DNA of 64,000 nt, from positions 1,054,001 to 1,118,000 of the forward strand of contig JAHLKI010000003.1 of NCBI GenBank assembly GCA_025602905.1. Direction: 5' to 3'. Both the position numbers and the translations under genes were made by a program. Positions 1-64,000 of this stretch are shown in pieces (the stretch's first letter is position 1; each line of letters starts with the position of its first letter). The notes beneath the pieces were generated by a model. That model ran no database searches, had not been told where the DNA came from, and worked only from the letters and a program-made list of their open reading frames with translations. This stretch comes from Phlyctochytrium arcticum. Its lineage: Eukaryota > Chytridiomycota > Chytridiomycetes > Chytridiales > Chytridiaceae.

Positions 1-281
1 AGTGCAAGTGTGAGGGCTTCTTCCAGTGCGATCTGAGGGATTTTTTGAAGACGTGTTTCCCACCTTGGTTTCTCTTTCTTGGCACAGGAATGCCCGTCTG
101 TAGGAGTTTTTCAAACTTTGAGCAGTAGTGTTGTGCAGCTTACTTACATCTTTGAGATTGTGGCTGCAGAGAAACCAGAACCCGTAGGATTTCAGTTGGG
201 TTTGCTTTGGGATTTCCCAGATCAGCCCAGGGGCATTGAGCTGAGATCAAAGTCAGTATGAACTGCGGGAGGGCAAGAGTT
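1..281 (+). repeat. Left terminal inverted repeat
   Basis: Inverted copy of 2971-3250, starting at the first base of the window, so truncated here. The inner border is the shared 11-mer gggcaagagtt at 271-281. The outer part contains short direct reiterations built on gtgagggcttcttccagtgc, more of which are visible beyond 3250 in the right copy; such subterminal reiterations often bind transposase. Confidence 0.8.
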
Positions 282-460
282 CTTCTTACCCAAAAAAATC
301 AATGCCACCCCCCAATTTTTAAGGATGAAATATGACACATGTGCCAATGGGCATTCCATATATGGTACCTCTGCCATTTTTTGGCAGACCTCCGTCCAAA
401 CATATATCTTCTGAGAAAGAGGATATCTGTGTTTGGTTTCCATTTGTCTCTGTATTGGGC

Positions 461-997
461 TTAGCCCCATACCTGGAATATCCTCGTGGACTTAAACACA
501 GCAGTACGTTGCTTGGTTTGATCTTGAAAGCCCGGGTTGTTGGGGCTGGGGCTGAGGTCCGGAAACAGGTCGTCCTTGTTGGTACTGCCAATGGGGCGCT
601 TTCCGCTTGTTCGGGAGCTGCCGGTTTCTCGCAATTGAATGTCGAGGTCGTCCAGGAAAGTTACTGCCTCGTTGTCAGCTGTAGTGTCCTTGTTGGTAAC
701 TGCGGGATTGTCTCCAGTGCCAGGGTTGGGTACCGAACCGGAAGCAGTCTGCATACTGCCTGAAGGCTGACCAGCAGTGGTGTCGTGAGATGCATGATTG
801 CTTTTGGTGCTGGAGGTCTTGTCGAAATAGAGGATGCCCAGGCGCTCAGCCCACTGCTGATGTTGATCTTTGGGGACCAGGCGAGCAATTTTTTTGTAGC
901 CGGCAACACGTTTGGTAAAAGACTGTTTTGTGCATGCAGCAAAGATCTCGGCAGCTTTCTTGGATGCAGCCAATTCATCGTTGCGGTTGTTGTCCAT
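461..997 (-). CDS. Hypothetical protein of long-TIR element, 178 aa
   Basis: Open frame with ATG at 997. The first 60 residues are charged and probably helical (start MDNNRNDELAASKKAAEIFA, then a KRVAGYKKIARLVPKDQ stretch). The rest is low-complexity, rich in S, T, D, N and P, with an acidic patch FLDDLDIQ near residue 115. No catalytic motif, zinc site, signal peptide or membrane segment is visible. It lies wholly inside the inverted repeats and shares the strand of the second gene, so it is most simply an accessory or DNA-binding protein of the element. I do not recognise the family. The C-terminal 30 residues may be out of frame, because the conserved-looking part ends earlier. Confidence 0.4.
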   Translation of the reverse strand: MDNNRNDELAASKKAAEIFAACTKQSFTKRVAGYKKIARLVPKDQHQQWAERLGILYFDKTSSTKSNHASHDTTAGQPSGSMQTASGSVPNPGTGDNPAVTNKDTTADNEAVTFLDDLDIQLRETGSSRTSGKRPIGSTNKDDLFPDLSPSPNNPGFQDQTKQRTAVFKSTRIFQVWG

Positions 998-1548
998 ATA
1001 GGCAAAGGAAAAACAGAAGTGAATGAGCTATGGTCAAACAATGGATGGATGGATCGTCTGCAATGAAGGGAGACGGGAAGGAAGAGCAGTCCAACTTGGC
1101 CTTGGCTTGAAGGGGGGAAGAAAAGAGGGGCCATGTCCCTGACAGATCTCATGAGCGCAGCATGCGCAGTGTCTGATCTTATTTGTCCCGAAGCGGCCAA
1201 AGTGGGAAATCTGCGGCGGGCTTGTGGTTTGATGAGCATTGACCGCACGACTGCGCTAAGGCGCATGGTCACATGTATATTTTTTGTTCTCTTCTGTATA
1301 TCATTCCCTTGCACTGTACATTCTACTTTTTACACTTCTTTCTGCCTCTGCACTGAAGTAATAACGACTACCCAACTCTCGCACCCTGGGAAGGTGCATT
1401 ACTGTCCATACCTACTTTCAACCAAATACTCTGCAACGTCATGCGTGCACGCAATGGCGGGGATAGATGCTCAAAAGGCTGTTACCGCATCATCCAAACA
1501 TTATGTGAGGAACAGAATATTTACAAGTCATTCAAATATCTGTTGGCT

Positions 1549-2213
1549 TCAATGAGAAACAAGGACAACAAATTTTATAATCTTCATTGACATTGTGTGG
1601 ACCATGTGGGAGTCCTCCTCGTGGGTCCGTTTCCGCTTGAGGGGGGGGGGCATCGCGGAATGGTAGCCACAGGTAAGCATGTTCCAGCTGGTGAATGTCG
1701 CTTGCACTGCGACCACAAGGCCAAACTGCAAACAGACTTCGAACAGAGTGGGGCAGACCCTCCCTATGTCCACCCCATAAATAACCGGGTATGCTGGGGC
1801 ACGCCCTTGCTCCGCCCAAAACCGATCGGCGGAGTCGTTGAAACGCTGGGCGGGAACCAGGCTGCCGTTGGCCATGCTGAATTTCATGAGGAGACACTGG
1901 GGGTGAGACATCTTGTTGGTGCGTATCCAGTCATAGTTGCTTGGATTCTTGTAATTGCCCAACGGACACAGGCGCACGCATTCCGTCATTGCCGCTTTCA
2001 TTGTGAGCCAGTCCAGATGGGCCTCGTTTTGCAATGTTTCAGCCAGTTTCAGGACCAGTTTGGCCCATGGGCCGCGCTCCCTGTTGCGCCCAACTCTGTC
2101 CCGTACGCGACATACGGTTTCGCATTCTGATTCAGTTGATCGAGGAGCCCGGCGCGTTTTTGGTCAGCCGACTTGACCCAATGGGCTTGTTGCAGAAATT
2201 CGACACTTCCCAT
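1549..2213 (-). pseudogene. Hypothetical protein of long-TIR element, frameshifted
   Basis: An ATG at 2213 opens a frame (MGSVEFLQQAHWVKSADQKR) that must shift once near 2090-2110 to join the longer frame running to 1549. The joined protein would be about 220 residues: a helical N-terminus, a middle with CVRLCPLGNYKN and a segment around DWIRTNKMSHPQCLLMKF, then FNDSADRFWAEQGRAPAYPV, ending in a basic run PPPLKRKRTHEE that looks like a nuclear localisation signal. The W/C/H pattern suggests a folded domain, but I cannot name it. It shares strand and element with the 178-aa gene. It could be a diverged transposase, but no acidic triad can be picked out. Confidence 0.4.
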
Positions 2214-2970
2214 GTAAGTAGGTAAGGAGCTAAAAGAGGTATGGTAATAGTTAGATATTGGTGGTAGCTAGTTCCATATATATACTTATACTGTGCCTCA
2301 GCTTGGCTCTCGCATTTTGAATGGATTGATTGTTGTCAGACATGGGAGTGTGAATGTAGGATGAGTCAGTTTCGGTGTCAGGAGAGCTCATATAAGTAAC
2401 ATTATAGTTAGATATTGCTGGCTGGAGAACATGTTCCATATCTATATATGTCGTAATATGGATTAGTGGATGCGACAAAATCTTGAATAGGTACGGTTGT
2501 GTGCAAGTGATGGAGCAAAGGTCGCAGGTGTGGTTGGATTTGGGGGAGAAGAAACAGAATGTAGCCGATATTTACGGAGAATTTCTGTTGATGGCGAATG
2601 GAAGTTCGGACAGTAGATTCAATGGCAACTGCCTACCCTTTAACGGCAGATTGCCATACACAGGCGAAATGTAATAGTCAGTACATTACAATTAAAACAT
2701 ACATTTTTGCAAGGCATCAGAGGGAAAGCGGCTGTAACCACAGAATAAAGAAGTTAAAACTGTGAAAATTGGACCAAATACATGGGAATGAAGCGGTAGA
2801 GTGTGCAAAGTTCAACGCAATTCAAAAGGAGAGGAAACGTCTGATCTGCCCCTCTTTTGAGCGGAAATTTTAATTAAACTGCTCTGTTTCAAAAAATCCT
2901 TAGATGCCCCTGTTTTGAGGATCAGAAACCGAGTTATGCGGAAATAAATTCAGCCTATGTGAGCTTGGAT
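2214..2970. other. Non-coding interior of long-TIR element
   Basis: No supported gene. The stretch is AT-rich and holds two loosely repeated segments near 2251 and 2406 sharing ttagatattg and gttccatat. At 2785-2811 there is a sequence (ggaatgaagcgg...gtgtgcaaag) that recurs at 61261 and 62575. Confidence 0.5.
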
Positions 2971-3250
2971 AACTCTTGCCCTCCCGCATTTCATACTGAG
3001 TTTGATCTTAGCTCAATGCCCCTGGGCTGACCTGGGAAATCCCGAAGCAAACCTAACTGAATCCTACGGGTTTTGGTTTCTCTGCAGCCACAATCTCAAA
3101 GATGAAAGTAAGCTGCACAACAATTCTGCTCAAAGTTTGAAAAACCCCTACAGACGGGCATTCCCGTGCCAAGAAACAGAAACCAAGGTGGGAAACCCGC
3201 CTTCAAAAAATCCCTCAGATCGTTATGGAAGAAGCCCTCACACTTGCACT
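2971..3250 (-). repeat. Right terminal inverted repeat
   Basis: Reverse complement of 1-281 with scattered substitutions and a few one-base indels. It continues to about 3290 with another gtgagggcttattccagtgc-type unit whose partner would lie left of the window. Confidence 0.8.
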
Positions 3251-3290
3251 CTCACATCGCACTGGAATAAGCCCTCACTTGGCACTGATC

Positions 3291-3935
3291 CGACACATTA
3301 GGCCACTACTGAAGCACCTCATTGTAGGCGACATAGGGCATGCGACCGTCAAACCCTGCGCTCCCCCACCCGGGACATCGTCCAAAACGGTTCAGATTAT
3401 ATGTAAATTTCTGTTCTGATCTGAACATCTGTCCATGTATGATCTTCTCGTCTGATGAAACACACTTCCGAATCTCGATTGGCACTCGCCCTCGACGTCA
3501 CCGCAACCTGCGAAGGAGTGCCCTGTCAAGCACTGCCGCATTTCAATTCCCGGAGGTTCAAAGTACCGAACATGCACCAATTGCCATGATCTCGAAAAAG
3601 CAGAGAAGCGCCAATAGCAAGAAGTTCCAGAAAATGTACTGGCTGAGAAAAGCTCAAGGCTAGAGCTGGATCGCGAGAACAATCAAGCAGAGGCGGTGAG
3701 GTAACCCTTCTTTGTGTGGCAAACTCCCTTGTCTGAACTTATATGTAGGGCCACGAGTCATACACATCCGTTCAGAGTATGCTTTCTACTACAGGGGAGG
3801 TGGCAAAATCTTCAGAGTCAATTGTTTTACATGGAACATGTCTTATGCAAGCTGAGAATGGTATATACGATCGTGAACGTGTTCAGATGATGGCCCTGGA
3901 CATCTGGGATGTGACGGGGTTCAGATTTACAGTAC
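3291..3935. other. No clear gene; possible upstream exon region of MULE pseudogene
   Basis: Open frames at 3340-3663 and 3779-3976 (+) show no recognisable domain. The second ends with TGFRFTVRGF, which could be the eroded N-terminal part of the MULE gene just downstream, but the link is weak. Confidence 0.3.
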
Positions 3936-4680
3936 GTGGTTTCAATCTACTCGGGTGCCCAGAACTCACAGATTGAGCACAGCCTCAGCATATGTGACAA
4001 CAAGAAGCTGGCAGCTGGGGACCGGACTAGGCATTTTTGCAGCCAAGATACAGCAAGAATAAAGAAGGCGAAGCCATCCCATAAGGTAGGTGCTAAGCAC
4101 CGGGAACACATTGGTATGAAATGGTTTCCTTGAAAAAGTTCCATGACTATCAGCTACCGACGCCATAAGAGTGGTTGCAAAAAATGTGTTAGTCTCCGCC
4201 CACATTTTGTGGATGTTTCAATGCCCCAGGGAGCCATAGATCTCATTCAGGAACATGCAGGTTGGCTGAAGCCGACTGCTCTGGTGGCAACAGTGCAACT
4301 CGCCTTTCCCACAATCCCATTCACACAAATACATACTGCATGGTGCGAGGCCAGCCGGGTTCATTGGAAAAGGCATGACCTGCAGATGTTGTCCGCCCAC
4401 ACCCTCCTTGGCGAGTATGGGGATGCTGCCAATATGTTCAAAATTGATGGCCTCCCTGAGGGTGTTGAAATGTTGGCTTGGGGTATGAGAGATGTAGGAC
4501 GGAGATTGAAAGGGCTGGCGACTGAATTCGCGATGGACGCCACGTGTAAGCTACCCACCTGAACTGCAGATGTCTGACTCACATTCCACCAATTCCAGAC
4601 TACACAAATTCAAAGCATTTTGAACTGTACACAGTAATGTAAGAATATGATGGCGCTGGGTTCTTGCTCGGTTACAGTAC
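3936..4680 (+). pseudogene. MULE-type transposase, N-terminal half, broken
   Basis: A conserved fungal MULE pattern reads through HFCSQDTARIKKAKPSHK, then KWFP-stop-K where Cys is expected (TGA near 4131), then helical DNA-binding sequence and LATEFAMDATCK. The last motif marks the first catalytic Asp of the DDE core. An intron at 4546-4598 (53 bp, GTAAGC...TTCCAG) fits: removing it continues the frame as DATYYTNSKHFELYTV, the usual sequence after the first Asp. After about 4640 a second GTAAG appears, but the rest of the catalytic domain is gone. The gene is therefore a 3'-truncated, nonsense-mutated copy of a cut-and-paste transposase. Confidence 0.7.
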
Positions 4681-5808
4681 TGCGTGAAAGGTGTCGTAAC
4701 AACCGTAGCGCTGCAAAGCAATCGTCGATGGGAACAATATAGACCAGTCTATGCTGCTGAATCGCTAATGATGCTCACTTCTGCGGCCCCATTCAAAGCA
4801 AACAATGCCCGTATGGCAATCCTAGTCCAGATCCAAATTCTTCTGCCGGTCACTTTCCGAGAGTAAACCCACACAGCATCCTTTCGAGAAGACGTTCACG
4901 CAATTGAAAGATTTGCGTCCTTAATATCGAAAATGTCAATAATGAACTAAAAGTTAAATGCAGGGTCCTCACCATGAATGTCCTTGCTAGTGGCCGGTGC
5001 GAAGGTAATCGGGACAGTCGCCTCGAAGTGCTTGCCGCAGCCCTCTCGATGCAACTTGCATGTTCGGCCGTTATCCTTCTTGGTACAACCGACAACAAGA
5101 AGCAGAATCTCAGATTTTGATGTCAATATATTTTTGGCATTATACAAATGTATGTAGAAACAAGAGGACGCAAGACGTTTTGGACAGACGGACGGACCGC
5201 CGGGACCGGACATCCACTCTGCGCCACACATTGGCGGAGCTCCAAAAACCTCTGCCCAATGCTTTCTTACAGATCTTTATCTGTTCCATCCGTCCACCCC
5301 AACTCAAAATACGGACAAACCCAAAATCACAAACATGGACGACCTGGGGCCGGGACCCCCCAAAGCATTCCCTATCAAAGCCGCATTCGCCCGCGCCCGC
5401 GCACGTCCAGTATAGACGTTCCAGTGTGGTTGGTATGATGATGATGATAAGGAGCAGCAAGATCCGCAAGAAGGCAGTTCGTCGTCGTTTAGGCTGACAA
5501 TTTACTCAAAATCTAATCAGTAACTCAACCGCGTGGTTGAGATTGCGCAGGCCAAAAAAGTGCTTATTCATAAGCAGTTTTTGTGTTACGAATTTGCAGA
5601 ATTTTGGGCGGTTGAAACTGACAATTTACTCAACCAGCAATTTACCAGACTGGGGGGTCGCGGATGGCGCGCCCAAAGAGTCTTGCCAGCCACCTGGCAG
5701 GATTTTTGGTTTGGCCGCATCAATGTATTTGGAGGTGAGGTCGCGCACCAGTCTCGACACATATCTTAGGGTTAGGTGACTACAACACTCACCCCAACCT
5801 AACCCAAC
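4681..5808. other. Intergenic, with a short Cys-rich minus-strand frame
   Basis: Nothing firm. The minus-strand frame 4947-5231 contains GCTKKDNGRTCKLHREGCGK, a Cys/His spacing that could be a zinc-binding remnant, with no supporting context. From about 5480 to 5660 the phrase ctgacaatttactcaa occurs twice (near 5498 and 5618), perhaps the subterminal part of the Harbinger element that follows. Confidence 0.3.
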
Positions 5809-6986
5809 ATGCCCAAGGCCCAATCCCGCCCTCGCTCTATCCTCACTAACCCAGCTGTTCTCCTATATTTACGAAAACCGCCCAAACTATCCCGTAAGAT
5901 CTTCCCGTCTGGTACCCATCGAACCCCCGTTGACGGTCTTTGGGAGCGGTGCATTCCGACGGACACCTGCAAATGTTTCCTCAGACACTTTCGTCTATCC
6001 CGGGAGCTCTTCAAGTGGGTAGCAGCCAAGACCGCCGACCTACTTTGGAAGAATCCCGCCAGAGTGGGCCACGCGGTGGAAAAGCGTCTGGCAATCGCTC
6101 TTTAATGTGGGTCCATGGTGCGTCGGAGCCAGTAGTGGCAGACGTCTTCAGAGTATCCCTCTCTGCCGTCAGAGTAGCGTGCGTTGATGTGGCGAAAGCC
6201 ATCGCCAAGAGGCTTTGCAATGTGATCCGGTTTCCCAACCGTGGCAACATGGAAGGCTGGCAGAAAATCTCCGCTGATTTTGCTCGGCAGAACATCATTG
6301 GCATTGGTGGCGCCATTGATGGCACCCATTTCCGGCTGAGAAAGCCAGTGGGCGACGAGATTGACAATGCCTATACCGATCGAGAAGGGCAGCAATCCAC
6401 CATTTGCCAGGCGGTCTGCGACGCGCAAGGACTTGTTCGCGATGTATGTTGCTTCTTACCAGTGTGCACCTCATCCCGCCCTTATGCATCTTCTCATTGC
6501 ATAGGTCAACATCGGTTTGGCGGAAAGCGTCCATGACAGCCGTGTTTTTACCAATTCCAAGCTCGGTCAGTCTCTGAGGAGCAGCAACTCTATCCTTCCT
6601 CCCAACTACTTGTTGCTAGGGGATTCAGGCTACGGACTAGCATCATATATGATGGTACCATACAGTACAAGGGTCTGGTCAACCCATCCGCCAAGCAGCA
6701 CAATTTCAATTTCATGCACTCGTCATCCCGCATAAATATTGAGCAGTCCTTTGGCCGTTTGAAGGGCCGCTGGAGAATACTCAAGGTCGGGCAGCAGGAA
6801 GATGCCGGCTTTGTAGTTTGTGTTGCCCACGCGTGCACGATATTGCATAACCTGGCGTCCAACAACGCAGCCAGCACGTATCTGGAAGGGAATGGGACAA
6901 GGTGGACATCCGTCCTGCTGCTCGCAACCCCGACAATCTCACTCGCAATGAGATTCCCGCGGCTGCGCTGCGCGACCGCATTGTGA
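5809..6986 (+). pseudogene. PIF/Harbinger DDE transposase, frameshifted
   Basis: Harbinger-type nuclease with all three acidic motifs visible: GAIDGTH (first Asp, about 6315), LLGDSGYG (second Asp, about 6615) and RINIEQSFGRLKGRWRIL (Glu, about 6735). A 61-bp intron at 6444-6504 (GTATGT...GCATAG) removes cleanly and gives VRDVNIGLAESVHDSRVF, a family hallmark. Two frame changes break the gene: near 6100 (LAIAL to MWVHGASEP) and near 6660 (between YMMVPY and the segment before the Glu motif). The start at 5809 gives MPKAQSRPRS and the usual N-terminal helix-turn-helix region. Its Myb-like partner is at 12622-12840 on the other strand, beyond an inserted Copia element. This copy cannot make an active enzyme. 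Confidence 0.85.
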
Positions 6987-7088
6987 ATGAGATCTGGACG
7001 GGGAACACCACCTCTGAAATATGTACTGTATGAAAGAAGGCCGTCGTTGAGAGTTTATTTTAGTTTTTTTAGTTTATTGTTGAAGTTA

Positions 7089-7093
7089 GGTTG
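7089..7093. repeat. Target-site duplication of Copia (pairs with 12564-12568)
   Basis: GGTTG on both sides of the element, 5 bp as expected for Copia integrase. Confidence 0.9.
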
Positions 7094-7308
7094 TGTAGCG
7101 ATTTACAAATGAATTCTTCCTCCCGGGCACGCCGGGGGACTCCTTACATACATCTGTATCTGATCTATGCATAAACACAGTGTGTGACTATCTATAGATG
7201 CGGAACTATAGAATGAATGAGCCATTGTTTACGTGGCGTAGTAGCGACACATTCTTGGAACATGTTGTTTAGACTTTGGATGGGGTGATCTGAGATCGTT
7301 CCATAACA
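7094..7308 (-). repeat. Copia 3' LTR
   Basis: 215 bp, about 98% identical to 12349-12563 (five substitutions). The TATA-like core reads TACATA-type here because of one substitution (tacatac for tatatac on +). Confidence 0.95.
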
Positions 7309-7320
7309 CTCCCCCTTGTC
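7309..7320 (-). promoter_or_regulatory. Copia polypurine tract
   Basis: On the minus strand gacaagggggag ends exactly at the 3' LTR start, the expected plus-strand primer for reverse transcription. Confidence 0.85.
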
Positions 7321-7440
7321 GCTACTTGCAGTTCGACAGTCAACAAGACTGGAACCGGTGTCGTCGGGTGCCTCGTCAAAACCTTGCCTGTGTAAACCAC
7401 TTGGGAGAACTGCAGGTCGAAGGACAAAAGAGTACACCAA

Positions 7441-10400
7441 TCACGGACACTCCCCCTGAAGCACGGAAGAAACACTTTGTAGGCCGATACCTCGTGCTAG
7501 TCGTTCGTGGGCATATGCTCCTAGGCTCTTGGTAAATAGGTCGGCCAGATTGTGTTCTGTGGCAACTTTCTTGACCTCAATCTCTTTGCCCAGGAGTTCA
7601 CGGAGGTAGAAGAACTTGGATATGTAATAACGAGCCCTTCCTTTCATGGAGATTTGGGGGGTAGTGGAAGTAAGTTGTGCAATACATGCTGCATTGTTTC
7701 GTAGATAACGGTTGGTGCTGATGACGAAGACAGATCTTGCACTCCCGTATTGCTTCTCATGGTTCCTGCCAGAGACCGAATATGTAGACAAGCTTCTGTC
7801 GCATCGTATAGTGCCATAACCTCCGAGTAGTTGGTAGATGCGGCAACCGTCGTTTGCTTTGTTGATCTCCAGCTAACTGCTGTTCCGTTTCGTAGGAAGA
7901 CGTATCCCGTTTGTGACTTGCCAGTATGAGGATCCGACATGAACCCAGCGTCGGCGTATCCGATGATTCCAGCTTCTTTCTGGTCATATACAGAACGATA
8001 GAGTAGGCCTGAATCAGTTGTTCCTCTAAGGTATCTCATTACTTGCCTTACACCCGTCCAATGACGTTGAGTAGGTTTCTGCGAATATCGCGCCAATAGG
8101 TTGACTGCAAATGCGATATCTGGTCGGGTTGAGTTTGCCAGAAACATAAGTGCCCCGATCGCAGAGAGATACTGGTTGTCAACTGGCAGCAAGATGTCCT
8201 TTTCGTCTTAATTGTCGTATGGGCGGAACGGATCTTGTTCCGGATCAAGGCTTCGAACAACCATCGGAGTTCGTATCGGGTCGGCCTTGTCCATACGATA
8301 GTGTGCCAGTAGACGTTGGGTATATGTGGTTTGATGGAGCATAATGCTGCCGTTCTTGAGATATTCAATCTGAATACCTAAGCAATACGTTGCTTGACCG
8401 AGATCCTTGGTGTCAAATTTGGCTTGGATAGCTGCTGCTGCTTCGTTCACTGCTTGGTCGGTTCCGACAAAAGTCAAGTCGTCGACGTAGATTGCTATGA
8501 TGACAAACTGGTTGTCCGCGAGTCGTTTGAAGAATAAACAAGGAAACAACTCGTCTTGAACGAAGCCTTTGGACACTAGGAAATCTCGAAGGTGTTTGAA
8601 CCACATACTGTAAGCCCTGCTTGCTTCAGCCCGTAAAGCGCCTGGATAAGGCGCATGCAAGAATCGGCTGGTAATGCTCTTCCTTCACCGGTCCATCCCT
8701 CTGGTACTCGGATGTAAACTTCTTTGTCGAGTGTGCCGTACAGATATGCCGTTACAATACTGTATCCATAACACGCGTGCGCACCCTGCCACGGTGATCG
8801 GCAATGAAGGCCATAAGGAAGCGATAGGACATTCCGTCCAGAACCGGTGAGGTTGTTTCGTCGTAATCAATGCCAGGCCGTTGACTAAACCCTTGCGCAA
8901 CTAGGCGAGCCTTAAATCTCACTATTTCGCCTTTGCCATTTCTCTTCAAGTCGAATACCCATCTGGCACCAACGCACTTCACACCCAAAGGAGTACGTTG
9001 TAGTGGGCCAAATACTTTTCGTTTGCGTAGGGAATCCATTTCAGACTTGATGGCAGCTTGCCATAACGGCCATTCAGCAGATGCTTTGGCTTCTTTGTAC
9101 GACGCGGGTATTTGTACCTCTTTGTCTCGCACATCCCCAAGTGTAAGCGTGGCCTGTGGCCGTAAGTCTAGCGCGGCCTGCGGCCGTTGTTCTGAGTTCT
9201 GGGGATGCGGACCTTTGTTCAGAATTGCCATAGCAGATTGAACAATCGCCTCTTCGGGGAAGCTCTCTTCCTCGCCGTCGAGGTATTCTGGCTCGTCTTC
9301 TACTCGCTGCTGGGCTTCGACGCCATCAAGTGGCGTTAACCTACCGGGAGCTACCCGGTTCGGTCCGTTGCTTAATGTTTCGACGGACTGCATATTTGCG
9401 CCAGCAGCGGTACTATCATCACTCCCCCTCGAGCCAGATGCCTTGGCCGCAGCCATCTCTGCCTTTGTGCGCCGCTTTCGTGGTTTGTTATCAGTAGTAC
9501 CGGGAGGGCGTCCCCTCTTACTGTACGTCCCGCAATGGAACCCGGATCTCGTGCTGGAACAGCGTTTGTCAAAGGTAAGACTTCAGGCTTGTTGAGTACT
9601 TGGGGAAGGACTAACGGAGCTTTTGTGACGCAATCAGTAGCGACAAAAGCATCAGGCGTTTGCCTCGCGATCTGTTGAAAATCCAGGATTTTCTGAACGG
9701 CATCATCTCTTTCTTTCGTGGGTGGATCATGATGGATGAACGTTGGCGTAGGTGATTCCATTGTAGTGAACAGACGACCAATGTCTGTACTGAGTTCCTT
9801 TTTATTAGGTGCAGTCGCGCCAAGGTGTGGGAAATGTTCATCATCGAAAATGCAATCGGCAAAGCGTGCTGTGAGCTGTGTGCCGGTTTGCGGATCCAAA
9901 TACCGCACGATTGCCGGGGAATCAAATCCCAGGTAAATGCCCAAACGTCGCTGAGGACCCATCTTGGACCGTTTGGGCTTTTCAACAGGAACGTACACGG
10001 CACAGCCGAACGTTCGCAAATGAGCAATGGTTGGGGGTCGTCCATCCTGGAGCTGTCGAGATGACATATGGGTATGGCTTGATGGACAATAGCGCAATAA
10101 ATTCGCAGCGTGTAGTACAGCGTGTCCCCAGGCGCTGGCGGGTAAGTTCGATTGTAGAAGCATAGGACGTGCTACCCATTGAACCCACTTGACTAGATTT
10201 TCTGCCGCGCCATTTTGCTCGTGCTCATATGGAGAAGAATACGTGACGGTGATGCCGGTCGCAGTGCAGTATGAAAGGAAACCCGGACTGACGAATTCAC
10301 CGGCATTGTCAAGGCGCGGAGTGCGAATGGGATGCTCCGGATGTTGAGCGCGCAGTTTGGATATAACGGTCAATAGGCGAGCGCAGGCGAGGTTCCTGGT

Positions 10401-11366
10401 GGTTAATGGAAAAACCTCGATGTATTGTCCGGTTGCATCGCCAATTACAAGGTAGTAACGGAAACTGCCGCTTGGTGGACTGATGGGACCGCAGATATCA
10501 CTGTACAACCGAGACAGGAATGTAAGCAGTGCATAACGCGTCTTCTCAGTAAATGGTTTCCGGATAAGTTTCCCTTGAGCACATGCTGCGCACACGCAGC
10601 GTTGGGCAGCTGCTTTGGTGATGCTATGGACAGATAGTGGACAATCGCAAACAGAGCTGATCACTTTTCGCATCATTCCTAGGCCATGATGACCTAGACG
10701 GGTATGCCATAGCTGGTACTGGTTCAAGATGGTTGTATTGGCAATAACGGCGTTAAGTACATGGTTTTGTGCTTCTACCACTAGGGGTCTATTCTGGGTG
10801 ATGTACAGATAGTTGCCGTTATTGATGAACTGCTCTAGGCGTTCAACCTTGCCACTGGGTAAGGTTCGCGTGACCCAAAACGAATCATTCTGCTCTTCGG
10901 CGGCCTTGTGGTCCTTGTAACCGCTGGCGATAATGGAGCGAACAGAAATGAGATTGCGTTGAGAGTCGGGACAGTATAGAGCATTCGGGTCAGAGAAGAC
11001 AGTCCCGTTAGGAAGCTTGAAGATGGCGTGTCCCCGGTAACCTTTGCCTACCCCAGCAATGGTGCTCAGATTAAAAGTGTCATTGGGGTGCAAAGTCTTG
11101 AACATCGCTCGGTCGCGGAGGACAGTATGGGTACTGCCTGGGTCATAGTACGCGACGTACTGCTCCTTGGCGGTAGAACCGGTGGTGGAGGCAGTAGCGA
11201 TGGCATCAACAGCGTTGATACTGGCTTCAAAGTCAAACGGGGCAATAGTGGGCGCAGCATCCATGAAATTAACGGTGGTATTGCCGTTATCTTTGCTGTT
11301 GTTGTCGCGGTTGCTGTTGTTGTTTCGGTTGCCGTTGCCGTTGCCTTTCGCCTCTTGGAGCTCACG
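7441..11366 (-). pseudogene. Copia Pol (protease, integrase, RT, RNase H), several frameshifts
   Basis: Protease motif YYDPGSTHTVL at about 11150 has Pro where Ser/Thr is usual (DPG for DSG). Integrase has the HHCC zinc site (LGHHGLG...CVCAACAQGK) and DDE residues in YSDICGPI, RLDNAGEF and NGAAENLVKW. A frame change near 9520 lies within a basic AT-hook-like KRGRPPG segment. RT begins WVFDLKRNGKGE, shifts near 8770, then shows IQALYGLKQAGL, shifts again near 8645 and carries the intact catalytic YVDD at about 8490. RNase H has IGYADAGF. The C-terminus HNLADLFTKSLG is the normal Copia ending at 7441. There is a stop near 8208 and a further shift near 7700. The polyprotein is therefore dead, though every domain remains. 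Confidence 0.9.
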
Positions 11367-12295
11367 CTAAGTCTTCTTCATATGGTACGGCGCACCGCAT
11401 TCCTTGGCGCGGTGCCCAGATCGACCGCAGGCAAAACATTCACTGCCGGTCTTGTTCTGGTGGCCTTTGTTGTGGTGATTACTATGATGGCCGTGATGAT
11501 GAGGTTTGTTGTGATGTTTTTTGAACTTTCCTTTGCCGTACTTCTTATTTGGTTTTCGGCCATTGACAGAATTAACTTGGACGTTGGTTGGAGGCGCAGC
11601 TACTGGATTGATACCGCGCGTCTCCTCAGCCTTGAGACGGTCTGCGTCAAGTTTCATATCTTTGCGGATGGCGTCCATTAACTTGTCGAAACTGGTGATA
11701 GTACGGTACACGTTTGATGCCATGTTGGTGGGTAAGCCCGTGAGCGTCTTGGAGATCATTGTCTGGTCGTCACAAGGTACTGTATGTTGCACGATTGCAT
11801 GCGTCGTTTCAGATTGAATATCGCTTCGGCCCAGGAGTCAATTGTTTTGTAGTTGCCAAAATGCAACTTCACCCATGCTTGCTCGACATCCTGGCGAAGT
11901 TCTTGGGCGATCTCTTCGTAACGCGTGGTCAAGGCCGTCCACAACGACTTGGAAGTAGTTTCAAACTGGAAACGTGCTTGGACTGGTTTGGCAAAGTGCA
12001 GTTGCAGGAAGAGAAGGATTTCCTGGTCAAGGGTGACGTTGTTGGGATCATTGAGGTTGAAATTCGTTTGCAATACTCGCGTTAGGCCACGAGTTCTCAG
12101 GACGCGTTCCGTGCTCTCTTTCCACTGAGTATAGTTGTGGCCATCATACTCGAGAAGCTCGTACATTGGCTTCGGAAGGCGGAAGATGTCGAACGCAGGC
12201 TTGGACAGTGCCATAGCGGGACTTGCGGAGACATTAGCCATTGCTACGTTTGTTGGTGGGGTTGGGACTGCTGGTTGCGCGCCTTCACTGGACAT
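11367..12295 (-). pseudogene. Copia Gag, frameshifted, ending in in-frame UAG
   Basis: ATG at 12295, 50 bp inside the 5' LTR. The N-terminal two thirds follow the Copia Gag pattern (ELLEYDGHNYTQWKESTERV, then the UBN2-like helical core). A frame change near 11780-11790 separates this from the second part, which carries a CCHC knuckle CFACGRSGHRAKEC at about 11395-11440 after a Lys/His-rich stretch (KKHHNKPHHHGHHSNHHNK). The frame stops at TAG (11367-11369), but the same frame continues without a shift into protease. The stop could be a readthrough signal or simple decay of CAG; the nearby frameshift favours decay. Confidence 0.85.
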
Positions 12296-12348
12296 GGACT
12301 TTTGCTCCGGTTGGATTGCTCAACGGAGAAAACTGAGGCTACTTAACC

Positions 12349-12563
12349 TGTAGCAATTTACAAATGAATTCTTCCTCCCGGGCACGCCGGGGGACTCCTT
12401 ATATACATCTGTATCTGATCTATGCATAAACACAGTGTGTGACTATCTATAGATGCGGAACTATAGAATGAATGAGCCATTGTTTACGTGGCGTAGTAGC
12501 GACACATTCTTGGAACATGTCATTTAGACTTTCGATGGGGTGATCTGAGATCGTTCCATAACA
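12349..12563 (-). repeat. Copia 5' LTR
   Basis: 215 bp, TG...CA on the minus strand. On that strand it contains tatataaggag, a TATA-like promoter candidate (TATAAG), about 60 bp before its end. Immediately internal is ggttaagtagcctcag, where the primer-binding site should be; I could not match it to a tRNA by eye. Confidence 0.95.
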
Positions 12564-12621
12564 GGTTGAGCATAATATAATTTCTATAAATATATATGGG
12601 TAAGTCTAGTCAATTCTGATA

Positions 12622-12840
12622 CTAATTTGGTGGAGGGGGGAGTCTATGTGCGAAGCTCGCCATGAGGGCCAGGAATCTGTCCTCTCTTGCGCCTTCCTCT
12701 CGGCGTCTGGTGTCATCTCTGGCTGCCTCCTCTTGGCGTAGGACGTCATCCCTTTCCTCGTGTCTCTGTACAGTAAGTGTGAGAATTGCCATTTGGCTTT
12801 TCTCACGTCTGTGAAAAAGAACTTGAATGACGAAATGGAG
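12622..12840 (-). pseudogene. Harbinger Myb-like protein, C-terminal fragment
   Basis: Reading toward 12622 the frame gives an Arg/Glu heptad-like stretch (RHEERDDVLRQEEAARDDTR) and ends FLALMASFAHRLPPPPN before a TAG at 12622-12624. A charged coiled coil at the C-terminus is typical of the Myb/trihelix partner of Harbinger transposases, which helps nuclear import and end binding. The N-terminal Myb domain is missing: the sequence runs into the DUF6729 gene near 12880. A short open stretch only, so the assignment leans on position and the convergent layout. Confidence 0.5.
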
Positions 12841-12879
12841 AAGCTAAACAAAAACGGAGGATCCTATCCTAACTTCATC

Positions 12880-15800
12880 ACGCAGAGCGATTGTTGGATC
12901 CGCCATCCAGCAGTTCAAAACATCTTCCGGGGCCAGCATCATTTGGACCCTATGGAGCTGGCTTAACCAGATGTCTACATACATGTGCCGCACTTGTACG
13001 CCAACATAAGATGTCATTGCGGCCACGACCTGACTACGAAGGGATGGAATGACGACTTTCGGAGAGTAGTGGATCTAGATCGAACATGGTACCTGCTTTC
13101 GCGACGCTACCGCTGCGACAAGCGCGGGAAAAAGTCTGGATGTGGGAAAAGTTTCGTTGGGCATGGTCCATTCATTCTTGACCAATTGCCCGAAAGCTCG
13201 CACATGTCCTTTCCAGCCGTCCTCACCTAACGAATGGGTATCTCGTCGCTGTTGATGAATCAGATGCGGCCCCTTTTCCACCACAGAACAGGGCCGTCGC
13301 CTACAGCCAACCTCCTCCGAGAACTCCATACTAAGCAGTACGATATTTGACGGTTTGCCTATTTGGAAGAAGTTCGTCATCGAGTTACCTACCCGCCGCC
13401 CTTTGACGCTCAGACAATCTTCCCCCCTTTCCCGGAGTTTGTTAAAGAGTATGAAGAGAAGCTTCCTCTTTCGAACTACCTGTTAGCTGTCTACAATACG
13501 GCGCAAAGGCGGTTCCAGAAACCACGTGATCAACAGATTGCTATGCTCCCAGCGGACGTTCTTTCCAGCGATTTCAGTCACAAACTTCCGAAACGTGTTG
13601 CACGCATTGACGGGTGCCCTGTGTATACGGCCGTCCACTCTTTTGGTAATCAATTTGGAGAGATCCGCGGGCACACGCTCACATTCACGAAAAGACTGAG
13701 GGAAATACAGTAGATCAGCCGATCAAAGGGATGTTGAATTCGTTGAAGCAGTTTGGTCATAAGCAACCACAACTCTTGTTAGTTGACGACGTGCCGGGTA
13801 AAGTTTTTTGTGCTTCTCTTTCTGCCCATCATGCATTTTCTAATCGCTGGATTGATCAATAGGAGAACGAGGGTATTTCGAGAAGGCCATTCCATCCTTA
13901 ACTCAAGATGTCAGGGCGACTATTATCGATGAATTTGCCAATCTTCCTGAGTTTTCACGTCCTCCAAACGTGGAGCAATTTCTGATCACTACCTCGACTG
14001 CCTGCGATTTTATGCTCAATGTATGGGTCTTGCGAAACCTGAACGCCGGGGGTGAAGAGACAGGTGAAGAGACAGGTGAAGAGACAGGTGAAGAGACAGG
14101 TGAAGAGACAGGTGAAGAGACAGGTGAAGAGACAGGGGACGAGACAGGTGCAGAAATAGGTGCAGAGACGATTGCAGTTGGATTTGACTGCGAGTGGTCA
14201 TATGATCCCCGTACAGGTGTACAGGGTAAAGTCGCCACCATACAAATTGCGACCAGTGAAGTTGTCTTGATTGTTCACCTCTCTCGTATCGGAACGATCC
14301 CCTCAAGCATGAAGCGATTGATTGCGGAAGCGCGTGTCATCAAAGTAGGCAAAAATCTCGGTACTGACTTGGCAAAACTGGAAAGGGACTATGGCTTGCC
14401 TGTAAACCGTGGAACGTTGGAACTTGGTGCCTTTTGTGAACGTTTGAATGTAGTTTCGGATGGAAGGGTCGGCCTAGACATACTTTGCGCAACGGCTCTG
14501 CATCAAAGACTCCGCAAGCCAGATCCATTCGAATAAGTGAGGATTGGGACAATGAGAAACTGTCCGAACAGCAACTAACGTACGCCGCGAACGACGCGTA
14601 TGCCAGTCTAATGATCTATACCAACGTGGTGAATTTGCCCAACATAAATGCGCAGCAGCTTCGTCCGGGCCTAGCTGTTGATATTGTGGCCAAGTACAAC
14701 AAGAAGATGGTCTTCGCAACTGGAATCGTGGGACCTGCCGATGTCACAAGATTACATGGAGTAAACTTAACCAAGACCCGCCAGGCTGTCAAGATCCATC
14801 AAATTTTTGTTCCAGCTGCCTTCATACCCCAATGTAAAGGTAAGCATGAGCCGTCTGCAATTAATGTTAGCGCGCGACATTGAAGTACGTTTCGTCCATT
14901 TAGAAATTGCCTATGGTGAGCTTGACCTGCCATCACGTACTGTCGTACCGACTACACAACTACGAGTCGCTGCGTCCCGCCCCATTGAGATCGTCCCTCC
15001 AACAAACATACGGGACCCGAGCGCTACCATAACCGTGAATGCCGACAGCCAGCCGTCTTCTTTCGTTGAAGATAGCCTTGAAGATGCGTCAGCGGAAAAT
15101 GTTTCGGGGATGACGAACTTGTCCGACCTACTTATGGGGGACGAGCAGTCGGAAACAGTTGAGCACCACGATGAAGGCAATCCGTTGGAAGACGTTGTTC
15201 TTGACGCAACTATTCTAGAAGCTGCCACCCAGATGCTGAGCGGGATGGAGACTGCTTCTGAACAATCGACACTCCCAACAAGAGTGCTCATGGATCCCTT
15301 CCATTTGATGAAAAGGATAGTCATTCCCGGACGGCACGGAATTTTAACGAGATTCATTCGAGCTTTGAGGGATGCAATGTTTGTGGTTGACGAAGATGAC
15401 AAGCGTCATATGATAAGAGTTTATCTCGAACCACGGAATCAAACGTGGGAACAGGTTCTGATCCAAAAACCTGCCTGGGTCAGGAAACGCGTCCGGCGGT
15501 ACATTCCAAAGCCGGAAGTACTACTCCCACTAGTTAGGAAAGTGTTCTTGGCCTACGGTCTCATTCTCTGCAAAAAGCTGAAAAAGCCATTGTTCAACAT
15601 GGAGGCATGGAAGAAGGCGAAGCTTGTCATCCGTGAAATCTTCCTTGGTCATGTCTCCGACCCCGTTAACGTACCACTTTATTACAAAATGAAAATTGAC
15701 AAGTTTTTTCTGACAAAGTATAGATGCATCCAAGGGACAAACCTTTTGTAGGGCGGGGTTCATCAGTAAATAATTGCACGGTTCTCCGCATATCGGCCAA

Positions 15801-16290
15801 GTGTGCCATTTACGCATAGCCTATTGGCAGAATACGTTTGTAGACCCGATCAGAATGGAAGTCTCTCATTGGGGGTCCACCTCTACCAATCTCTTTACCA
15901 CACTAAACGCGACGCTTTCAGGTGGGAACTTTGAACAGATCGGGCAAGCCATGGAAGTGGCACTACAACCTGTGGCTGATTGATTCGATACATTCCCTTT
16001 ACCTGGAGTTGGAACATGTTCTGAAATTGCCCTGGCCACCACTTCTTGAGAATTGGTGTAATCCAAACTACTACAAGCAAAGTCAAGAAACCTTCCTCAT
16101 TTGTCCGCTAGGAACAAAGATGGCTGAAGTTCACCAGATAGAACGTTTCCGTGAGCCAGAGTCAAACTTTTTCCGTCGATCTGAAGTGGCCCACCGGCAA
16201 AACTCTTGTTTTGCAATTTTTCCCTTTAGCACTAGAGAGGAAAAGAGGCGGTTCCTTGAATTCCTCAAGGAACGGCGCTTACCATGCTGA
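12880..16290 (+). pseudogene. DUF6729 / DDE-like protein with embedded WRN-type 3'-5' exonuclease
   Basis: Decayed large gene. Order: an N-terminal zinc region typical of DUF6729 (CWIRHPAVQNIF at about 12893, DVYIHVPHLY, RCHCGHDLTTKGW, RRYRCDKR...GCGKSF, SFPAVLT); a nuclease-like core with DFSHKLPKRVARIDG (about 13570) and VDDVPGERG (about 13785, across an intron at 13798-13862, 65 bp); a (GEET)n repeat; a DEDDy exonuclease with DCEWSYD (about 14188), VGKNLGTDLAK (about 14350) and YAANDAYASLMIY (about 14580); then RVLMDPFHLMKRI (about 15280), RRYIPKP, LYRCIQGTN-like and HYNLWLID (about 15960). Breaks: in-frame stops at 12964, 13228, about 13350 and others, and frameshifts near 13712, 14535, 14840 and 15750. 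Function in fungi is unknown; the family is dispersed and transposon-like. Confidence 0.8.
14051..14170 (+). repeat. 12-bp minisatellite encoding (GEET)n
   Basis: Ten consecutive 12-bp units: seven exact ggtgaagagaca copies, then three diverged ones, giving GEET x7, GDET, GAEI, GAET. It lies in frame just before the exonuclease catalytic motif DCEW, so it would be an acidic linker. Likely expanded by slippage. Confidence 0.95.
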
Positions 16291-16299
16291 TGACCTTGC

Positions 16300-17314
16300 C
16301 ACCAACGGTAAACCCTGGACCAGAAATATCAAAAAGTCATGGATTCAGTATTTCATGACCATAAATGACTCTGTTGTTCGTGCTCAAACCGGCAAATTCA
16401 TGTGCAGCCTGGAGAAGGAGCTCTTGATTGAAAAAACAATCGCCTTTCATCTGAGAGAACTTAAGCGTGGGTTCGAGTTGGGAGAGCGGGACAACAACCT
16501 GATCGAGAATGTTGATGAGACCCGTTTTGTTATTAATCTCGATAACAAGCGAACACTGAGCAAACGTGGAGATCAAGAAGTCAAGTATGCCGATGTTGTA
16601 GAATCCGAGTCGATGACGATGATTGTTCGTGTGGTTGGCGGCCGTTACGCCCGTATTGAAACACCTATGAAAGTGTTTCAGAATGCAGCTTCAAGACATC
16701 CAACCACTGGCGTACCTGATAATGTCATTGGCGCTTGCTAAAGGAGTGAGCCCAACGGCTGGTGCAACCAAAGAGTGTTTGAGCAATGGTTTTGGAAGCC
16801 AAGAGCATACCAGCCAGATCGCCATGACCGCCAAAGGGTCGTGTATGTTGACAACTGCAGTGGCCATAACATCACCGAAACTCTGATAACAACCCTGGCC
16901 AACCACAAGACCCTCCTGAAGTACCTTCCCTCTTGCGCGACTGACAAATGCCAACCGGCCAATTTGTTCATCATATCCAAGCTCAAGGATGCTTGGACCG
17001 ACCGCTGGGAGACCAAGAGAATGCAGATGACCAGAGGCAACAAATGGAGCAACGGACCTCCAGGTCAGGGGATGGGTTCAGGAAAACTCAACAATCCTGG
17101 CAAATCGTACTTCTTGCAGTTGGCTGCCGATGTCGTGCGCGACGTCAATGCCCAACGGGACAGAAATGGCCTACCGAATGCCCGCAAGGTGATGATCACC
17201 TGCGGTATGGGCTTGAGTCTTGACAGAAGGTGGAAAGTGTCACAGCTCACTGCCAAACTTCAAGAGATTGTTTGCAAACACCCAGGGCACTTCGCTGGAG
17301 AGCCTTTTGACTAG
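16300..17314 (+). pseudogene. pogo-like DDE_1 transposase with one in-frame stop
   Basis: Strong match in pattern to a DDE_1 family known from oomycetes and fungi: QTGKFMCSLEKEL, FHLRELKRGFELG, IENVDETRFVINLDN (first Asp), GDQEVKYADVV, VYVDNCSGHN (second Asp, about 16850), NPGKSYFLQLAADVVRDVNA. The frame is open from 16151 to 17314 except one TAA at 16739, where Tyr is expected after IGAC. At the third acidic position the expected QPCD reads QPAN, so the catalytic residue itself is lost. Where the N-terminus begins is uncertain, because the frame overlaps the end of the exonuclease gene; related proteins start with a helix-turn-helix that I cannot place. No inverted repeats were found. Confidence 0.8.
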
Positions 17315-17448
17315 GTGTAACCCCCTTATCCCCTTTGCTTATGTCATATTGAAAAAACAAATGTGTTCAAACCAGAAAATAATGCATTGGGAAAATACTT
17401 TCAAGTAGTCTGAAGTGGATCCAGGGGTGGTTAGGTGAGACTAATTCT

Positions 17449-18640
17449 TTGGAAGCAAGTTCAAGACTTATTACAGAAGGAATATACTGTATCCGCCATT
17501 CGAAAAGCCCATGGAGTGCCACGGTGGTTTTTGCGCCTAAGAAAGATGGGGGAATTCGAGTGTGTATGGATTACAGAGGTTTGAATCCGTTACCAAGCAA
17601 GATTGTACTCCTCTGCCCAACATTGCAGAGGTGCGGGATCGTGTATAGAATGAAGTATTTTAGTTTGGTGGATGTTCGAGATGCGTACCACCAGTTATGG
17701 ATTTGTTCAAGGGACATTGAAAAGACCGCCCTTCGTACATGCTTTGGTCATTTCGAATACATCGTTGTTCTTTTTGGTTCGACAAACACACCAGCCGCCT
17801 TTCAACATTTGATGAACAAAATTCTTGGGGACTTGTTTGACCAAGGAGTCATTTTGTACCTGGATGACATCTTGACTTCCTCAAAAACAAAGGCCAAACA
17901 TACGCGCCTGGTGGATGAAGTACTTCAACAGCTACATTTGAATAGTCTGTTTGTCAAGGAGGCGAAGTGCCAGTGGGCCAGGAATGAAGTGGGATTTTGT
18001 GGCTACATTCTGAGCAACAAGGGCCTGAAATGTTCCTCATGCAAACTTGAAGCTGTGAAACATTAACCACGTCCCTCCAATCACCGCAATTTTCAATCTT
18101 TCTTGGGACTCACAAACTACTTGATTGATTTTGTCAATCAATATGCCACAATTGTATTACCTCTGTCAAACCTTCAGTCAGTTAAAACCCCATGGCGATG
18201 GCACACAGAAGAAGAGGCGGCGTTTCAAGCAATCAAGACGGCCAACAAAAATGCCCCAATCCTGGCCACGTTTGACCCCAACAAAGAAACATATCTCTAC
18301 ACTGATGTATCCATTTTTGGTTACATTATCTTGCACAGCCTTCCGCCTTTCTCCAAAACCTGGTTGACCAGACCAGAGGGCATCCTCATCCCTCTGAATC
18401 AGGGTCCTCACAACCACTAATTGGCGGCTCGGAAATGTGGCATGTGGCACAGCCATCACAATTTTACCAATTTTATGACAAGAAGGAAGTTGAATTTCTC
18501 AACAATACGTATGAGGCTGGCATAAGGAAAAAGGTTGGGGCAATGGAGTTGATGATTGAGAACTGGAATTGTGGGATTGCACTCGAAAAGCATTGAGATC
18601 TAGTGCTCTACACAACTAAGCAATGAGTCATACCACTGCC
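17449..18640 (+). pseudogene. Ty3/gypsy Pol fragment (RT and start of RNase H)
   Basis: Reverse transcriptase motifs run in order: SPWSATVVFAPKKDGGIRVC, MDYRGLN, YFSLVDVRDAYHQ, GHFEYIVVLFGSTNTPAAFQ and the intact catalytic ILYLDDILT at about 17855. The RT thumb and RNase H start follow (FLGLTNYLIDFV, TPWRWHTEEEAAFQ, LYTDVSIFGY). A TAA at 18064 and degeneration after 18400 end it. Gag, protease, integrase and LTRs are absent, so this is an isolated fragment. RNase H traces continue in shifted frames to about 18640. Confidence 0.85.
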
Positions 18641-19263
18641 CAAAGGAGCTTGATACCGCACATGCCATTTTTGATATGCACAGCGCGGAACTGCCAGTCT
18701 AGCCTAAATGCCGCTTAGCATTTCCATAGTCTTTTCCCTCATTCTTTTCTTTCGAGACAATGATAGTGTATACAATGTCAGATTTAGCTCATGGCACTTC
18801 TCAGGGGTTCAGGGAGGAGTATGGGCTATCTCTCTTATTAATTGTTTGCCTTGATTCAACTTCAAAAAAATGGACCGTCTCAACAAGGACGCAACTCCGG
18901 CGCATTAGCCAAAAAAACGTATTGTCAAATTCCGGATGCAATAAAAGGTAGAAAAGCCGGATACGCATATCAGCTATAATAAAATACTAATAGATGAAGC
19001 GGGTGTGGGTGCAAGGACCGAGAAAAACATCTGACGCCTTGTGTTTGCCATATTTCAACCGTCAAAAATTACTGAAAGCGCGAGACGCATTACGCGTCAA
19101 AGATTCAATTCAAGACAACAAACATAAACTACATAAAGACTAATCCTAACTACGACTAAAAACCCAGTGTTGAAGAGATATCCGCGTGCAAAGAGGGCGA
19201 CATCTATAAGATTCCGTTAGTTCAGCAAATCTGTCAAAGTTTGCTGCAAAGATCTCACATACC
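18641..19263. other. Intergenic
   Basis: No gene supported. Moderately AT-rich. It forms the 3' flank of the minus-strand gene that ends at 19264. Confidence 0.4.
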
Positions 19264-22200
19264 TTAAAAATCTTCCATAAAATCAGCGGTAGTAACGTTT
19301 TCGTCATCGTCTCTCATCGCCAGGTCTGCATCCTCCGCTGGCATCGTGAGACTTGAAATCCACCAGACCATGGTCTCTTCACAGACCTTTGTTGTACGAG
19401 CGCGGCGCACTTGCAGGTTAAATGTTTTTGAAGCAGGGTGTTTAGCGAGAGAAAGTATTCTTGTTTGGGGGCGGCAGGCTTTTTGGCAGAGGTTTTATGG
19501 GTGGTGGTGTTGGTGACATTGGTGAGTGGCTTCTTTGCAGGCGGCTCGCGTCCTGAGGGGATTGAATGCGCTTTGTAATCTGTGATGGCAATGTGGGTGT
19601 TGAGTTTGAGTACCGGCACTTTCCACAAGCTGAATGGCAATAGTTTCTCAGAGAAAAAGCATACATGATCGACAGGTTGTTTCGCAAACGCTGCCTTTTG
19701 GCTGACCTTTTTTGACTTCTTGGCAGTACTGGAACCCTCTGCAACAAGAATGGGAGGAGGAGACTTGAGGAAGACCTTGTACACGGGAGCTGTTTCATCG
19801 AATGCCGCTTGCACACTCACCCGAGATGTGGGACCCATGAGCCTTTCAAACATGGTGATGATGGCCGCCCCAACTTCAGCATTCCGTTGAGGTTGGTTGT
19901 CCTTGAGTTGAAGTGGGCTTGCTTCATTAAGGTTAAATGAATGTGTGTACTGGGCCGTTGGGTCTTGCTCTTTCTCCTTCTTCTTCAGACAGGCCACCTC
20001 GGCCAAGAATGCTCTAGCAGACCGCTCCTGGGTGACGGATACATACAAAGTCTTGATCACCGCTGCGTTTTCACTGCCATATGGTCGAATGGCGTCCCGA
20101 AGAAGAGAATTGAAGACTTCCAAGTCTTCGGAGCTGGCGACGGCAAGAAATGACTTCATTGCAGCTTTGGCATCAGCGGGACTTTTCTCAAATTGGTCCA
20201 TCGTGGTCAGGATGAACAGGATGATGATAACGTAGTTCTTCTTGTTTAAACGGATGAACATTGGTAGCAAGCAGATAAGGACCTCTTTGTAAAGTTTGAC
20301 ATTGCCCGTGGCCAATGCAGCTGAAGCATCCAGTACCAGAGGCATGTCTTCATCAAAAAGGCGGATGAGGGATTCGATAAATACACGTTGGACATCGGTC
20401 CACTTGTCCTTCAGCGCCGCATGCATTTTGAACACCAGCTCCCTGGCCCCTTTCCAAGCTAGCAGCATGAGTGTGAGAATCATCACCCGTCTGATTGAAT
20501 GAATCTTGACCGGGTCAATGACTGCATTTGGGAAGGCTGCGTGCCATAGGGGCATGATGACAGTGAACGCCCAACGCAGTAACGCTATTCTTTTGTAGTG
20601 AGTATGTAAACCTTAATCGCATTCCGACAAACATTGAACTTACCAAGTTGTGCGTTTAAGGCTATGTGCATCATGTCCGGCCAAGGAAACACTCTTAGGC
20701 GCCATAATGTGGGGACTTTGGTAGAGAGCTTGCGTCCCAATGAAGCCAGCAATTGTTCTTTTGTGGGGTTCTCGGGACGTACTGGTGGTGGGTCTACCAC
20801 ATCGAGAGCCCAGATAACTTTAATATTGTTCCTCCGGACATAGAAGTCTCCCACGAGCCACATGGCCTCGCTGTATCCTGCGGTGAAAGTCATAATGTCT
20901 TTGAAAAGTTTGGTGATGTCGGAGTTGCTGTTCATTGGATAGTTCACCGCTTTGAAGACGTGGAATCCCTTGAGGGCCCTCGCATGGGTTGACATGCTGT
21001 AACTGTACAGCTTGCTGGAGTAGGCATCGTTCTTTTCGGCGCGCTCGATCCAGGTGTCATAGTAGGCTTCAGATGGGATGAAAATGGTATCGCCTTTGTA
21101 GGCATCAGCGTTGTTGAAAGGTACTACGGACACGACCTTGCTTGACCGCAACGTTCGTCCACGCACCGCATCCGACACTGATGACAGTGTTTTTGGGAGA
21201 TGTTCCTGAAAGCCCTTAAGGTTGGCGTATTTTTCATGAAAGTTGATGCAGGGTTTTCCTTCCAACAGCGGCAACGGGGAGAGCGAATGTCTGCCTTTGA
21301 CCTTGATGGGAACGCCTGGATGAAGCTGTGGACCCAGGTTAGCCTGAGTTTGAGACTTGGAGAATTTGCCTGCGTTTGCCGACCCGGGTGTTCCTTGAAC
21401 ATGAACGCGGTTGAAATTGTCAAACTTCAAGACTGAGATTTCTCCTTTGGGTTTTGCTAGTTCTTCTTTGATGGCGGCAAGCTTCTCCAGAATTTGCTCG
21501 TTCATCTTTCGGTTGAATGTGCTTGGGGAATAGCAGAGGTTAAGTGATGAAAAGAACTCCTTGACCGAGTTGGAAGTCCCCATCAAGGGAGCCATCAACG
21601 CATCCTTGATGTAGTTGATTTTGCCAGACTTGTCTTGCAGGGCAGCATCCGTTAGTGTGGAGAATAGTACCATCCTTTTCTGCTTGGCTGATAACCTGGT
21701 TCGCCATTCCAAGTTATATCCCACAAAGAGAGCTTTCTTGGAAACCATCTTGTTGCACTTGTCTTCCAGGAGGTCCAAGAATTCTTCTATGTTGGTGGTG
21801 AAAGGGGCAGGCTTGTCAAAGACTTGTGCTCGGAGGAGGACAACACTGCCATGGAAACTACCAAGACTCCGTGTTGCAATGCCCGGTGCCGTAGCAGGAG
21901 TATGCAAATGGTTTGCGTAAGCTGTTCCGTGTCTTGATTGTCCTGGGTGAGATCCACAAAGCCGAGGGAGAAGGGCTCTCCATCTGCTGCATTCGAGGGT
22001 GGGTTGTAGTCAGCCTTGAATACATTTGCATCACTGAAGGCTTTTTGAAGGCGTTGGAGACAAGCGTTGCAGTAGACCGCGGCAAAAGGGAGTTTAGAGG
22101 CAGCATCAAATTCGATATGTATGCCAGGATTGAGGAGGTGTAGGACCGTCTGACAACGTCTAGTATGGAAATATGGGCTTTCGTTGCAGCTACAAACGTC

Positions 22201-22296
22201 ACATCCAGCGGCGTAACGCTTCTTGCCATTGGCAATCCTCTTGATTGCTGTTGAAGTTGTGGCAAAGCGACCACTTTTCCGCTTGCAGTTGGCCAT
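19264..22296 (-). pseudogene. Unrecognised two-exon family, copy A (possibly DUF6589-like)
   Basis: About 950 residues if repaired. ATG at 22296 opens a Cys cluster YAAGCDVCSCNES...YCNACLQR (Cx2CxC...Cx2C). The frame then changes near 21900. A conserved core ISVLKFDNFNRVHVQGTPGS (about 21420) is followed by WLVGDFYVRRNNIKVIW and WPDMMHIALNAQ. A 59-bp intron at 20585-20643 (GTAAGT...AATAG) splits the codon after NAQ. Exon 2 gives MPLWHAAFPNAV, then helices to an acidic tail ending DFMEDF at 19264; a frame change near 19390 precedes that tail. A relative is at 48970-51864 on +, with the intron at the same codon. The D-N-x-N-R-V, GD and H-x-x-x-N-A spacing recalls fungal DUF6589 proteins, but that link is weak. 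Role unknown; the multicopy state suggests a mobile element. Confidence 0.65.
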
Positions 22297-22486
22297 TACT
22301 ATAGTGAAGATTGTGAGCCAAATAAAAAGCAGAATGGCCTGAAAATGCAGGAGGCGACAGTACCTGATGTCGTGAAACCGAGAATCAAGCGCATCGGACC
22401 AACAAATGCCTACAAGATGGGGTGTATATAGGAGAAAAAACCGATGCCAAAATCACCTGATGCATTCAAAAAAATGGGTGCAACGG

Positions 22487-22900
22487 TCATTTGGGTGACT
22501 TGATGGCAATGAACACCTGGTAGGTCTTGTTCCAATACATCCTGCCCGCGAATCTCCGCTGCTGGTTGGGTTCGGACAGTTCAAATTTTTGGTGCGGCCA
22601 TAGAAGCGGAGTTGGATGCGTAAGTTTCTGGACGCGCTCCCAAAACTCCGACCAGCACAGACCAACTGCGCAGTGTTTCCTTTTTGGGCGAATCTGATTT
22701 AACCATAAAGGGCAGTTCCGCGCTGTGTTGATATGGGGCACGTACGTTAACCCTGTAGGACAAATTGTGCACAGCCACAGTTCTAGACGGAGTTGCAGAG
22801 TTGATTCCGGTTGCTGGTTGCCTTCCGTTGTCCCTGACAATCTTGACAACTTCAGCAGCGCAGATCACGCCCACACCTGAACGATGCTCAATAGAAACGA
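22487..22900 (-). pseudogene. Unassigned coding-like remnant
   Basis: Two frames join near 22690 into a coherent-looking sequence: YQIVSIEHRSGVGVICAAEV, RTVAVHNLSYRVNVRAPYQ, HSAELPF, then CWSEFWERVQKLTHPT, WPHQKFEL and NKTYQVFIAIKSPK to a stop at 22487. The residue mix (aromatics, hydrophobic alternation) looks like real protein with much beta structure, perhaps a capsid or structural protein, but I recognise no family. A stop (TAA) lies just upstream near 22925. It is on the same strand as copy A, 190 bp upstream of its start, and could belong to the same element. Confidence 0.3.
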
Positions 22901-23127
22901 TCTGGTATGGTTACGAGGTTTGCCAGCTCTATCCTTTGACCATGTTGTTTTCCTGTGCTCTAAAACTGTGCTCAATGCACGTAGATACTTCTGGACCAGC
23001 GTTTGGAGCATGAGTACCCCAGGGAAGTAGCTACCAACGACCCTGAGATGGAAGGTAGAAAACAGCATAGACAATGCTATACATCCAAGTGAACTTGAAC
23101 CCTCAATGATAGATTTTCGGCCCGGTT

Positions 23128-23929
23128 TTGATGGGGAAGCCGCCGTCGCAACAGAAAGAACTCAGGAGCCAGGTTAGTATTGCCGATGTTGCTTTCAGTG
23201 ACCGCATACAGCCACGCTTGCGCAGATGGTCAGAACCTATCATTTTTTGCGACAACTACTGCTTGACCAATGACTACTTTGAAGCGCAATGCTTTCCAAC
23301 CCAAGTAGCCGCTTTTGACCACTTAAGCAAAGTTGGTAATGAAGTCTTCTTCTTTGCCAACGCTAAACCAAGGGACAATAAGTCAAAAACTGCAAACAAT
23401 ATTGCAACTATTTACGTTTAAATCTGCTGTCAAGGCCGTTATAAACCATTCAAATTGGATGAACAGTCAAGAATCCGAGAGAAGAGAAGCTTCCGCAAAA
23501 ATTGTACTTTCAAGTGCAGCATGCATTAAACATGATGATGAGGATGATTTCTGGTTCATTCAGACAAGCTGTCTCAATCATAATCATCTCCCGGAAGACG
23601 ATATTTGAATTATTGGCTCTGTCCATGAATACATGCTAGCAGTTTGTATCATGTCCAAGGAATCCACCATCGACTACAAGTGGGTTATTGAGCAATTCAA
23701 GTCAACCCTTGGATCGCACGTCCCGCGAGTTTTTCTGACTGATGCTGACCAAGCGCTCATGTTGGCTGTAGACGAACTATTTCCGAATACTAAACATATT
23801 CTGTGCACTTGGTACATAGAGCAAAAGTTGCAAGAACGAAAAATCTTCATTCAAGTCAAGGCACTGAGTGGCAAAGCGCATCCCGCGTTGCCGGGACTAG
23901 TAAAGGGCTTGAATGAGCCGCTTGAATGA
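23128..23929 (+). pseudogene. MULE transposase fragment (FAR1-like)
   Basis: The clearest piece, 23640-23920, reads STIDYKWVIEQFKSTLGSHV, FLTDADQALMLAVDELFP and HILCTWYIEQKLQER. This is the second catalytic Asp region and the C/H motif of MULE transposases (TDAxxALMxAVxxxFP...LCxWHI, with Tyr for His here). Upstream frames at 23128-23420 and 23333-23608 look like the N-terminal zinc/WRKY-like domain and the FIQTSCLNHNHLPEDD segment that precedes the core, separated by frame changes. The part with the first Asp is missing or deleted. It stops at about 23929 without the Glu region. Confidence 0.65.
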
Positions 23930-24755
23930 AAACGATTATGTAGCATAACGTGAAATCCAGTCTTGTGCGCGCCATAATTCAAGCATAATCGAATCTCATT
24001 CAAGCATAGTTGTTTGGCCATAGTAAAATCAATTAAGAACCGCGCGTTCGGGCCTCAGGCCAATGCCCAAATGAACAAGACTGCCCAAATGAACGCCTCA
24101 AATGAAAACAAAAGCTCTGAGATGATGAGATCTCAACGCACCCAAAATTTTCAAAGTCCGACTGATCGCTGAAAATCTTTGAGTGCTGCATCTTTCCTGC
24201 AAACGCACATGGCCGCGATCATAAAGAAAACTACTGAGGCCGCCTTCGGCGGCCTCTCTGATGAAGAAATTGTAGGCGCTCGTTGTTGCATCCGTTGCTT
24301 GTTGGGAAGTTGAAGTTGTTGCCCACCTGCTGCAGACAAAATGTTACTGCTTCCTTCCTTCCCTGATGGAACTTGAACATAAACAAAGATTGCAATGCCT
24401 GATCATGAAACTGAGACCACCACTAGAGTAGATCTGGGCGTCATTTCGCCGCCTCCACAGCACCCGCTGCGTGCAAAATGCAACGGTCACTGCGCTTTCT
24501 GATGGACGGGAAGTTGGCACTAACTCGTGTCCGCAATCGTACCCTTTGCTGGACAGATCTCAAAGTATGATTGCTGCTGCATGCAAAGTTTCATGAATCA
24601 ATGTACAATTGAAGATAGTTCATTACGGGATGTTGGCTCCCAGCAAGAGACGACGTGGTAAATTCTTGCGAAAGCTCTAAAAAGCAGGAGACAATTGCCC
24701 CCCCCCTACTCGCCCTTTCCATCTCTCAGCATATTTGCCCTTCACAACTCTCATC
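23930..24755. other. Non-coding region upstream of Crypton A
   Basis: No gene. It contains repeated caagcataat/cattcaagcata phrases near 23980-24010 and one short perfect hairpin at 24236-24256. The last 100 bp, which include a run of C at 24699-24705, precede the ATG at 24756 and should hold the Crypton promoter; I see no clear TATA box. Confidence 0.4.
24236..24256. repeat. Perfect GC-rich hairpin
   Basis: gaggccgcc-ttc-ggcggcctc: nine-base arms around a 3-base loop, with no T-run after it. Isolated; purpose unknown. Confidence 0.8.
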
Positions 24756-26501
24756 ATGCCTCGCGGTACCAACAACACCCCCGCCACCGCTACTAATGTC
24801 TCTACTACCATCATCGGTGTTACTGTAACTGCTACCACCATTGATGTCGATGCCACCACAAATGCACCTAACAATGCTGCCTCCACTGCATTTACTCTCG
24901 CACCCCCAGTTACCCCAGCTACCGCCAAGAAAGCCAGAGGACGCAAAGGCAAAAAGGGCCCGGCAACTGACATGACCCCACAACAAGTTGACGAGGCCGC
25001 TGCGGAAACCATTGGCACCCACTACCATTACCAACTATGAAGGACGCATCAAAAACTTCAAACAATACATCGCCAATACACGTCCCGAACTCGTATCGTG
25101 CTTGGAGAAGGGAGGCCTCAGTGAAAACACTCCCTTAGCCTGTAAGCACTACTTGGCCAATGAGATGGATAAAAAGCAACTGTCATTCTCTACCGCGGAC
25201 GGTGTGCGATCAGCCATCAAAGGATGGTTTTAGTAAGTTGCATGTCATTCTGTCATACAGTATACTGTATATACGACAAAGGTAATAACCATCCATTTTC
25301 CTTGTCAACAGTCATGCCCACGACTGCTACAATGGCGAGTACCACCTCGTTGCAGATCAATGGCGAGGAGATCCCCTCAACTCCAAGGTCTTCCATGTGC
25401 ATTTCGAATCGGTCAAGCGGAAACCAGGCAGAAATGGTAAGTTATTCAGACCCTTCGTTTACTATTCGTTTCGGACCATGGACTTACCACTTCCCATTCC
25501 CTTGAGCCGAACCGGACCGAAGTGCGCCCATGCTACAAGAGCAGATGGAGGTCCTGGTTAGATGGCTGAAATCGGAGGACTGTAGCCTCAAAGGGTGGGA
25601 GGCGAAGATGTGCCTGGCGTACTTCACGTCGGCATGGTATTTGTGGATGCATTCGGAGGAACTTTGCTACCTTCAGGTGAAGTATAATATACTGAACCAG
25701 GAGGGTGCGAGGGCAGGCAGCGACTATCACAGTATCGAGCTGATTTGGCGGAGGACAAATCAGAACGACCCCCTAAAAGGTACGAATGATATGGATATGA
25801 AGAGGTCAAGAACTTGTATTCACGTGTCCACAGGCTCCATAGGCAGGACATCCCGGATGTATCCCGCCACCAAAGAAGAAATCCACTTGGACGCCTTCTA
25901 CTACCTCAAAGACTGGGTCGAGTATCTCAACAACAATATTGCAAACGCCTTGCAACCGGATGACTACCTCCTCCCCCAAATCACCCAAAATTCGAAAACA
26001 GGGGTGAGCCCTTTCAGGCGGGAGTTGCCCCTTACAACCAAGATGATCGGCAATTATTTACAAAAGTGCATTACCGGTAGCAACCTTCTCAAAACCGTTG
26101 GAGCGGGTTACAAGTTCACCACGCACTGCTTTTGAAGGGGTGGGGCCCAGCACAGGTAACTATCATTTGGACCAGTTCTTTCTTATATTTGTCACGTTCT
26201 GACGCGTCTGCCTTGCAGGTTCATGTACGCCAAGATGCGCTGGTCACTCAAAGCGGTACGGTGGTGGGGTGGTTGGGCAAAGGGCGAGAGCAAGGATGTC
26301 ATTATCAAGTACTTGTTGGAGGAACTTGGGAAGAATGAAGATGACTACGGTGATATGATGAGGCCAGGACGGGCTCAGGAAAGTTCCCGACTTGAGTACT
26401 TCAGCCCAGAGGATGCGGAGGGTGAAAAGGCAGTGACCAAAGAGCTTCAAAATATCCGCACGGAGCTGGCGCAGACTCGAAGGGACTTGGCAGTCATGGA
26501 C
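24756..26501 (+). pseudogene. Crypton A tyrosine recombinase, 5' part (split by gypsy insertion)
   Basis: ATG at 24756 (MPRGTNNTPAT), Thr-rich N-terminus, basic KKARGRKGKKG, then a frame change near 25015 into NYEGRIKNFKQYIANTRPEL. Introns by phase and consensus: 25233-25311, 25437-25506 and 26156-26218. Catalytic region: AWYLWMHSEELCYL where the first Arg is expected (Arg may have become His), FTTHCF-stop-RGGAQHR (HxxR box with CGA likely changed to TGA at about 26132), VRWWGGWAKGE, and LEEL preceded by IIKYL (nucleophile Tyr). A coiled region LQNIRTELAQTRRDLAVMD follows. At 26501 the frame is cut by a gypsy LTR and resumes at 39562. Crypton recombinases cut and rejoin DNA through a phosphotyrosine, moving a circular intermediate. 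Confidence 0.85.
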
Positions 26502-26701
26502 TGTAGGATACTGAATGCGAGGGATCATCAAGATAGATTCGTATAGTTGTCCAGCCTGAGTTTTTTGGCGGGATCAGTTAAAGCCTGTCGGAGATTCATA
26601 GTTTAGAACGACCTTCTACTGTATACTTACAAGTCTTATATACATTACTCGTAACAGTCAGTCTGGTAGTGCTATTTAGGTCCATAGTTTCGGCTACTAC
26701 A
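26502..26701 (+). repeat. Gypsy 5' LTR
   Basis: 200 bp. Compared with the 3' LTR it lacks a segment gtgaggccgaaagtatag-like near its middle and has scattered substitutions. The downstream leader 26702-26947 has no coding; a primer-binding site was not matched. Confidence 0.9.
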
Positions 26702-26947
26702 GTATACAGTATCTTTTTTGACTCAAGAGTAATACCCTGTAGCGGACGGAGGAATAGCTACCCTTTGGAAACTACTGGAAGAGACCGGTAGCGTCAAGTT
26801 ACTAGCTGGGGACGCCTAGCTTCGGTTGTGTGAAGGAGAAGTTCAAGATCGTTCATCAAGTTTCAAGAGAATCAGCTTTGTGACTACTCCAAGTTTTGCA
26901 ATTTCAACGTAGATCACCTACCCTTCATTTGTTTATTTTCGATCGAA

Positions 26948-28404
26948 ATGGTTGTTCAGCATTCACCTCTCCAACGAGCCACACCCGCCGGAGGCAATGC
27001 TAGAGCAATGGCGCCCTTCAGAATCAATACCGCTGTGAACACCCCAACCAGAGATTTCTCCAACTATGGCCATTTCGGGGACTTGTCGCAGCCCGCGATG
27101 GACGATTTCAGCCACGATCTGCTGGGATTAGGCCCTGGGGAGAGCGGGTTCGGTTCGGAAGAAGCGGATATGACTCAAAACACCATTAGGGGTTGAGGGA
27201 ACGTAGGTGTTATCGCGGAAGTCAAGGATGAAGAGATTTTGGCCATGGATCTGGAAGCTGAGAGGATGGAGCAGGAGCTGGCGCGCTTGAACCGCCTGAA
27301 GGAAGCTAAAAGGGCCAAGCGTCTCCGTCCTGCGGAGTTACAGCGGAAGATTGACGAGGCCCGTTCGGAGCTGGGATCATTGGACTTCGAAGAGCAAGAG
27401 GGAGAAGGTTCCCATGTTCCGGTTGCGACTGCGCAGCGTCAGATTCCTCATGATGTTCGCAATCCTTACCAAACGCCGGTAGCTTGGGACTCGTCTTTTC
27501 GCAGCCAACACTCGCCAGGTTACGCGAGGTTCGGCCATGACGTCTACCCCGTTGGTCCCTGGTACTTCTCACCGTGCGGTTTCTGGTGGCAGTGTGGACG
27601 ACAGCTTGGAAGAAGTCAGGCATAAGAAAGTGAAGACCAAGCTTCGTATGATTCGCGAAGGCATTGTCCGTGAGCTTCGTTTCAAAGGGAACATTGGGGA
27701 CACTGACAAGCGCACGTTGTTGGATTTTGAGGCGGAAATTGGTCGGGCATTTGAGGAACAAGAGCTCAATCTTAGCGATTCGGACCCTTGTTTCCAGCAA
27801 CTGGTATTGTTCGTTGTCCAAAGCTTTCTGCACCCGGACGGAAAGGCATATGAGATGTACAAACAGTGTTATAAGAGCTGGAACACTTATGACGACTTCG
27901 TGAAAGAGCTCTACCTTCGCTTTTTGAAACCTAATTCCGGTGCAACGATTATTGCGGAATGGGAAGCTTTGGCCCAAGGTTCTAAAGGTTTTTTGGAGTG
28001 GAAAGCCGAGCTGGATTGATTGTGGGAGACGGGGGGGGGGAGCATATGAACCGTCATATTTACCGTACCAAGCTAAAGGAGAAGGCTAACCCGGAGATCA
28101 TCAGCAAACTTGGATCTCGATTACTTGCCTTGACGAAAAGAACTTGGTGGATGAGATGGGTTTGAAGGACCAGTTCCGCATCGCTCAAGCAAAGGGCAAG
28201 GGGAACCGCGGTTTGTCCGGTACCCTCACCAAGGATGGGAATGTTCATGCTCCTAGGTAACGGTATGACAAGATGAGGGAGTGCTGGCGGGCGGAGGTCA
28301 AGAATGAGACGAAGAATTCCACTAGTGCGCAGCCATCTTGAGGGTGTGCGGCTTCTTCATCTTGAGGAAAGCCGGCATCTACTTCTGGCCGTTCTTCAAC
28401 AAAG
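26948..28404 (+). pseudogene. Gypsy Gag, frameshifted
   Basis: ATG at 26948 (MVVQHSPLQRATPAGG). The frame stops at 27194, resumes in another frame from about 27239 with a charged coiled stretch (ERMEQELARLNRLKEAKRAK), and shifts again near 27540. The capsid-like core is LFVVQSFLHPDGKAYEMY, DDFVKELYLRFLKPN and EWEALAQGSKGFLEW, matching the retrotransposon Gag helix pattern. It then degenerates past 28020, where a run of ten G at 28032-28041 lies at a frame break. The zinc knuckle follows in the next frame at 28444. Confidence 0.75.
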
Positions 28405-31400
28405 GTGGAGACACCTGAGGAATATGCCAAACGGGTCTCTGGCTTAATTTGCTACAAATGTGATAAGAAAGGTCATATAGCCACCAAGTGTCCTGGGGGG
28501 GCCCGGGTGAACGCAACCCTTGGCCATGTGCCGGGACTTGACAAGGGAGAGTCTAATGTGCCTGTAGGAAACCCAACTGTAGATGCTGCGGTTAGTCCAC
28601 AGCGGGGGAACGTAGACTCCCCAGGTCCCCGTTTTGTTCAAGGTGGTCGTACCTACGCGGATGCAGTTACGGCTTGGCAGGTCGGGCGCCGTGGGGTCAA
28701 GCAAGAAAGGGCTTGTCCATCTATGATTCAGGAGAAGGAGAGCAGCAAAGGACCATGCTTGCCACCTACTCCGTTGCTGGCGGGTTCGACGCAGAACTCG
28801 GCCAGTAGTTTGATGATTCCGGCGAGTGCCTCCGTCGCGATCACAAAGAAGAAGTCGAAAAGTACACTGCGAGATAGGCAACCGCAGGTTGACGACAAGA
28901 AATCAAAGGACTCCCTCCCGGGCGGCTCGCAACAGATCGTTGCGGATTGGAAGGAGGTAGTAGGTAGCCCGAGCTCGATTGGGAAGGTCTATTCCATCGT
29001 AGCGAGAGTGGGCGGTTATGATGCCGTACTCCTGGAGGATCCGGGCGCTAATGTGCAAATGTTGGATACTCGATTTGTAATGCTTCACCGCTTTTGTCGG
29101 ATTGACCACAGTCAGCATTGGAAAATTGCCACCGGATTCAAGGGGTCGTACGGAACGTCAGCCGCGGGAACGGTGCAAAAGGTTGAGGTCAACGCTCGGG
29201 TGGATCGCGTATACATTGAAGTCGGCGCCGTCGATGGCTTTGACGGCATTTTGGGTACGGAGTGGTTGGAGGCCGTTGGAGCACAGCAGTGTTGGACCAC
29301 GGACAAATTAGTACTCGGTGGACATATTGTGGGTGGCGAAGAAGTCCCATGCGCGCAGAAGCATACCAAGGTTCGGGTTATAACTGCTACTGTTGCCGCT
29401 GACTCCTTCGCTACTCCCGAAACCCCTTCTATTGACCCCGAGCGCACGATTACCATTTCCGAGAATGGCCCAGCTATGTTTCCTGCTTGGGCGTCGGCCC
29501 TGGAGGAGTTGAAAGCACCGGGCGCGGCTCTCACTATGGAAGAAGCCGGTAATGTTGTGCAAAAATTCGGGGAGGAGATTGGGGTAATTTGTCCTGATGG
29601 CAAACTGGCCCCTGGACTTCCTCCGCTCCGGACTGGCATGAACCATACTTTTGTTATGAAACGTGACGCGCCGCCTCTGCCCAAGCGGGCTATTCGTTAT
29701 CCTGTGAAGTACGAGCAGCAAATGCGGGAAAAGGAGGCCAAATACATCAGCGATGGCAGGTGGTACAGGTCGTCGGACCCTGAGGATGTTCCCACGTTTG
29801 TAGTCCCAAAGAGGGACATCGCTAAGGCGCGCATGGTCTTTGATGAGCGGGCACAAAATCAACAAAAGGAGTTGGTATGATATACCCTTCCCCATACCGA
29901 TGGCATTCGTGACGCTGTACAAGAGGCCGACTTTGCCAGCCAGTTTGATCTGATAAACGCCTATGAACAATTCCGGGTGGAACCTGAATGCGAGAAATAT
30001 ACGGCATTTCTAATGCCCTCCGGTCAGTTTCGTTCCCGGGTACTATTGATGGGGGATACAAATGGCGTAGCAAATTTTCAGCGTGCTTCCAAGGTCACGG
30101 CTGGGCCGAAGCTAGGCCGAAGTATCCGTGCATACTTAGAGAATTTCGTTGTTACCACCAAGTGGAGTCTTTTCGAACATGCCTCGGAATGCCTTTGGCT
30201 ATTAGCGCGTTTCCAAGAGTGTGAGTGGTGTATTGGCACCTACGAATTTTGTCCCCCCAAAATGGAGGTTCTTGGGAGTCTCATCAGACAGGGAGTTCGT
30301 CTTCCTGGATCCAAGGTCCCGCATACGATACTGGAAGTTCCCACCTCTACCTCAATTGACCAAGTTGACCGATTTCTGGGCGCGTTTCAGTTTGTGGCTG
30401 AACAATCGTTGGATTCCGTTGCTGAGCGCTCTTTACTGGCAAATGTGGTCAAGCATCGTAAGGTGAAAGGCCGGAAGTCTGCTGCTTGGCCGCCCCCTTC
30501 TAACAACAATGGTCGCTTCATTTGGACACCCACCCATCAAGCTGCATGGGACCGGATGAAGAATGAGATGTCGCGCTCTATGGAGCTACGCAGCTTCGAT
30601 GTCAATGATCCATCTCTCCGTACATATCTGATCACGGATGCCAGCATCGTTGGAATAGCGGGCTACTTGGCACAGGGTCCGATTGCCGGAACTTGGAAGG
30701 ACGCTTGGCCTATCTGTTGTTGGTCTCGTTCGTACGTGGCTGGAGAGCGCAATTTCACCACCACGCAGCAAGAGAAATTAGCGGTGGTGGAGTCTCTATC
30801 CCATTATGAGCACTTCTTGCGCGGCGTCAGTTTTACCATCTGTACAGACCATGAGGATTTGATTTCCCAGGGGCTTGGCACCTCTGCGCCTCTAAGTGAC
30901 CGACAACACGCCCGCTGGAGCCTATATCTTTCCTCATTTGCGCCGACCTGGCAAAATATTGCCGGTGACGATAATGTCCTGGCGGACACCCTTTCAAGAT
31001 GATGGGATGACCGCCGTGTTGCCAATAAAAGCGCTGCATTGTCCGGAGATGCTGACAATGGAGCGGTTTGGCGTTGGAATGCGGTCTCTGGAGCTGATGA
31101 GAAAGACATCACCGCGATTTCTGATGGCGCACGGGTCATAGCGTGCTCTGCGGATTCTGGTTCCCTCGAGCATACCAATCCCACCCTTCGTGAGAGGCTA
31201 GTTATGGTTTTTGGGGAGGGATCCGATACTGCCTTAGTCAAACAGCTTCAAGAAGATTCTCGCTGGGGAGCGGTATGGGCCGAACCTGCTTTGCATGTGG
31301 GATTTTCGGTACTTGATGGTTTTCTTATGCTCAACGAAAAGCGTCTGGTGATTCCTTCCATGACCTGGGCAGTCGTCGACTTACGGGACCTCTTGCTTGA

Positions 31401-31500
31401 AATGGCCCATTTGGAGCTGGTGCACGTTGGTGCCGATCGGACCTACGCCCATTTGCGAGATAAATATTACTGGAAGGGGATGCTGAACGATGTCACTACC
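28405..31500 (+). pseudogene. Gypsy Pol part 1: zinc knuckle, protease, RT, RNase H, integrase N-terminus
   Basis: One frame from 28405 to 31500, broken by TGA at 29878 and 31000. CCHC knuckle CYKCDKKGHIATKC at about 28450. Protease AVLLEDPGANVQMLD has Pro in the active-site triplet (DPG). RT starts MNHTFVMKRDAPPLPKRAI, has the first Asp in FASQFDLINAYEQF, but the catalytic YxDD box reads RAYLENFVV, so both Asp are replaced. RNase H shows YLITDASIVGIAGYLAQG, WCWSRSYVAGERN-type sequence and FTICTDHEDL. Integrase begins HVGADRTYAHLRDKYYW and ends at NDVTT, where the 6.58-kb insertion cuts it. The lost YxDD means this copy cannot copy itself. Confidence 0.88.
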
Positions 31501-31529
31501 TGAGCTGGGTCAGATATATGGGGTCGGCG

Positions 31530-31564
31530 GAGCCGGCCGGCAGGATGGGCGGGCCGGCCGGCTC
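31530..31564. repeat. 12-bp inverted repeat near left end of new element
   Basis: gagccggccggc at 31530-31541 and gccggccggctc at 31553-31564 form a strong stem 30 bp from the left border. A second, imperfect hairpin built on cccaatatttcac lies at 31659-31691. The first 120 bp are very GC-rich, unlike the AT-rich sequence after them. Confidence 0.8.
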
Positions 31565-31699
31565 CGGCCGACAGCCGGAGGATGCCGGATATTTAGCGCC
31601 GCAGGCCGACCCGAGCAATCCGGAGCAATGCTTGACATTTGCCCACTATAAAAACCATCCCAATATTTCACTTTTTTGTGAAAATATTGGGAACAAAAT

Positions 31700-33668
31700 G
31701 GGAATAAATCAGCACAATTATCGCCGGGAAAGCGCTAATCAAAAGACTGGATGGAACAAAAAGGAATCTGTTAAATGCACCTTGTTTTGTAGCCCTCATC
31801 CTCTACCTCATCCTTTCTTTTCATTGTATGTGCAAGTACTTTTTATGAAAAGTAGTGCCTTGTTACCTAGCTTTGAGTATCGTTCATGGCTTTACCTGAA
31901 TGTTGGTTGCCTGTATCGAATTTGGGCCAGTCCCGCTTGTTGTTGTGCTTCCTCTTGCCCAATCTGAAAACGTCATAAAAAAGCTTAACAAGGGAGATAA
32001 CGGGACAAATCGAGCAAGCAAGACCAAGCAGAAAATTGCGGCATTGCATGCGGTTCCATGCTTTCACGACCATTCTTTCTGCTTTATTGCTTGGCATGCA
32101 ATCAATCCTGTGGATTCCCCTTTTCCTCCTTAATGTTTGCTTGCTTTCCTTCCCCTGCTACCTTTCCTGCCTGGATTTGTCCTGTACTTTTTAACTTGTT
32201 TTGCTGTCCACATGTTATTTCTTGCTGTCTTTCACTTTGCTTTATTCACTTCCACCATCTAATTTTATATTATGTTTGCTTTCATCTTTCCTCTCTCTTA
32301 CTCTTCACTTACGACACGACACGTCATTGAGTACGGACTATGTATGCAACGTTTCAGCCAGAATGAAGAGATTTGAATTAAAACATTGTCTATGAATTCC
32401 GTTAAAGTTCTCAGATGATCTTACTCTTTGCATGCTGGCTTTTCTCATCTTCCTTCTTCATGCCTACAGGAAATACTTTACACTAGGCATCCGTTACATG
32501 ATTGCATTCAACGTTTCAGCCAGATTGCAAAGATTTTAAACCACAATGCCTATGAATAAAGTTTACTTTTCAGAAATCTTACTCTGCTAATTTGAGGTTG
32601 TCAACCCGTGCAACAGACCTCATTCCACCTCTCATGTTGAGATTGTTTCCATCGTGTCTTTGTCTCGATTTGTGCTTCTTTCTACGCATGTTACATATCA
32701 TATTTTTTTAGTTCACCGTTATTTTTTATCGTTGTGATTGTTGGTGTATTGTGATATTATTTGTGGTATCCATGAAGGATATCCAGCGGCGAAAAAAACA
32801 GAGAATATGCCCTTAACAAAAATTGATTGCGGGACCTGTCTGCAAAAAAACCGCGCACATCAAGACCGTCAAGCTAACGCGGCATTCAACAACTTCCCAA
32901 ACTGTCTGACTTATGCATGTAGGTCTCACTTAGAACATGTCATCCTTGATGGACCACCTACTGGATGCCGTCTTTTGCATGCCGGCTGTCTTTATCTTCC
33001 TTCTTAATTACTCTACGGGAAACGCCTAGGACATGAAATCCATCACCGACCCTAAGTGCATGGATACAATGCAAGTTTTTAGTCAATTGACCACTCTAAA
33101 ACATTTCCCTCCCTACTTGATGCATATATTCACAACTCTGCCCTACTATTTCTTTTCCAACTCCTCATCCGTTTTCTTTCTTGTACCATTTCTTCATAGG
33201 GAGGCAGCGCCGCCCACATAAAAGCATTGTAACAAATGCCTTTATGATAGGCTGTTCAGACAACGATGACATTTTCTTAAATAATGGTAATAGACGTTGT
33301 TTCGAAATTATTTTAGCATCCCCAAAGGATAATTTCTGCTTCTTTTGAAATGGTCTCGATGCTGACTCTGCCTTAATACGTAGTTTCATCAACTCGGTCG
33401 ATGAGGAAGGCGTACATTTAAAACTGTTCATGCTTTTCAAATCTTGCAAAAGCGCCTATTTGACAAAAGGACAGCGTGCATTCAACTGCTCTCGAAAAAA
33501 AACACTAATGTTCGAAAAGAAATCAAAGAGTATCACAAATAAATGAAAGAGAATAAATAACGCTATACTAACTACTTTAAACTAGGGATGTACGCAGGAA
33601 AAATAATAAAAAATCCAAATATCGGAACGGAAGCCTATTTGCCATCAATATTGTGACCATGTCAACTC
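31700..33668. other. Non-coding left half of new element with degenerate tandem repeat
   Basis: No gene supported. Pyrimidine-rich between 32090 and 32320. A degenerate unit of about 160 bp starting caacgtttcagccaga occurs at 32348 and 32509, each followed by tctatgaat/cctatgaat and tcttactctttgc/tcttactctgc; a weaker third piece lies near 32960. The core 14-mer caacgtttcagcca also occurs at 52247. Confidence 0.5.
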
Positions 33669-36600
33669 TTACTTACTAAAATAGGACTTGATACTCTTGT
33701 TGTCCTTAGCCGGCACATGCTTTGCGCATGTCAAGAAACTTTCATCGCATTTTTGCTTACGGCTCCTGCAGGAAGCGCATGCTGAGGTTGGCTCCTCGAC
33801 TTGGGAAGCAGTTGAAGCATCATATTTAGAACAACTTGTGTGCGAACCGTCGCATTTTCGCTTTCCGGTATAACAGGAGGGGCATGCTTTTCCGGCCTTG
33901 ACCCGTTTACGAGAACCGGATGCTTCGGAAATTTGAGGAGGCAGAGGCCGCTTGAGAGCTGACGGAGCTGATGATATAGCTGTGGTTGCGGTTGCTGTTG
34001 TCTCTGTTGGGGTTGCGGTTGTCGCAGTTGCAGTTGCTGTCGTTGCTCTTGCTGTTGCGGTCGTCGCTGGAGTTGCTGTTGCAGTTGTTATGGTAGTTGT
34101 TGCCTGAGCCGTGGACGTTGAAACTGCGGGGTTTGCAGGCCGGGTAGAGGTATCCAAAGTCTCACTAGCAAAATTGTGGTTAAGGGGATCCTCAATATTT
34201 ACTGCAGTGATTTCGGCATTAGTGTCAGGGGGTCCGTCAATGTTTGCTGCAGCAATTTCGATGTTGGGAGTAGATGATGCGTGACTAGCGGAAGCCGTGG
34301 AGCGCAAGGATAAAGGATGAGGACGGGACCAATAAATTCGCTGGACAAATGCTTTTTCTGAAACTTGCCCAAACGTGGCTGGATACAAGTGGATTGCGCG
34401 TTGGTGTAATGCCTTCAACGTTAGCATTTCATCCTTCTTCATCACCAGCAAAGTTTCAATCTCCGCAGCCTGACCCGCTTTGATCTGTTGTAATGAAGGG
34501 GAATTGGTGGTTGCGGGAAGAGGGATGTTAGGAGGAGTCACTGGTGTTGATGCGGTCGCGCGAGGAGTGGGAGAAGTGACGGTGGTTGTTGGAAGGGTTG
34601 CGAAAAGAGGGATGGTGGGAGGAGTGATGGCTTTTGAAATGCTTGCGGGAAGAGTAATGGTAAGGGGAGTGGTTTTGGGAGGAGCAGACGCGAGCGTAGT
34701 GATGGTAGAAGAGATTGGTTCTGCGTCGGAAACGAAATCAGACTCCGAGGTGAATTCTTCCTCATCCAATTGCTGAGATTGCTGAGAGGATGCACCCTGT
34801 AGCGGCTGTAGTTTCGACAAAGATCCATTGTCCAATCAGTTTTGTAAAGCTGTGGCAAATAACGTACACTGTGCCCGTACCTTCGCTTTCTTTATTTGCC
34901 TTGATCTCTGCCGTCGCAGAGCTTTCCAACGCGCGATAATATCCTCATCCGTGCGGGCTCTGAACAATGGAGTCAAGTGGGATGCCAACGATAACATCTT
35001 TACAAATCTTTTCTTTTTCTTGTCCAACTTAGAGTTGACCAGCGCGTTAAACACTTGCGTCATGAACCTTCCTTCAAATAGCAACTCCGAGTCGGCACAG
35101 TCGTCCGGGTGGTTGCTGACGTTCAGTAGTGTCAATGGACCGTGATCCAACTCACCAGATGCCGGAGTTTTGCCCTTCCGGGCTTCACGGATCCACTTTT
35201 CCTCGATGACAGGAAATGTCTTATAGCCGATTTTGAGGTTCACCGCTGCTTCCCCCAATGCATGTACGGATGCATTGTACAATATGGTCAAGACCAGGGG
35301 GCAATTTTTGATATCCGCGTCCCCCTCGCGGTCAACCGTCTCTTGTAGGCTCATCACCTTGATCAGGAGGCGACGTTCCTCTGCACTCATTTGGTCGCGG
35401 GTGATGTCGGTCAAATGGATTCCCAGGAATTCCATGAATTGGGCGGTCGTCAAGGGGGGGCGCTTGAATGAGGCTGCATGGGAGCTGGTAGGTTGGAAGA
35501 GGGATGTAATACTTTCTTGGTCCACAGGTGGCTGCTTCTGCGAGCCATTCAAGACAACATTGGAAGGGGGGTTGGCGATGGGATTATTAGCGGAGTTGGC
35601 GGTGGGATTATTGGTGGTGGTGGGGTTATTAGTGGAGTTGGCGGTGGGGTCATTGGTAAGATTGGTTGGGGGGTTGACGAGAGAATTACAGTATAACATT
35701 GCCACTCAGACCCCAGAAACACTTTGGCGTCTTCTGTGACCAGTTTGTCATCGTCATCTTCTGGCGTCAATATCCAAATATCGACCAGGAGCGGTCTCGC
35801 GAATGCCGTCTGACTGGTCTCGGGAATCATGCCTGCTGCCGATAGTGTCAACTTTATCAGGGTAAGGGCATCCATATGAAAAAGGTTGGGCCACGGGCCA
35901 AAACGATATCCTGCGTTGAAATTTTTCTGGAAAGGCCAATTAAAATGAGTAGTCCTCTGTGGATGACAACGGAAGGAATACTCACTTTGACGATATAAAA
36001 ATACATGATGCGCATACCTACATCATGACGTACGGGCCGCACCGTCAGAAATTGCAGTCCGGAGTTTGTATTCTCAACGCCACTGGTGTGGAGAAGGCGT
36101 CGTTCTTTCCCATTGAGGAAAATGACATTCGGCTTACCAGCGTTCACATAACCTTTGGTAATATGAGAGAGACAATTGGCAACCGTTTTCTGCCATTTGC
36201 GCAAAGCTTCATCGGAAAAATCGGATTTATCAAACTCGTTACAAGCGCATTGGAAGAGCTCTACGGCTTCAGGGATCTCGCGATGATTGCCGTCGGGGAG
36301 GTACAATGTCACTGAGTTTCTGGGACAATTCGGCCCGGTCCCCTTCATCCTTAACTTTTGAGGTGACTCTGGGAGAGAAGAACATCAGAACACGGTCATT
36401 GACATATCGGACGTACACGCCAGTAAATCTACCTAGTGACCAAATGGAAAGGATCCTGATTCGGTAGATATCCTGGCCCCATTTCTTCGATTACTTTTTT
36501 TGTGTTTTTGATATTATCCGTGACAACCAGTATCGGATTTTCAACTGTTCACAGCATGTTCGGTTAAGTAATATGCCATGGAGTTTCTGGGTATGTACGC

Positions 36601-37774
36601 ACCTGACGGCGCATGGCCGGCATCTGCCATATCCTTCCGAACCCGACCCAATGCCGCGGCTATTGTTTCGTGGCTTTCGCTCGCCATAAACGAAATATCC
36701 ATAATCTGCCCTATTTCGTTCTGGACAATGTTTAAAAGTTTCAATTGTTGAGGGGTAACCTTGGCGTAGGTGTTTTTCTCCTGTGCCTTCAGCTTCGCCG
36801 GGAACTTTTGGGTCGCGTCGAATGAAATTGCTTCATAAGTTACACTCTTTCTCATCACCACTTTGGCTATCTCTACAATAGGTGAGGTGACTTGCATCCA
36901 AGTGTTGATGAAGGTGGAGTCGTCTACAGGCTCATGATCCTTGGCGTACTCTTCAATTGTGCAGGCGCGCGGGCGTTGCTTCAATGGAGTTTGGCTGTAT
37001 TTGGGATCACACGCGTGTTCGATGCTGAGTAAAGTATATCTTTTCATTCTTCTTGCCCAAAGACTTCTAACAAATGGAGCTGCGCCTATGTAAAACATCA
37101 AGATGTCAGGGGTGTCTTACAGGAAGGGGAGGGGCAAGCTTGTACCTTTTGGGGACATTATTGCGTGGTGAATGTCATTGAGAGAGATTCCGAAAACCCA
37201 TGTTTGGGGGAGAGGATGTAGGGGAACTTGCTGGCTAGTCCAATTCCAACTTTCTCCATAAATTCCTTCGAAATTGTGCTAAATCGCTTGCCGAGCGTAC
37301 TGCAGGTGTAGGACGTGAAAATAATCTGAGCGTGATAGTCATGTTCTTCTACAGTAATGTCGTGGTACCCTTTAACTGGAGATGGAGATAGTCATGTAGA
37401 CATAACGTTAATCAAAGATTTTGAAAAGGAACCCGTTTGTTTACACTTCAAAAATGCACCAAGAAGTCCTAAGAGACAATCAACAACTTACCCTTAGGCT
37501 TGCAGTTGGAGGAAAGAGCACAGGGAATCTCCTTCTTCTTAAAGGCATTTTGCGGTGTCCAAATGTAAACAGGTAGATAAAAGAGTCCAAATTGATTGCG
37601 GAAGTTCAGGTTCTTCTCGGGCTTAATCGTCCTTCCAATGACTGGGTCAAAATCCTTTGACTTCTTGATCTGGTCGATAATGAGGCCGCTGATGTCGGCC
37701 TGCTGAGATAACTTCATGGTGGATACGATTACTACCAAGCGATGTTCAATACAATTGGCACAATTGGCACGCAT
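33669..37774 (-). pseudogene. Seven-exon DUF6729-related DDE-like protein with Zn-cluster-like C-terminus
   Basis: About 1,220 residues. Introns (minus): 37376-37491, 37086-37145, 36545-36602, 36369-36432, 35927-35985, 34806-34880; all GT...AG and phase-consistent. Domains: zinc region LFYLPVYIWTPQNAF, IPCALSSNC, SYTCSTLGKRFSTIS, SKFPYILSPKHGFS; nuclease-like core EAISFDATQKFPAKLKAQ (about 36810), NIVQNEIGQIMD, ILVVTDNIKNTKK (about 36520), DPFHLVTRV (about 36440), TSGVENTNSGL; middle HPDDCADSELLFEGRFMTQV; charged ARWKALRRQRSRQIKKAK; and two C-terminal CPSCYTGKRKCD / CASCRSRKQKCD motifs resembling half of a Zn2Cys6 cluster. Three frame defects: a CT expansion near 37190, and shifts near 36320 and 35700. 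Otherwise coherent, so recently active. The same motif order occurs in the 12.9-16.3 kb gene. Confidence 0.7.
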
Positions 37775-38029
37775 TGCGACTCAAGAAGGATGGATACCTG
37801 ATAGCGAGGACTTGAAATAAAGTCATCTATTGGCTGGAAAGTATTTGGACGTGAAGCAAGAGCGGTGTGTGAACTTTTCTCCAGAAGGAACACTGGGAAT
37901 GGTGGTAATGGAGAAGTGAAAATCTGACAGTCAAATTTTGACCCGGCAGATCTGGGTCGGAGTCTGCTGTTGGGCACTAATACTGCATTTATCCGTGACT
38001 TGACGCACAGTCACGCGAGAATTTTGACA

Positions 38030-38047
38030 TTTTGACAATTGTCAAAA
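38030..38047. repeat. 18-bp perfect palindrome near right end of new element
   Basis: ttttgacaattgtcaaaa, 30 bp from the right border, with an adjacent extra ttttgac unit to its left and further tgac units around it (cgtgactt, gtgacaac). Looks like a subterminal binding site. Confidence 0.85.
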
Positions 38048-38084
38048 CGTGACAACCCCACGCATTTCATTCTGCCCCACTACC

Positions 38085-39300
38085 TTTGTTCGAGAATGTG
38101 ATCGATGCCAGCGTGCAAAATCTTGTTACGTTGCGGGGCCCGGTTTAGCTATGGCGATGCCGATGGTCGGACACCTGGGGGAGCACTTGGGCATGGATTT
38201 CATTGGGCCACTCCCTCTCATTTGCGGTTATGACTCAACTTGGCATATTCAAGATCGCCTGACTGGGGAGTCCATATTTGTCCCTTGGAAGACTACGGGT
38301 ACGGCGTCGGATCTTGCCAATCTCTTCACAGAACGCGTATACCCAAGATGGGGTTTGCCTGTGGACATTTTGAGCGATCGGGACTCGAAATTTACGTTGC
38401 AATTCTGGGAAGCCATGATGGCAGCACTACCTGTAAAATTACGTCGAACTACCGCTTTCCGCCCTAATGTTGATGGGCAGGTGGAACAGCAACACCACAA
38501 TCTTAACAAAGCTATGCGGGCATTGGTGGATGGTAGTCATGAGAAATGGCTGGACGCTTTGCCACTATTGGAGTTCCGTTGTAACGCGTCGGTCTCGCGA
38601 ACGACCGGTCGGAGCCCTTTTGAACTAGCCATTGGTTTTGTACCCACAGCCCTTCCGCGATTACCGACGTCAGGTTCTAAGGATGCCGACGCATGGCTTT
38701 TGAAACTCGAGGCCTTACACAAGGATGCTGAAGAGTGTACTCGGACCGCCAAGGTAGGTCAAGTTTTGACCGCCAATGCTGGGAAACCATCACCTGTTCC
38801 ATACAAATCTGGCAATCGCGTCCTGTTGAACACAAAGAATTTGAAATTCAAATACCAGAACGTGGAGAAGCAAAGACAAGTGGACAGGACCGTTTGTAGT
38901 GACTGGACAGTCGGGACGCACCGTGCATCTGGAGCTTCCGACCCATTGGCGTCTATTCCCTAAGTTTGATGTGTCGTTGCTAAAGCCTTACGAATGTCCG
39001 GCCGATAGATTCCCAGGGTCGTTTCCCGAGCTGGACGACGAGGGACATCCCCTAGAGAGTGTAGACCACATCGTTGACCATAGGTGGAACGCGAAGAAAA
39101 ACCGGGACGAATACAGGATATTCTGCAACTGATGACACGTGGGAACCTGAGGAACACCTGAACCAAGCTGCTCTCGATGACTTTGCGGCATATCTTGACA
39201 AAACCCGACATGTTCCTGCCCCTGTTGTTTCTACCTCTCCGGAGGTTTTGTCTGCCCCTACTGCTGCTGCTGAACCAACAGCGACTCCTGATGTTGAGCC
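38085..39300 (+). pseudogene. Gypsy Pol part 2: integrase core and chromodomain
   Basis: The frame continues directly from 31500: FVRECDRCQRAKS completes the HHCC zinc site. The core has the DDE triad in GMDFIGPLP, DILSDRDSKFTLQFW and DGQVEQQHHNLNKAM, all intact. After a frame change near 38900 comes a chromodomain: HIVDHRWNAKKNRDEYRIF, then a further shift at about 39130 before DTWEPEEHLNQAALDDFAAY. Chromodomains direct chromovirus integration to marked heterochromatin. The polypurine tract and 3' LTR follow. Confidence 0.9.
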
Positions 39301-39343
39301 CCCTTGCGGGTGCTGCGCACCTGTCGTGTACCTCTGGGGAGGA

Positions 39344-39556
39344 TGTAGGATAGTGAATGCGAGGGATCATTAAGATAGATTCGTATAGTTGTGTAACCTG
39401 AGTGTTTTGGCGGGATCAGTTGAAGCCTGTCGGAGATTCATAGTTTAGAACGTGAGGCCGAAAGTATAGAACCTTCTATACTTAAGAGTCTTAGATACAT
39501 TACTCGTAACAGTCAGTCTAGTAGTGCTATTTAGGTTCGTAGTTTCGGCTACTACA
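39344..39556 (+). repeat. Gypsy 3' LTR, preceded by polypurine tract
   Basis: 213 bp. The bases just before it, ctggggagga, form the expected polypurine tract. Confidence 0.9.
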
Positions 39557-39561
39557 TGGAC

Positions 39562-40268
39562 TCCAAGTTTAAGGTTAGTTTGATGCTGTGGGACCTTTAC
39601 ATCTGGTACATTTCACTGATGCTATTTTATTGCTTTCTGTTTCTTAGCAACTGGTCATGATGCCACGCTTGGCAAGCGACCTCCAAATTATCAAACGCCT
39701 ACTCACTACACCTACCTCCTTCAACCCCATACCCTCTTCATCTAATACAGCTACCCCTCCCCAAGCAACTACCACCTTCACCTCGGCTGCATCTGGTCCA
39801 ACTCCTCCCTCTGAAATCGACGATCCTGACAGTGGTGCGTCCAGTGCATCTTTGGGAAACTGCCGCAGCAACAAGAGGTCGCGGAGGAACAAGAAGAGCA
39901 CGGGCGTAAATCTTCAGAACGGCAATATCCAGCCTCCTCTCCCGACTATCAAATACTGGTTCGAAGCTGTGAAGCAGTGGTCACACGCAGGTCCCGGTCT
40001 TGCCAACCCTCTCCAGAACTGGAACAAAAAGGAACGGGCAGTAAACGGTGACAACCTCTCCAACAGGAAGACTATTGCATTGGAAGTTGAATTCTACGGG
40101 GTAATGGCCCGACTCGACGCGATCTACAATGCAGGCCTACCTGATAATTCTTTTCTGCCTGTGGAAGTGGTTAACTATATGCTCTTTTCGAATCTTCTGA
40201 AGGCAATTTGGAAGAAACGGAAGGAGGAGTCGCCGGCTGGAGAGGCAACGGAACAACGGCTTGTTTGA
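39562..40268 (+). pseudogene. Crypton A, 3' part with GCR1_C-like DNA-binding region
   Basis: Continues the frame cut at 26501: GAC + TCC AAG TTT AAG, a 74-bp intron 39574-39647 (GTTAGT...TTCTTAG), then QLVMMPRLASDLQIIKR. A Ser/Thr/Pro linker and basic RSNKRSRRNKKS follow, then TIKYWFEAVKQWSHAGPG, LQNWNKKER and SNRKTIALEVEFYG. The tryptophan/RK pattern fits GCR1_C, a DNA-binding domain found at the C-terminus of many fungal Crypton recombinases. It ends at TGA 40266-40268 after WKKRKEES. This part carries no stop or shift. The phase match across a 13-kb insertion is strong evidence for one ancestral gene. Confidence 0.85.
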
Positions 40269-41293
40269 TTACGCTTGGAACGGGCAGGGCAGGCTGCTTC
40301 GACCTCTTAGCCATCTTCTATTCTTTACGGCCTACTGTTCTTATTCATTCAACTTGGTGTTCTTCTGTAGTTTGACCTTTAGTCTTTTCTTAGTCTAGTT
40401 TTTTGTCTTTCGTAATCTGGCCTTTGAATTCTTCCTTGTTATTGTTATTGCGTATCCATCATTGTTATAGTATTTTTCAATTCATCGTCATTGTCCTCAT
40501 GGTTTGGCACCTTGGGCGGAACAACAGCAACAAACATTTTTGGCTGGATCATAGTTCATATTCTATTTTATTTCTCAATTGAAGAAGGCTGCGAATGGTA
40601 ATGACGGAAGTTTACAAAAATGCTAGCGGAGGAGGAGAGTAGTGAAGAGGAGAGAGCTCAAGAGATAGGTGAGAGAAGTAATCAATAGGATACAAGATGA
40701 TGGAAGGATGATAGAACGGTGCTTTGTAGATATGTGATGGGACTATACAGTACCTGAATGAGAGTGGAGTAAACTCTTCCTTAGTGAAATTGAGATCGCA
40801 CTTGGGGGGTAGCAATGCCCAGTGATCCTCACGTGTTTACCGGTTAGTTAAGCGGCTCACCCTTGCTCACCCTGCTCACCCTGGTTGCCAGCGAGCACGG
40901 CATTTCCAACCAAATCGAAAACTTTTTTCGATTTCTGAAGTCAAAGAAACACCCTTCCACATAGCAAACCTGGTACCTCTCATACTTTCACCAGCAAGGT
41001 GCCCTCCTTTCCTGCCTGATATTTTTATTAGGACCGCTATCAGTTCCCTCCGCCGTGCGCTGTCACCTATTGTCGCGCGTTCTCGTCAGGCATCTTAATG
41101 AATGGGAACATTAGAAGCAGATGGACGCATAGTGTGGACAGTTTTTTGTCATAAATAAATATTTTATTGATCAATCAACGAAAAGAACACTACGATAAAA
41201 AAAACTAGATAAAGCTAACACTACAATATGACTAGAACTAGAAAGCACCGAATAACAACAAAGATTGAGAAACGATAAAGAAACCAAGAAACC
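40269..41293. other. Intergenic between Crypton A and Crypton B
   Basis: No gene. Contains the short tandem (g)ctcaccctt/ctcaccctg at about 40855-40885 and an AT-rich stretch at 41140-41290. Either Crypton may extend into it as 3' flank. Confidence 0.4.
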
Positions 41294-43440
41294 CTATTCC
41301 TCCTGCTCTGATGTACCTGTCCCTGTTCCTGATGCCGATGCTAGTGCTTCCTTCTTCTTTTTCCCCAACTCCCGAGTAAATCTGGCTACCGTCCAACCTT
41401 TGCTGTTCAACTGGGCGTCAAGATCCTGTGCGCAAACCATACCAGATTTACCTGACTCTGGCATCATCGCCTCGATGTGCTTGTAGAGGAAATTGCGGCT
41501 ACTATAAGCTTTGCGGGCTGTAGGGTCCTTCCGCCAGCCTTTGTGCAAAATGTCCATCTCCCTGACAGAAAGAAAACCCGGGGGGCCTTCGTTGTACTCC
41601 TCCCAAACGAAAACCATAGTTGCCGGTGACTTGTCCAGCCGCACCAATGGCTGGCGAGGTAAGGGGTCTGCGCCATTGACAATCCTGTTCAATGCATCTG
41701 TCAGAACGGGGGGCACTGCTGCAAGACCCGGGAGTGATGCGCGTGTGGTTGTGGCGGATGTGGATGTGGATGTGGTGGGTGTGGATGTGGTTGTGGATGT
41801 CGGTGCGGCGGTGGACGTTTGGGTTAGCGCTGCGGGTGTAGTGGAAGTTGAGGCTACGGGTGCATTGTCTTCTAGCGTCAAAAGAGAGGGAGGTCGTCGG
41901 GGTGGAGAGTTGATGGAAGTGGTAATGGCGTTGGCAATGGAAATAAGGGTGCTACGCGTCTCGTCTGAACCGCGTGGCAGGTCAGCGTTGATCGTGGCCT
42001 GCCTGCTCTGGCTATCAGCCCAGCCGGTTACGGCTCTTCGAATCACCTGGCCGAGCTCCTTCATCTTTGACTGGTGCGCGCCTGCCTTGCTCTCAAACTC
42101 CGTCCAGAGGCTTTGCCATACTGTAAATGTATCATAACGGAGACATCATCGCTGGATTTGCTGGCCGCGACGGATAATTGCTTGATGGAATGGTCGGATC
42201 CATCGAGCCTGGCCATGGTAGCGTTGTCGAGTGATGTCATGGTGTTGGCTATCTGGGGCACGACGAGTTGCAACGAGGTCAATGTTGGGTCCACCTCCCT
42301 GGTGATCTGATGAGTCTGTGCGGCGGCGAATGCCAAGGACTCTGGCGAACGGAAAATGCAATGGTTCCAGATGCTGTGATTTGGCCACCTTGCTTTCAGT
42401 TGAACCAAATCCTGCAGAAACACCACCCGCAGGTGTTTCATCAGACGAAGGTAATGGTAGCCAGCAATGTGGCCATCCTTGGGGTCCAGGGTTTCCTTCT
42501 CCGCCATTTGCACGTCCACACAGGGCCAGATGCTGCGGCATAATTCTTCGGGCGGATCCACGCAAGCACGCCTGACAAAAAACCCCTTTCCCTCTTTGGG
42601 GCAGTCCCCTAAGACTCGTAGGGCAGATAAAGGGAAGTCCGTTGTATAGCAGGCGTTCTTCGCGCCGTAGCCCTACTTCAGTTGACGGTTGATCTGATCC
42701 CGGTCCACGTTGGCTGCCTCGAGTTGTTGAGCGACGCGTGCCCGGGCCGCATGCGTCACTTTGCCGGCAGCTACATTGCAGACTCCGTGGGCGATTTTGA
42801 GGGTTGTTCGGTGCTGCGTATAACTGAACTTCACTACAATACAAAATAGAAAGAAGATGACAAAATGCAGTCAGCATACAAGTCGGGTTGAATGTGCAAG
42901 AGACAAAAACGTCTGTTGCAACTTACCCATAGAGTTCGGCACCAATTCAACCTCATCATTGGCAGCAACCGGCTCCTCATCGTTTGACGCGTATCCGTCA
43001 TCGTCGCCGGTAGGGGTGGGAATCAGGAAAGGGTTGACCTGGCTCTTCTTGACTTTTGTTTTTCCTTTGGTTGTTGTTCCATTGACTAGGCACATACGAT
43101 AGAAGGTGGCCCGGTCGCTGGTAATGGGAGGGGGGTGCATCTGGTGTTCGAATCGGTAGAAAAGATAGGCGCTCAGACCTCCTTGTGCCGCATAACACCA
43201 TGAATTTCGATGCGGCCGTTAGGGTTCATTTTTGACTGCTGCCCCGTGATGCCCAAGATGTAACATGGTGTCGGTCCTTCTGCATCTGCTGGCTCTTGCT
43301 CCCTTAGCCAGATGTCGGCGTGCTGCAGATTTCTCATCTCGACTCCTCGCATGCCAGTTGACAAGGTAATGAGGAAGGCCACTTGGGGACCGAGTAGCCA
43401 CGACGAAGCTGTGCAAGGACGTCATCACCCACCAACTACC
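41294..43440 (-). pseudogene. Crypton B tyrosine recombinase, 5' truncated
   Basis: Reads from 43440 down: ALLISL-type lead, STGMRGVEMRNLQHADIW (first catalytic Arg), EGPTPCYILGITGQQSKMN, GRIEIHGVMRHKEV, then a small deletion/shift into GGLSAYLFYRFEHQMHPPP. A 93-bp intron at 42834-42926 leads to KVTHAARARVAQQLEA (HxxR), a stop in place of Trp near 42680, and GYGAKNACYTTDFPLSALRV with the nucleophile Tyr. Then CVDPPEELCRSIWPCVDVQM, FLQDLVQLKARWPNHSIW and, after another frame change near 42100, a GCR1_C-like WKDYNEG-type segment VWEEYNEGPPGFLSV, AYSSRNFLYKHIEAM, ending at 41294. The N-terminus is lost at about 43440, next to the plus-strand recombinase. Confidence 0.8.
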
Positions 43441-43495
43441 ACCTGGCCACTACCGACACCTTCCGGCATCTACAACGTACCACTACACTCTGCCC

Positions 43496-44511
43496 ATGGC
43501 GGCATCTAACAGGGCGAAGCCCGCCGACCAGGGAATAGCATTCGAAGACGAGGATTTCAGCAAGGTCCTCTCAGACATTCTAAAAGAGCGGCTGGAGCCA
43601 AGCATGAAGGGCTCCTATAGGTCGGCGTTAAATAGTTGGGATGCGTTTCTGGGTATATACGGCGTTGATAGGGTGCCAGTCAAGTTGAATGTTCAAAAAT
43701 ATATCGTACTCATGTTCAAGCAAGGATACCCCTTCAAAACCATTTCCAAGTACTTGGCGGGCATCAGGGACTGGATGATCGGACAGCGACGCCGGGAAGA
43801 ATGGGAGATCATCATGGACGATCCCGACATCCAGATGCTCAAGGAGGCAGTTCGCAAAGTACAAGGACGGGAAGGAACAAACATGGTGGTCCGAAAACCC
43901 GCACTGACTATCATAGGCCGGCCGGCTGAAGCCTACCCAAGAATGGACTACGAAGACACACTGTTTATGGCCATCCTCACGACCGGGTTCTTTGGTCTAT
44001 GTCGCCTTGGGGAACTCGTATGGCCAGACAAGGCGAGTCACAAGTCAGCCGCCAAAGTCCCAATGTTCAGCGGCCTGCGCATGCTTGAACACGCATACAC
44101 GATCGAAGACAGACACTTTCTACCATGGGCACCTGATTACTATTACCAAGAAGCAGTCAGCTACCGGAGGGGTTTCGGCCGTACGACACGACGCAGTACT
44201 ATTACACTTGGCGGGACGCTATCCACAGCAGCTTCGGAGGACCGCTGTTTACCATGCACAACGGGGGAATACCAACACGGAGTTGGTTTGTCAAGCGGCT
44301 CAAGGCAGTTGTGGGAGAGGAGTACTCGGGCCACTCCCTACGGGCTGGCGGGGCGACGTGGCTGGCGAGTCAAGGCGCAACAAAGATGCAGATAATGGTA
44401 GCGGGAAGATGGGGATCCGAGACCTTCTTACGTTACTTTCGGAACAACCCAGAGTTGGGCGAAGCGTTAGGACAGGCAGAAGCGGAAGGAACGAGAATGC
44501 GTGTAGCATAG
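43496..44511 (+). pseudogene. Tyrosine recombinase (basidiomycete-type), frameshifted
   Basis: ATG at 43496. The N-terminal SAM-like part has MKGSYRSALNSWDAFLGIYG, FKTISKYLAGIRDWM. The catalytic part has TGFFGLCRLGELVWPD (Arg), then frame changes near 44060-44100 and 44240 lead to PTRSWFVKRLKAVVGEEY, SGHSLRAGGATWLASQG (HxLR), MVAGRWGSETFLRYFRNNPE (Trp and Tyr). It stops at 44511. It differs from Cryptons A-C in sequence and has no GCR1_C region; similar recombinases in fungi are linked to DIRS/Ngaro-like or stand-alone elements. No reverse transcriptase is nearby. The 5' leader 43430-43495 (repeated accac/ccac) directly abuts the truncated Crypton B, suggesting that its insertion made the truncation. 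Confidence 0.75.
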
Positions 44512-44699
44512 GCGTTGAGGCGAGCTGTCACTATCCGCTACACACTCACGCATCATGGCGGGACATTGGTCCAACAAACATTTACCCGTACCACTACCAA
44601 CATACAATGTCATCAAATTCGCGAAGCAAACGTGCCTCAGCACATCGGAAAGAGGCCGCTCTATCCAAGAAACGTCGAGTAAGCTAGAGGTAAGCACCG

Positions 44700-45197
44700 G
44701 TAGGTCATGATTTTGTCCCGAATGTCTTTGTCAACGGGCATATTTATCCTGGGACCGCGACAAATTGATTCAAATCAAGAAAGAGGAAGAGAAGGCCCTG
44801 GCGGTGCCCACTAATCCGGAAAGGCCTTAAATCAAGAAACTATTTTTGTTTATTGGGTCCAGGACCAAATGATGGCCGTCTCCTGTGATCTCAAGATGGA
44901 CGAGATCTGCTGGTGGTGGGAGCAACCCACCGATTAACCTGATGGCATAGGGTGGTCATGGTCAACAGAGAGTCGTTGGGATGGCCGGCACGCCATGATG
45001 ATAAACTTGTCATTCGGCAAGAAGGAGGCGGAGATCGTAGAGCCAGTAGATGAGAGTAGTGGTGATACAGTATTGTAACATGTAAAATCAATATGGAAAG
45101 TTTCTTTCAAGACAAGTGAAGTAAGGGAAAGACGTTAAAAATATACACATGAGAAGAGATATGAGACATCACATAGAATTAAGAAGGAGAATGAAAG
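44700..45197. other. Intergenic
   Basis: No gene seen. AT-rich near 45060-45190, just past the 3' end of the PIF1-like gene. Confidence 0.4.
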
Positions 45198-46760
45198 TTA
45201 TCCAATGACCTCCATAGCATCCAACCTGCGATTGTCCATCAACCGCTCTAGAACTGACTTGTTTGCACCCTTCGGCTCTCTCCCTCGAGCAAGCCGGGCT
45301 TCTGCTAGGGAAGTATCCAGTTGTTGCAAGCGGTCGTAGCTGAAGGGCGGGTCAAAAATGACACCATTGAAAGATTTGACCCGTGAGAGAGCGACGAATG
45401 CCAGACCGGCTGCAAATTCCTTTGTACTGAGTGAGACAACCGCTTGATCCAGTGTCGTACCCTGACACTTGTGAACCGTTAGGCCCACGCGAGGATTAAG
45501 GGCAGCTGCGTTCGAGAATACTGGTTGTTGTTGTATTCGAATTCGCGACAGATCGGTGTTATGGGAACCACCGATTTGCCTGTCACGGACGTCAGGGTAG
45601 GGCCGTCGTACCGATCAAAAGAGACCATGACGGCAGTTGGTAGGCGGGGAGGACAGGAGCCATTCTCGTAAAAAATATTGACAACTGTACCCATGGCTCC
45701 GTTCACGAGACCTGTAAGGAAAAATCACAACAAATCAAGTTAAGTCAACTCACCACATTCCCAAGAAATGGCTCGTCCAAAGATTGGAGGTGAGAACTAC
45801 TCGGGCACCACGGGCTAAGCAGATGACGGTCTCCAGGCCGTCAACCTGTTTGTCCAATGCCCGATCAGGACGCCTACCAGTATGAACAGCAAGAATCCGT
45901 GCAATCGCGGCCGCAGTGGCGAGGAGCTTACTGTCATTATGGTGATCCACATCTTCCCATCGAGGGAAAATTCGAAGTGCCGAGTCGAAATCGTCCTACA
46001 TCAATGGCGGTAATGCGAAGCGGGTTCGCTGCATGAAACAATGAAAATCGTACAGAGTCGATTTGCCCTCCCGTAAACGTAAAAGGGCTTCACGGAACTA
46101 TGTCTGCTCTTCCGAATCGCCTCGCTGGCGCATAATCTGGGTCAAAGTGACCACCTGGTTGAATTGAGCGTAACAGAAACGACCCAGTTCAAAGCTCCGA
46201 GTGGTTGCAGATTGCTAGGAGTAGAGAGGGACATCTTTGACGGGAGGGAGCTGCATAAAGTCTCCCAAGAGGAGGACAGCCCTCCCACCTAGTGGAGAAT
46301 GACGATGGGCAGGGAGCAGTTCCCTCAATCTGGTGTCAATCTTTCCTAACATGCTACGGCCAACCATACTTTTTTCATCAATGATGAAGACTTCAGCATC
46401 CCGATATTGGTCTTGCAACTGTTGCAAGCGAGTTTCGGAGAGAGGGGAAAACTTCTTTACTGGAATGCCCAACGCGGAATGAATCGTTTCACCCTTGATA
46501 TTGAACGCAGCAACACCGGCAGGGGCCATGGCAACGTACGGCGAGCGGCGACCGGCTTGCCGGGCAAGTGCATCCAGGGTTCTCCTGGCATGTATGAGAA
46601 AAGATTTGTCCGGCCCAGCTGTGCCCCGCACAATGAGTCTGGGAGGTGGCACACTGTCTTCACCTCAACAAACATTTCGCTGGTAATAGCTGCAAATTAG
46701 TCTGTAGGCCTTCACTTGCTCCGCATTGAGGTCGGACATAGGTTGATAAGGGTCGATATC
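45198..46760 (-). pseudogene. PIF1-like DNA helicase, broken (Helitron-type or stand-alone)
   Basis: Reading from 46760: SDLNAEQVKAYRLICSYYQ, a frame change near 46680, then LIVRGTAGPDKSFLIHA (Walker A; the usual GTAGTGKS reads GPDKS), GVAAFNIKGETIHSALGIP, EVFIIDEKSMVG (Walker B), VLLLGDFMQLPPV. A stop at 46215 and several later stops interrupt it. Then CLARGARVVLTSNLW, NGAMGTVVNIFYENG, and the C-terminal helicase motifs LTVHKCQGTTLDQAVVSLS and LAFVALSRVKSFNGVIFD. It ends at 45198. PIF1 helicases unwind DNA 5' to 3'. In fungi such genes are often Helitron C-termini, but no Rep or HUH motif is present upstream. Confidence 0.8.
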
Positions 46761-46903
46761 CCTCAGTACCAAAAATGGCACTAGTAAAATGCGTGGTGAC
46801 ATGGAGCGAATCACATCAAAAAGCGCGTTTCTTGTGCAACCAAGTGATATCCCACTCCTCCGCAGTAACTGCGCAGTGTGATTCGTTCAGAAACACCACA
46901 CCT

Positions 46904-46929
46904 GTGTGATATTACCTGTAATATCACAC
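46904..46929. repeat. 11-bp inverted repeat
   Basis: gtgtgatatta-cctg-taatatcacac, perfect arms. It lies between the helicase fragment and the Copia 3' end, possibly at a junction. Confidence 0.85.
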
Positions 46930-47079
46930 CCGCGCCACACGCATCTCGGAAACTTTCCCAGGGCCATTCCCCAATTCCTCCTTCTCCCCATCTCCGAGAT
47001 ACTTCACAAAACAAAGACTTCAAATCATCACAATCAAACATGGGCTGCGGAAATGTTGGACCTCCCATTCTTGGGGACA

Positions 47080-47486
47080 CTAACTTTGACGACGAAAGTG
47101 TTATCTCTCCACCCCACCCGATGGAGCCACGTTACCAACACCTCGCGCGGGAATTCCTAGCGACGAGGAAAGAGAGCAATGTCCCGAAAAACACCCGCCA
47201 AGACGAAAACCAGTGGGCAGGTTCGACCATCATCTATGAGGACAACCAAGCCGTTATCGCCCAAATGCAACAAGGTTACATCCGTACCGAACGCACCAAA
47301 CATGTTGACCCAAAGTACTTTCACGCCAAGGATATGATTGATCGTAAGGAGATCGACCTACAATACGTTTCCTCTACCAACAATGTTGCCGACATCATGG
47401 CCAAGACCCTGAACAGCACAATGCACTGGAAACTTGTTCCACGACTGGGCATGGCTCGACTCTCCTCTCTTACGCCAATCGATTGA
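47080..47486 (+). pseudogene. Copia RNase H C-terminal fragment
   Basis: Continuous frame with STIIYEDNQAVIAQMQQGYI, RTKHVDPKYFHAKDMIDRKE, DLQYVSSTNNVADIMAKTLN and a stop at 47484-47486. This is the standard last 100 residues of Copia Pol (EDNQAxI, KHIDxKYHFxRD, ADxxTKxL). Everything before RNase H is missing and the sequence upstream of about 47080 is unrelated. It is followed by a leader, a polypurine tract at 47619-47627 and an LTR, so it is the 3' remnant of a second, different Copia element. Confidence 0.85.
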
Positions 47487-47627
47487 GCACTCTTTTTCCC
47501 CCGTCGGTTTTTATCTCAAAGAGTTTTACGACGGACGGTTTTAATGAGGCTCCTACGCGCTCCCTACATCCTCCACAAGGCACACATCTACACACATCTG
47601 CACTTGGCTGCTCGCGATCAGGGGGAG

Positions 47628-47821
47628 TGTTGTGAACTAGTATTACTCGGCGTACTCTAAGCCATAGGCGTGACCCACATTCGTAGTCATAGCAACATCG
47701 TACTCTATAAGAAAGGTTTTGGGGGCGATCGCTCCCGCCTTAGAACTGACAGGGATATCAATACATTTACCACGGTTCCTCGTCCTGCTCATATAAGCAG
47801 AGACACCTCACACTAGTCTCA
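47628..47821 (+). repeat. LTR of second Copia element
   Basis: Starts TGTTGTGAACTAG right after the purine tract cagggggag and probably ends CTAGTCTCA at 47821 (TG...CA, about 194 bp). No partner LTR in the window, so the right border is inferred. Confidence 0.6.
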
Positions 47822-48198
47822 ATATAAATCCAGATAATCAATTAATAACAATTGATCCAATATATTCTCTGCCGTTGCTACATGAAGAAGGTGATGCAAA
47901 TACTGAACGTCGCGTGACTCTTTTGTATGATGATTCGACATTATTCTTAAATGGCCAAAATGAATTAACTGTAAATCAACCAGACCCTCCTGACTTGGAT
48001 TTGCCACTCTTCTATAACGATGATAACAAGATAGAACTTAGATACGCATCGCACTTCAATGATGACGAGGGGTTGTTTGACCTTGAGGGCAGTACATTCA
48101 AAAAAGGTCTCTCCCTGAAGATATCCGACCCCTTTAGTTTCAATGCGTTAAATTCGCACTGCTTGACTTTGAAAATCAATGATGACACAATGGTATAA
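47822..48198 (+). pseudogene. Virus-like fibre-shaft protein fragment
   Basis: A single open stretch follows the Copia LTR with no ATG at its head: repeats of short beta-strand phrases such as LFLNGQNELTVN, LDLPLFYNDDNKIELRYAS, GLSLKISDPFSFN and HCLTLKINDDTMV, then a stop at 48196. Alternating L-x-L strands separated by N/D-rich turns, with P at fixed positions, resemble triple-beta-spiral fibre shafts known from adenovirus-like fibres and from fibre genes of Polinton-like and adinto-type virus elements. The N-terminus and knob are missing. It may be the flank into which the Copia inserted. Assignment is by pattern only. It encodes no intact protein here. Confidence 0.4.
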
Positions 48199-48969
48199 CA
48201 GTAACAGGGACGGATGACTCGCTAGTTCAGGGGATGTGTAATTGAGTAGAAGTAATACTATTGATCAAGGTCAGAGGCCGGTTATTATGTACAGAGGGGA
48301 TGAGGCAGAGCCTCGCTTTTATAGTGTTTCTACAACAATTCCTACTTAAGGGAGGGGGATTGCAACGGGGCATCTTGGCCCCGACTTCTGCCAACCTTCC
48401 TTTCCTTGCCTTGGCATCTTTTCTGCCACAGTGATCTCGCCCAGGCCCAATGTCTATGCTAGTGCGGTCTTTCTACTGGAGGGAGTGAGATAGCCGCTAG
48501 GCCGCATCTCTGGCCACGCGCGACGCGTCCTGGCAGCTTCCCAGGGCGGACCTCCCAGCTTTAGTTAAATCAACCCTGTACTAAAAAGGAAATAATTGCG
48601 CTGCGCCGCTGAGGTAATACGCGATCTCCGCCAGCGTCAAAAGCACTCTCCAGAATCTTTGACCAGCATTGCTGCTACTGGAAAGCTCCAAAAGATGGCC
48701 TACCGGCGCGACATTTTGCTGAACAAGAAGTATGAGTATCAGATTCATTTGTGGTACAAGCTTCTTTGGTGCCATTTTGTAATGGTTACATCGTGCCAAA
48801 CGAACATGATTGGCTATTATTTCCCTTCTTTTTTTGCTGCTCCTGAGCAAGAGGCCAGCTGGAGATCAGTATTGGCATTCACACAGATTGTTTTTGGGCC
48901 TATATTCTAACTCGGAATCGAAGGTCAAGCCCATACGGTGTATGCGAAAGCCTCAAGCTGCAAGTCAAG
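48199..48969. other. Intergenic
   Basis: No gene supported. The part 48240-48560 has LTR-like character (tttatagtg, short inverted pieces) but no partner. The sequence from 48600 to 48960 is the 5' flank of copy B. Confidence 0.35.
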
Positions 48970-51864
48970 ATGAGCGACACCGACGCGATTCTCGATAGTC
49001 CGCGAGTCTGTGAACTGAAGAGGGTGAAGAGGAAATCACAGCGGGTAGTGCTATATGCTGCTGGATGTATGAAGTGTCGGTGCAAAGAATCTGGGAACTT
49101 CTACGTTCGTGATCTTTCGGATATTGCCTTTTTACAATCGCATGGATCGAAGCTGCATTATGATAGCAAGGAGAATTGGATTCTTCAAGCAGTCTTCTGT
49201 AACAGATGCTTCAAGAGCTTTGCTGAACAGCATCCTGAAAGATTCGGAAGAAGGACATTGGTGGAGGACGAGCCTGCTGTGAGCCACCACACTGATGCCG
49301 GTACACAAACTGATACTCCTCCCATTACCATTGTCGCAACACTCCCAACTCCCACCCCCAAACCCAAACCCAAACCCATCAACATCAAAGAATCCACAAA
49401 GTTATTACGCGAAAACCCTTTCACCTCTCCAATGCCGTTTGCAGCCAGTCTGGAGGAGTTTATCGACCATCTCGACTCGAACTGTGACCAACTGGCAACC
49501 AAGATGGCGACTTTTCTCGGGTTTGAGGCCTCTTCATGGAAAACAGATTTGGGTAGACAAAGGCGCGTGATCATGGTGGCGATCGCAATGCAGGCTGCTA
49601 GCTTGCTAGACCATACATCCTCAATTAATTATGTCAAACAGCACGTTCTCACCACCTACAAATCTCTCACTGACACAGACAAGGAGCTGTTGTCTGCACT
49701 GAATCTGTCATTTGCACCAAGGCACTGGCGGAAAAAGATGATAGTTACCGTGGATCAGAGCAAGGTCGACTTGGAGGCTAGAGTCGCTAGCGGTGCGGAA
49801 GTGAGCATTCTCAAACTTGACAATTGTAATCGCGTTCGCGTTCGAGGAAGCCCGGGATCAGCAAACACTTCCAAGTTCTCAGAAGCATACACCCAGGCTA
49901 ACCTGGCTGTCAAATTCTATCAGAAGGCTCCACCGAATGTCTCTGAAAACTTTGGTGAAACCCTTGCCCCACTCCCAAGACCAGAACAGCCTTACATCAA
50001 CTTCAGTGTCATGTCGGATCCCATCAAAACTGATGCTGAAGACTTTGTTCTGGCTTCGTTGCCCTCATCCACTCAATACTCATCATCACTCAACTATGTT
50101 GACCACTTTTTGGAGTCTTTGGATGACCGAAAATTTTGAACACTTTATCAATTCAACCTTTCAACAAAAGCGGCGCAATTGAAAGATTTCAAAATTTTCG
50201 CTGCCGTCCCCAATAAGATGAAGACCTGGCAGGATGTCCAAACTCTGGTCCAACTCATGATGGATTTTGTCAGAGAATACCCAAACGAATGCACGTGGGT
50301 AGTAGGGGACTACTACGTGTGGGTCAATGTCCTCAAGGTCATTTGGGGGCAGCCAGGGCGGAGTCTCCGGACAGCGTTGCTCGCGTGGCCGGACGGCATG
50401 CATATCGCCCTCAATGCACAGCAAGGTTTGTGGTAACTGACTTATGGTCTGACAAATTATTAACCGAGCGTCTATAGCTTTGATTCTTTGGAATTTTGGG
50501 CTCTTTATGCCCATTTGGGGTTCCGCTTTCCCAAATTTCACTGTCTCGGTGGTTAAACTGAGGCCGGAAAGGCGGGTGATGCTTCTCTCGATGATTTTTT
50601 TGGCTTGGAATGAATGTCGTCAAGAGATGAAGGCACTGTATGAAGCACGCAAAGACCAAATGACAGATGTGCAGCGAACTTTTGTAGAGGCATTGCTGCG
50701 CTTTTTCGACAAGGACCTACCTATGGCACTTGACGCCGGCAATGTTATGGCATCTGGTGATATGGGAAAATACCGTGATGTTTGCACGCGTCTCCTCCCA
50801 TTCTTTATCAGATACGGGAAAAAGAATTATGTCAACATCATCCTGTACAATCTCGGCAACCTTCATTACTTCAAGTGTTTGAAAAAGGAGGAGGTTTTGA
50901 GAGCCCTCCGCAGCTTCCTCCCCTGGGCAAGCTCGGAAGATCTGGAAGTCTTCCACTCCGTTATTCGTGCCGCCTTGAGACCGTATGATTCGGAAAACTC
51001 CGCTGTTGTAAACACGATGTTCATTACCGCTGTATCCGACATTGGGGCATCCGCGTTTTTAGCGGAAGCAGCGAAGCAGAACAAGCTGGAGAAGGAAAGG
51101 CGCATCGCCCACTCGCATCTCATGGGCTCCTTTCCTGCCAGCGATGCATCGCGGGGTACTGCAGCAAGTGGACGCGCAACCTATTACAATGAACAGCTCG
51201 CCACCATGGCCACGTATGTCACCAAAATATTCGAGCGAGTCATGGCGGTCGACAGGAGCTTTTCAATTCAAGGCAGTAAGGAGAAGCAACACTCGGCCTC
51301 GCAAAAGCTCGTGCCGGGTTACCAGCTGATGAGTGATCACAGTCTCACCGACGCCATGGAGGCTAGTCCTCCTACGCGGAGGAAAGATAATGGAACTTTT
51401 TCTTTCGAAAACCGGCTCCTGGGGTCTTGGCATTTATCTCAGAGAGAATTCTGCCTTTGCCTTTTTGGAGTGCGGATTTAAACCTTGGTTCCAGCACGAA
51501 GCTGGAGGAATACCGTGCCTATGATTTTGTCAAGCAGCCCGAAGACCGCCAACCCCGCCAACCAGTCGTTGACAATACTCCCAATGCCCCGAACCTTAAA
51601 GACCGCCAGCCGCTGGGCGACTTTACGCCAAAGCCAAACGCGAGCGCTTCAAAAGTTAAGCCGGATAAGATAGAGTGGCTAACTGTCGACTCTCCAGTTT
51701 CGAAAATCATTCCCGCATGTCATTGCGATTCTTTCCAGCAAGATCCGTGTGAGCATCTCATGCAAGAGATTTGCGTAAAGCATTGGAAGAATTGGGTCAC
51801 CAATTTGGCTTGCACATCTGGAGAAGTCAAGTTGGAAGACGATGATGGCAATGACAAAGAATGA
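48970..51864 (+). pseudogene. Unrecognised two-exon family, copy B
   Basis: ATG at 48970 (MSDTDAILDSPRVCELKRVK). Exon 1 to 50425: Cys cluster YAAGCMKCRCKES...VFCNRCFKSF, a Pro/Lys linker, PFAASLEEFIDHLDSNCDQL, VSILKLDNCNRVRVRGSPGS-type core (about 49810), in-frame TGA at 50137, WVVGDYYVWVNVLKVIW, WPDGMHIALNAQ. A 52-bp intron at 50426-50477 lies at the same codon as in copy A. Exon 2: LFMPIWGSAFPNFTV, VQRTFVEALLRFFDKDLPMA, KNYVNIILYNL, SSEDLEVFHSVIRAALRPYD. A frame change near 51430 gives ISERILPLPFW, then CHCDSFQQDPCEHLM and an acidic tail DDDGNDKE with stop at 51862. About 950 residues with only two lesions, so it decayed recently. Family unknown. Confidence 0.7.
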
Positions 51865-52566
51865 GGTGAGAATTACTTTTGTAAACTACCTTTCCCACAT
51901 TTCCTGAACAAAAGATACTTCCAGATCTCAAAGTCATCACTCCTCTGCTTCAACCACCTCACATTTGGTCGGTCATTCTTCAAGCATTATCTCTTTCTCT
52001 CTACCCTTACATCCTTTCACATTCACAATCTGTCACTCTTGTATAAATACTTTAATCTGTCCCCTTTATTTCAGCACTTTTCAGCCCTCTTCTTCTGTTT
52101 CACCATCATGTATCAACACAATTTCATTCTTTGCCACATCAATACTATCTATTGGGGATCTTACCTGCCCCAGAACTTTGTAAACACCTTCGGGTTGAAG
52201 CAACCCGCTTGGCAGATGACTTATATATGTATATTCAGCAACTATTCAACGTTTCAGCCACCGAGGCGATGTGCGAAAAAAGTTAGAGACATCTTTGTGG
52301 AAGAGGTGGGGGTCAAGACACAGATGTTACATGATAAAGACAAAATTGTATATCATTTCCATATGAACTTCATATACAAAATCATCTTCAAATACTTGTT
52401 AAAAATCGTTCCTGCAATCCCGGGCCAGTCGGGAGAAATCTCATATACAAACTTTAAAGAAAAAAAATACTTTGGGTAAAGACTATGCTTCATTTAACCA
52501 TATCTGGGAGGTCCGTCCTGGGGGCAGCTTAGCTTGCTGACACATTGGTTCGAGGGCGCGCTGGGA
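51865..52566. other. Intergenic, pyrimidine-rich
   Basis: No gene. Pyrimidine-rich at 51960-52110, with a caacgtttcagcca 14-mer at 52247 shared with the tandem repeat at 32348 and 32509. Confidence 0.4.
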
Positions 52567-52630
52567 GGGGCGGCTGTCAAATCCACACCACTGGGTTCCC
52601 GATTCCACACCACCCGTGACCCCTGACTCA
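52567..52630 (+). repeat. MULE left terminal inverted repeat
   Basis: Begins ggggcggctgtcaaatcc and ends ccctgactca; inverted match to 55876-55939. Confidence 0.9.
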
Positions 52631-52783
52631 CATTGGCTGTTGCTATGACATGAAAGGGATCTCACAGCCACCTGGGCCAACAACTTTCAAGGCTGAGATT
52701 CAAGCTCAGCTTCAAGTGAAGCAACATAACCTGCGTTCCTGCCAGTCCTTCGTCCCTGCACCATATATTGTATATAACAAAAT

Positions 52784-53179
52784 CGGCTATCTATATTAGT
52801 ACTAGTTTCCACACACCGCTGACAGACAGCACCGACGATCACTGTGGCTTTGGTGGACATTGACCGAATCTGTGGCCCGAGGCTCCACAACCAGTGCACT
52901 TTGGGGGTGCGCGAACTCTTTGCTGGATACTGCATCGCTACTACTTCCTTCCTGGGGAGTAGGAGTGGTGTGGACGTGATCGGCTATCTATATCAGTACT
53001 AGTTTCCACACACCGCTGACAGACAGCACCGACAATCACTGTGGCTTTGGTGGACATTGACCGAATCTGTGGCCCGAGGCTCCACAACCAGTGCACTTTG
53101 GGGGTGCGCGAACTCTTCGCTGGATACTGACATCGCTACTACTTCCTTCCTGGGGAGTAGGAGTGGTGTGGACGTGATC
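52784..53179. repeat. Tandem duplication, two units of about 197 bp
   Basis: 52784-52980 and 52981-53179 are near-identical (a handful of differences). The unit contains the last zinc knuckle and the end of the MULE gene (coding strand -), so the second unit supplies the present stop and the first is an untranslated copy. Confidence 0.9.
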
Positions 53180-55725
53180 GTCTACATCAGCAGACATTTC
53201 ACGCGCAATCTGCAAGGCCAGTACATCGGTGGGGCATTGGTTGCGGCTATGTCCTTGTTCCCCGCACGACCCACATTGTTGCTGACTGGCATGTATTTCC
53301 GCTTCTGCGTGCTCAGCGCCTGTTTGCAGCCTTTTGTTCCCGCGCTCATGTGTAACATTGGTAAACCGGCCTACCGGTGGTTCAAGTACCTCAGAGTTGA
53401 CCCGAACTGTTGATGGTTTCAGGTGCCATCGCTTGATAAAATCCGACATTTTGAGCCCTCTGTCCTCCTGCCGCCTGATCAATATCTCATGTGCACACGG
53501 GATCCACAACACGGTTCGGAGCCGGTTGGTACAAGGCTTCAATGCTGAGGAGTTTTCGCTCATGAGGGCATCAGGATCGTCAGTCACTTTCGTAATCCTG
53601 TCCGCCTTGATTCGCTCTTTGTCGATCTTTGTCAAGATGTGAAGCGGTAGGTTTTAACTGACTTCTTGATAAAAGGGTTTGACCTTAACACCCACGTTGA
53701 ATCTCTTTTTCCCTTTGCTATCATCCTCGGTCAAAAATCTATGATTGATGTGCGCGTCTGTGTCTACTGATGCTTGGTAGTTCGTCATTTGCTGTGCACA
53801 GTTATCCTCGATAGTGCGATATAAGGTCAAGATTGTGGCGTTGGCAGAGCCGTTGGATTTCACCGAAGCCTAATGCTTCCCTTCAGCTCTTGAAGTGACT
53901 GTCGCATCAAGATGTTGGTGTTGGTCGATACAGTAGCTCGCCTAATGCTGTCTGAGGGGCAACTTGTTTTTTTGAAGGTAAGTGTACGTTGCCTTATCCA
54001 CCTTGGCTTCCAATGACTTCCATAGCTGCTCAAATTCAGCCTGGGTAGGTGCATGTTCAATACTCATCCATTCACTGAAGACAATACGTTAGCGGTATGC
54101 TCGCGCGAGGCGTATGTGATCAATTTACCTTTGGAACTCGGCCCACGCCTCTGCGTCATGTTTCTTGGTGTTATCATCAACAAAATTCTTTTGACAATGC
54201 TTTTTGATGTTTTGCCACATGTGCCATCTGCACAGAATAATTTTGGTATCGGGCCATTCGTTCCGTACGGCGGCGATGAAGGCGGTGTCACAGTCAATTA
54301 CAACGACAGGAGGGGGTTGTTTCAAGGACTTTGATAGTTTACCCAACGCAAGCTCGTAATCTTCAGTGGTCTCCCTGGCCATCAACATGAATGCGCTGGA
54401 AAAGGAGTGCCCCGTGTCCGTGATTCCGACAACATGCAACAAAGGCATTTTGTGGTGATTTGTTTGGTAGGTGCAATCTATAATCAAGACATCACCGAAG
54501 CGTTTTAACAATTCAACCATTTTGCTCTACAAGCCCATAAAATAGGTAAGCAAACGCATGACAGGAAAGAATTCAAATGTGAACTCACATCAGTTTGGAA
54601 AAAAAGATGCGTCAGGACGTGCTCGCTGTTCTTGATAACATCAGTGACAACGCCAGAGTCGACGCGCTTTTCCAAGTCCGCAAGAAGCGCAGCCAACGGT
54701 GAACGTCCCCGCAGATAGTCTCTGAGTGATTTGCTTCTTTGATTGCTGATTTCTCTAGACGTAATGATGACATTGGGATCATCTTTCTGCACTGAGGCAA
54801 AGATCTGCCGGGGCTTCGCGTGGGAATCGATCATATTCTGGATCTTGTTATAAATGTCGGGGGTTTGTGTGAATCTACGAGCCTGGAAAAAGACTCTCAT
54901 GCCCTTCCAACTTTGCTTTGGATGGCCTGTGTGTGTGCCTGCGTTTTCGACAACTTTCAGACTCCACTGACCAACGAGACCGTTCTTCACTTCGCCTTTC
55001 ATTATAACGGAGTATCCACATCCACTTTTCTTGCTACCCTTCTTACGCAGCGGGACTCCGGCGTCCTTGGGCTTGTAAGAACCACCACACGCACACACTT
55101 TGAACACTTTGTGGACGGGAGTTCCTTTGCCCATAACCGTTTTCGTCCTTGCGGTACCCAAAGCGAAGCCGTTCTCGAGCGCAAACTCTTCCAGGGCATG
55201 ATCTGCTTCCTCGAAACTAGCGAAGGGCCCGTGGGGTGGAAGCTCTGGAGACCAAGCTAAGTAGTCGACATCGGTTTAGTGAAAGCCGATCAACCAATTG
55301 AAATTACGAGCGTACCTAGTAGGCTATCCAGGGGGGATTCGGGGGCATAAAACTCTGCAATGGGGGCGACAGATGCTGCATCACTATCACGAGCCGATGC
55401 CGGACCATCACTATCTCCCACATTGCGGTTGGCCTCAGTATTCTCGCTGGTCAAGCCAATGTGCTGTTCGACTATAAACAATGATGGGTGGTCAGTATTC
55501 ATCCAATGTAAACAATGTGGAGATTGCTTTACCCTCCGATTGAATGGGGCCTCGTGGAACAGCAGAATGCGCTCTTTGAGTGGCTAATTGCAGAAGAGTA
55601 GGAGTTACGGCTCTCTGGGATCTGAAAGCTGCTATTTTCTCATTCATTCTCCTGTTGGCTTCATTTTGTTCGGCAATAAGAGCTTCAATGCTGACTAGCA
55701 CATCATCAGAATCGGGCAGAGGCAT
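53036..55725 (-). pseudogene. MULE transposase, five exons, with zinc-knuckle C-terminus
   Basis: Exons: 55725-55533, 55471-55316, 55256-54589, 54526-54129, 54074-53036. Introns of 61, 59, 62 and 54 bp keep phase. ATG gives MPLPDSDDVLVSIEALIAEQ, a coiled N-terminus. The FAR1/WRKY-like region reads FASFEEADHALEEFALENGF, KVCACGGSYKPK and NAGTHTGHPKQ. Catalytic core: LIIDCTYQTNHHKMPLL (first Asp), VVIDCDTAFIAAVRNEWPD (second Asp) and ILCRWHMWQNIKKHC. The C-terminus has two CCHC knuckles, CGSCGEQGHSRNQC and CTGCGASGHRFGQC. Lesions all lie in exon 5: TAG twice where Trp fits (near 53932 and 53870) and TAA near 53654 where Gln fits. All three can come from C-to-T change at CpA on one strand. Otherwise complete, so recently active. 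Confidence 0.85.
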
Positions 55726-55875
55726 TTTCAATAGAGATTGTAGAAGTTTACGGCAAAGACTGTATGAATATGCTATGCTATGTAAGAACAGCAGAGGACG
55801 CCAGACTTCAAGATCAACATCCGAACTCTGGTCCGAACTCCGACATGGACAAGTGGCTGTGGACCGCATTTGGTA

Positions 55876-55939
55876 TGAGTCACGGGTCACGGGTGGTGTG
55901 GAATCGGGAACCCAGTGGTGTGGATTTGACAGCCGCCCC
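55876..55939 (-). repeat. MULE right terminal inverted repeat
   Basis: Reverse complement of 52567-52630; reads tgagtcacgggtcacggg to gacagccgcccc on +. Confidence 0.9.
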
Positions 55940-56031
55940 GGGAGGAATGTCCGAGAAATGCCTAAGTCCCCTCGCTCACTACTGACACTACCAAACTCCA
56001 AGGTTATCCCACAAGAGCATATATACAAAGA

Positions 56032-56975
56032 TTGGAGCTGAGAACCGGGGGAGTACGATGGGACTATTTACAAGACGAACTGATGACTATCTGTTACACA
56101 CTAACGACAGATTCAACTAGTATAACAACCGGCGCTTTACAGATTAAAGGTGGTGTTTCAATAACAAAGGATGTTTTCCTTGGGGGGACACTGAATATTC
56201 CCAATACAGGTTTCTCTCAAATAACACTTGGGAATATGTATATTCGTTGTACCCCTCATCACACACACGGAGATCTTCATTTCTTTGATACAATCACAAA
56301 TCACCGCTACATTGGATGGTATGGAGCAACTCACTCGGTCCAATAGGGGGTGTGGGTATGGTACAGTCTCACGCTATGATAGATGCGGGATTCAACGCTG
56401 TGACACCAAGGTATATAAGAGGTAACAGTACCAATAACGTTCTTTGCATAAAGAATCAAAATGCTAATGGATATTCAGCGATCAATTCTTTAAACAACAC
56501 GGAATCCGTTTATTCTACAATTGGTATAGGTGGCACTGGTACCTCATCACCCTATAAAGACGGTTTGTACATTTATTCTCCAAGTGGTTTGTACCTCGAC
56601 GCGCCGGACGGAGGCAAGATCACAAGACCAGTTGCATCATATATCTGGAATGACGCTGGGACAGGTCAAACATCAGTAGCAAGTGGCTTCAGTAAATCAT
56701 ACGTTACTGCCCGAACCATACAAACATATTTCTGTGCTATCACTCTCCATTCTAATGCTGTAATAGGCAACACATTCTCTCTTTGAGTAGACGGCAATGT
56801 AGTCAAATCATCCTATTTTTTTTGGAACCAGACTGCTATCATTACAAAACTACATTTTGATTTTATCACTACTGGATTAAATCCGGGAAATCATACTTTT
56901 ACATTAACATGGATAGGTTCTAATATGACTTTTGACGGAAATTGTAGAATCGATGTCCAAATGCTGGAATATTAA
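56032..56975 (+). pseudogene. Virus-like tail/spike protein fragment, frameshifted
   Basis: Two frames join near 56340. The first has STSITTGALQIKGGVSITKD and VFLGGTLNI, a phrase common in tail-fibre and virion-surface proteins of large DNA viruses and phages (TTGALxVxGGxGIxxxxxxGG). The second has GNSTNNVLCIKNQNANGYSA, GGTGTSSPYKDGLYIYSPSG and, after a TGA at 56784, a beta-rich C-terminal domain through TGLNPGNHTFTLTW to DVQMLEY and a stop at 56973. It looks like the C-terminal half of a trimeric beta-structured surface protein. It lies just outside the MULE right end. I see no capsid, polymerase or ATPase gene. It is disrupted and cannot be expressed whole. Confidence 0.5.
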
Positions 56976-57436
56976 GCAATGTACTCAATATCAAAATGCT
57001 CAATATAAGTCTTTTTATCACACCCGAATGCTAGTTTGTGATTGCCCAGCATGAGATATCCACGTTTTAAGAAAGACCTGGGGGGTCTTCCTGTTTTTTC
57101 AATTGAGGTCATGACACGAGTGACAGTGGCATAGTCATCAGAGACAGCTCTGTGACGGCTGAACTGGAAACCCCGCTGGTTCGCCCGCTCGGTTCTTGGC
57201 CCATAGGACCGACGCGGCGGATCAGATCCCGGCTGCCAAACTCTGACAAAAAGTTGAAGTTCAAACTGACCGTTTTAAACTCAACCTTACCCATTCGCAC
57301 ATTCCCAAACATACACATACACACATACTACTACCAAATAAATACACGTCGTCTCCACACCACAGCCGGTTCTATTACAGGTTTGGACGACTTATATAAA
57401 CCCCCTCCACAAGCTCACCTTCTCTCCCTTCAAAGA
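56976..57436. other. 5' flank of Crypton C
   Basis: No gene seen. An AC-rich stretch at 57295-57365 and tatataaacccc at 57393-57404 precede the ATG at 57437; the latter is a reasonable TATA box about 40 bp upstream, but too close for a long leader. Confidence 0.4.
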
Positions 57437-59174
57437 ATGGCGGAGTTGGAAGAGAACGACGATTTGGACCAGAACCACGATATGGATCTAGACAATAGTG
57501 AAGAGAACCAGGGTGGTGGCGGACAGGACGAAGAAGGGAACGAGACCGACCCAGAGGAGACGCCTGCCCTACCGAACCGACCTCCTCAACCACCAGCCGG
57601 GGCATCTGAGGCAGAGCGGCGTGCTTGGGAGCAGCGCTACCTATTGGGTGCTCTCGAGGACCAAACAGTGGAAACGCAGCAGTTCCGAAGAAAGGGCACC
57701 AAGCAGGTCTACGACAACAAACAGAAAGCCTTCATCAAATGGTGCACTAAGGACATGAAGTTTTCGGACGGTGATACGGTCACAGTGGCAAAAATGACAA
57801 CATACCACCGGGATGTCCTTGTGCCAATGGGTGAGAAGCGCAAAGGTGGGATTCCTTACTCTCATGAAACAATCGGGAACCACATCAAGGCCATCACCAA
57901 TCTTTATTGTAAACAAAAAAATACAGGCAAAAACAAGTAAGCAGGAGGATGATGTTACCCTCGCATGTCCCATGTCAGATCACTTTCCTCACATACTTTA
58001 CCACCATTTTCCTAGCCATCCGCATCCCCGAAAGTCCTGTACCACTATGAGGAACCTTCTTGCAAATGTCAAAAAGAAGAGGAAGGCGACCAGATGCAAG
58101 AAATTGGTCGATCGCGCAATCAATTCCCTCATTGATACGTATGATGAGAAGGACAAAATCAATCTTGCGCATTTTTTTTTTGGTCAATGGCGCCCGTTAT
58201 CCAGGCCTGGGATGGCGAAACAGAAGCGCAATGCTCTGGCAACATAGTACAGTCAGCAGGTCTGAAAACCATTTAAATCTTCAGTTCGCTGACTTCTGGG
58301 TTTGCCTTCAACCTGGTGAAGGACCGACCGAGTGTTGGGTCTTAGGCACGACCTGTGACGAGTCAAAGACCAACCACGGGGAGCGCCATGAGTATAAAGC
58401 TGTAATGCGGCACAAGGATGTGCGACAATGTGCATTCGGAGGAGTGAGCTTGAACCTATTTTACCTCTGGCACATCGAAAAAGCAGACCCGCCCAACACC
58501 ACCCAAAGAGCTGAATGGTACGGTATGTATTACTAGCGGGCCCGCACCACAAAGTTTGATGAGCATGGAAATGGTATGTGTTGCGCGTAATGTACATGCC
58601 AAAGGCTATGATGACCAACCAACATTCCCTGCTTAGAAAAACCAGTCAATCCGCAGAATTGGGCCGATGCCGTAAAGTATGATTATGACCCGAGGATGAT
58701 TGTAATTTTGCTTTCTCATGGCCACCCACTGTCGTTTACAGAGCTGGGATCACAGCATGCAACATCCCTTCCACCAAAATCACACATTTATTTAGGCATG
58801 CCAGCGCCAAAGAAGTCGAGCGTGGAGGAGGAGACTCCGACCAATTGAGCAGACTTGCGGGATGGCAGTTCAACGCCAAAAATACCTGCTACACCACTGA
58901 CTTACCCATGAACACCATACAAATTCTGGGAGGGCGGAAGAAACGCAAGGGATACACAGAACAAAGTCCACTCATGACACTGATTCAGCTTGTGGAGGGC
59001 GGAAGCTACTGGTTGCCGCGGGCAGCCATCGATCCCCCGGCAGAGCTGGTCGCCAAGATTTTCCCATTCGTCGAAGCGCAGCTGGAAAAAATTCGCGTTA
59101 GAGTTCGTGCTGGCGGTGACCGAGAGGTTGCATCTGTCCATTTCCTTGAAGCGTTACAGGTCTGTGTTATGTAA
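57437..59174 (+). pseudogene. Crypton C tyrosine recombinase
   Basis: ATG at 57437: acidic N-terminus (MAELEENDDLDQNHDMDLDN), Pro-rich linker, then the SAM-like domain VYDNKQKAFIKWCTKDMKF. Introns: 57937-58015 (79 bp) and 58523-58636 (114 bp). After SLIDTYDEKDKINLAH the frame changes at a run of ten T (58171-58180), giving HLNLQFADFWVCLQPGEGPT, HEYKAVMRHKDVRQCAFGG, FYLWHIEKADPPN. Exon 3 needs one more frame change near 58800 before HLFRHASAKEVERG (HxxR), LAGWQFNAKNTCYTTDLP (Trp, nucleophile Tyr), SYWLPRAAIDPPAELVAKIF and FVEAQLEKI. It ends near 59174, at the junction with a MULE. It is closest to Cryptons B and D. The GCR1_C region is absent, cut by the junction. Confidence 0.8.
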
Positions 59175-59239
59175 AGGTCACGTATTGGTCTCGCCTGCTT
59201 GTTACATACAATTTTCATGCACGGGTAGACTGAAAAGAA

Positions 59240-60800
59240 CCCAAGCTGAGACGTCCCGAGGCATTTCTTGAACGTGGCATGGGCACTTTCTACTTTTGAT
59301 GATGAGATCTGGCTGAAATGTTCAACATTGACGAGCCATGCCGCGCAAAACTTTTCCTTGTACGGACTGAACCACGCGTTTTCGATGTATTCAGCGCAGA
59401 GTCTCGGAATATGTTGCTTCATCTCAACCCATGTGTCTTCGAACTTTTGCTGGTGATTAATTCCTAACACCCATACAGACCTTTTTTTCAAAAATATGGC
59501 AGATGTCCATTGGTTGCGGCCTTCCACCTCTAAGATGGGGAAGTCCCTTTGATGGCGCGCCTTAATATTGCTTTGGACGTGCCATAACAAAGCTGGTGCC
59601 ACGCTTGAGGAAACACATTCTGAACTGCATTCATAAGTGCCTGATCGGTGTCTCTCAGAACAACGCCAGGATCAACGATGACTCCGTGTTCAAGAAAGGT
59701 CTCCAGAATCCAGGTCAGATCCATTTCAGTAGCGCTTTACAAGAAGCAGTACCCAATCGTGTATGTAACATTTGTGCTCGTGGAGCTGATCACATGCAGC
59801 ATTCCCGCCCCATACTTGTTGGTATGGTACGTCTCGTCCAACCGAATGACGGCGGTCCGACCTTCTTCCCCAACAAGCTTGGGTACGGAGCTCGGGACAA
59901 CAATATGATGTGTGATACGGCCGTCAGTCTTGTTCGGTACATTGCCCTGTCCTTTTCCAACTCTCGAACAAGAGCTTCCATTTCTGGAAGACCGTCTTGC
60001 TGGATTCTACTTAAAGCTTGCCATCTGTTCATTATATCTTTCGCAGTTGGAAGGCACGCGCCCTTGTATCGAATCTCAAGATTTTCAAGTACGGATGAGG
60101 TACTGGTGCGCGCCCTTAAAAGATCCGCCACATACAGTTTCTGGTATGTGGTACCGTGTTGGGCATGGGGAAAGCATCGGAGATTGTCTGCTGGTGGATG
60201 GTTGTGGTCGCCGTAGACGTCAACCTGATACCCTTGGTTGGAATATTTGGCAATGGTGCCCCCCAGAAACAACCCCTTAAGTCTGCTCCTGTGTCTCTGG
60301 CGGTTAGATTCTTTTTGGTTGTTTGACCTGCGTTCCGCAAAGAACAGTCCAATTCTTGAGATAAGGGAGTCCGGTTCTCTCACTGACTTGATCTTCTGTC
60401 TTGTCCTTTTGTGGATCTTTGGGACGAATCCATGCTGCTTACATGCGTTGAAGAAAGTCGCATATGCCTTAGTGCCTGTCTGGAAATATTGACCGTCAAA
60501 GTGACCTCTCATGTTCTGAGCAAATCCATCAGCAATCGACGCAGCAACAGAAGAGGTGTCATCTCCAACACCTGGCACCGCTTCTTCATGTTCCTTTAGC
60601 TCCAGAATCAAGTGGAGATCTGGATGCATTTTGTGAAAGGCTTGAATGTCTTCTTCCAAACCTTTGGTTTTTTAAGTCCAGGTCGATCTCGTTGCCAATA
60701 GTGCGCTCTTTGCCCTCATGAGAGCTCTCACTCTCCGACCATCCTGAATGTTCTTCGGGCTCCACAAATTCCGAGACAGGACTACTCCTGATGCTGCAGC
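59240..60800 (-). pseudogene. Second MULE transposase, 3' truncated
   Basis: From 60800 down: an acidic stretch, a frame change, then EEDIQAFHKMHPDLHLILEL, a FAR1-like region TKAYATFFNACKQHGFVPK, GYQVDVYGDHNHPPADN and ATDIM-like ACLPTAKDIMNRWQALSRI. The first-Asp segment is eroded near 59790. Then TEMDLTWILETFLEHGVIV, VLRDTDQALMNAVQNVFP (second Asp), HQLCYG in place of LCxWH, and, after a shift near 59590, AEYIENAWFSPYKEKFCAAW and KVESAHATFKKCLGTS (the Glu/SAHA motif). The frame then runs antisense into Crypton C, so the C-terminus is lost near 59240. It differs from the 52.6-kb MULE in sequence. Confidence 0.75.
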
Positions 60801-61260
60801 TCAGATCTTCACCAACATCAACCTTAGGGGAAACATTTTGACGGCATTTGACGGGCCTGATAAATTGGGGCGGCTTTGCGCAACTTGCTGTTCTCTCATT
60901 CTTGAGGCTAAAAGATCATATGTTACTACCACTACGTTAATGCTTGAACTCGAAATGGATTTGTTTATACCTTGACAAAAAATGTGGGATTTGAACAGGG
61001 ACAGCTCTCGGACAACGCGTCTCAATTCGTGAGCAACGCGAAGCTGGACGCCGGGGACGCGTCGTTCTGTCGGACATTACTCACCAAAGGTCGTTGCACA
61101 GCCGCGGGTATTAAGAAATCGGTCATATTTGCTTTAACACCAAGAATTATCTCAGATGGCAAAATTACTCTCAAAAAGGCAAGATTACCACCCCAACCGA
61201 GCTTGGAGTTTCGCTTGGTGCTAGGTAGTCTTTTGCTTGGTGTTGCTTAGCCTGTCCCGT
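60801..61260. other. 5' flank of second MULE; nothing else seen
   Basis: The antisense frame 60801-61025 might hold a first MULE exon (MREQQVAQSRPNLSGPSNAV), unsupported. No other gene. Confidence 0.3.
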
Positions 61261-61440
61261 GGAATGAAGCGACATGGTGTATAAAATTAAGCATATATTG
61301 TAAAACCAAAGGAGGGCCACAACCCAGGCCGCCCCATGAATAAAGTTAATGCCAAAAAACAAGAAACCGCCAAAGAAGGTAACTTAAAAACGGCTGGCCG
61401 GTTAAGGTGGATGAAGAACAATACAGTACCATGCTTGAAC
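61261..61440 (+). repeat. Direct repeat, left copy (about 175 bp)
   Basis: Matches 62575-62743 in direct orientation: ggaatgaagcg..., ggagggccac, ccatgaataa, ccaaaaaacaagaaa, aacttaaaaacggc, atgaagaa, cttgaac in the same order. The head of the repeat also occurs alone at 2785. Confidence 0.8.
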
Positions 61441-61710
61441 ATCCCAAGCAAGCAAACATTTACAAACATGAGCTAACCGGAGAGATCAGAAACGGCAGAA
61501 TGCGGCAAAGTACTGGCCGGACGCGGGGAAAGGGAAGAGGGACCGTAGGATGAATGGAAATGTGCAAACTCCGGCGTCAGCAGCATGAAAGTTATGAGCG
61601 GCAGGAAAGACAAGCCGTGGGAATGGAAAATTACCGGGAAGGACTGAAGTTGGAGGAGACATGCTCAGCAACATAGAAGAGATCTTTTGTACCCGGGGTA
61701 AAAACTGTCG

Positions 61711-61718
61711 TATAAAAG
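61711..61718 (+). promoter_or_regulatory. TATA box of small gene
   Basis: tataaaag, 84 bp upstream of the ATG at 61795; a start site about 30 bp downstream would leave a CA-rich leader of about 50 bases. Confidence 0.55.
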
Positions 61719-61794
61719 AACGGGCCCCGGCAACCCCCTACCAAGAGCAGTCGTCGAACAACCACCACACGTCACTCACCAAAAACACACCGAC

Positions 61795-62127
61795 ATGGTC
61801 GCCATCACCTCCATTGTGAAAGTCCTCAGCGTCATAAACCCAGGGAACTTGTATAGTGCGGAGCTTGCCATTCCCACCTGCAAAAACACCATGATGACCA
61901 TTGGGCGCATCGACATCCCCGAAGAGGAGCAAGAATACTTTTCCCTCGGCACCGTGTCAGACGGCAAGAAGGACAAAGTCAAGTTGTACCAGAACACATA
62001 CAACGCGCATTTTGTGAGGATCCGGAAATTCAAGGGAGAGGAGGCAGCGGATGTGAATGTGAACATCCAAAAATATTCGAGCGTTGTATATACAGTAGTT
62101 GTAAATATCGTAAAGACTAGTTTATAA
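61795..62127 (+). CDS. Hypothetical 110-aa protein
   Basis: ATG at 61795 in the context accgacATGG after a CA-rich leader (accaccacacgtcactcacc) and a TATA box, so it looks like a real transcription unit. The protein (MVAITSIVKVLSVINPGNLY) has beta-strand-like phrases, an acidic IDIPEEEQEYFSLG, a basic SDGKKDKVKLYQ and a hydrophobic end SSVVYTVVVNIVKTSL. No Cys and no predicted signal peptide. The first 90 residues look like a small compact beta domain; the last 20 may be read through from a lost ending. I do not recognise it. It is flanked by direct repeats at 61261-61440 and 62575-62743, so it may be cargo of a small repeat-bounded element. It has no internal lesion, unusual for this window. 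Confidence 0.5.
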   Translation: MVAITSIVKVLSVINPGNLYSAELAIPTCKNTMMTIGRIDIPEEEQEYFSLGTVSDGKKDKVKLYQNTYNAHFVRIRKFKGEEAADVNVNIQKYSSVVYTVVVNIVKTSL

Positions 62128-62574
62128 ATCCTATGGCGAAATTTGTTTTTAAATGCAAGAGTGCAGAAAGTAAAACAGAGCGGAGTTGAAGGGGAACAGA
62201 TTATGTAATAGCAACCAAGAGGTAAGGGAGGCCGAAGTTGCATAGAGATCCGCAAAGCCAGCGAGAAGGAATATGCCAACATTCACGTGAATGCCCAGGG
62301 AGTGGTTTGGTAAATACTGTAGAGCATTTATCCCAAACTGTTTGAGCACGGTGAAAGTTTGTAAATAACCTCAATCAAATGAGAATTGTTTAGTTGTAAA
62401 TGACGTAAAGAGTAGCCAAAAGTCAAACACTCCACCAACATGATTGAATTGGTACTATACAAGTCTATTAATGACAGGTATGCCGGGGGAGCTGCTATGG
62501 CCAAGGAGCAGAAGGAAAGCAGCTGCAGCCGCGATACAGGTAAGTCAAAATCGATTAACCTAGAGTACATGTGT
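62128..62574. other. 3' flank of small gene
   Basis: AT-rich, no gene. A second stretch at 62215-62290 contains read-outs similar to the small gene (aagccagcgagaag, aacattcacgtgaatg), maybe a decayed duplicate of its end, with gtaaatac/gtaaataacct following in both places. Confidence 0.35.
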
Positions 62575-62743
62575 GGAATGAAGCGGCAGGGTGTGTAAAG
62601 TGAAGCTCATTGAGAAAAAAAATGGAGGGCCACAGGCAGGTCCAGGCCCCCCAATGAATAAGTTAACTCCAAAAAACAAGAAAGCCAAAGAAGTTAACTT
62701 AAAAACGGCCAGCCGGTGGTGGTAAATGAAGAATACTTGAACC
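62575..62743 (+). repeat. Direct repeat, right copy
   Basis: See 61261-61440. Copies are about 75-80% identical by eye, with several small indels. Neither shows clear TG...CA ends. Confidence 0.8.
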
Positions 62744-63779
62744 TTAGCCAGTCATTTCGCTCCAAGCCGTTCGACAGATTAAGCAACAGCTGTTGATGCA
62801 GGTACTGCGCAATCCGACCTCCGTAATGCATATAATGCATCTGCTGTGCAACCCACTGCCTCTGACCTTTTTTCCCAGACACCTGCATGGGAGGCAGCAA
62901 CTCCTTTCACTACCAACATGATCATCGCCAATGTCCTGAACGAGCAACGCATATCTTCCTCTGCTAGCGCCGCAACCGACCAATCAGGCAATACAGCTCC
63001 CCAACCAAGAAAACGCCTCCGACAGGAGAGCCCCGCATGATCCGAAGACGAACGCATTGCAGAGGAGCAACCGGAACGAGCTGCTGCAAATAGCGCCCAA
63101 TGACATCCATTTCCGTTCCCTAGTCACATGAAAGTTAATCCCAAGATGACGAGTGCGGCATGGGCTCTGCTGGAGCAGCTGCCCGCTCTCGAAGGCAATA
63201 TGTACGGGAGCCAGGCAGACTTTGTCAAGTGGATGCGAATATTGGTTAAATACTGTGATGAGGCCAAGCTGCCGCTTCTATTCAATGACTCCTGGATCGA
63301 ACCTATTAACCCGGCCTTCAGTTCTCTTGAGAATACTCACCTATCAGCGTGCAAGTCTATATACTGTAGTATAGTAGCAATGTCCGAAAAAGATGACAGG
63401 ACCCGTTCGGACACCCGCCAAAGTTGTAGGCCAAGTGAAAAACTCTGCCTCTTGCCTTCATCTTTTGAGTTCTCTGTTTGCATTCTCTCCAAGACACCAT
63501 AGAAATAAATATCTTATTGTGGACGTACTCTGACCGGCACCAACACTACGTAAGTGTTGAGGTTACTACCGCCGTTTGCAATTGCTGACAGTTCTGCATC
63601 TTAGATCAACTCTCGCGATGTTCACTATGTCTTCGATCATGGGAGCCATTGAAGAACATGCGCGTGCGCTTATAGCACAACACGGAAATGCCGCCGCTGC
63701 TATTGATGCTCAGGTCCAGCAGCAACAGCAAGGTTCTGCTACCGACCACACATTCTGAATCTGGAGTACGGTGCTATCT
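62744..63779 (+). other. Possible 5' exons of Crypton D; weak reading frames
   Basis: Frames at 62846-63040 (PFTTNMIIANVLNEQRISSS, basic QPRKRLRQE) and 63128-63502 (AWALLEQLPALEGNMYGSQA, DFVKWMRILVKYCDEAKLPL) are coding-like. 63615-63758 has MSSIMGAIEEHARALIAQHG and a Gln run. Order and strand fit a gene leading into the Crypton D fragment at 63780, but I cannot set exon borders. A GCR1_C- or SAM-like assignment is not justified. Confidence 0.3.
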
Positions 63780-64000
63780 GGTCACAGGAACTTGATCCCC
63801 AGCCAGAGGGGCCAACACCAGGTCACTTGATTGGGCTTACCTCACGCAAATCGAATACAAACGTCCATGGGAGGGTCGAGATCAGTGGAGCAATGCGTCA
63901 CAAAAATGTTTAGTTGGATGTTCTAAACGCTGTCGGTTTCTTTTTCATCTGGATATTTGAAGTGAACAAAGAAACTCCTCCCAACATGGTCACTGAATCT
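63780..64000 (+). pseudogene. Crypton D catalytic fragment, continues past window
   Basis: One frame gives LDPQPEGPTPGHLIGLTSRK, NVHGRVEISGAMRHKNV, a TAG at 63911 where Arg/Cys follows in relatives, then LDVLNAVGFFFIWIFEVNKE and TPPNMV. This lines up with EGPTPCYILGI...GRIEIHGVMRHKEV of Crypton B and EGPTECWVLGT...HEYKAVMRHKDV of Crypton C, including the PPN that follows. The HxxR and Tyr motifs would lie beyond 64000. Confidence 0.65.

Follow-up and report, generated by a model that had tools for sequence, protein, structure and literature searches.

In a 64-kb stretch (64,000 nucleotides, hereafter the window) of the 31-Mb genome of the chytrid fungus Phlyctochytrium arcticum, a 6,577-bp element was delimited at positions 31502..38078, with its transposase gene on the minus strand. 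This element is very probably a cut-and-paste DNA transposon belonging to a divergent lineage that lacks an exonuclease and is akin to the Dada superfamily. The original prediction of a DNA transposon was borne out by DDE-type motifs and by copies with shared ends, but its proposal of an undescribed, distinct type did not hold because the same traits are published for Dada (PMC3706591) and because the transposase has profile homology to transposases combining DUF6729 with an exonuclease. The element looks like a fungal branch of known Dada rather than a wholly new type. What is new is the divergent exonuclease-less lineage itself, seen in P. arcticum alone, whose copies interrupt a gypsy integrase, a gene of Helitron type and one similar to NDC10.

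Limits of the element and its copies in the P. arcticum genome

The element interrupts a gypsy integrase, the left half of which (31003..31501, plus strand) has a Pfam match to Integrase_H2C2, while the right part (38085..38963, plus strand) resembles rve weakly (E=0.017, below cut-off). As first noticed from the sequence, CACTACC occurs at both 31494-31500 and 38078-38084, with the integrase reading frame flanking on either side. Flanking identity extends to 8 bases, CACTACCT, at 31494-31501 and 38078-38085, and when other copies, with their 3' end ...CCCAGCTC, were compared, the interval 31502-38078 was assigned to the element, with a 7-bp target site duplication, ACTACCT, at 31495..31501 (left copy, the identity starting at 31494) and 38079..38085 (right copy, 38078 being also identical). 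The sharp limits predicted within the broken integrase were thus found, but one base to the right of the proposed 31501..38077. The empty site was recovered in five paralogous gypsy copies, on contigs C25 and C14 (76-78% around the site), C49, C16 and C1 (~72%). The anticipated 2 kb of non-coding DNA corresponds to a stretch of ~2.17 kb located 3' of the transposase gene (31502..33668), with no recognisable gene and with parts similar to C34:241082-241306 and C14:665836-665954.

Relatives of the element were detected at about 25 loci of the P. arcticum genome, with both ends defined in 4 of 27 places. The search for other copies having the same ends and new duplications, proposed as a check of the prediction, yielded three: C2:524115-528525 (4,411 bp, duplication GGATATG), C3:840728-844992 (4,265 bp, CTCAAAA) and C14:738929-742351 (3,423 bp, CACTTCC). 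Together with the window copy, all four defined copies are flanked by a duplication of at least 7 bp, the exact length of 7 bp being fixed by C3 only, as the flanks of C2 agree over 9 bases and those of C14 and the window copy over 8; visual inspection of the four 7-mers brought out no shared motif. Five further loci carry the C3 target site uninterrupted, and across this insertion the match to Helitron_like_N ends at 92 and restarts at 94. The C51/C27 group does not figure in this count of duplications, because C51 has a clear 5' tip but a 3' tip that was set visually within a CT-rich stretch, and the 5' tip of C27 appears truncated. Clear ends were not found for C25b/C5, C9 has no recognisable ends, and at C2:1315k the 3' end is present without a 5' counterpart.

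These individual duplications, shared ends and empty sites identify the element as a DNA transposon. A segmental insertion or a host gene fragment caught in a gypsy element might accommodate the two apparent frameshifts of the window copy (see below) and its 2.2-kb gene-free stretch, as well as contig C80, which was rejected as an independent copy since it is a second contig covering this very locus (99.78% over 18.6 kb). This explanation, whose probability is close to nil, is refuted by the occurrence of unlinked copies having the same end structure but different duplications, and by the empty sites.

The tips of the transposon are shared with the C2, C3 and C14 copies. At the 3' end in gene orientation, the terminal motif GAGCTGGGNNNNATNNNNGGG (31502..31522, plus strand) is common to the ends of other copies. 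A terminal pattern built from five ends gave nine genome matches, seven of which are ends already known (pattern sources, or ends repeating their letters), versus none for the backwards control. The 5' end (38049..38078, minus strand) starts with GGGGCAGAATGAAATGCGTGGGGTTG, and its sequence AAATGCGTGGGGTTG was found again at C9:854068-854109. As predicted, no terminal inverted repeat links the two tips of the window element, and none was found in any of the four defined copies. Subterminal inverted repeats of 9-10 bp occur instead in C2, C14 and C51, the letters of which vary from copy to copy but agree within each. These were ATTCGCGGG in C2, ATATGCGGGA in C14 and ATGGGTGGGA in C51, repeats reached in 40, 2 and 8 of 5000 shuffles, respectively; in the window copy, the weak 6-bp repeat TGGGGT linking the 5' end to the other end was not significant (481/5000). 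The 5' tip of the C51 group, GAGCTGGGGG, resembles the 3' tips of the remaining copies, and GAGC is common to both tips of this group, which may therefore have a trace of a terminal repeat.

A spliced transposase gene with DDE/DxxH motifs

The transposase gene (33669..37717, minus strand) was reconstructed as an intron model, with the annotated protein P0006 corresponding to its start. Exons 1-4 (37717-37492, 37375-37301, 37265-37146 and 37085-36603) agree with P0006, and the model continues with exons 5-9 (36544-36433, 36349-35986, 35926-35690, 35537-34881 and 34805-33669). A single spliced minus-strand gene had been correctly recognised in the original prediction, but with seven exons instead of nine and without two apparent frameshifts. 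Indeed, alignment to the relative P0001 revealed frame changes near 37182 and 36316 for which no intron explanation was found; the window copy is therefore probably dead, unless these frameshifts are assembly errors.

Alignment of relatives located, all on the minus strand, the first catalytic Asp region (AISFDATQKF) with VQNEIGQIMD at 36595..37182, the second catalytic Asp (LVVTDN) with the DxxH motif (QDPFHL) at 36432..36548, and a putative catalytic Glu region (HTSGVENTN) at 35986..36315. The D...D core and DPFHL, both spotted in the initial reading, are conserved across the family: among rows covering each site, and with second contigs (C61) included, the first Asp was found in 18 of 18, TD[NH] in 11 of 16, DPxH in 13 of 16 and the Glu, assigned by motif only, in 16 of 18. 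The second Asp and DxxH are about 20 residues apart. The predicted zinc-binding N-terminus is represented in relatives by a zinc-type motif, CPLCxxC plus YTC, in which a fourth ligand at the spacing quoted for Dada is not evident; the site is incomplete in the window copy, where the second Cys is absent (PCALSSNC versus, for example, PCPLCPGC). At the C-terminus (33669..33900, minus strand), the two cysteine motifs that had been proposed, CPSC..CDG..C and CASC..CDE..C, are present, but their likeness to Zn_clus stays below the Pfam cut-off (E=0.0022, 18.5 bits versus 21); family members have one or two such motifs of CxxC-x6-C-x6-C type, with a spacing unlike the CCHC quoted for Dada.

When the exons and the relatives' proteins were scanned against Pfam, no family scored above its cut-off. 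A PDB sequence search with P0001 returned only two chance-level matches (E=0.3 and 0.73), and the AlphaFold2 model of this protein, built from a 6-sequence alignment, had a mean pLDDT of 36.5, too low for use. An RNase H fold, catalysis, DNA binding and excision are predicted for the P. arcticum transposase.

Membership in another DxxH-type superfamily (MULE, hAT, P, Kolobok or ISL3-like) appears very improbable. In its favour, P0003 is weakly similar to DDE_Tnp_ISL3 (PF01610) around the second Asp and DxFH, below the curated cut-off (E=0.0065, 16.7 bits versus 23), and PMC3706591 attributes C/DxxH and 4-10-bp duplications to hAT, Kolobok, P and MuDR as well. However, six relatives had no Pfam match to MULE, hAT or P at E-values up to 10, terminal inverted repeats are missing in the four defined copies, and the family matches the DUF6729-exonuclease group described below.

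Homology to DUF6729-exonuclease transposases and a probable link to Dada

Profile comparison with hhalign aligned the P. arcticum family, represented by a shallow profile (Neff 1.6), with DUF6729-exonuclease transposases over 277 columns spanning the zinc region and the first and second Asp (E=3.4e-10). The N-terminal segment matched at 2.8e-10, versus 0.37 and 0.45 for reversed profiles, a lenient control, and the DxxH segment at 1.7e-4 versus 0.18 and 0.21, over a short match of 39 columns with a probability of 49.6; the Glu region was covered by no profile match to these transposases. The exonuclease-type set comprised ten proteins (P0007-P0016), with Zychaea, Circinella, Panaeolus, Agaricus and Mycena among their sources; P0017 was excluded as a Werner helicase. 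Both families have homologous zinc regions, Asp residues and DxxH motifs, but proteins with DUF6729 and DNA_pol_A_exo1 harbor their exonuclease between the second Asp and DxxH, whereas Pfam scans found no exonuclease match in proteins of the P. arcticum family. In a 14-sequence alignment (A4), the two families align well up to the second Asp, after which the exonuclease is set against the C-terminal part of the P. arcticum family; the "nearly invariant" Glu of A4 was therefore not used. The exonuclease-bearing type is also present in the P. arcticum genome and within the window.

The DUF6729-exonuclease proteins would correspond to fungal Dada, to judge from the published description and from the 15 Dada families listed for the same Agaricus bisporus strains, and it is through these proteins that the P. 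arcticum family is linked to Dada. As characterized in PMC3706591, Dada elements generate 6-7-bp duplications, lack terminal inverted repeats while having short inverted repeats in a subterminal position (9 bp in Dada-U6), and encode a DDE core with DxxH flanked by an N-terminal CCCC and a C-terminal CCHC zinc finger, in genes that contain introns except in Perkinsus. The P. arcticum family shares the duplication length, subterminal instead of terminal repeats, spliced gene, DDE/DxxH and zinc-type termini, although its zinc spacing differs from that quoted. The absence of inverted repeats together with a 7-bp duplication, which had been regarded as odd, is thus a combination already published for Dada (PMC3706591). 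The lengths quoted for Dada, 4,666-10,979 bp (Kojima and Jurka 2013, PMC3706591; Kojima 2022, PMC8869645), include the window copy, while the C2, C3 and C14 copies are shorter than this range.

That the P. arcticum lineage lies outside known Dada diversity, as a sister superfamily, is distinctly unlikely. Such a position would agree with the zinc spacing, with the lack of an exonuclease, of a Pfam match above cut-off and of a recognised RNA-gene target, and with the confinement to P. arcticum of all relatives found in a set of 5.8 billion proteins (four proteins, and six in a second search). These searches, however, detect a relative only if it shares exact words of 5 residues, and the one yielding six proteins scored no more than the best 8000 candidates. 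Against separation stand the profile match to exonuclease-type transposases, which extends over the zinc region and both Asp, and the traits in common with Dada, namely duplication length, subterminal rather than terminal repeats, introns and DxxH. A search of viral contigs with alignment A2 produced 152 pattern stretches, none confirmed, and searches of an open-licence library turned up no title or abstract on Dada in chytrids or on P. arcticum transposons, and no paper naming DUF6729.

For this divergent Dada-related lineage, transposition would start with a transposase produced from the spliced minus-strand gene, predicted to bind both ends by its zinc-type N-terminal part at the short subterminal inverted repeats, ~12 bp in from the tips. 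The element would then be cut out by a DDE (RNase H-like) active site with its DxxH motif and joined to a target cut with a stagger of 7 bp, gap repair by the host leading to the 7-bp duplication.

Insertion targets and their significance

The four defined copies are inserted in a gypsy integrase (window copy), a Helitron_like_N gene (C3), an NDC10-like gene (NDC10_II match just below the Pfam cut-off) and a site with no recognised gene. Dada, in contrast, is known for targeting snRNA, tRNA and 5S genes: every family whose ends could be clearly defined lay in multicopy small RNA genes according to the 2013 paper (PMC3706591), and "many" families according to the 2022 wording (PMC8869645), given which such insertions were not counted as defining Dada. 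No small RNA gene was recognised at any of the four P. arcticum sites, and an Rfam search at gathering score of the window and of five loci holding the C2, C3 and C14 copies gave no match, although it could overlook a gene that the insert had split. One rather doubtful scenario is that a chytrid Dada-like lineage exchanged the small-RNA-gene niche for conserved codons in genes of other mobile elements, here a gypsy integrase, a Helitron helicase-type gene and a Crypton/NDC10-like gene. If true, other transposons would serve this lineage as a multicopy safe harbour.

Insertion in snRNA, tRNA and 5S genes is what makes Dada notable, and raises the question of how its transposase gained site recognition. 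With about 25 loci, defined ends, co-changing subterminal repeats and unrelated targets, the P. arcticum family forms a natural set of copies for comparison, from which to learn whether specificity for a target is an ancestral trait or a later gain and which protein region confers it, and the presence of the exonuclease-bearing type in the same genome makes both types comparable in one host.

Limits and copies of the element

A gypsy integrase of Phlyctochytrium arcticum, a chytrid fungus with an assembly size of 31.5 Mb (the window is G000:C3:1054001-1118000 and its matching proteins carry DFS34DRAFT names), is interrupted by an insert for which the original prediction had described CACTACC on both sides. 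The motif is present as stated, but the identity is one base longer (CACTACCT). Because the common 3' end of three other copies, ...CCCAGCTC, directly adjoins their own duplications, the element was delimited at window positions 31502-38078 (6,577 bp), flanked by ACTACCT as a 7-bp duplication. Four copies, named by contig, have both ends defined: the window copy, C2 (C2:524115-528525, duplication GGATATG), C3 (C3:840728-844992, CTCAAAA) and C14 (C14:738929-742351, CACTTCC). With the 3' end set at CCCAGCTC, nine bases are repeated in C2, seven in C3 and eight in both C14 and the window, and 7 bp is therefore the length fitting all four. Five paralogous gypsy copies (on C25, C14, C49, C16 and C1) are uninterrupted at the window insertion site. 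Together with the three additional copies, these empty sites establish that the proposed DNA transposon is real, and the initial account of its anatomy was judged good. Other copies were expected to combine the same ends with new 7-bp duplications; this holds for C2, C3 and C14.

When the first 776 residues of the transposase were searched against the translated host genome, at least 82 matches emerged, a lower bound with 58 of 104 candidates scored. They group into 27 places, corresponding to about 25 loci, given that C80 and C61 are near-identical second contigs and that C3:967k and C3:974k may be a single interrupted copy. C80 was rejected as an independent copy, being the window locus again (99.78% identity over 18.6 kb). 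The copy at C25:221k is itself split by an insert of other DNA, about 3.9 kb long (C25:222512-226444).

Subterminal repeats and terminal sequences

None of the four copies with defined ends has an inverted repeat joining its tips. Subterminal inverted repeats occur at positions 13-14 from the tips in C2 (ATTCGCGGG, a score reached by 40 of 5000 shuffles), with the same letters in C3, as well as in C14 (ATATGCGGGA, 2 of 5000) and C51 (ATGGGTGGGA, 8 of 5000). They match inside their own copy, and only 3-6 bases near there are common between copies. The 6-base repeat of the window copy, TGGGGT, is not significant (481 of 5000). The C51 5' tip, GAGCTGGGGG, is identical over 10 bases to the 3' tips of C2 and C14, and its 3' tip, placed by eye, starts with GAGCC.

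A terminal pattern built from five ends (C2, C14, C2:1319197, C51 and the window), GAGCTGGGNNNNATNNNNGGG, had nine genome matches versus none for the backwards pattern, seven of the nine arising by construction (the five source ends, C3 with the letters of C2, and C80 with those of the window). The other two matches lie at C29:278901 and at C4:500260, the latter extending into the C51-type end for 29 bp at 97% identity (L069, 161-189). No transposase match occurred in the 5.2 kb analysed at C4:500260-500280, possibly a non-autonomous element or relic. A 42-bp near-match to the 5' subterminal region (AAATGCGTGGGGTTG...GACAATTGTCAAAATGTCAA), lacking the tip, lies at C9:854068-854109 (L017). On the 3' side of the gene, window positions 31883-32338 and 32986-33069 resemble sequences on C34 (~241082 and ~237732) and C14:665836-665954; since the corresponding stretch of the C2 copy is only about 315 bp, this DNA may be extra, picked up by the window copy.

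The transposase and its probable kinship with Dada

The annotated start of the gene is P0006 (DFS34DRAFT_668665), concordant with the nine-exon model over the first four exons. Alignment with the family protein P0001 revealed two frame changes, near 37182 and 36316, so that the window copy is probably inactive, unless these are assembly errors. Among translated alignments of fetched copies, counting second contig C61, the first Asp is found in 18 of 18 rows, TD[NH] in 11 of 16, DPxH in 13 of 16 and the Glu motif in 16 of 18. TD[NH] is missing at C25:219975, TD[NH] and DPxH at C2:1262997 and C3:1304500, TD[NH], DPxH and Glu at C25:365000, and Glu alone at C51:42518, and C61 reads VVCD followed by a stop; most of these alignments look broken. 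No Pfam family exceeded its cut-off for the family's proteins, a weak DDE_Tnp_ISL3 match in P0003 falling below it, and an AlphaFold2 model built on a six-sequence alignment (pLDDT 36.5) was too low in confidence to bear on the fold.

The lack of terminal repeats alongside a 7-bp duplication, originally regarded as odd, is odd in general but is a Dada signature. The Dada description by Kojima and Jurka (PMC3706591) reports 6-7 bp duplications, short subterminal but no terminal inverted repeats, spliced genes and a DDE core containing DxxH, along with zinc motifs of CCCC type at the N-terminus and CCHC type at the C-terminus; the elements of Laccaria and Ectocarpus additionally carry a DEDDy exonuclease, placed after the second Asp and before DxxH. 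At E up to 1, DUF6729 was matched 13 times in the host genome, 12 times above cut-off; one match lies within the window (13006-13497). The C29 copy has the order DUF6729, exonuclease, DPFHL, as in PMC3706591, and a search with it returned 11 proteins, ten of which (P0007-P0016) are of the DUF6729-exonuclease kind; seven of these have a named source (Zychaea, Circinella, Panaeolus, Agaricus and Mycena). Because of this domain order, and because 15 Dada families are listed in a genome paper on those Agaricus strains, we infer that such proteins are Dada.

Profile comparison matched the window element's family to these proteins (probability 96.7, E=3.4e-10) over 277 columns spanning the zinc region and both Asp motifs (D1 and D2). 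The N-terminal segment matched at 2.8e-10 (reversed profiles, 0.37 and 0.45), and the C-terminal segment at 1.7e-4 (probability 49.6; reversed, 0.18 and 0.21) over 39 columns around DxxH, stopping short of Glu. The joint alignment shows near-invariance of D1, of the Lys four positions after it and of an Asn. In contrast to the DUF6729-exonuclease type, the family is missing the exonuclease, and its relatives were confined to P. arcticum in protein searches needing shared 5-residue words.

A decayed exonuclease-type element also occupies window positions 12774-16275 (plus strand), sharing 95.6% identity with the C29 copy (L068, 988-4445); it contains the DUF6729 match at 13006-13497, an exonuclease match within 13856-14536 and DPFHLMKRI near 15291. 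Window positions 9372-18420 hold more mobile-element genes, named by eye: a minus-strand copia-like polyprotein, a Tc1/mariner-like ORF and gypsy reverse-transcriptase pieces. Near-equal scores and the same open-frame length of the DUF6729 matches at C44:37325, C8:553142, C29:194016 and C11:337937 suggest a recently active exonuclease-type family.

Insertion targets

When the two flanks of the C3 copy are joined (340 bases), the resulting sequence is intact at five other places, on C25 (90% identity, bases 36-339) and on C44, C17 (twice) and C3:562927 (76-77%, bases 1-339), with three further, partial matches. A Helitron_like_N profile runs across this insertion (1-92 on one side, 94-159 on the other). 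The C14 target has no second occurrence in the host genome; one flank, and not the other, has an NDC10_II match just under cut-off (24.8 versus 26.3 bits). The C2 flanks gave no target identity, only part of one recurring in the genome. Three of the four defined sites are in or beside mobile-element-type genes, too few for claiming a preference, given how abundant such genes are in this genome. At gathering score, Rfam gave no match in the window or the five loci that carry the C2, C3 and C14 copies, and recognised no small RNA gene at the defined targets. As the 2022 Dada paper (PMC8869645) describes insertion into RNA genes for "many" elements, not all, and mentions one hAT element that carries a copy, the absence of recognised RNA-gene targets is taken as a feature of a variant and not an exclusion from Dada. 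The window element's family is rated a probable variant of the known Dada kind.
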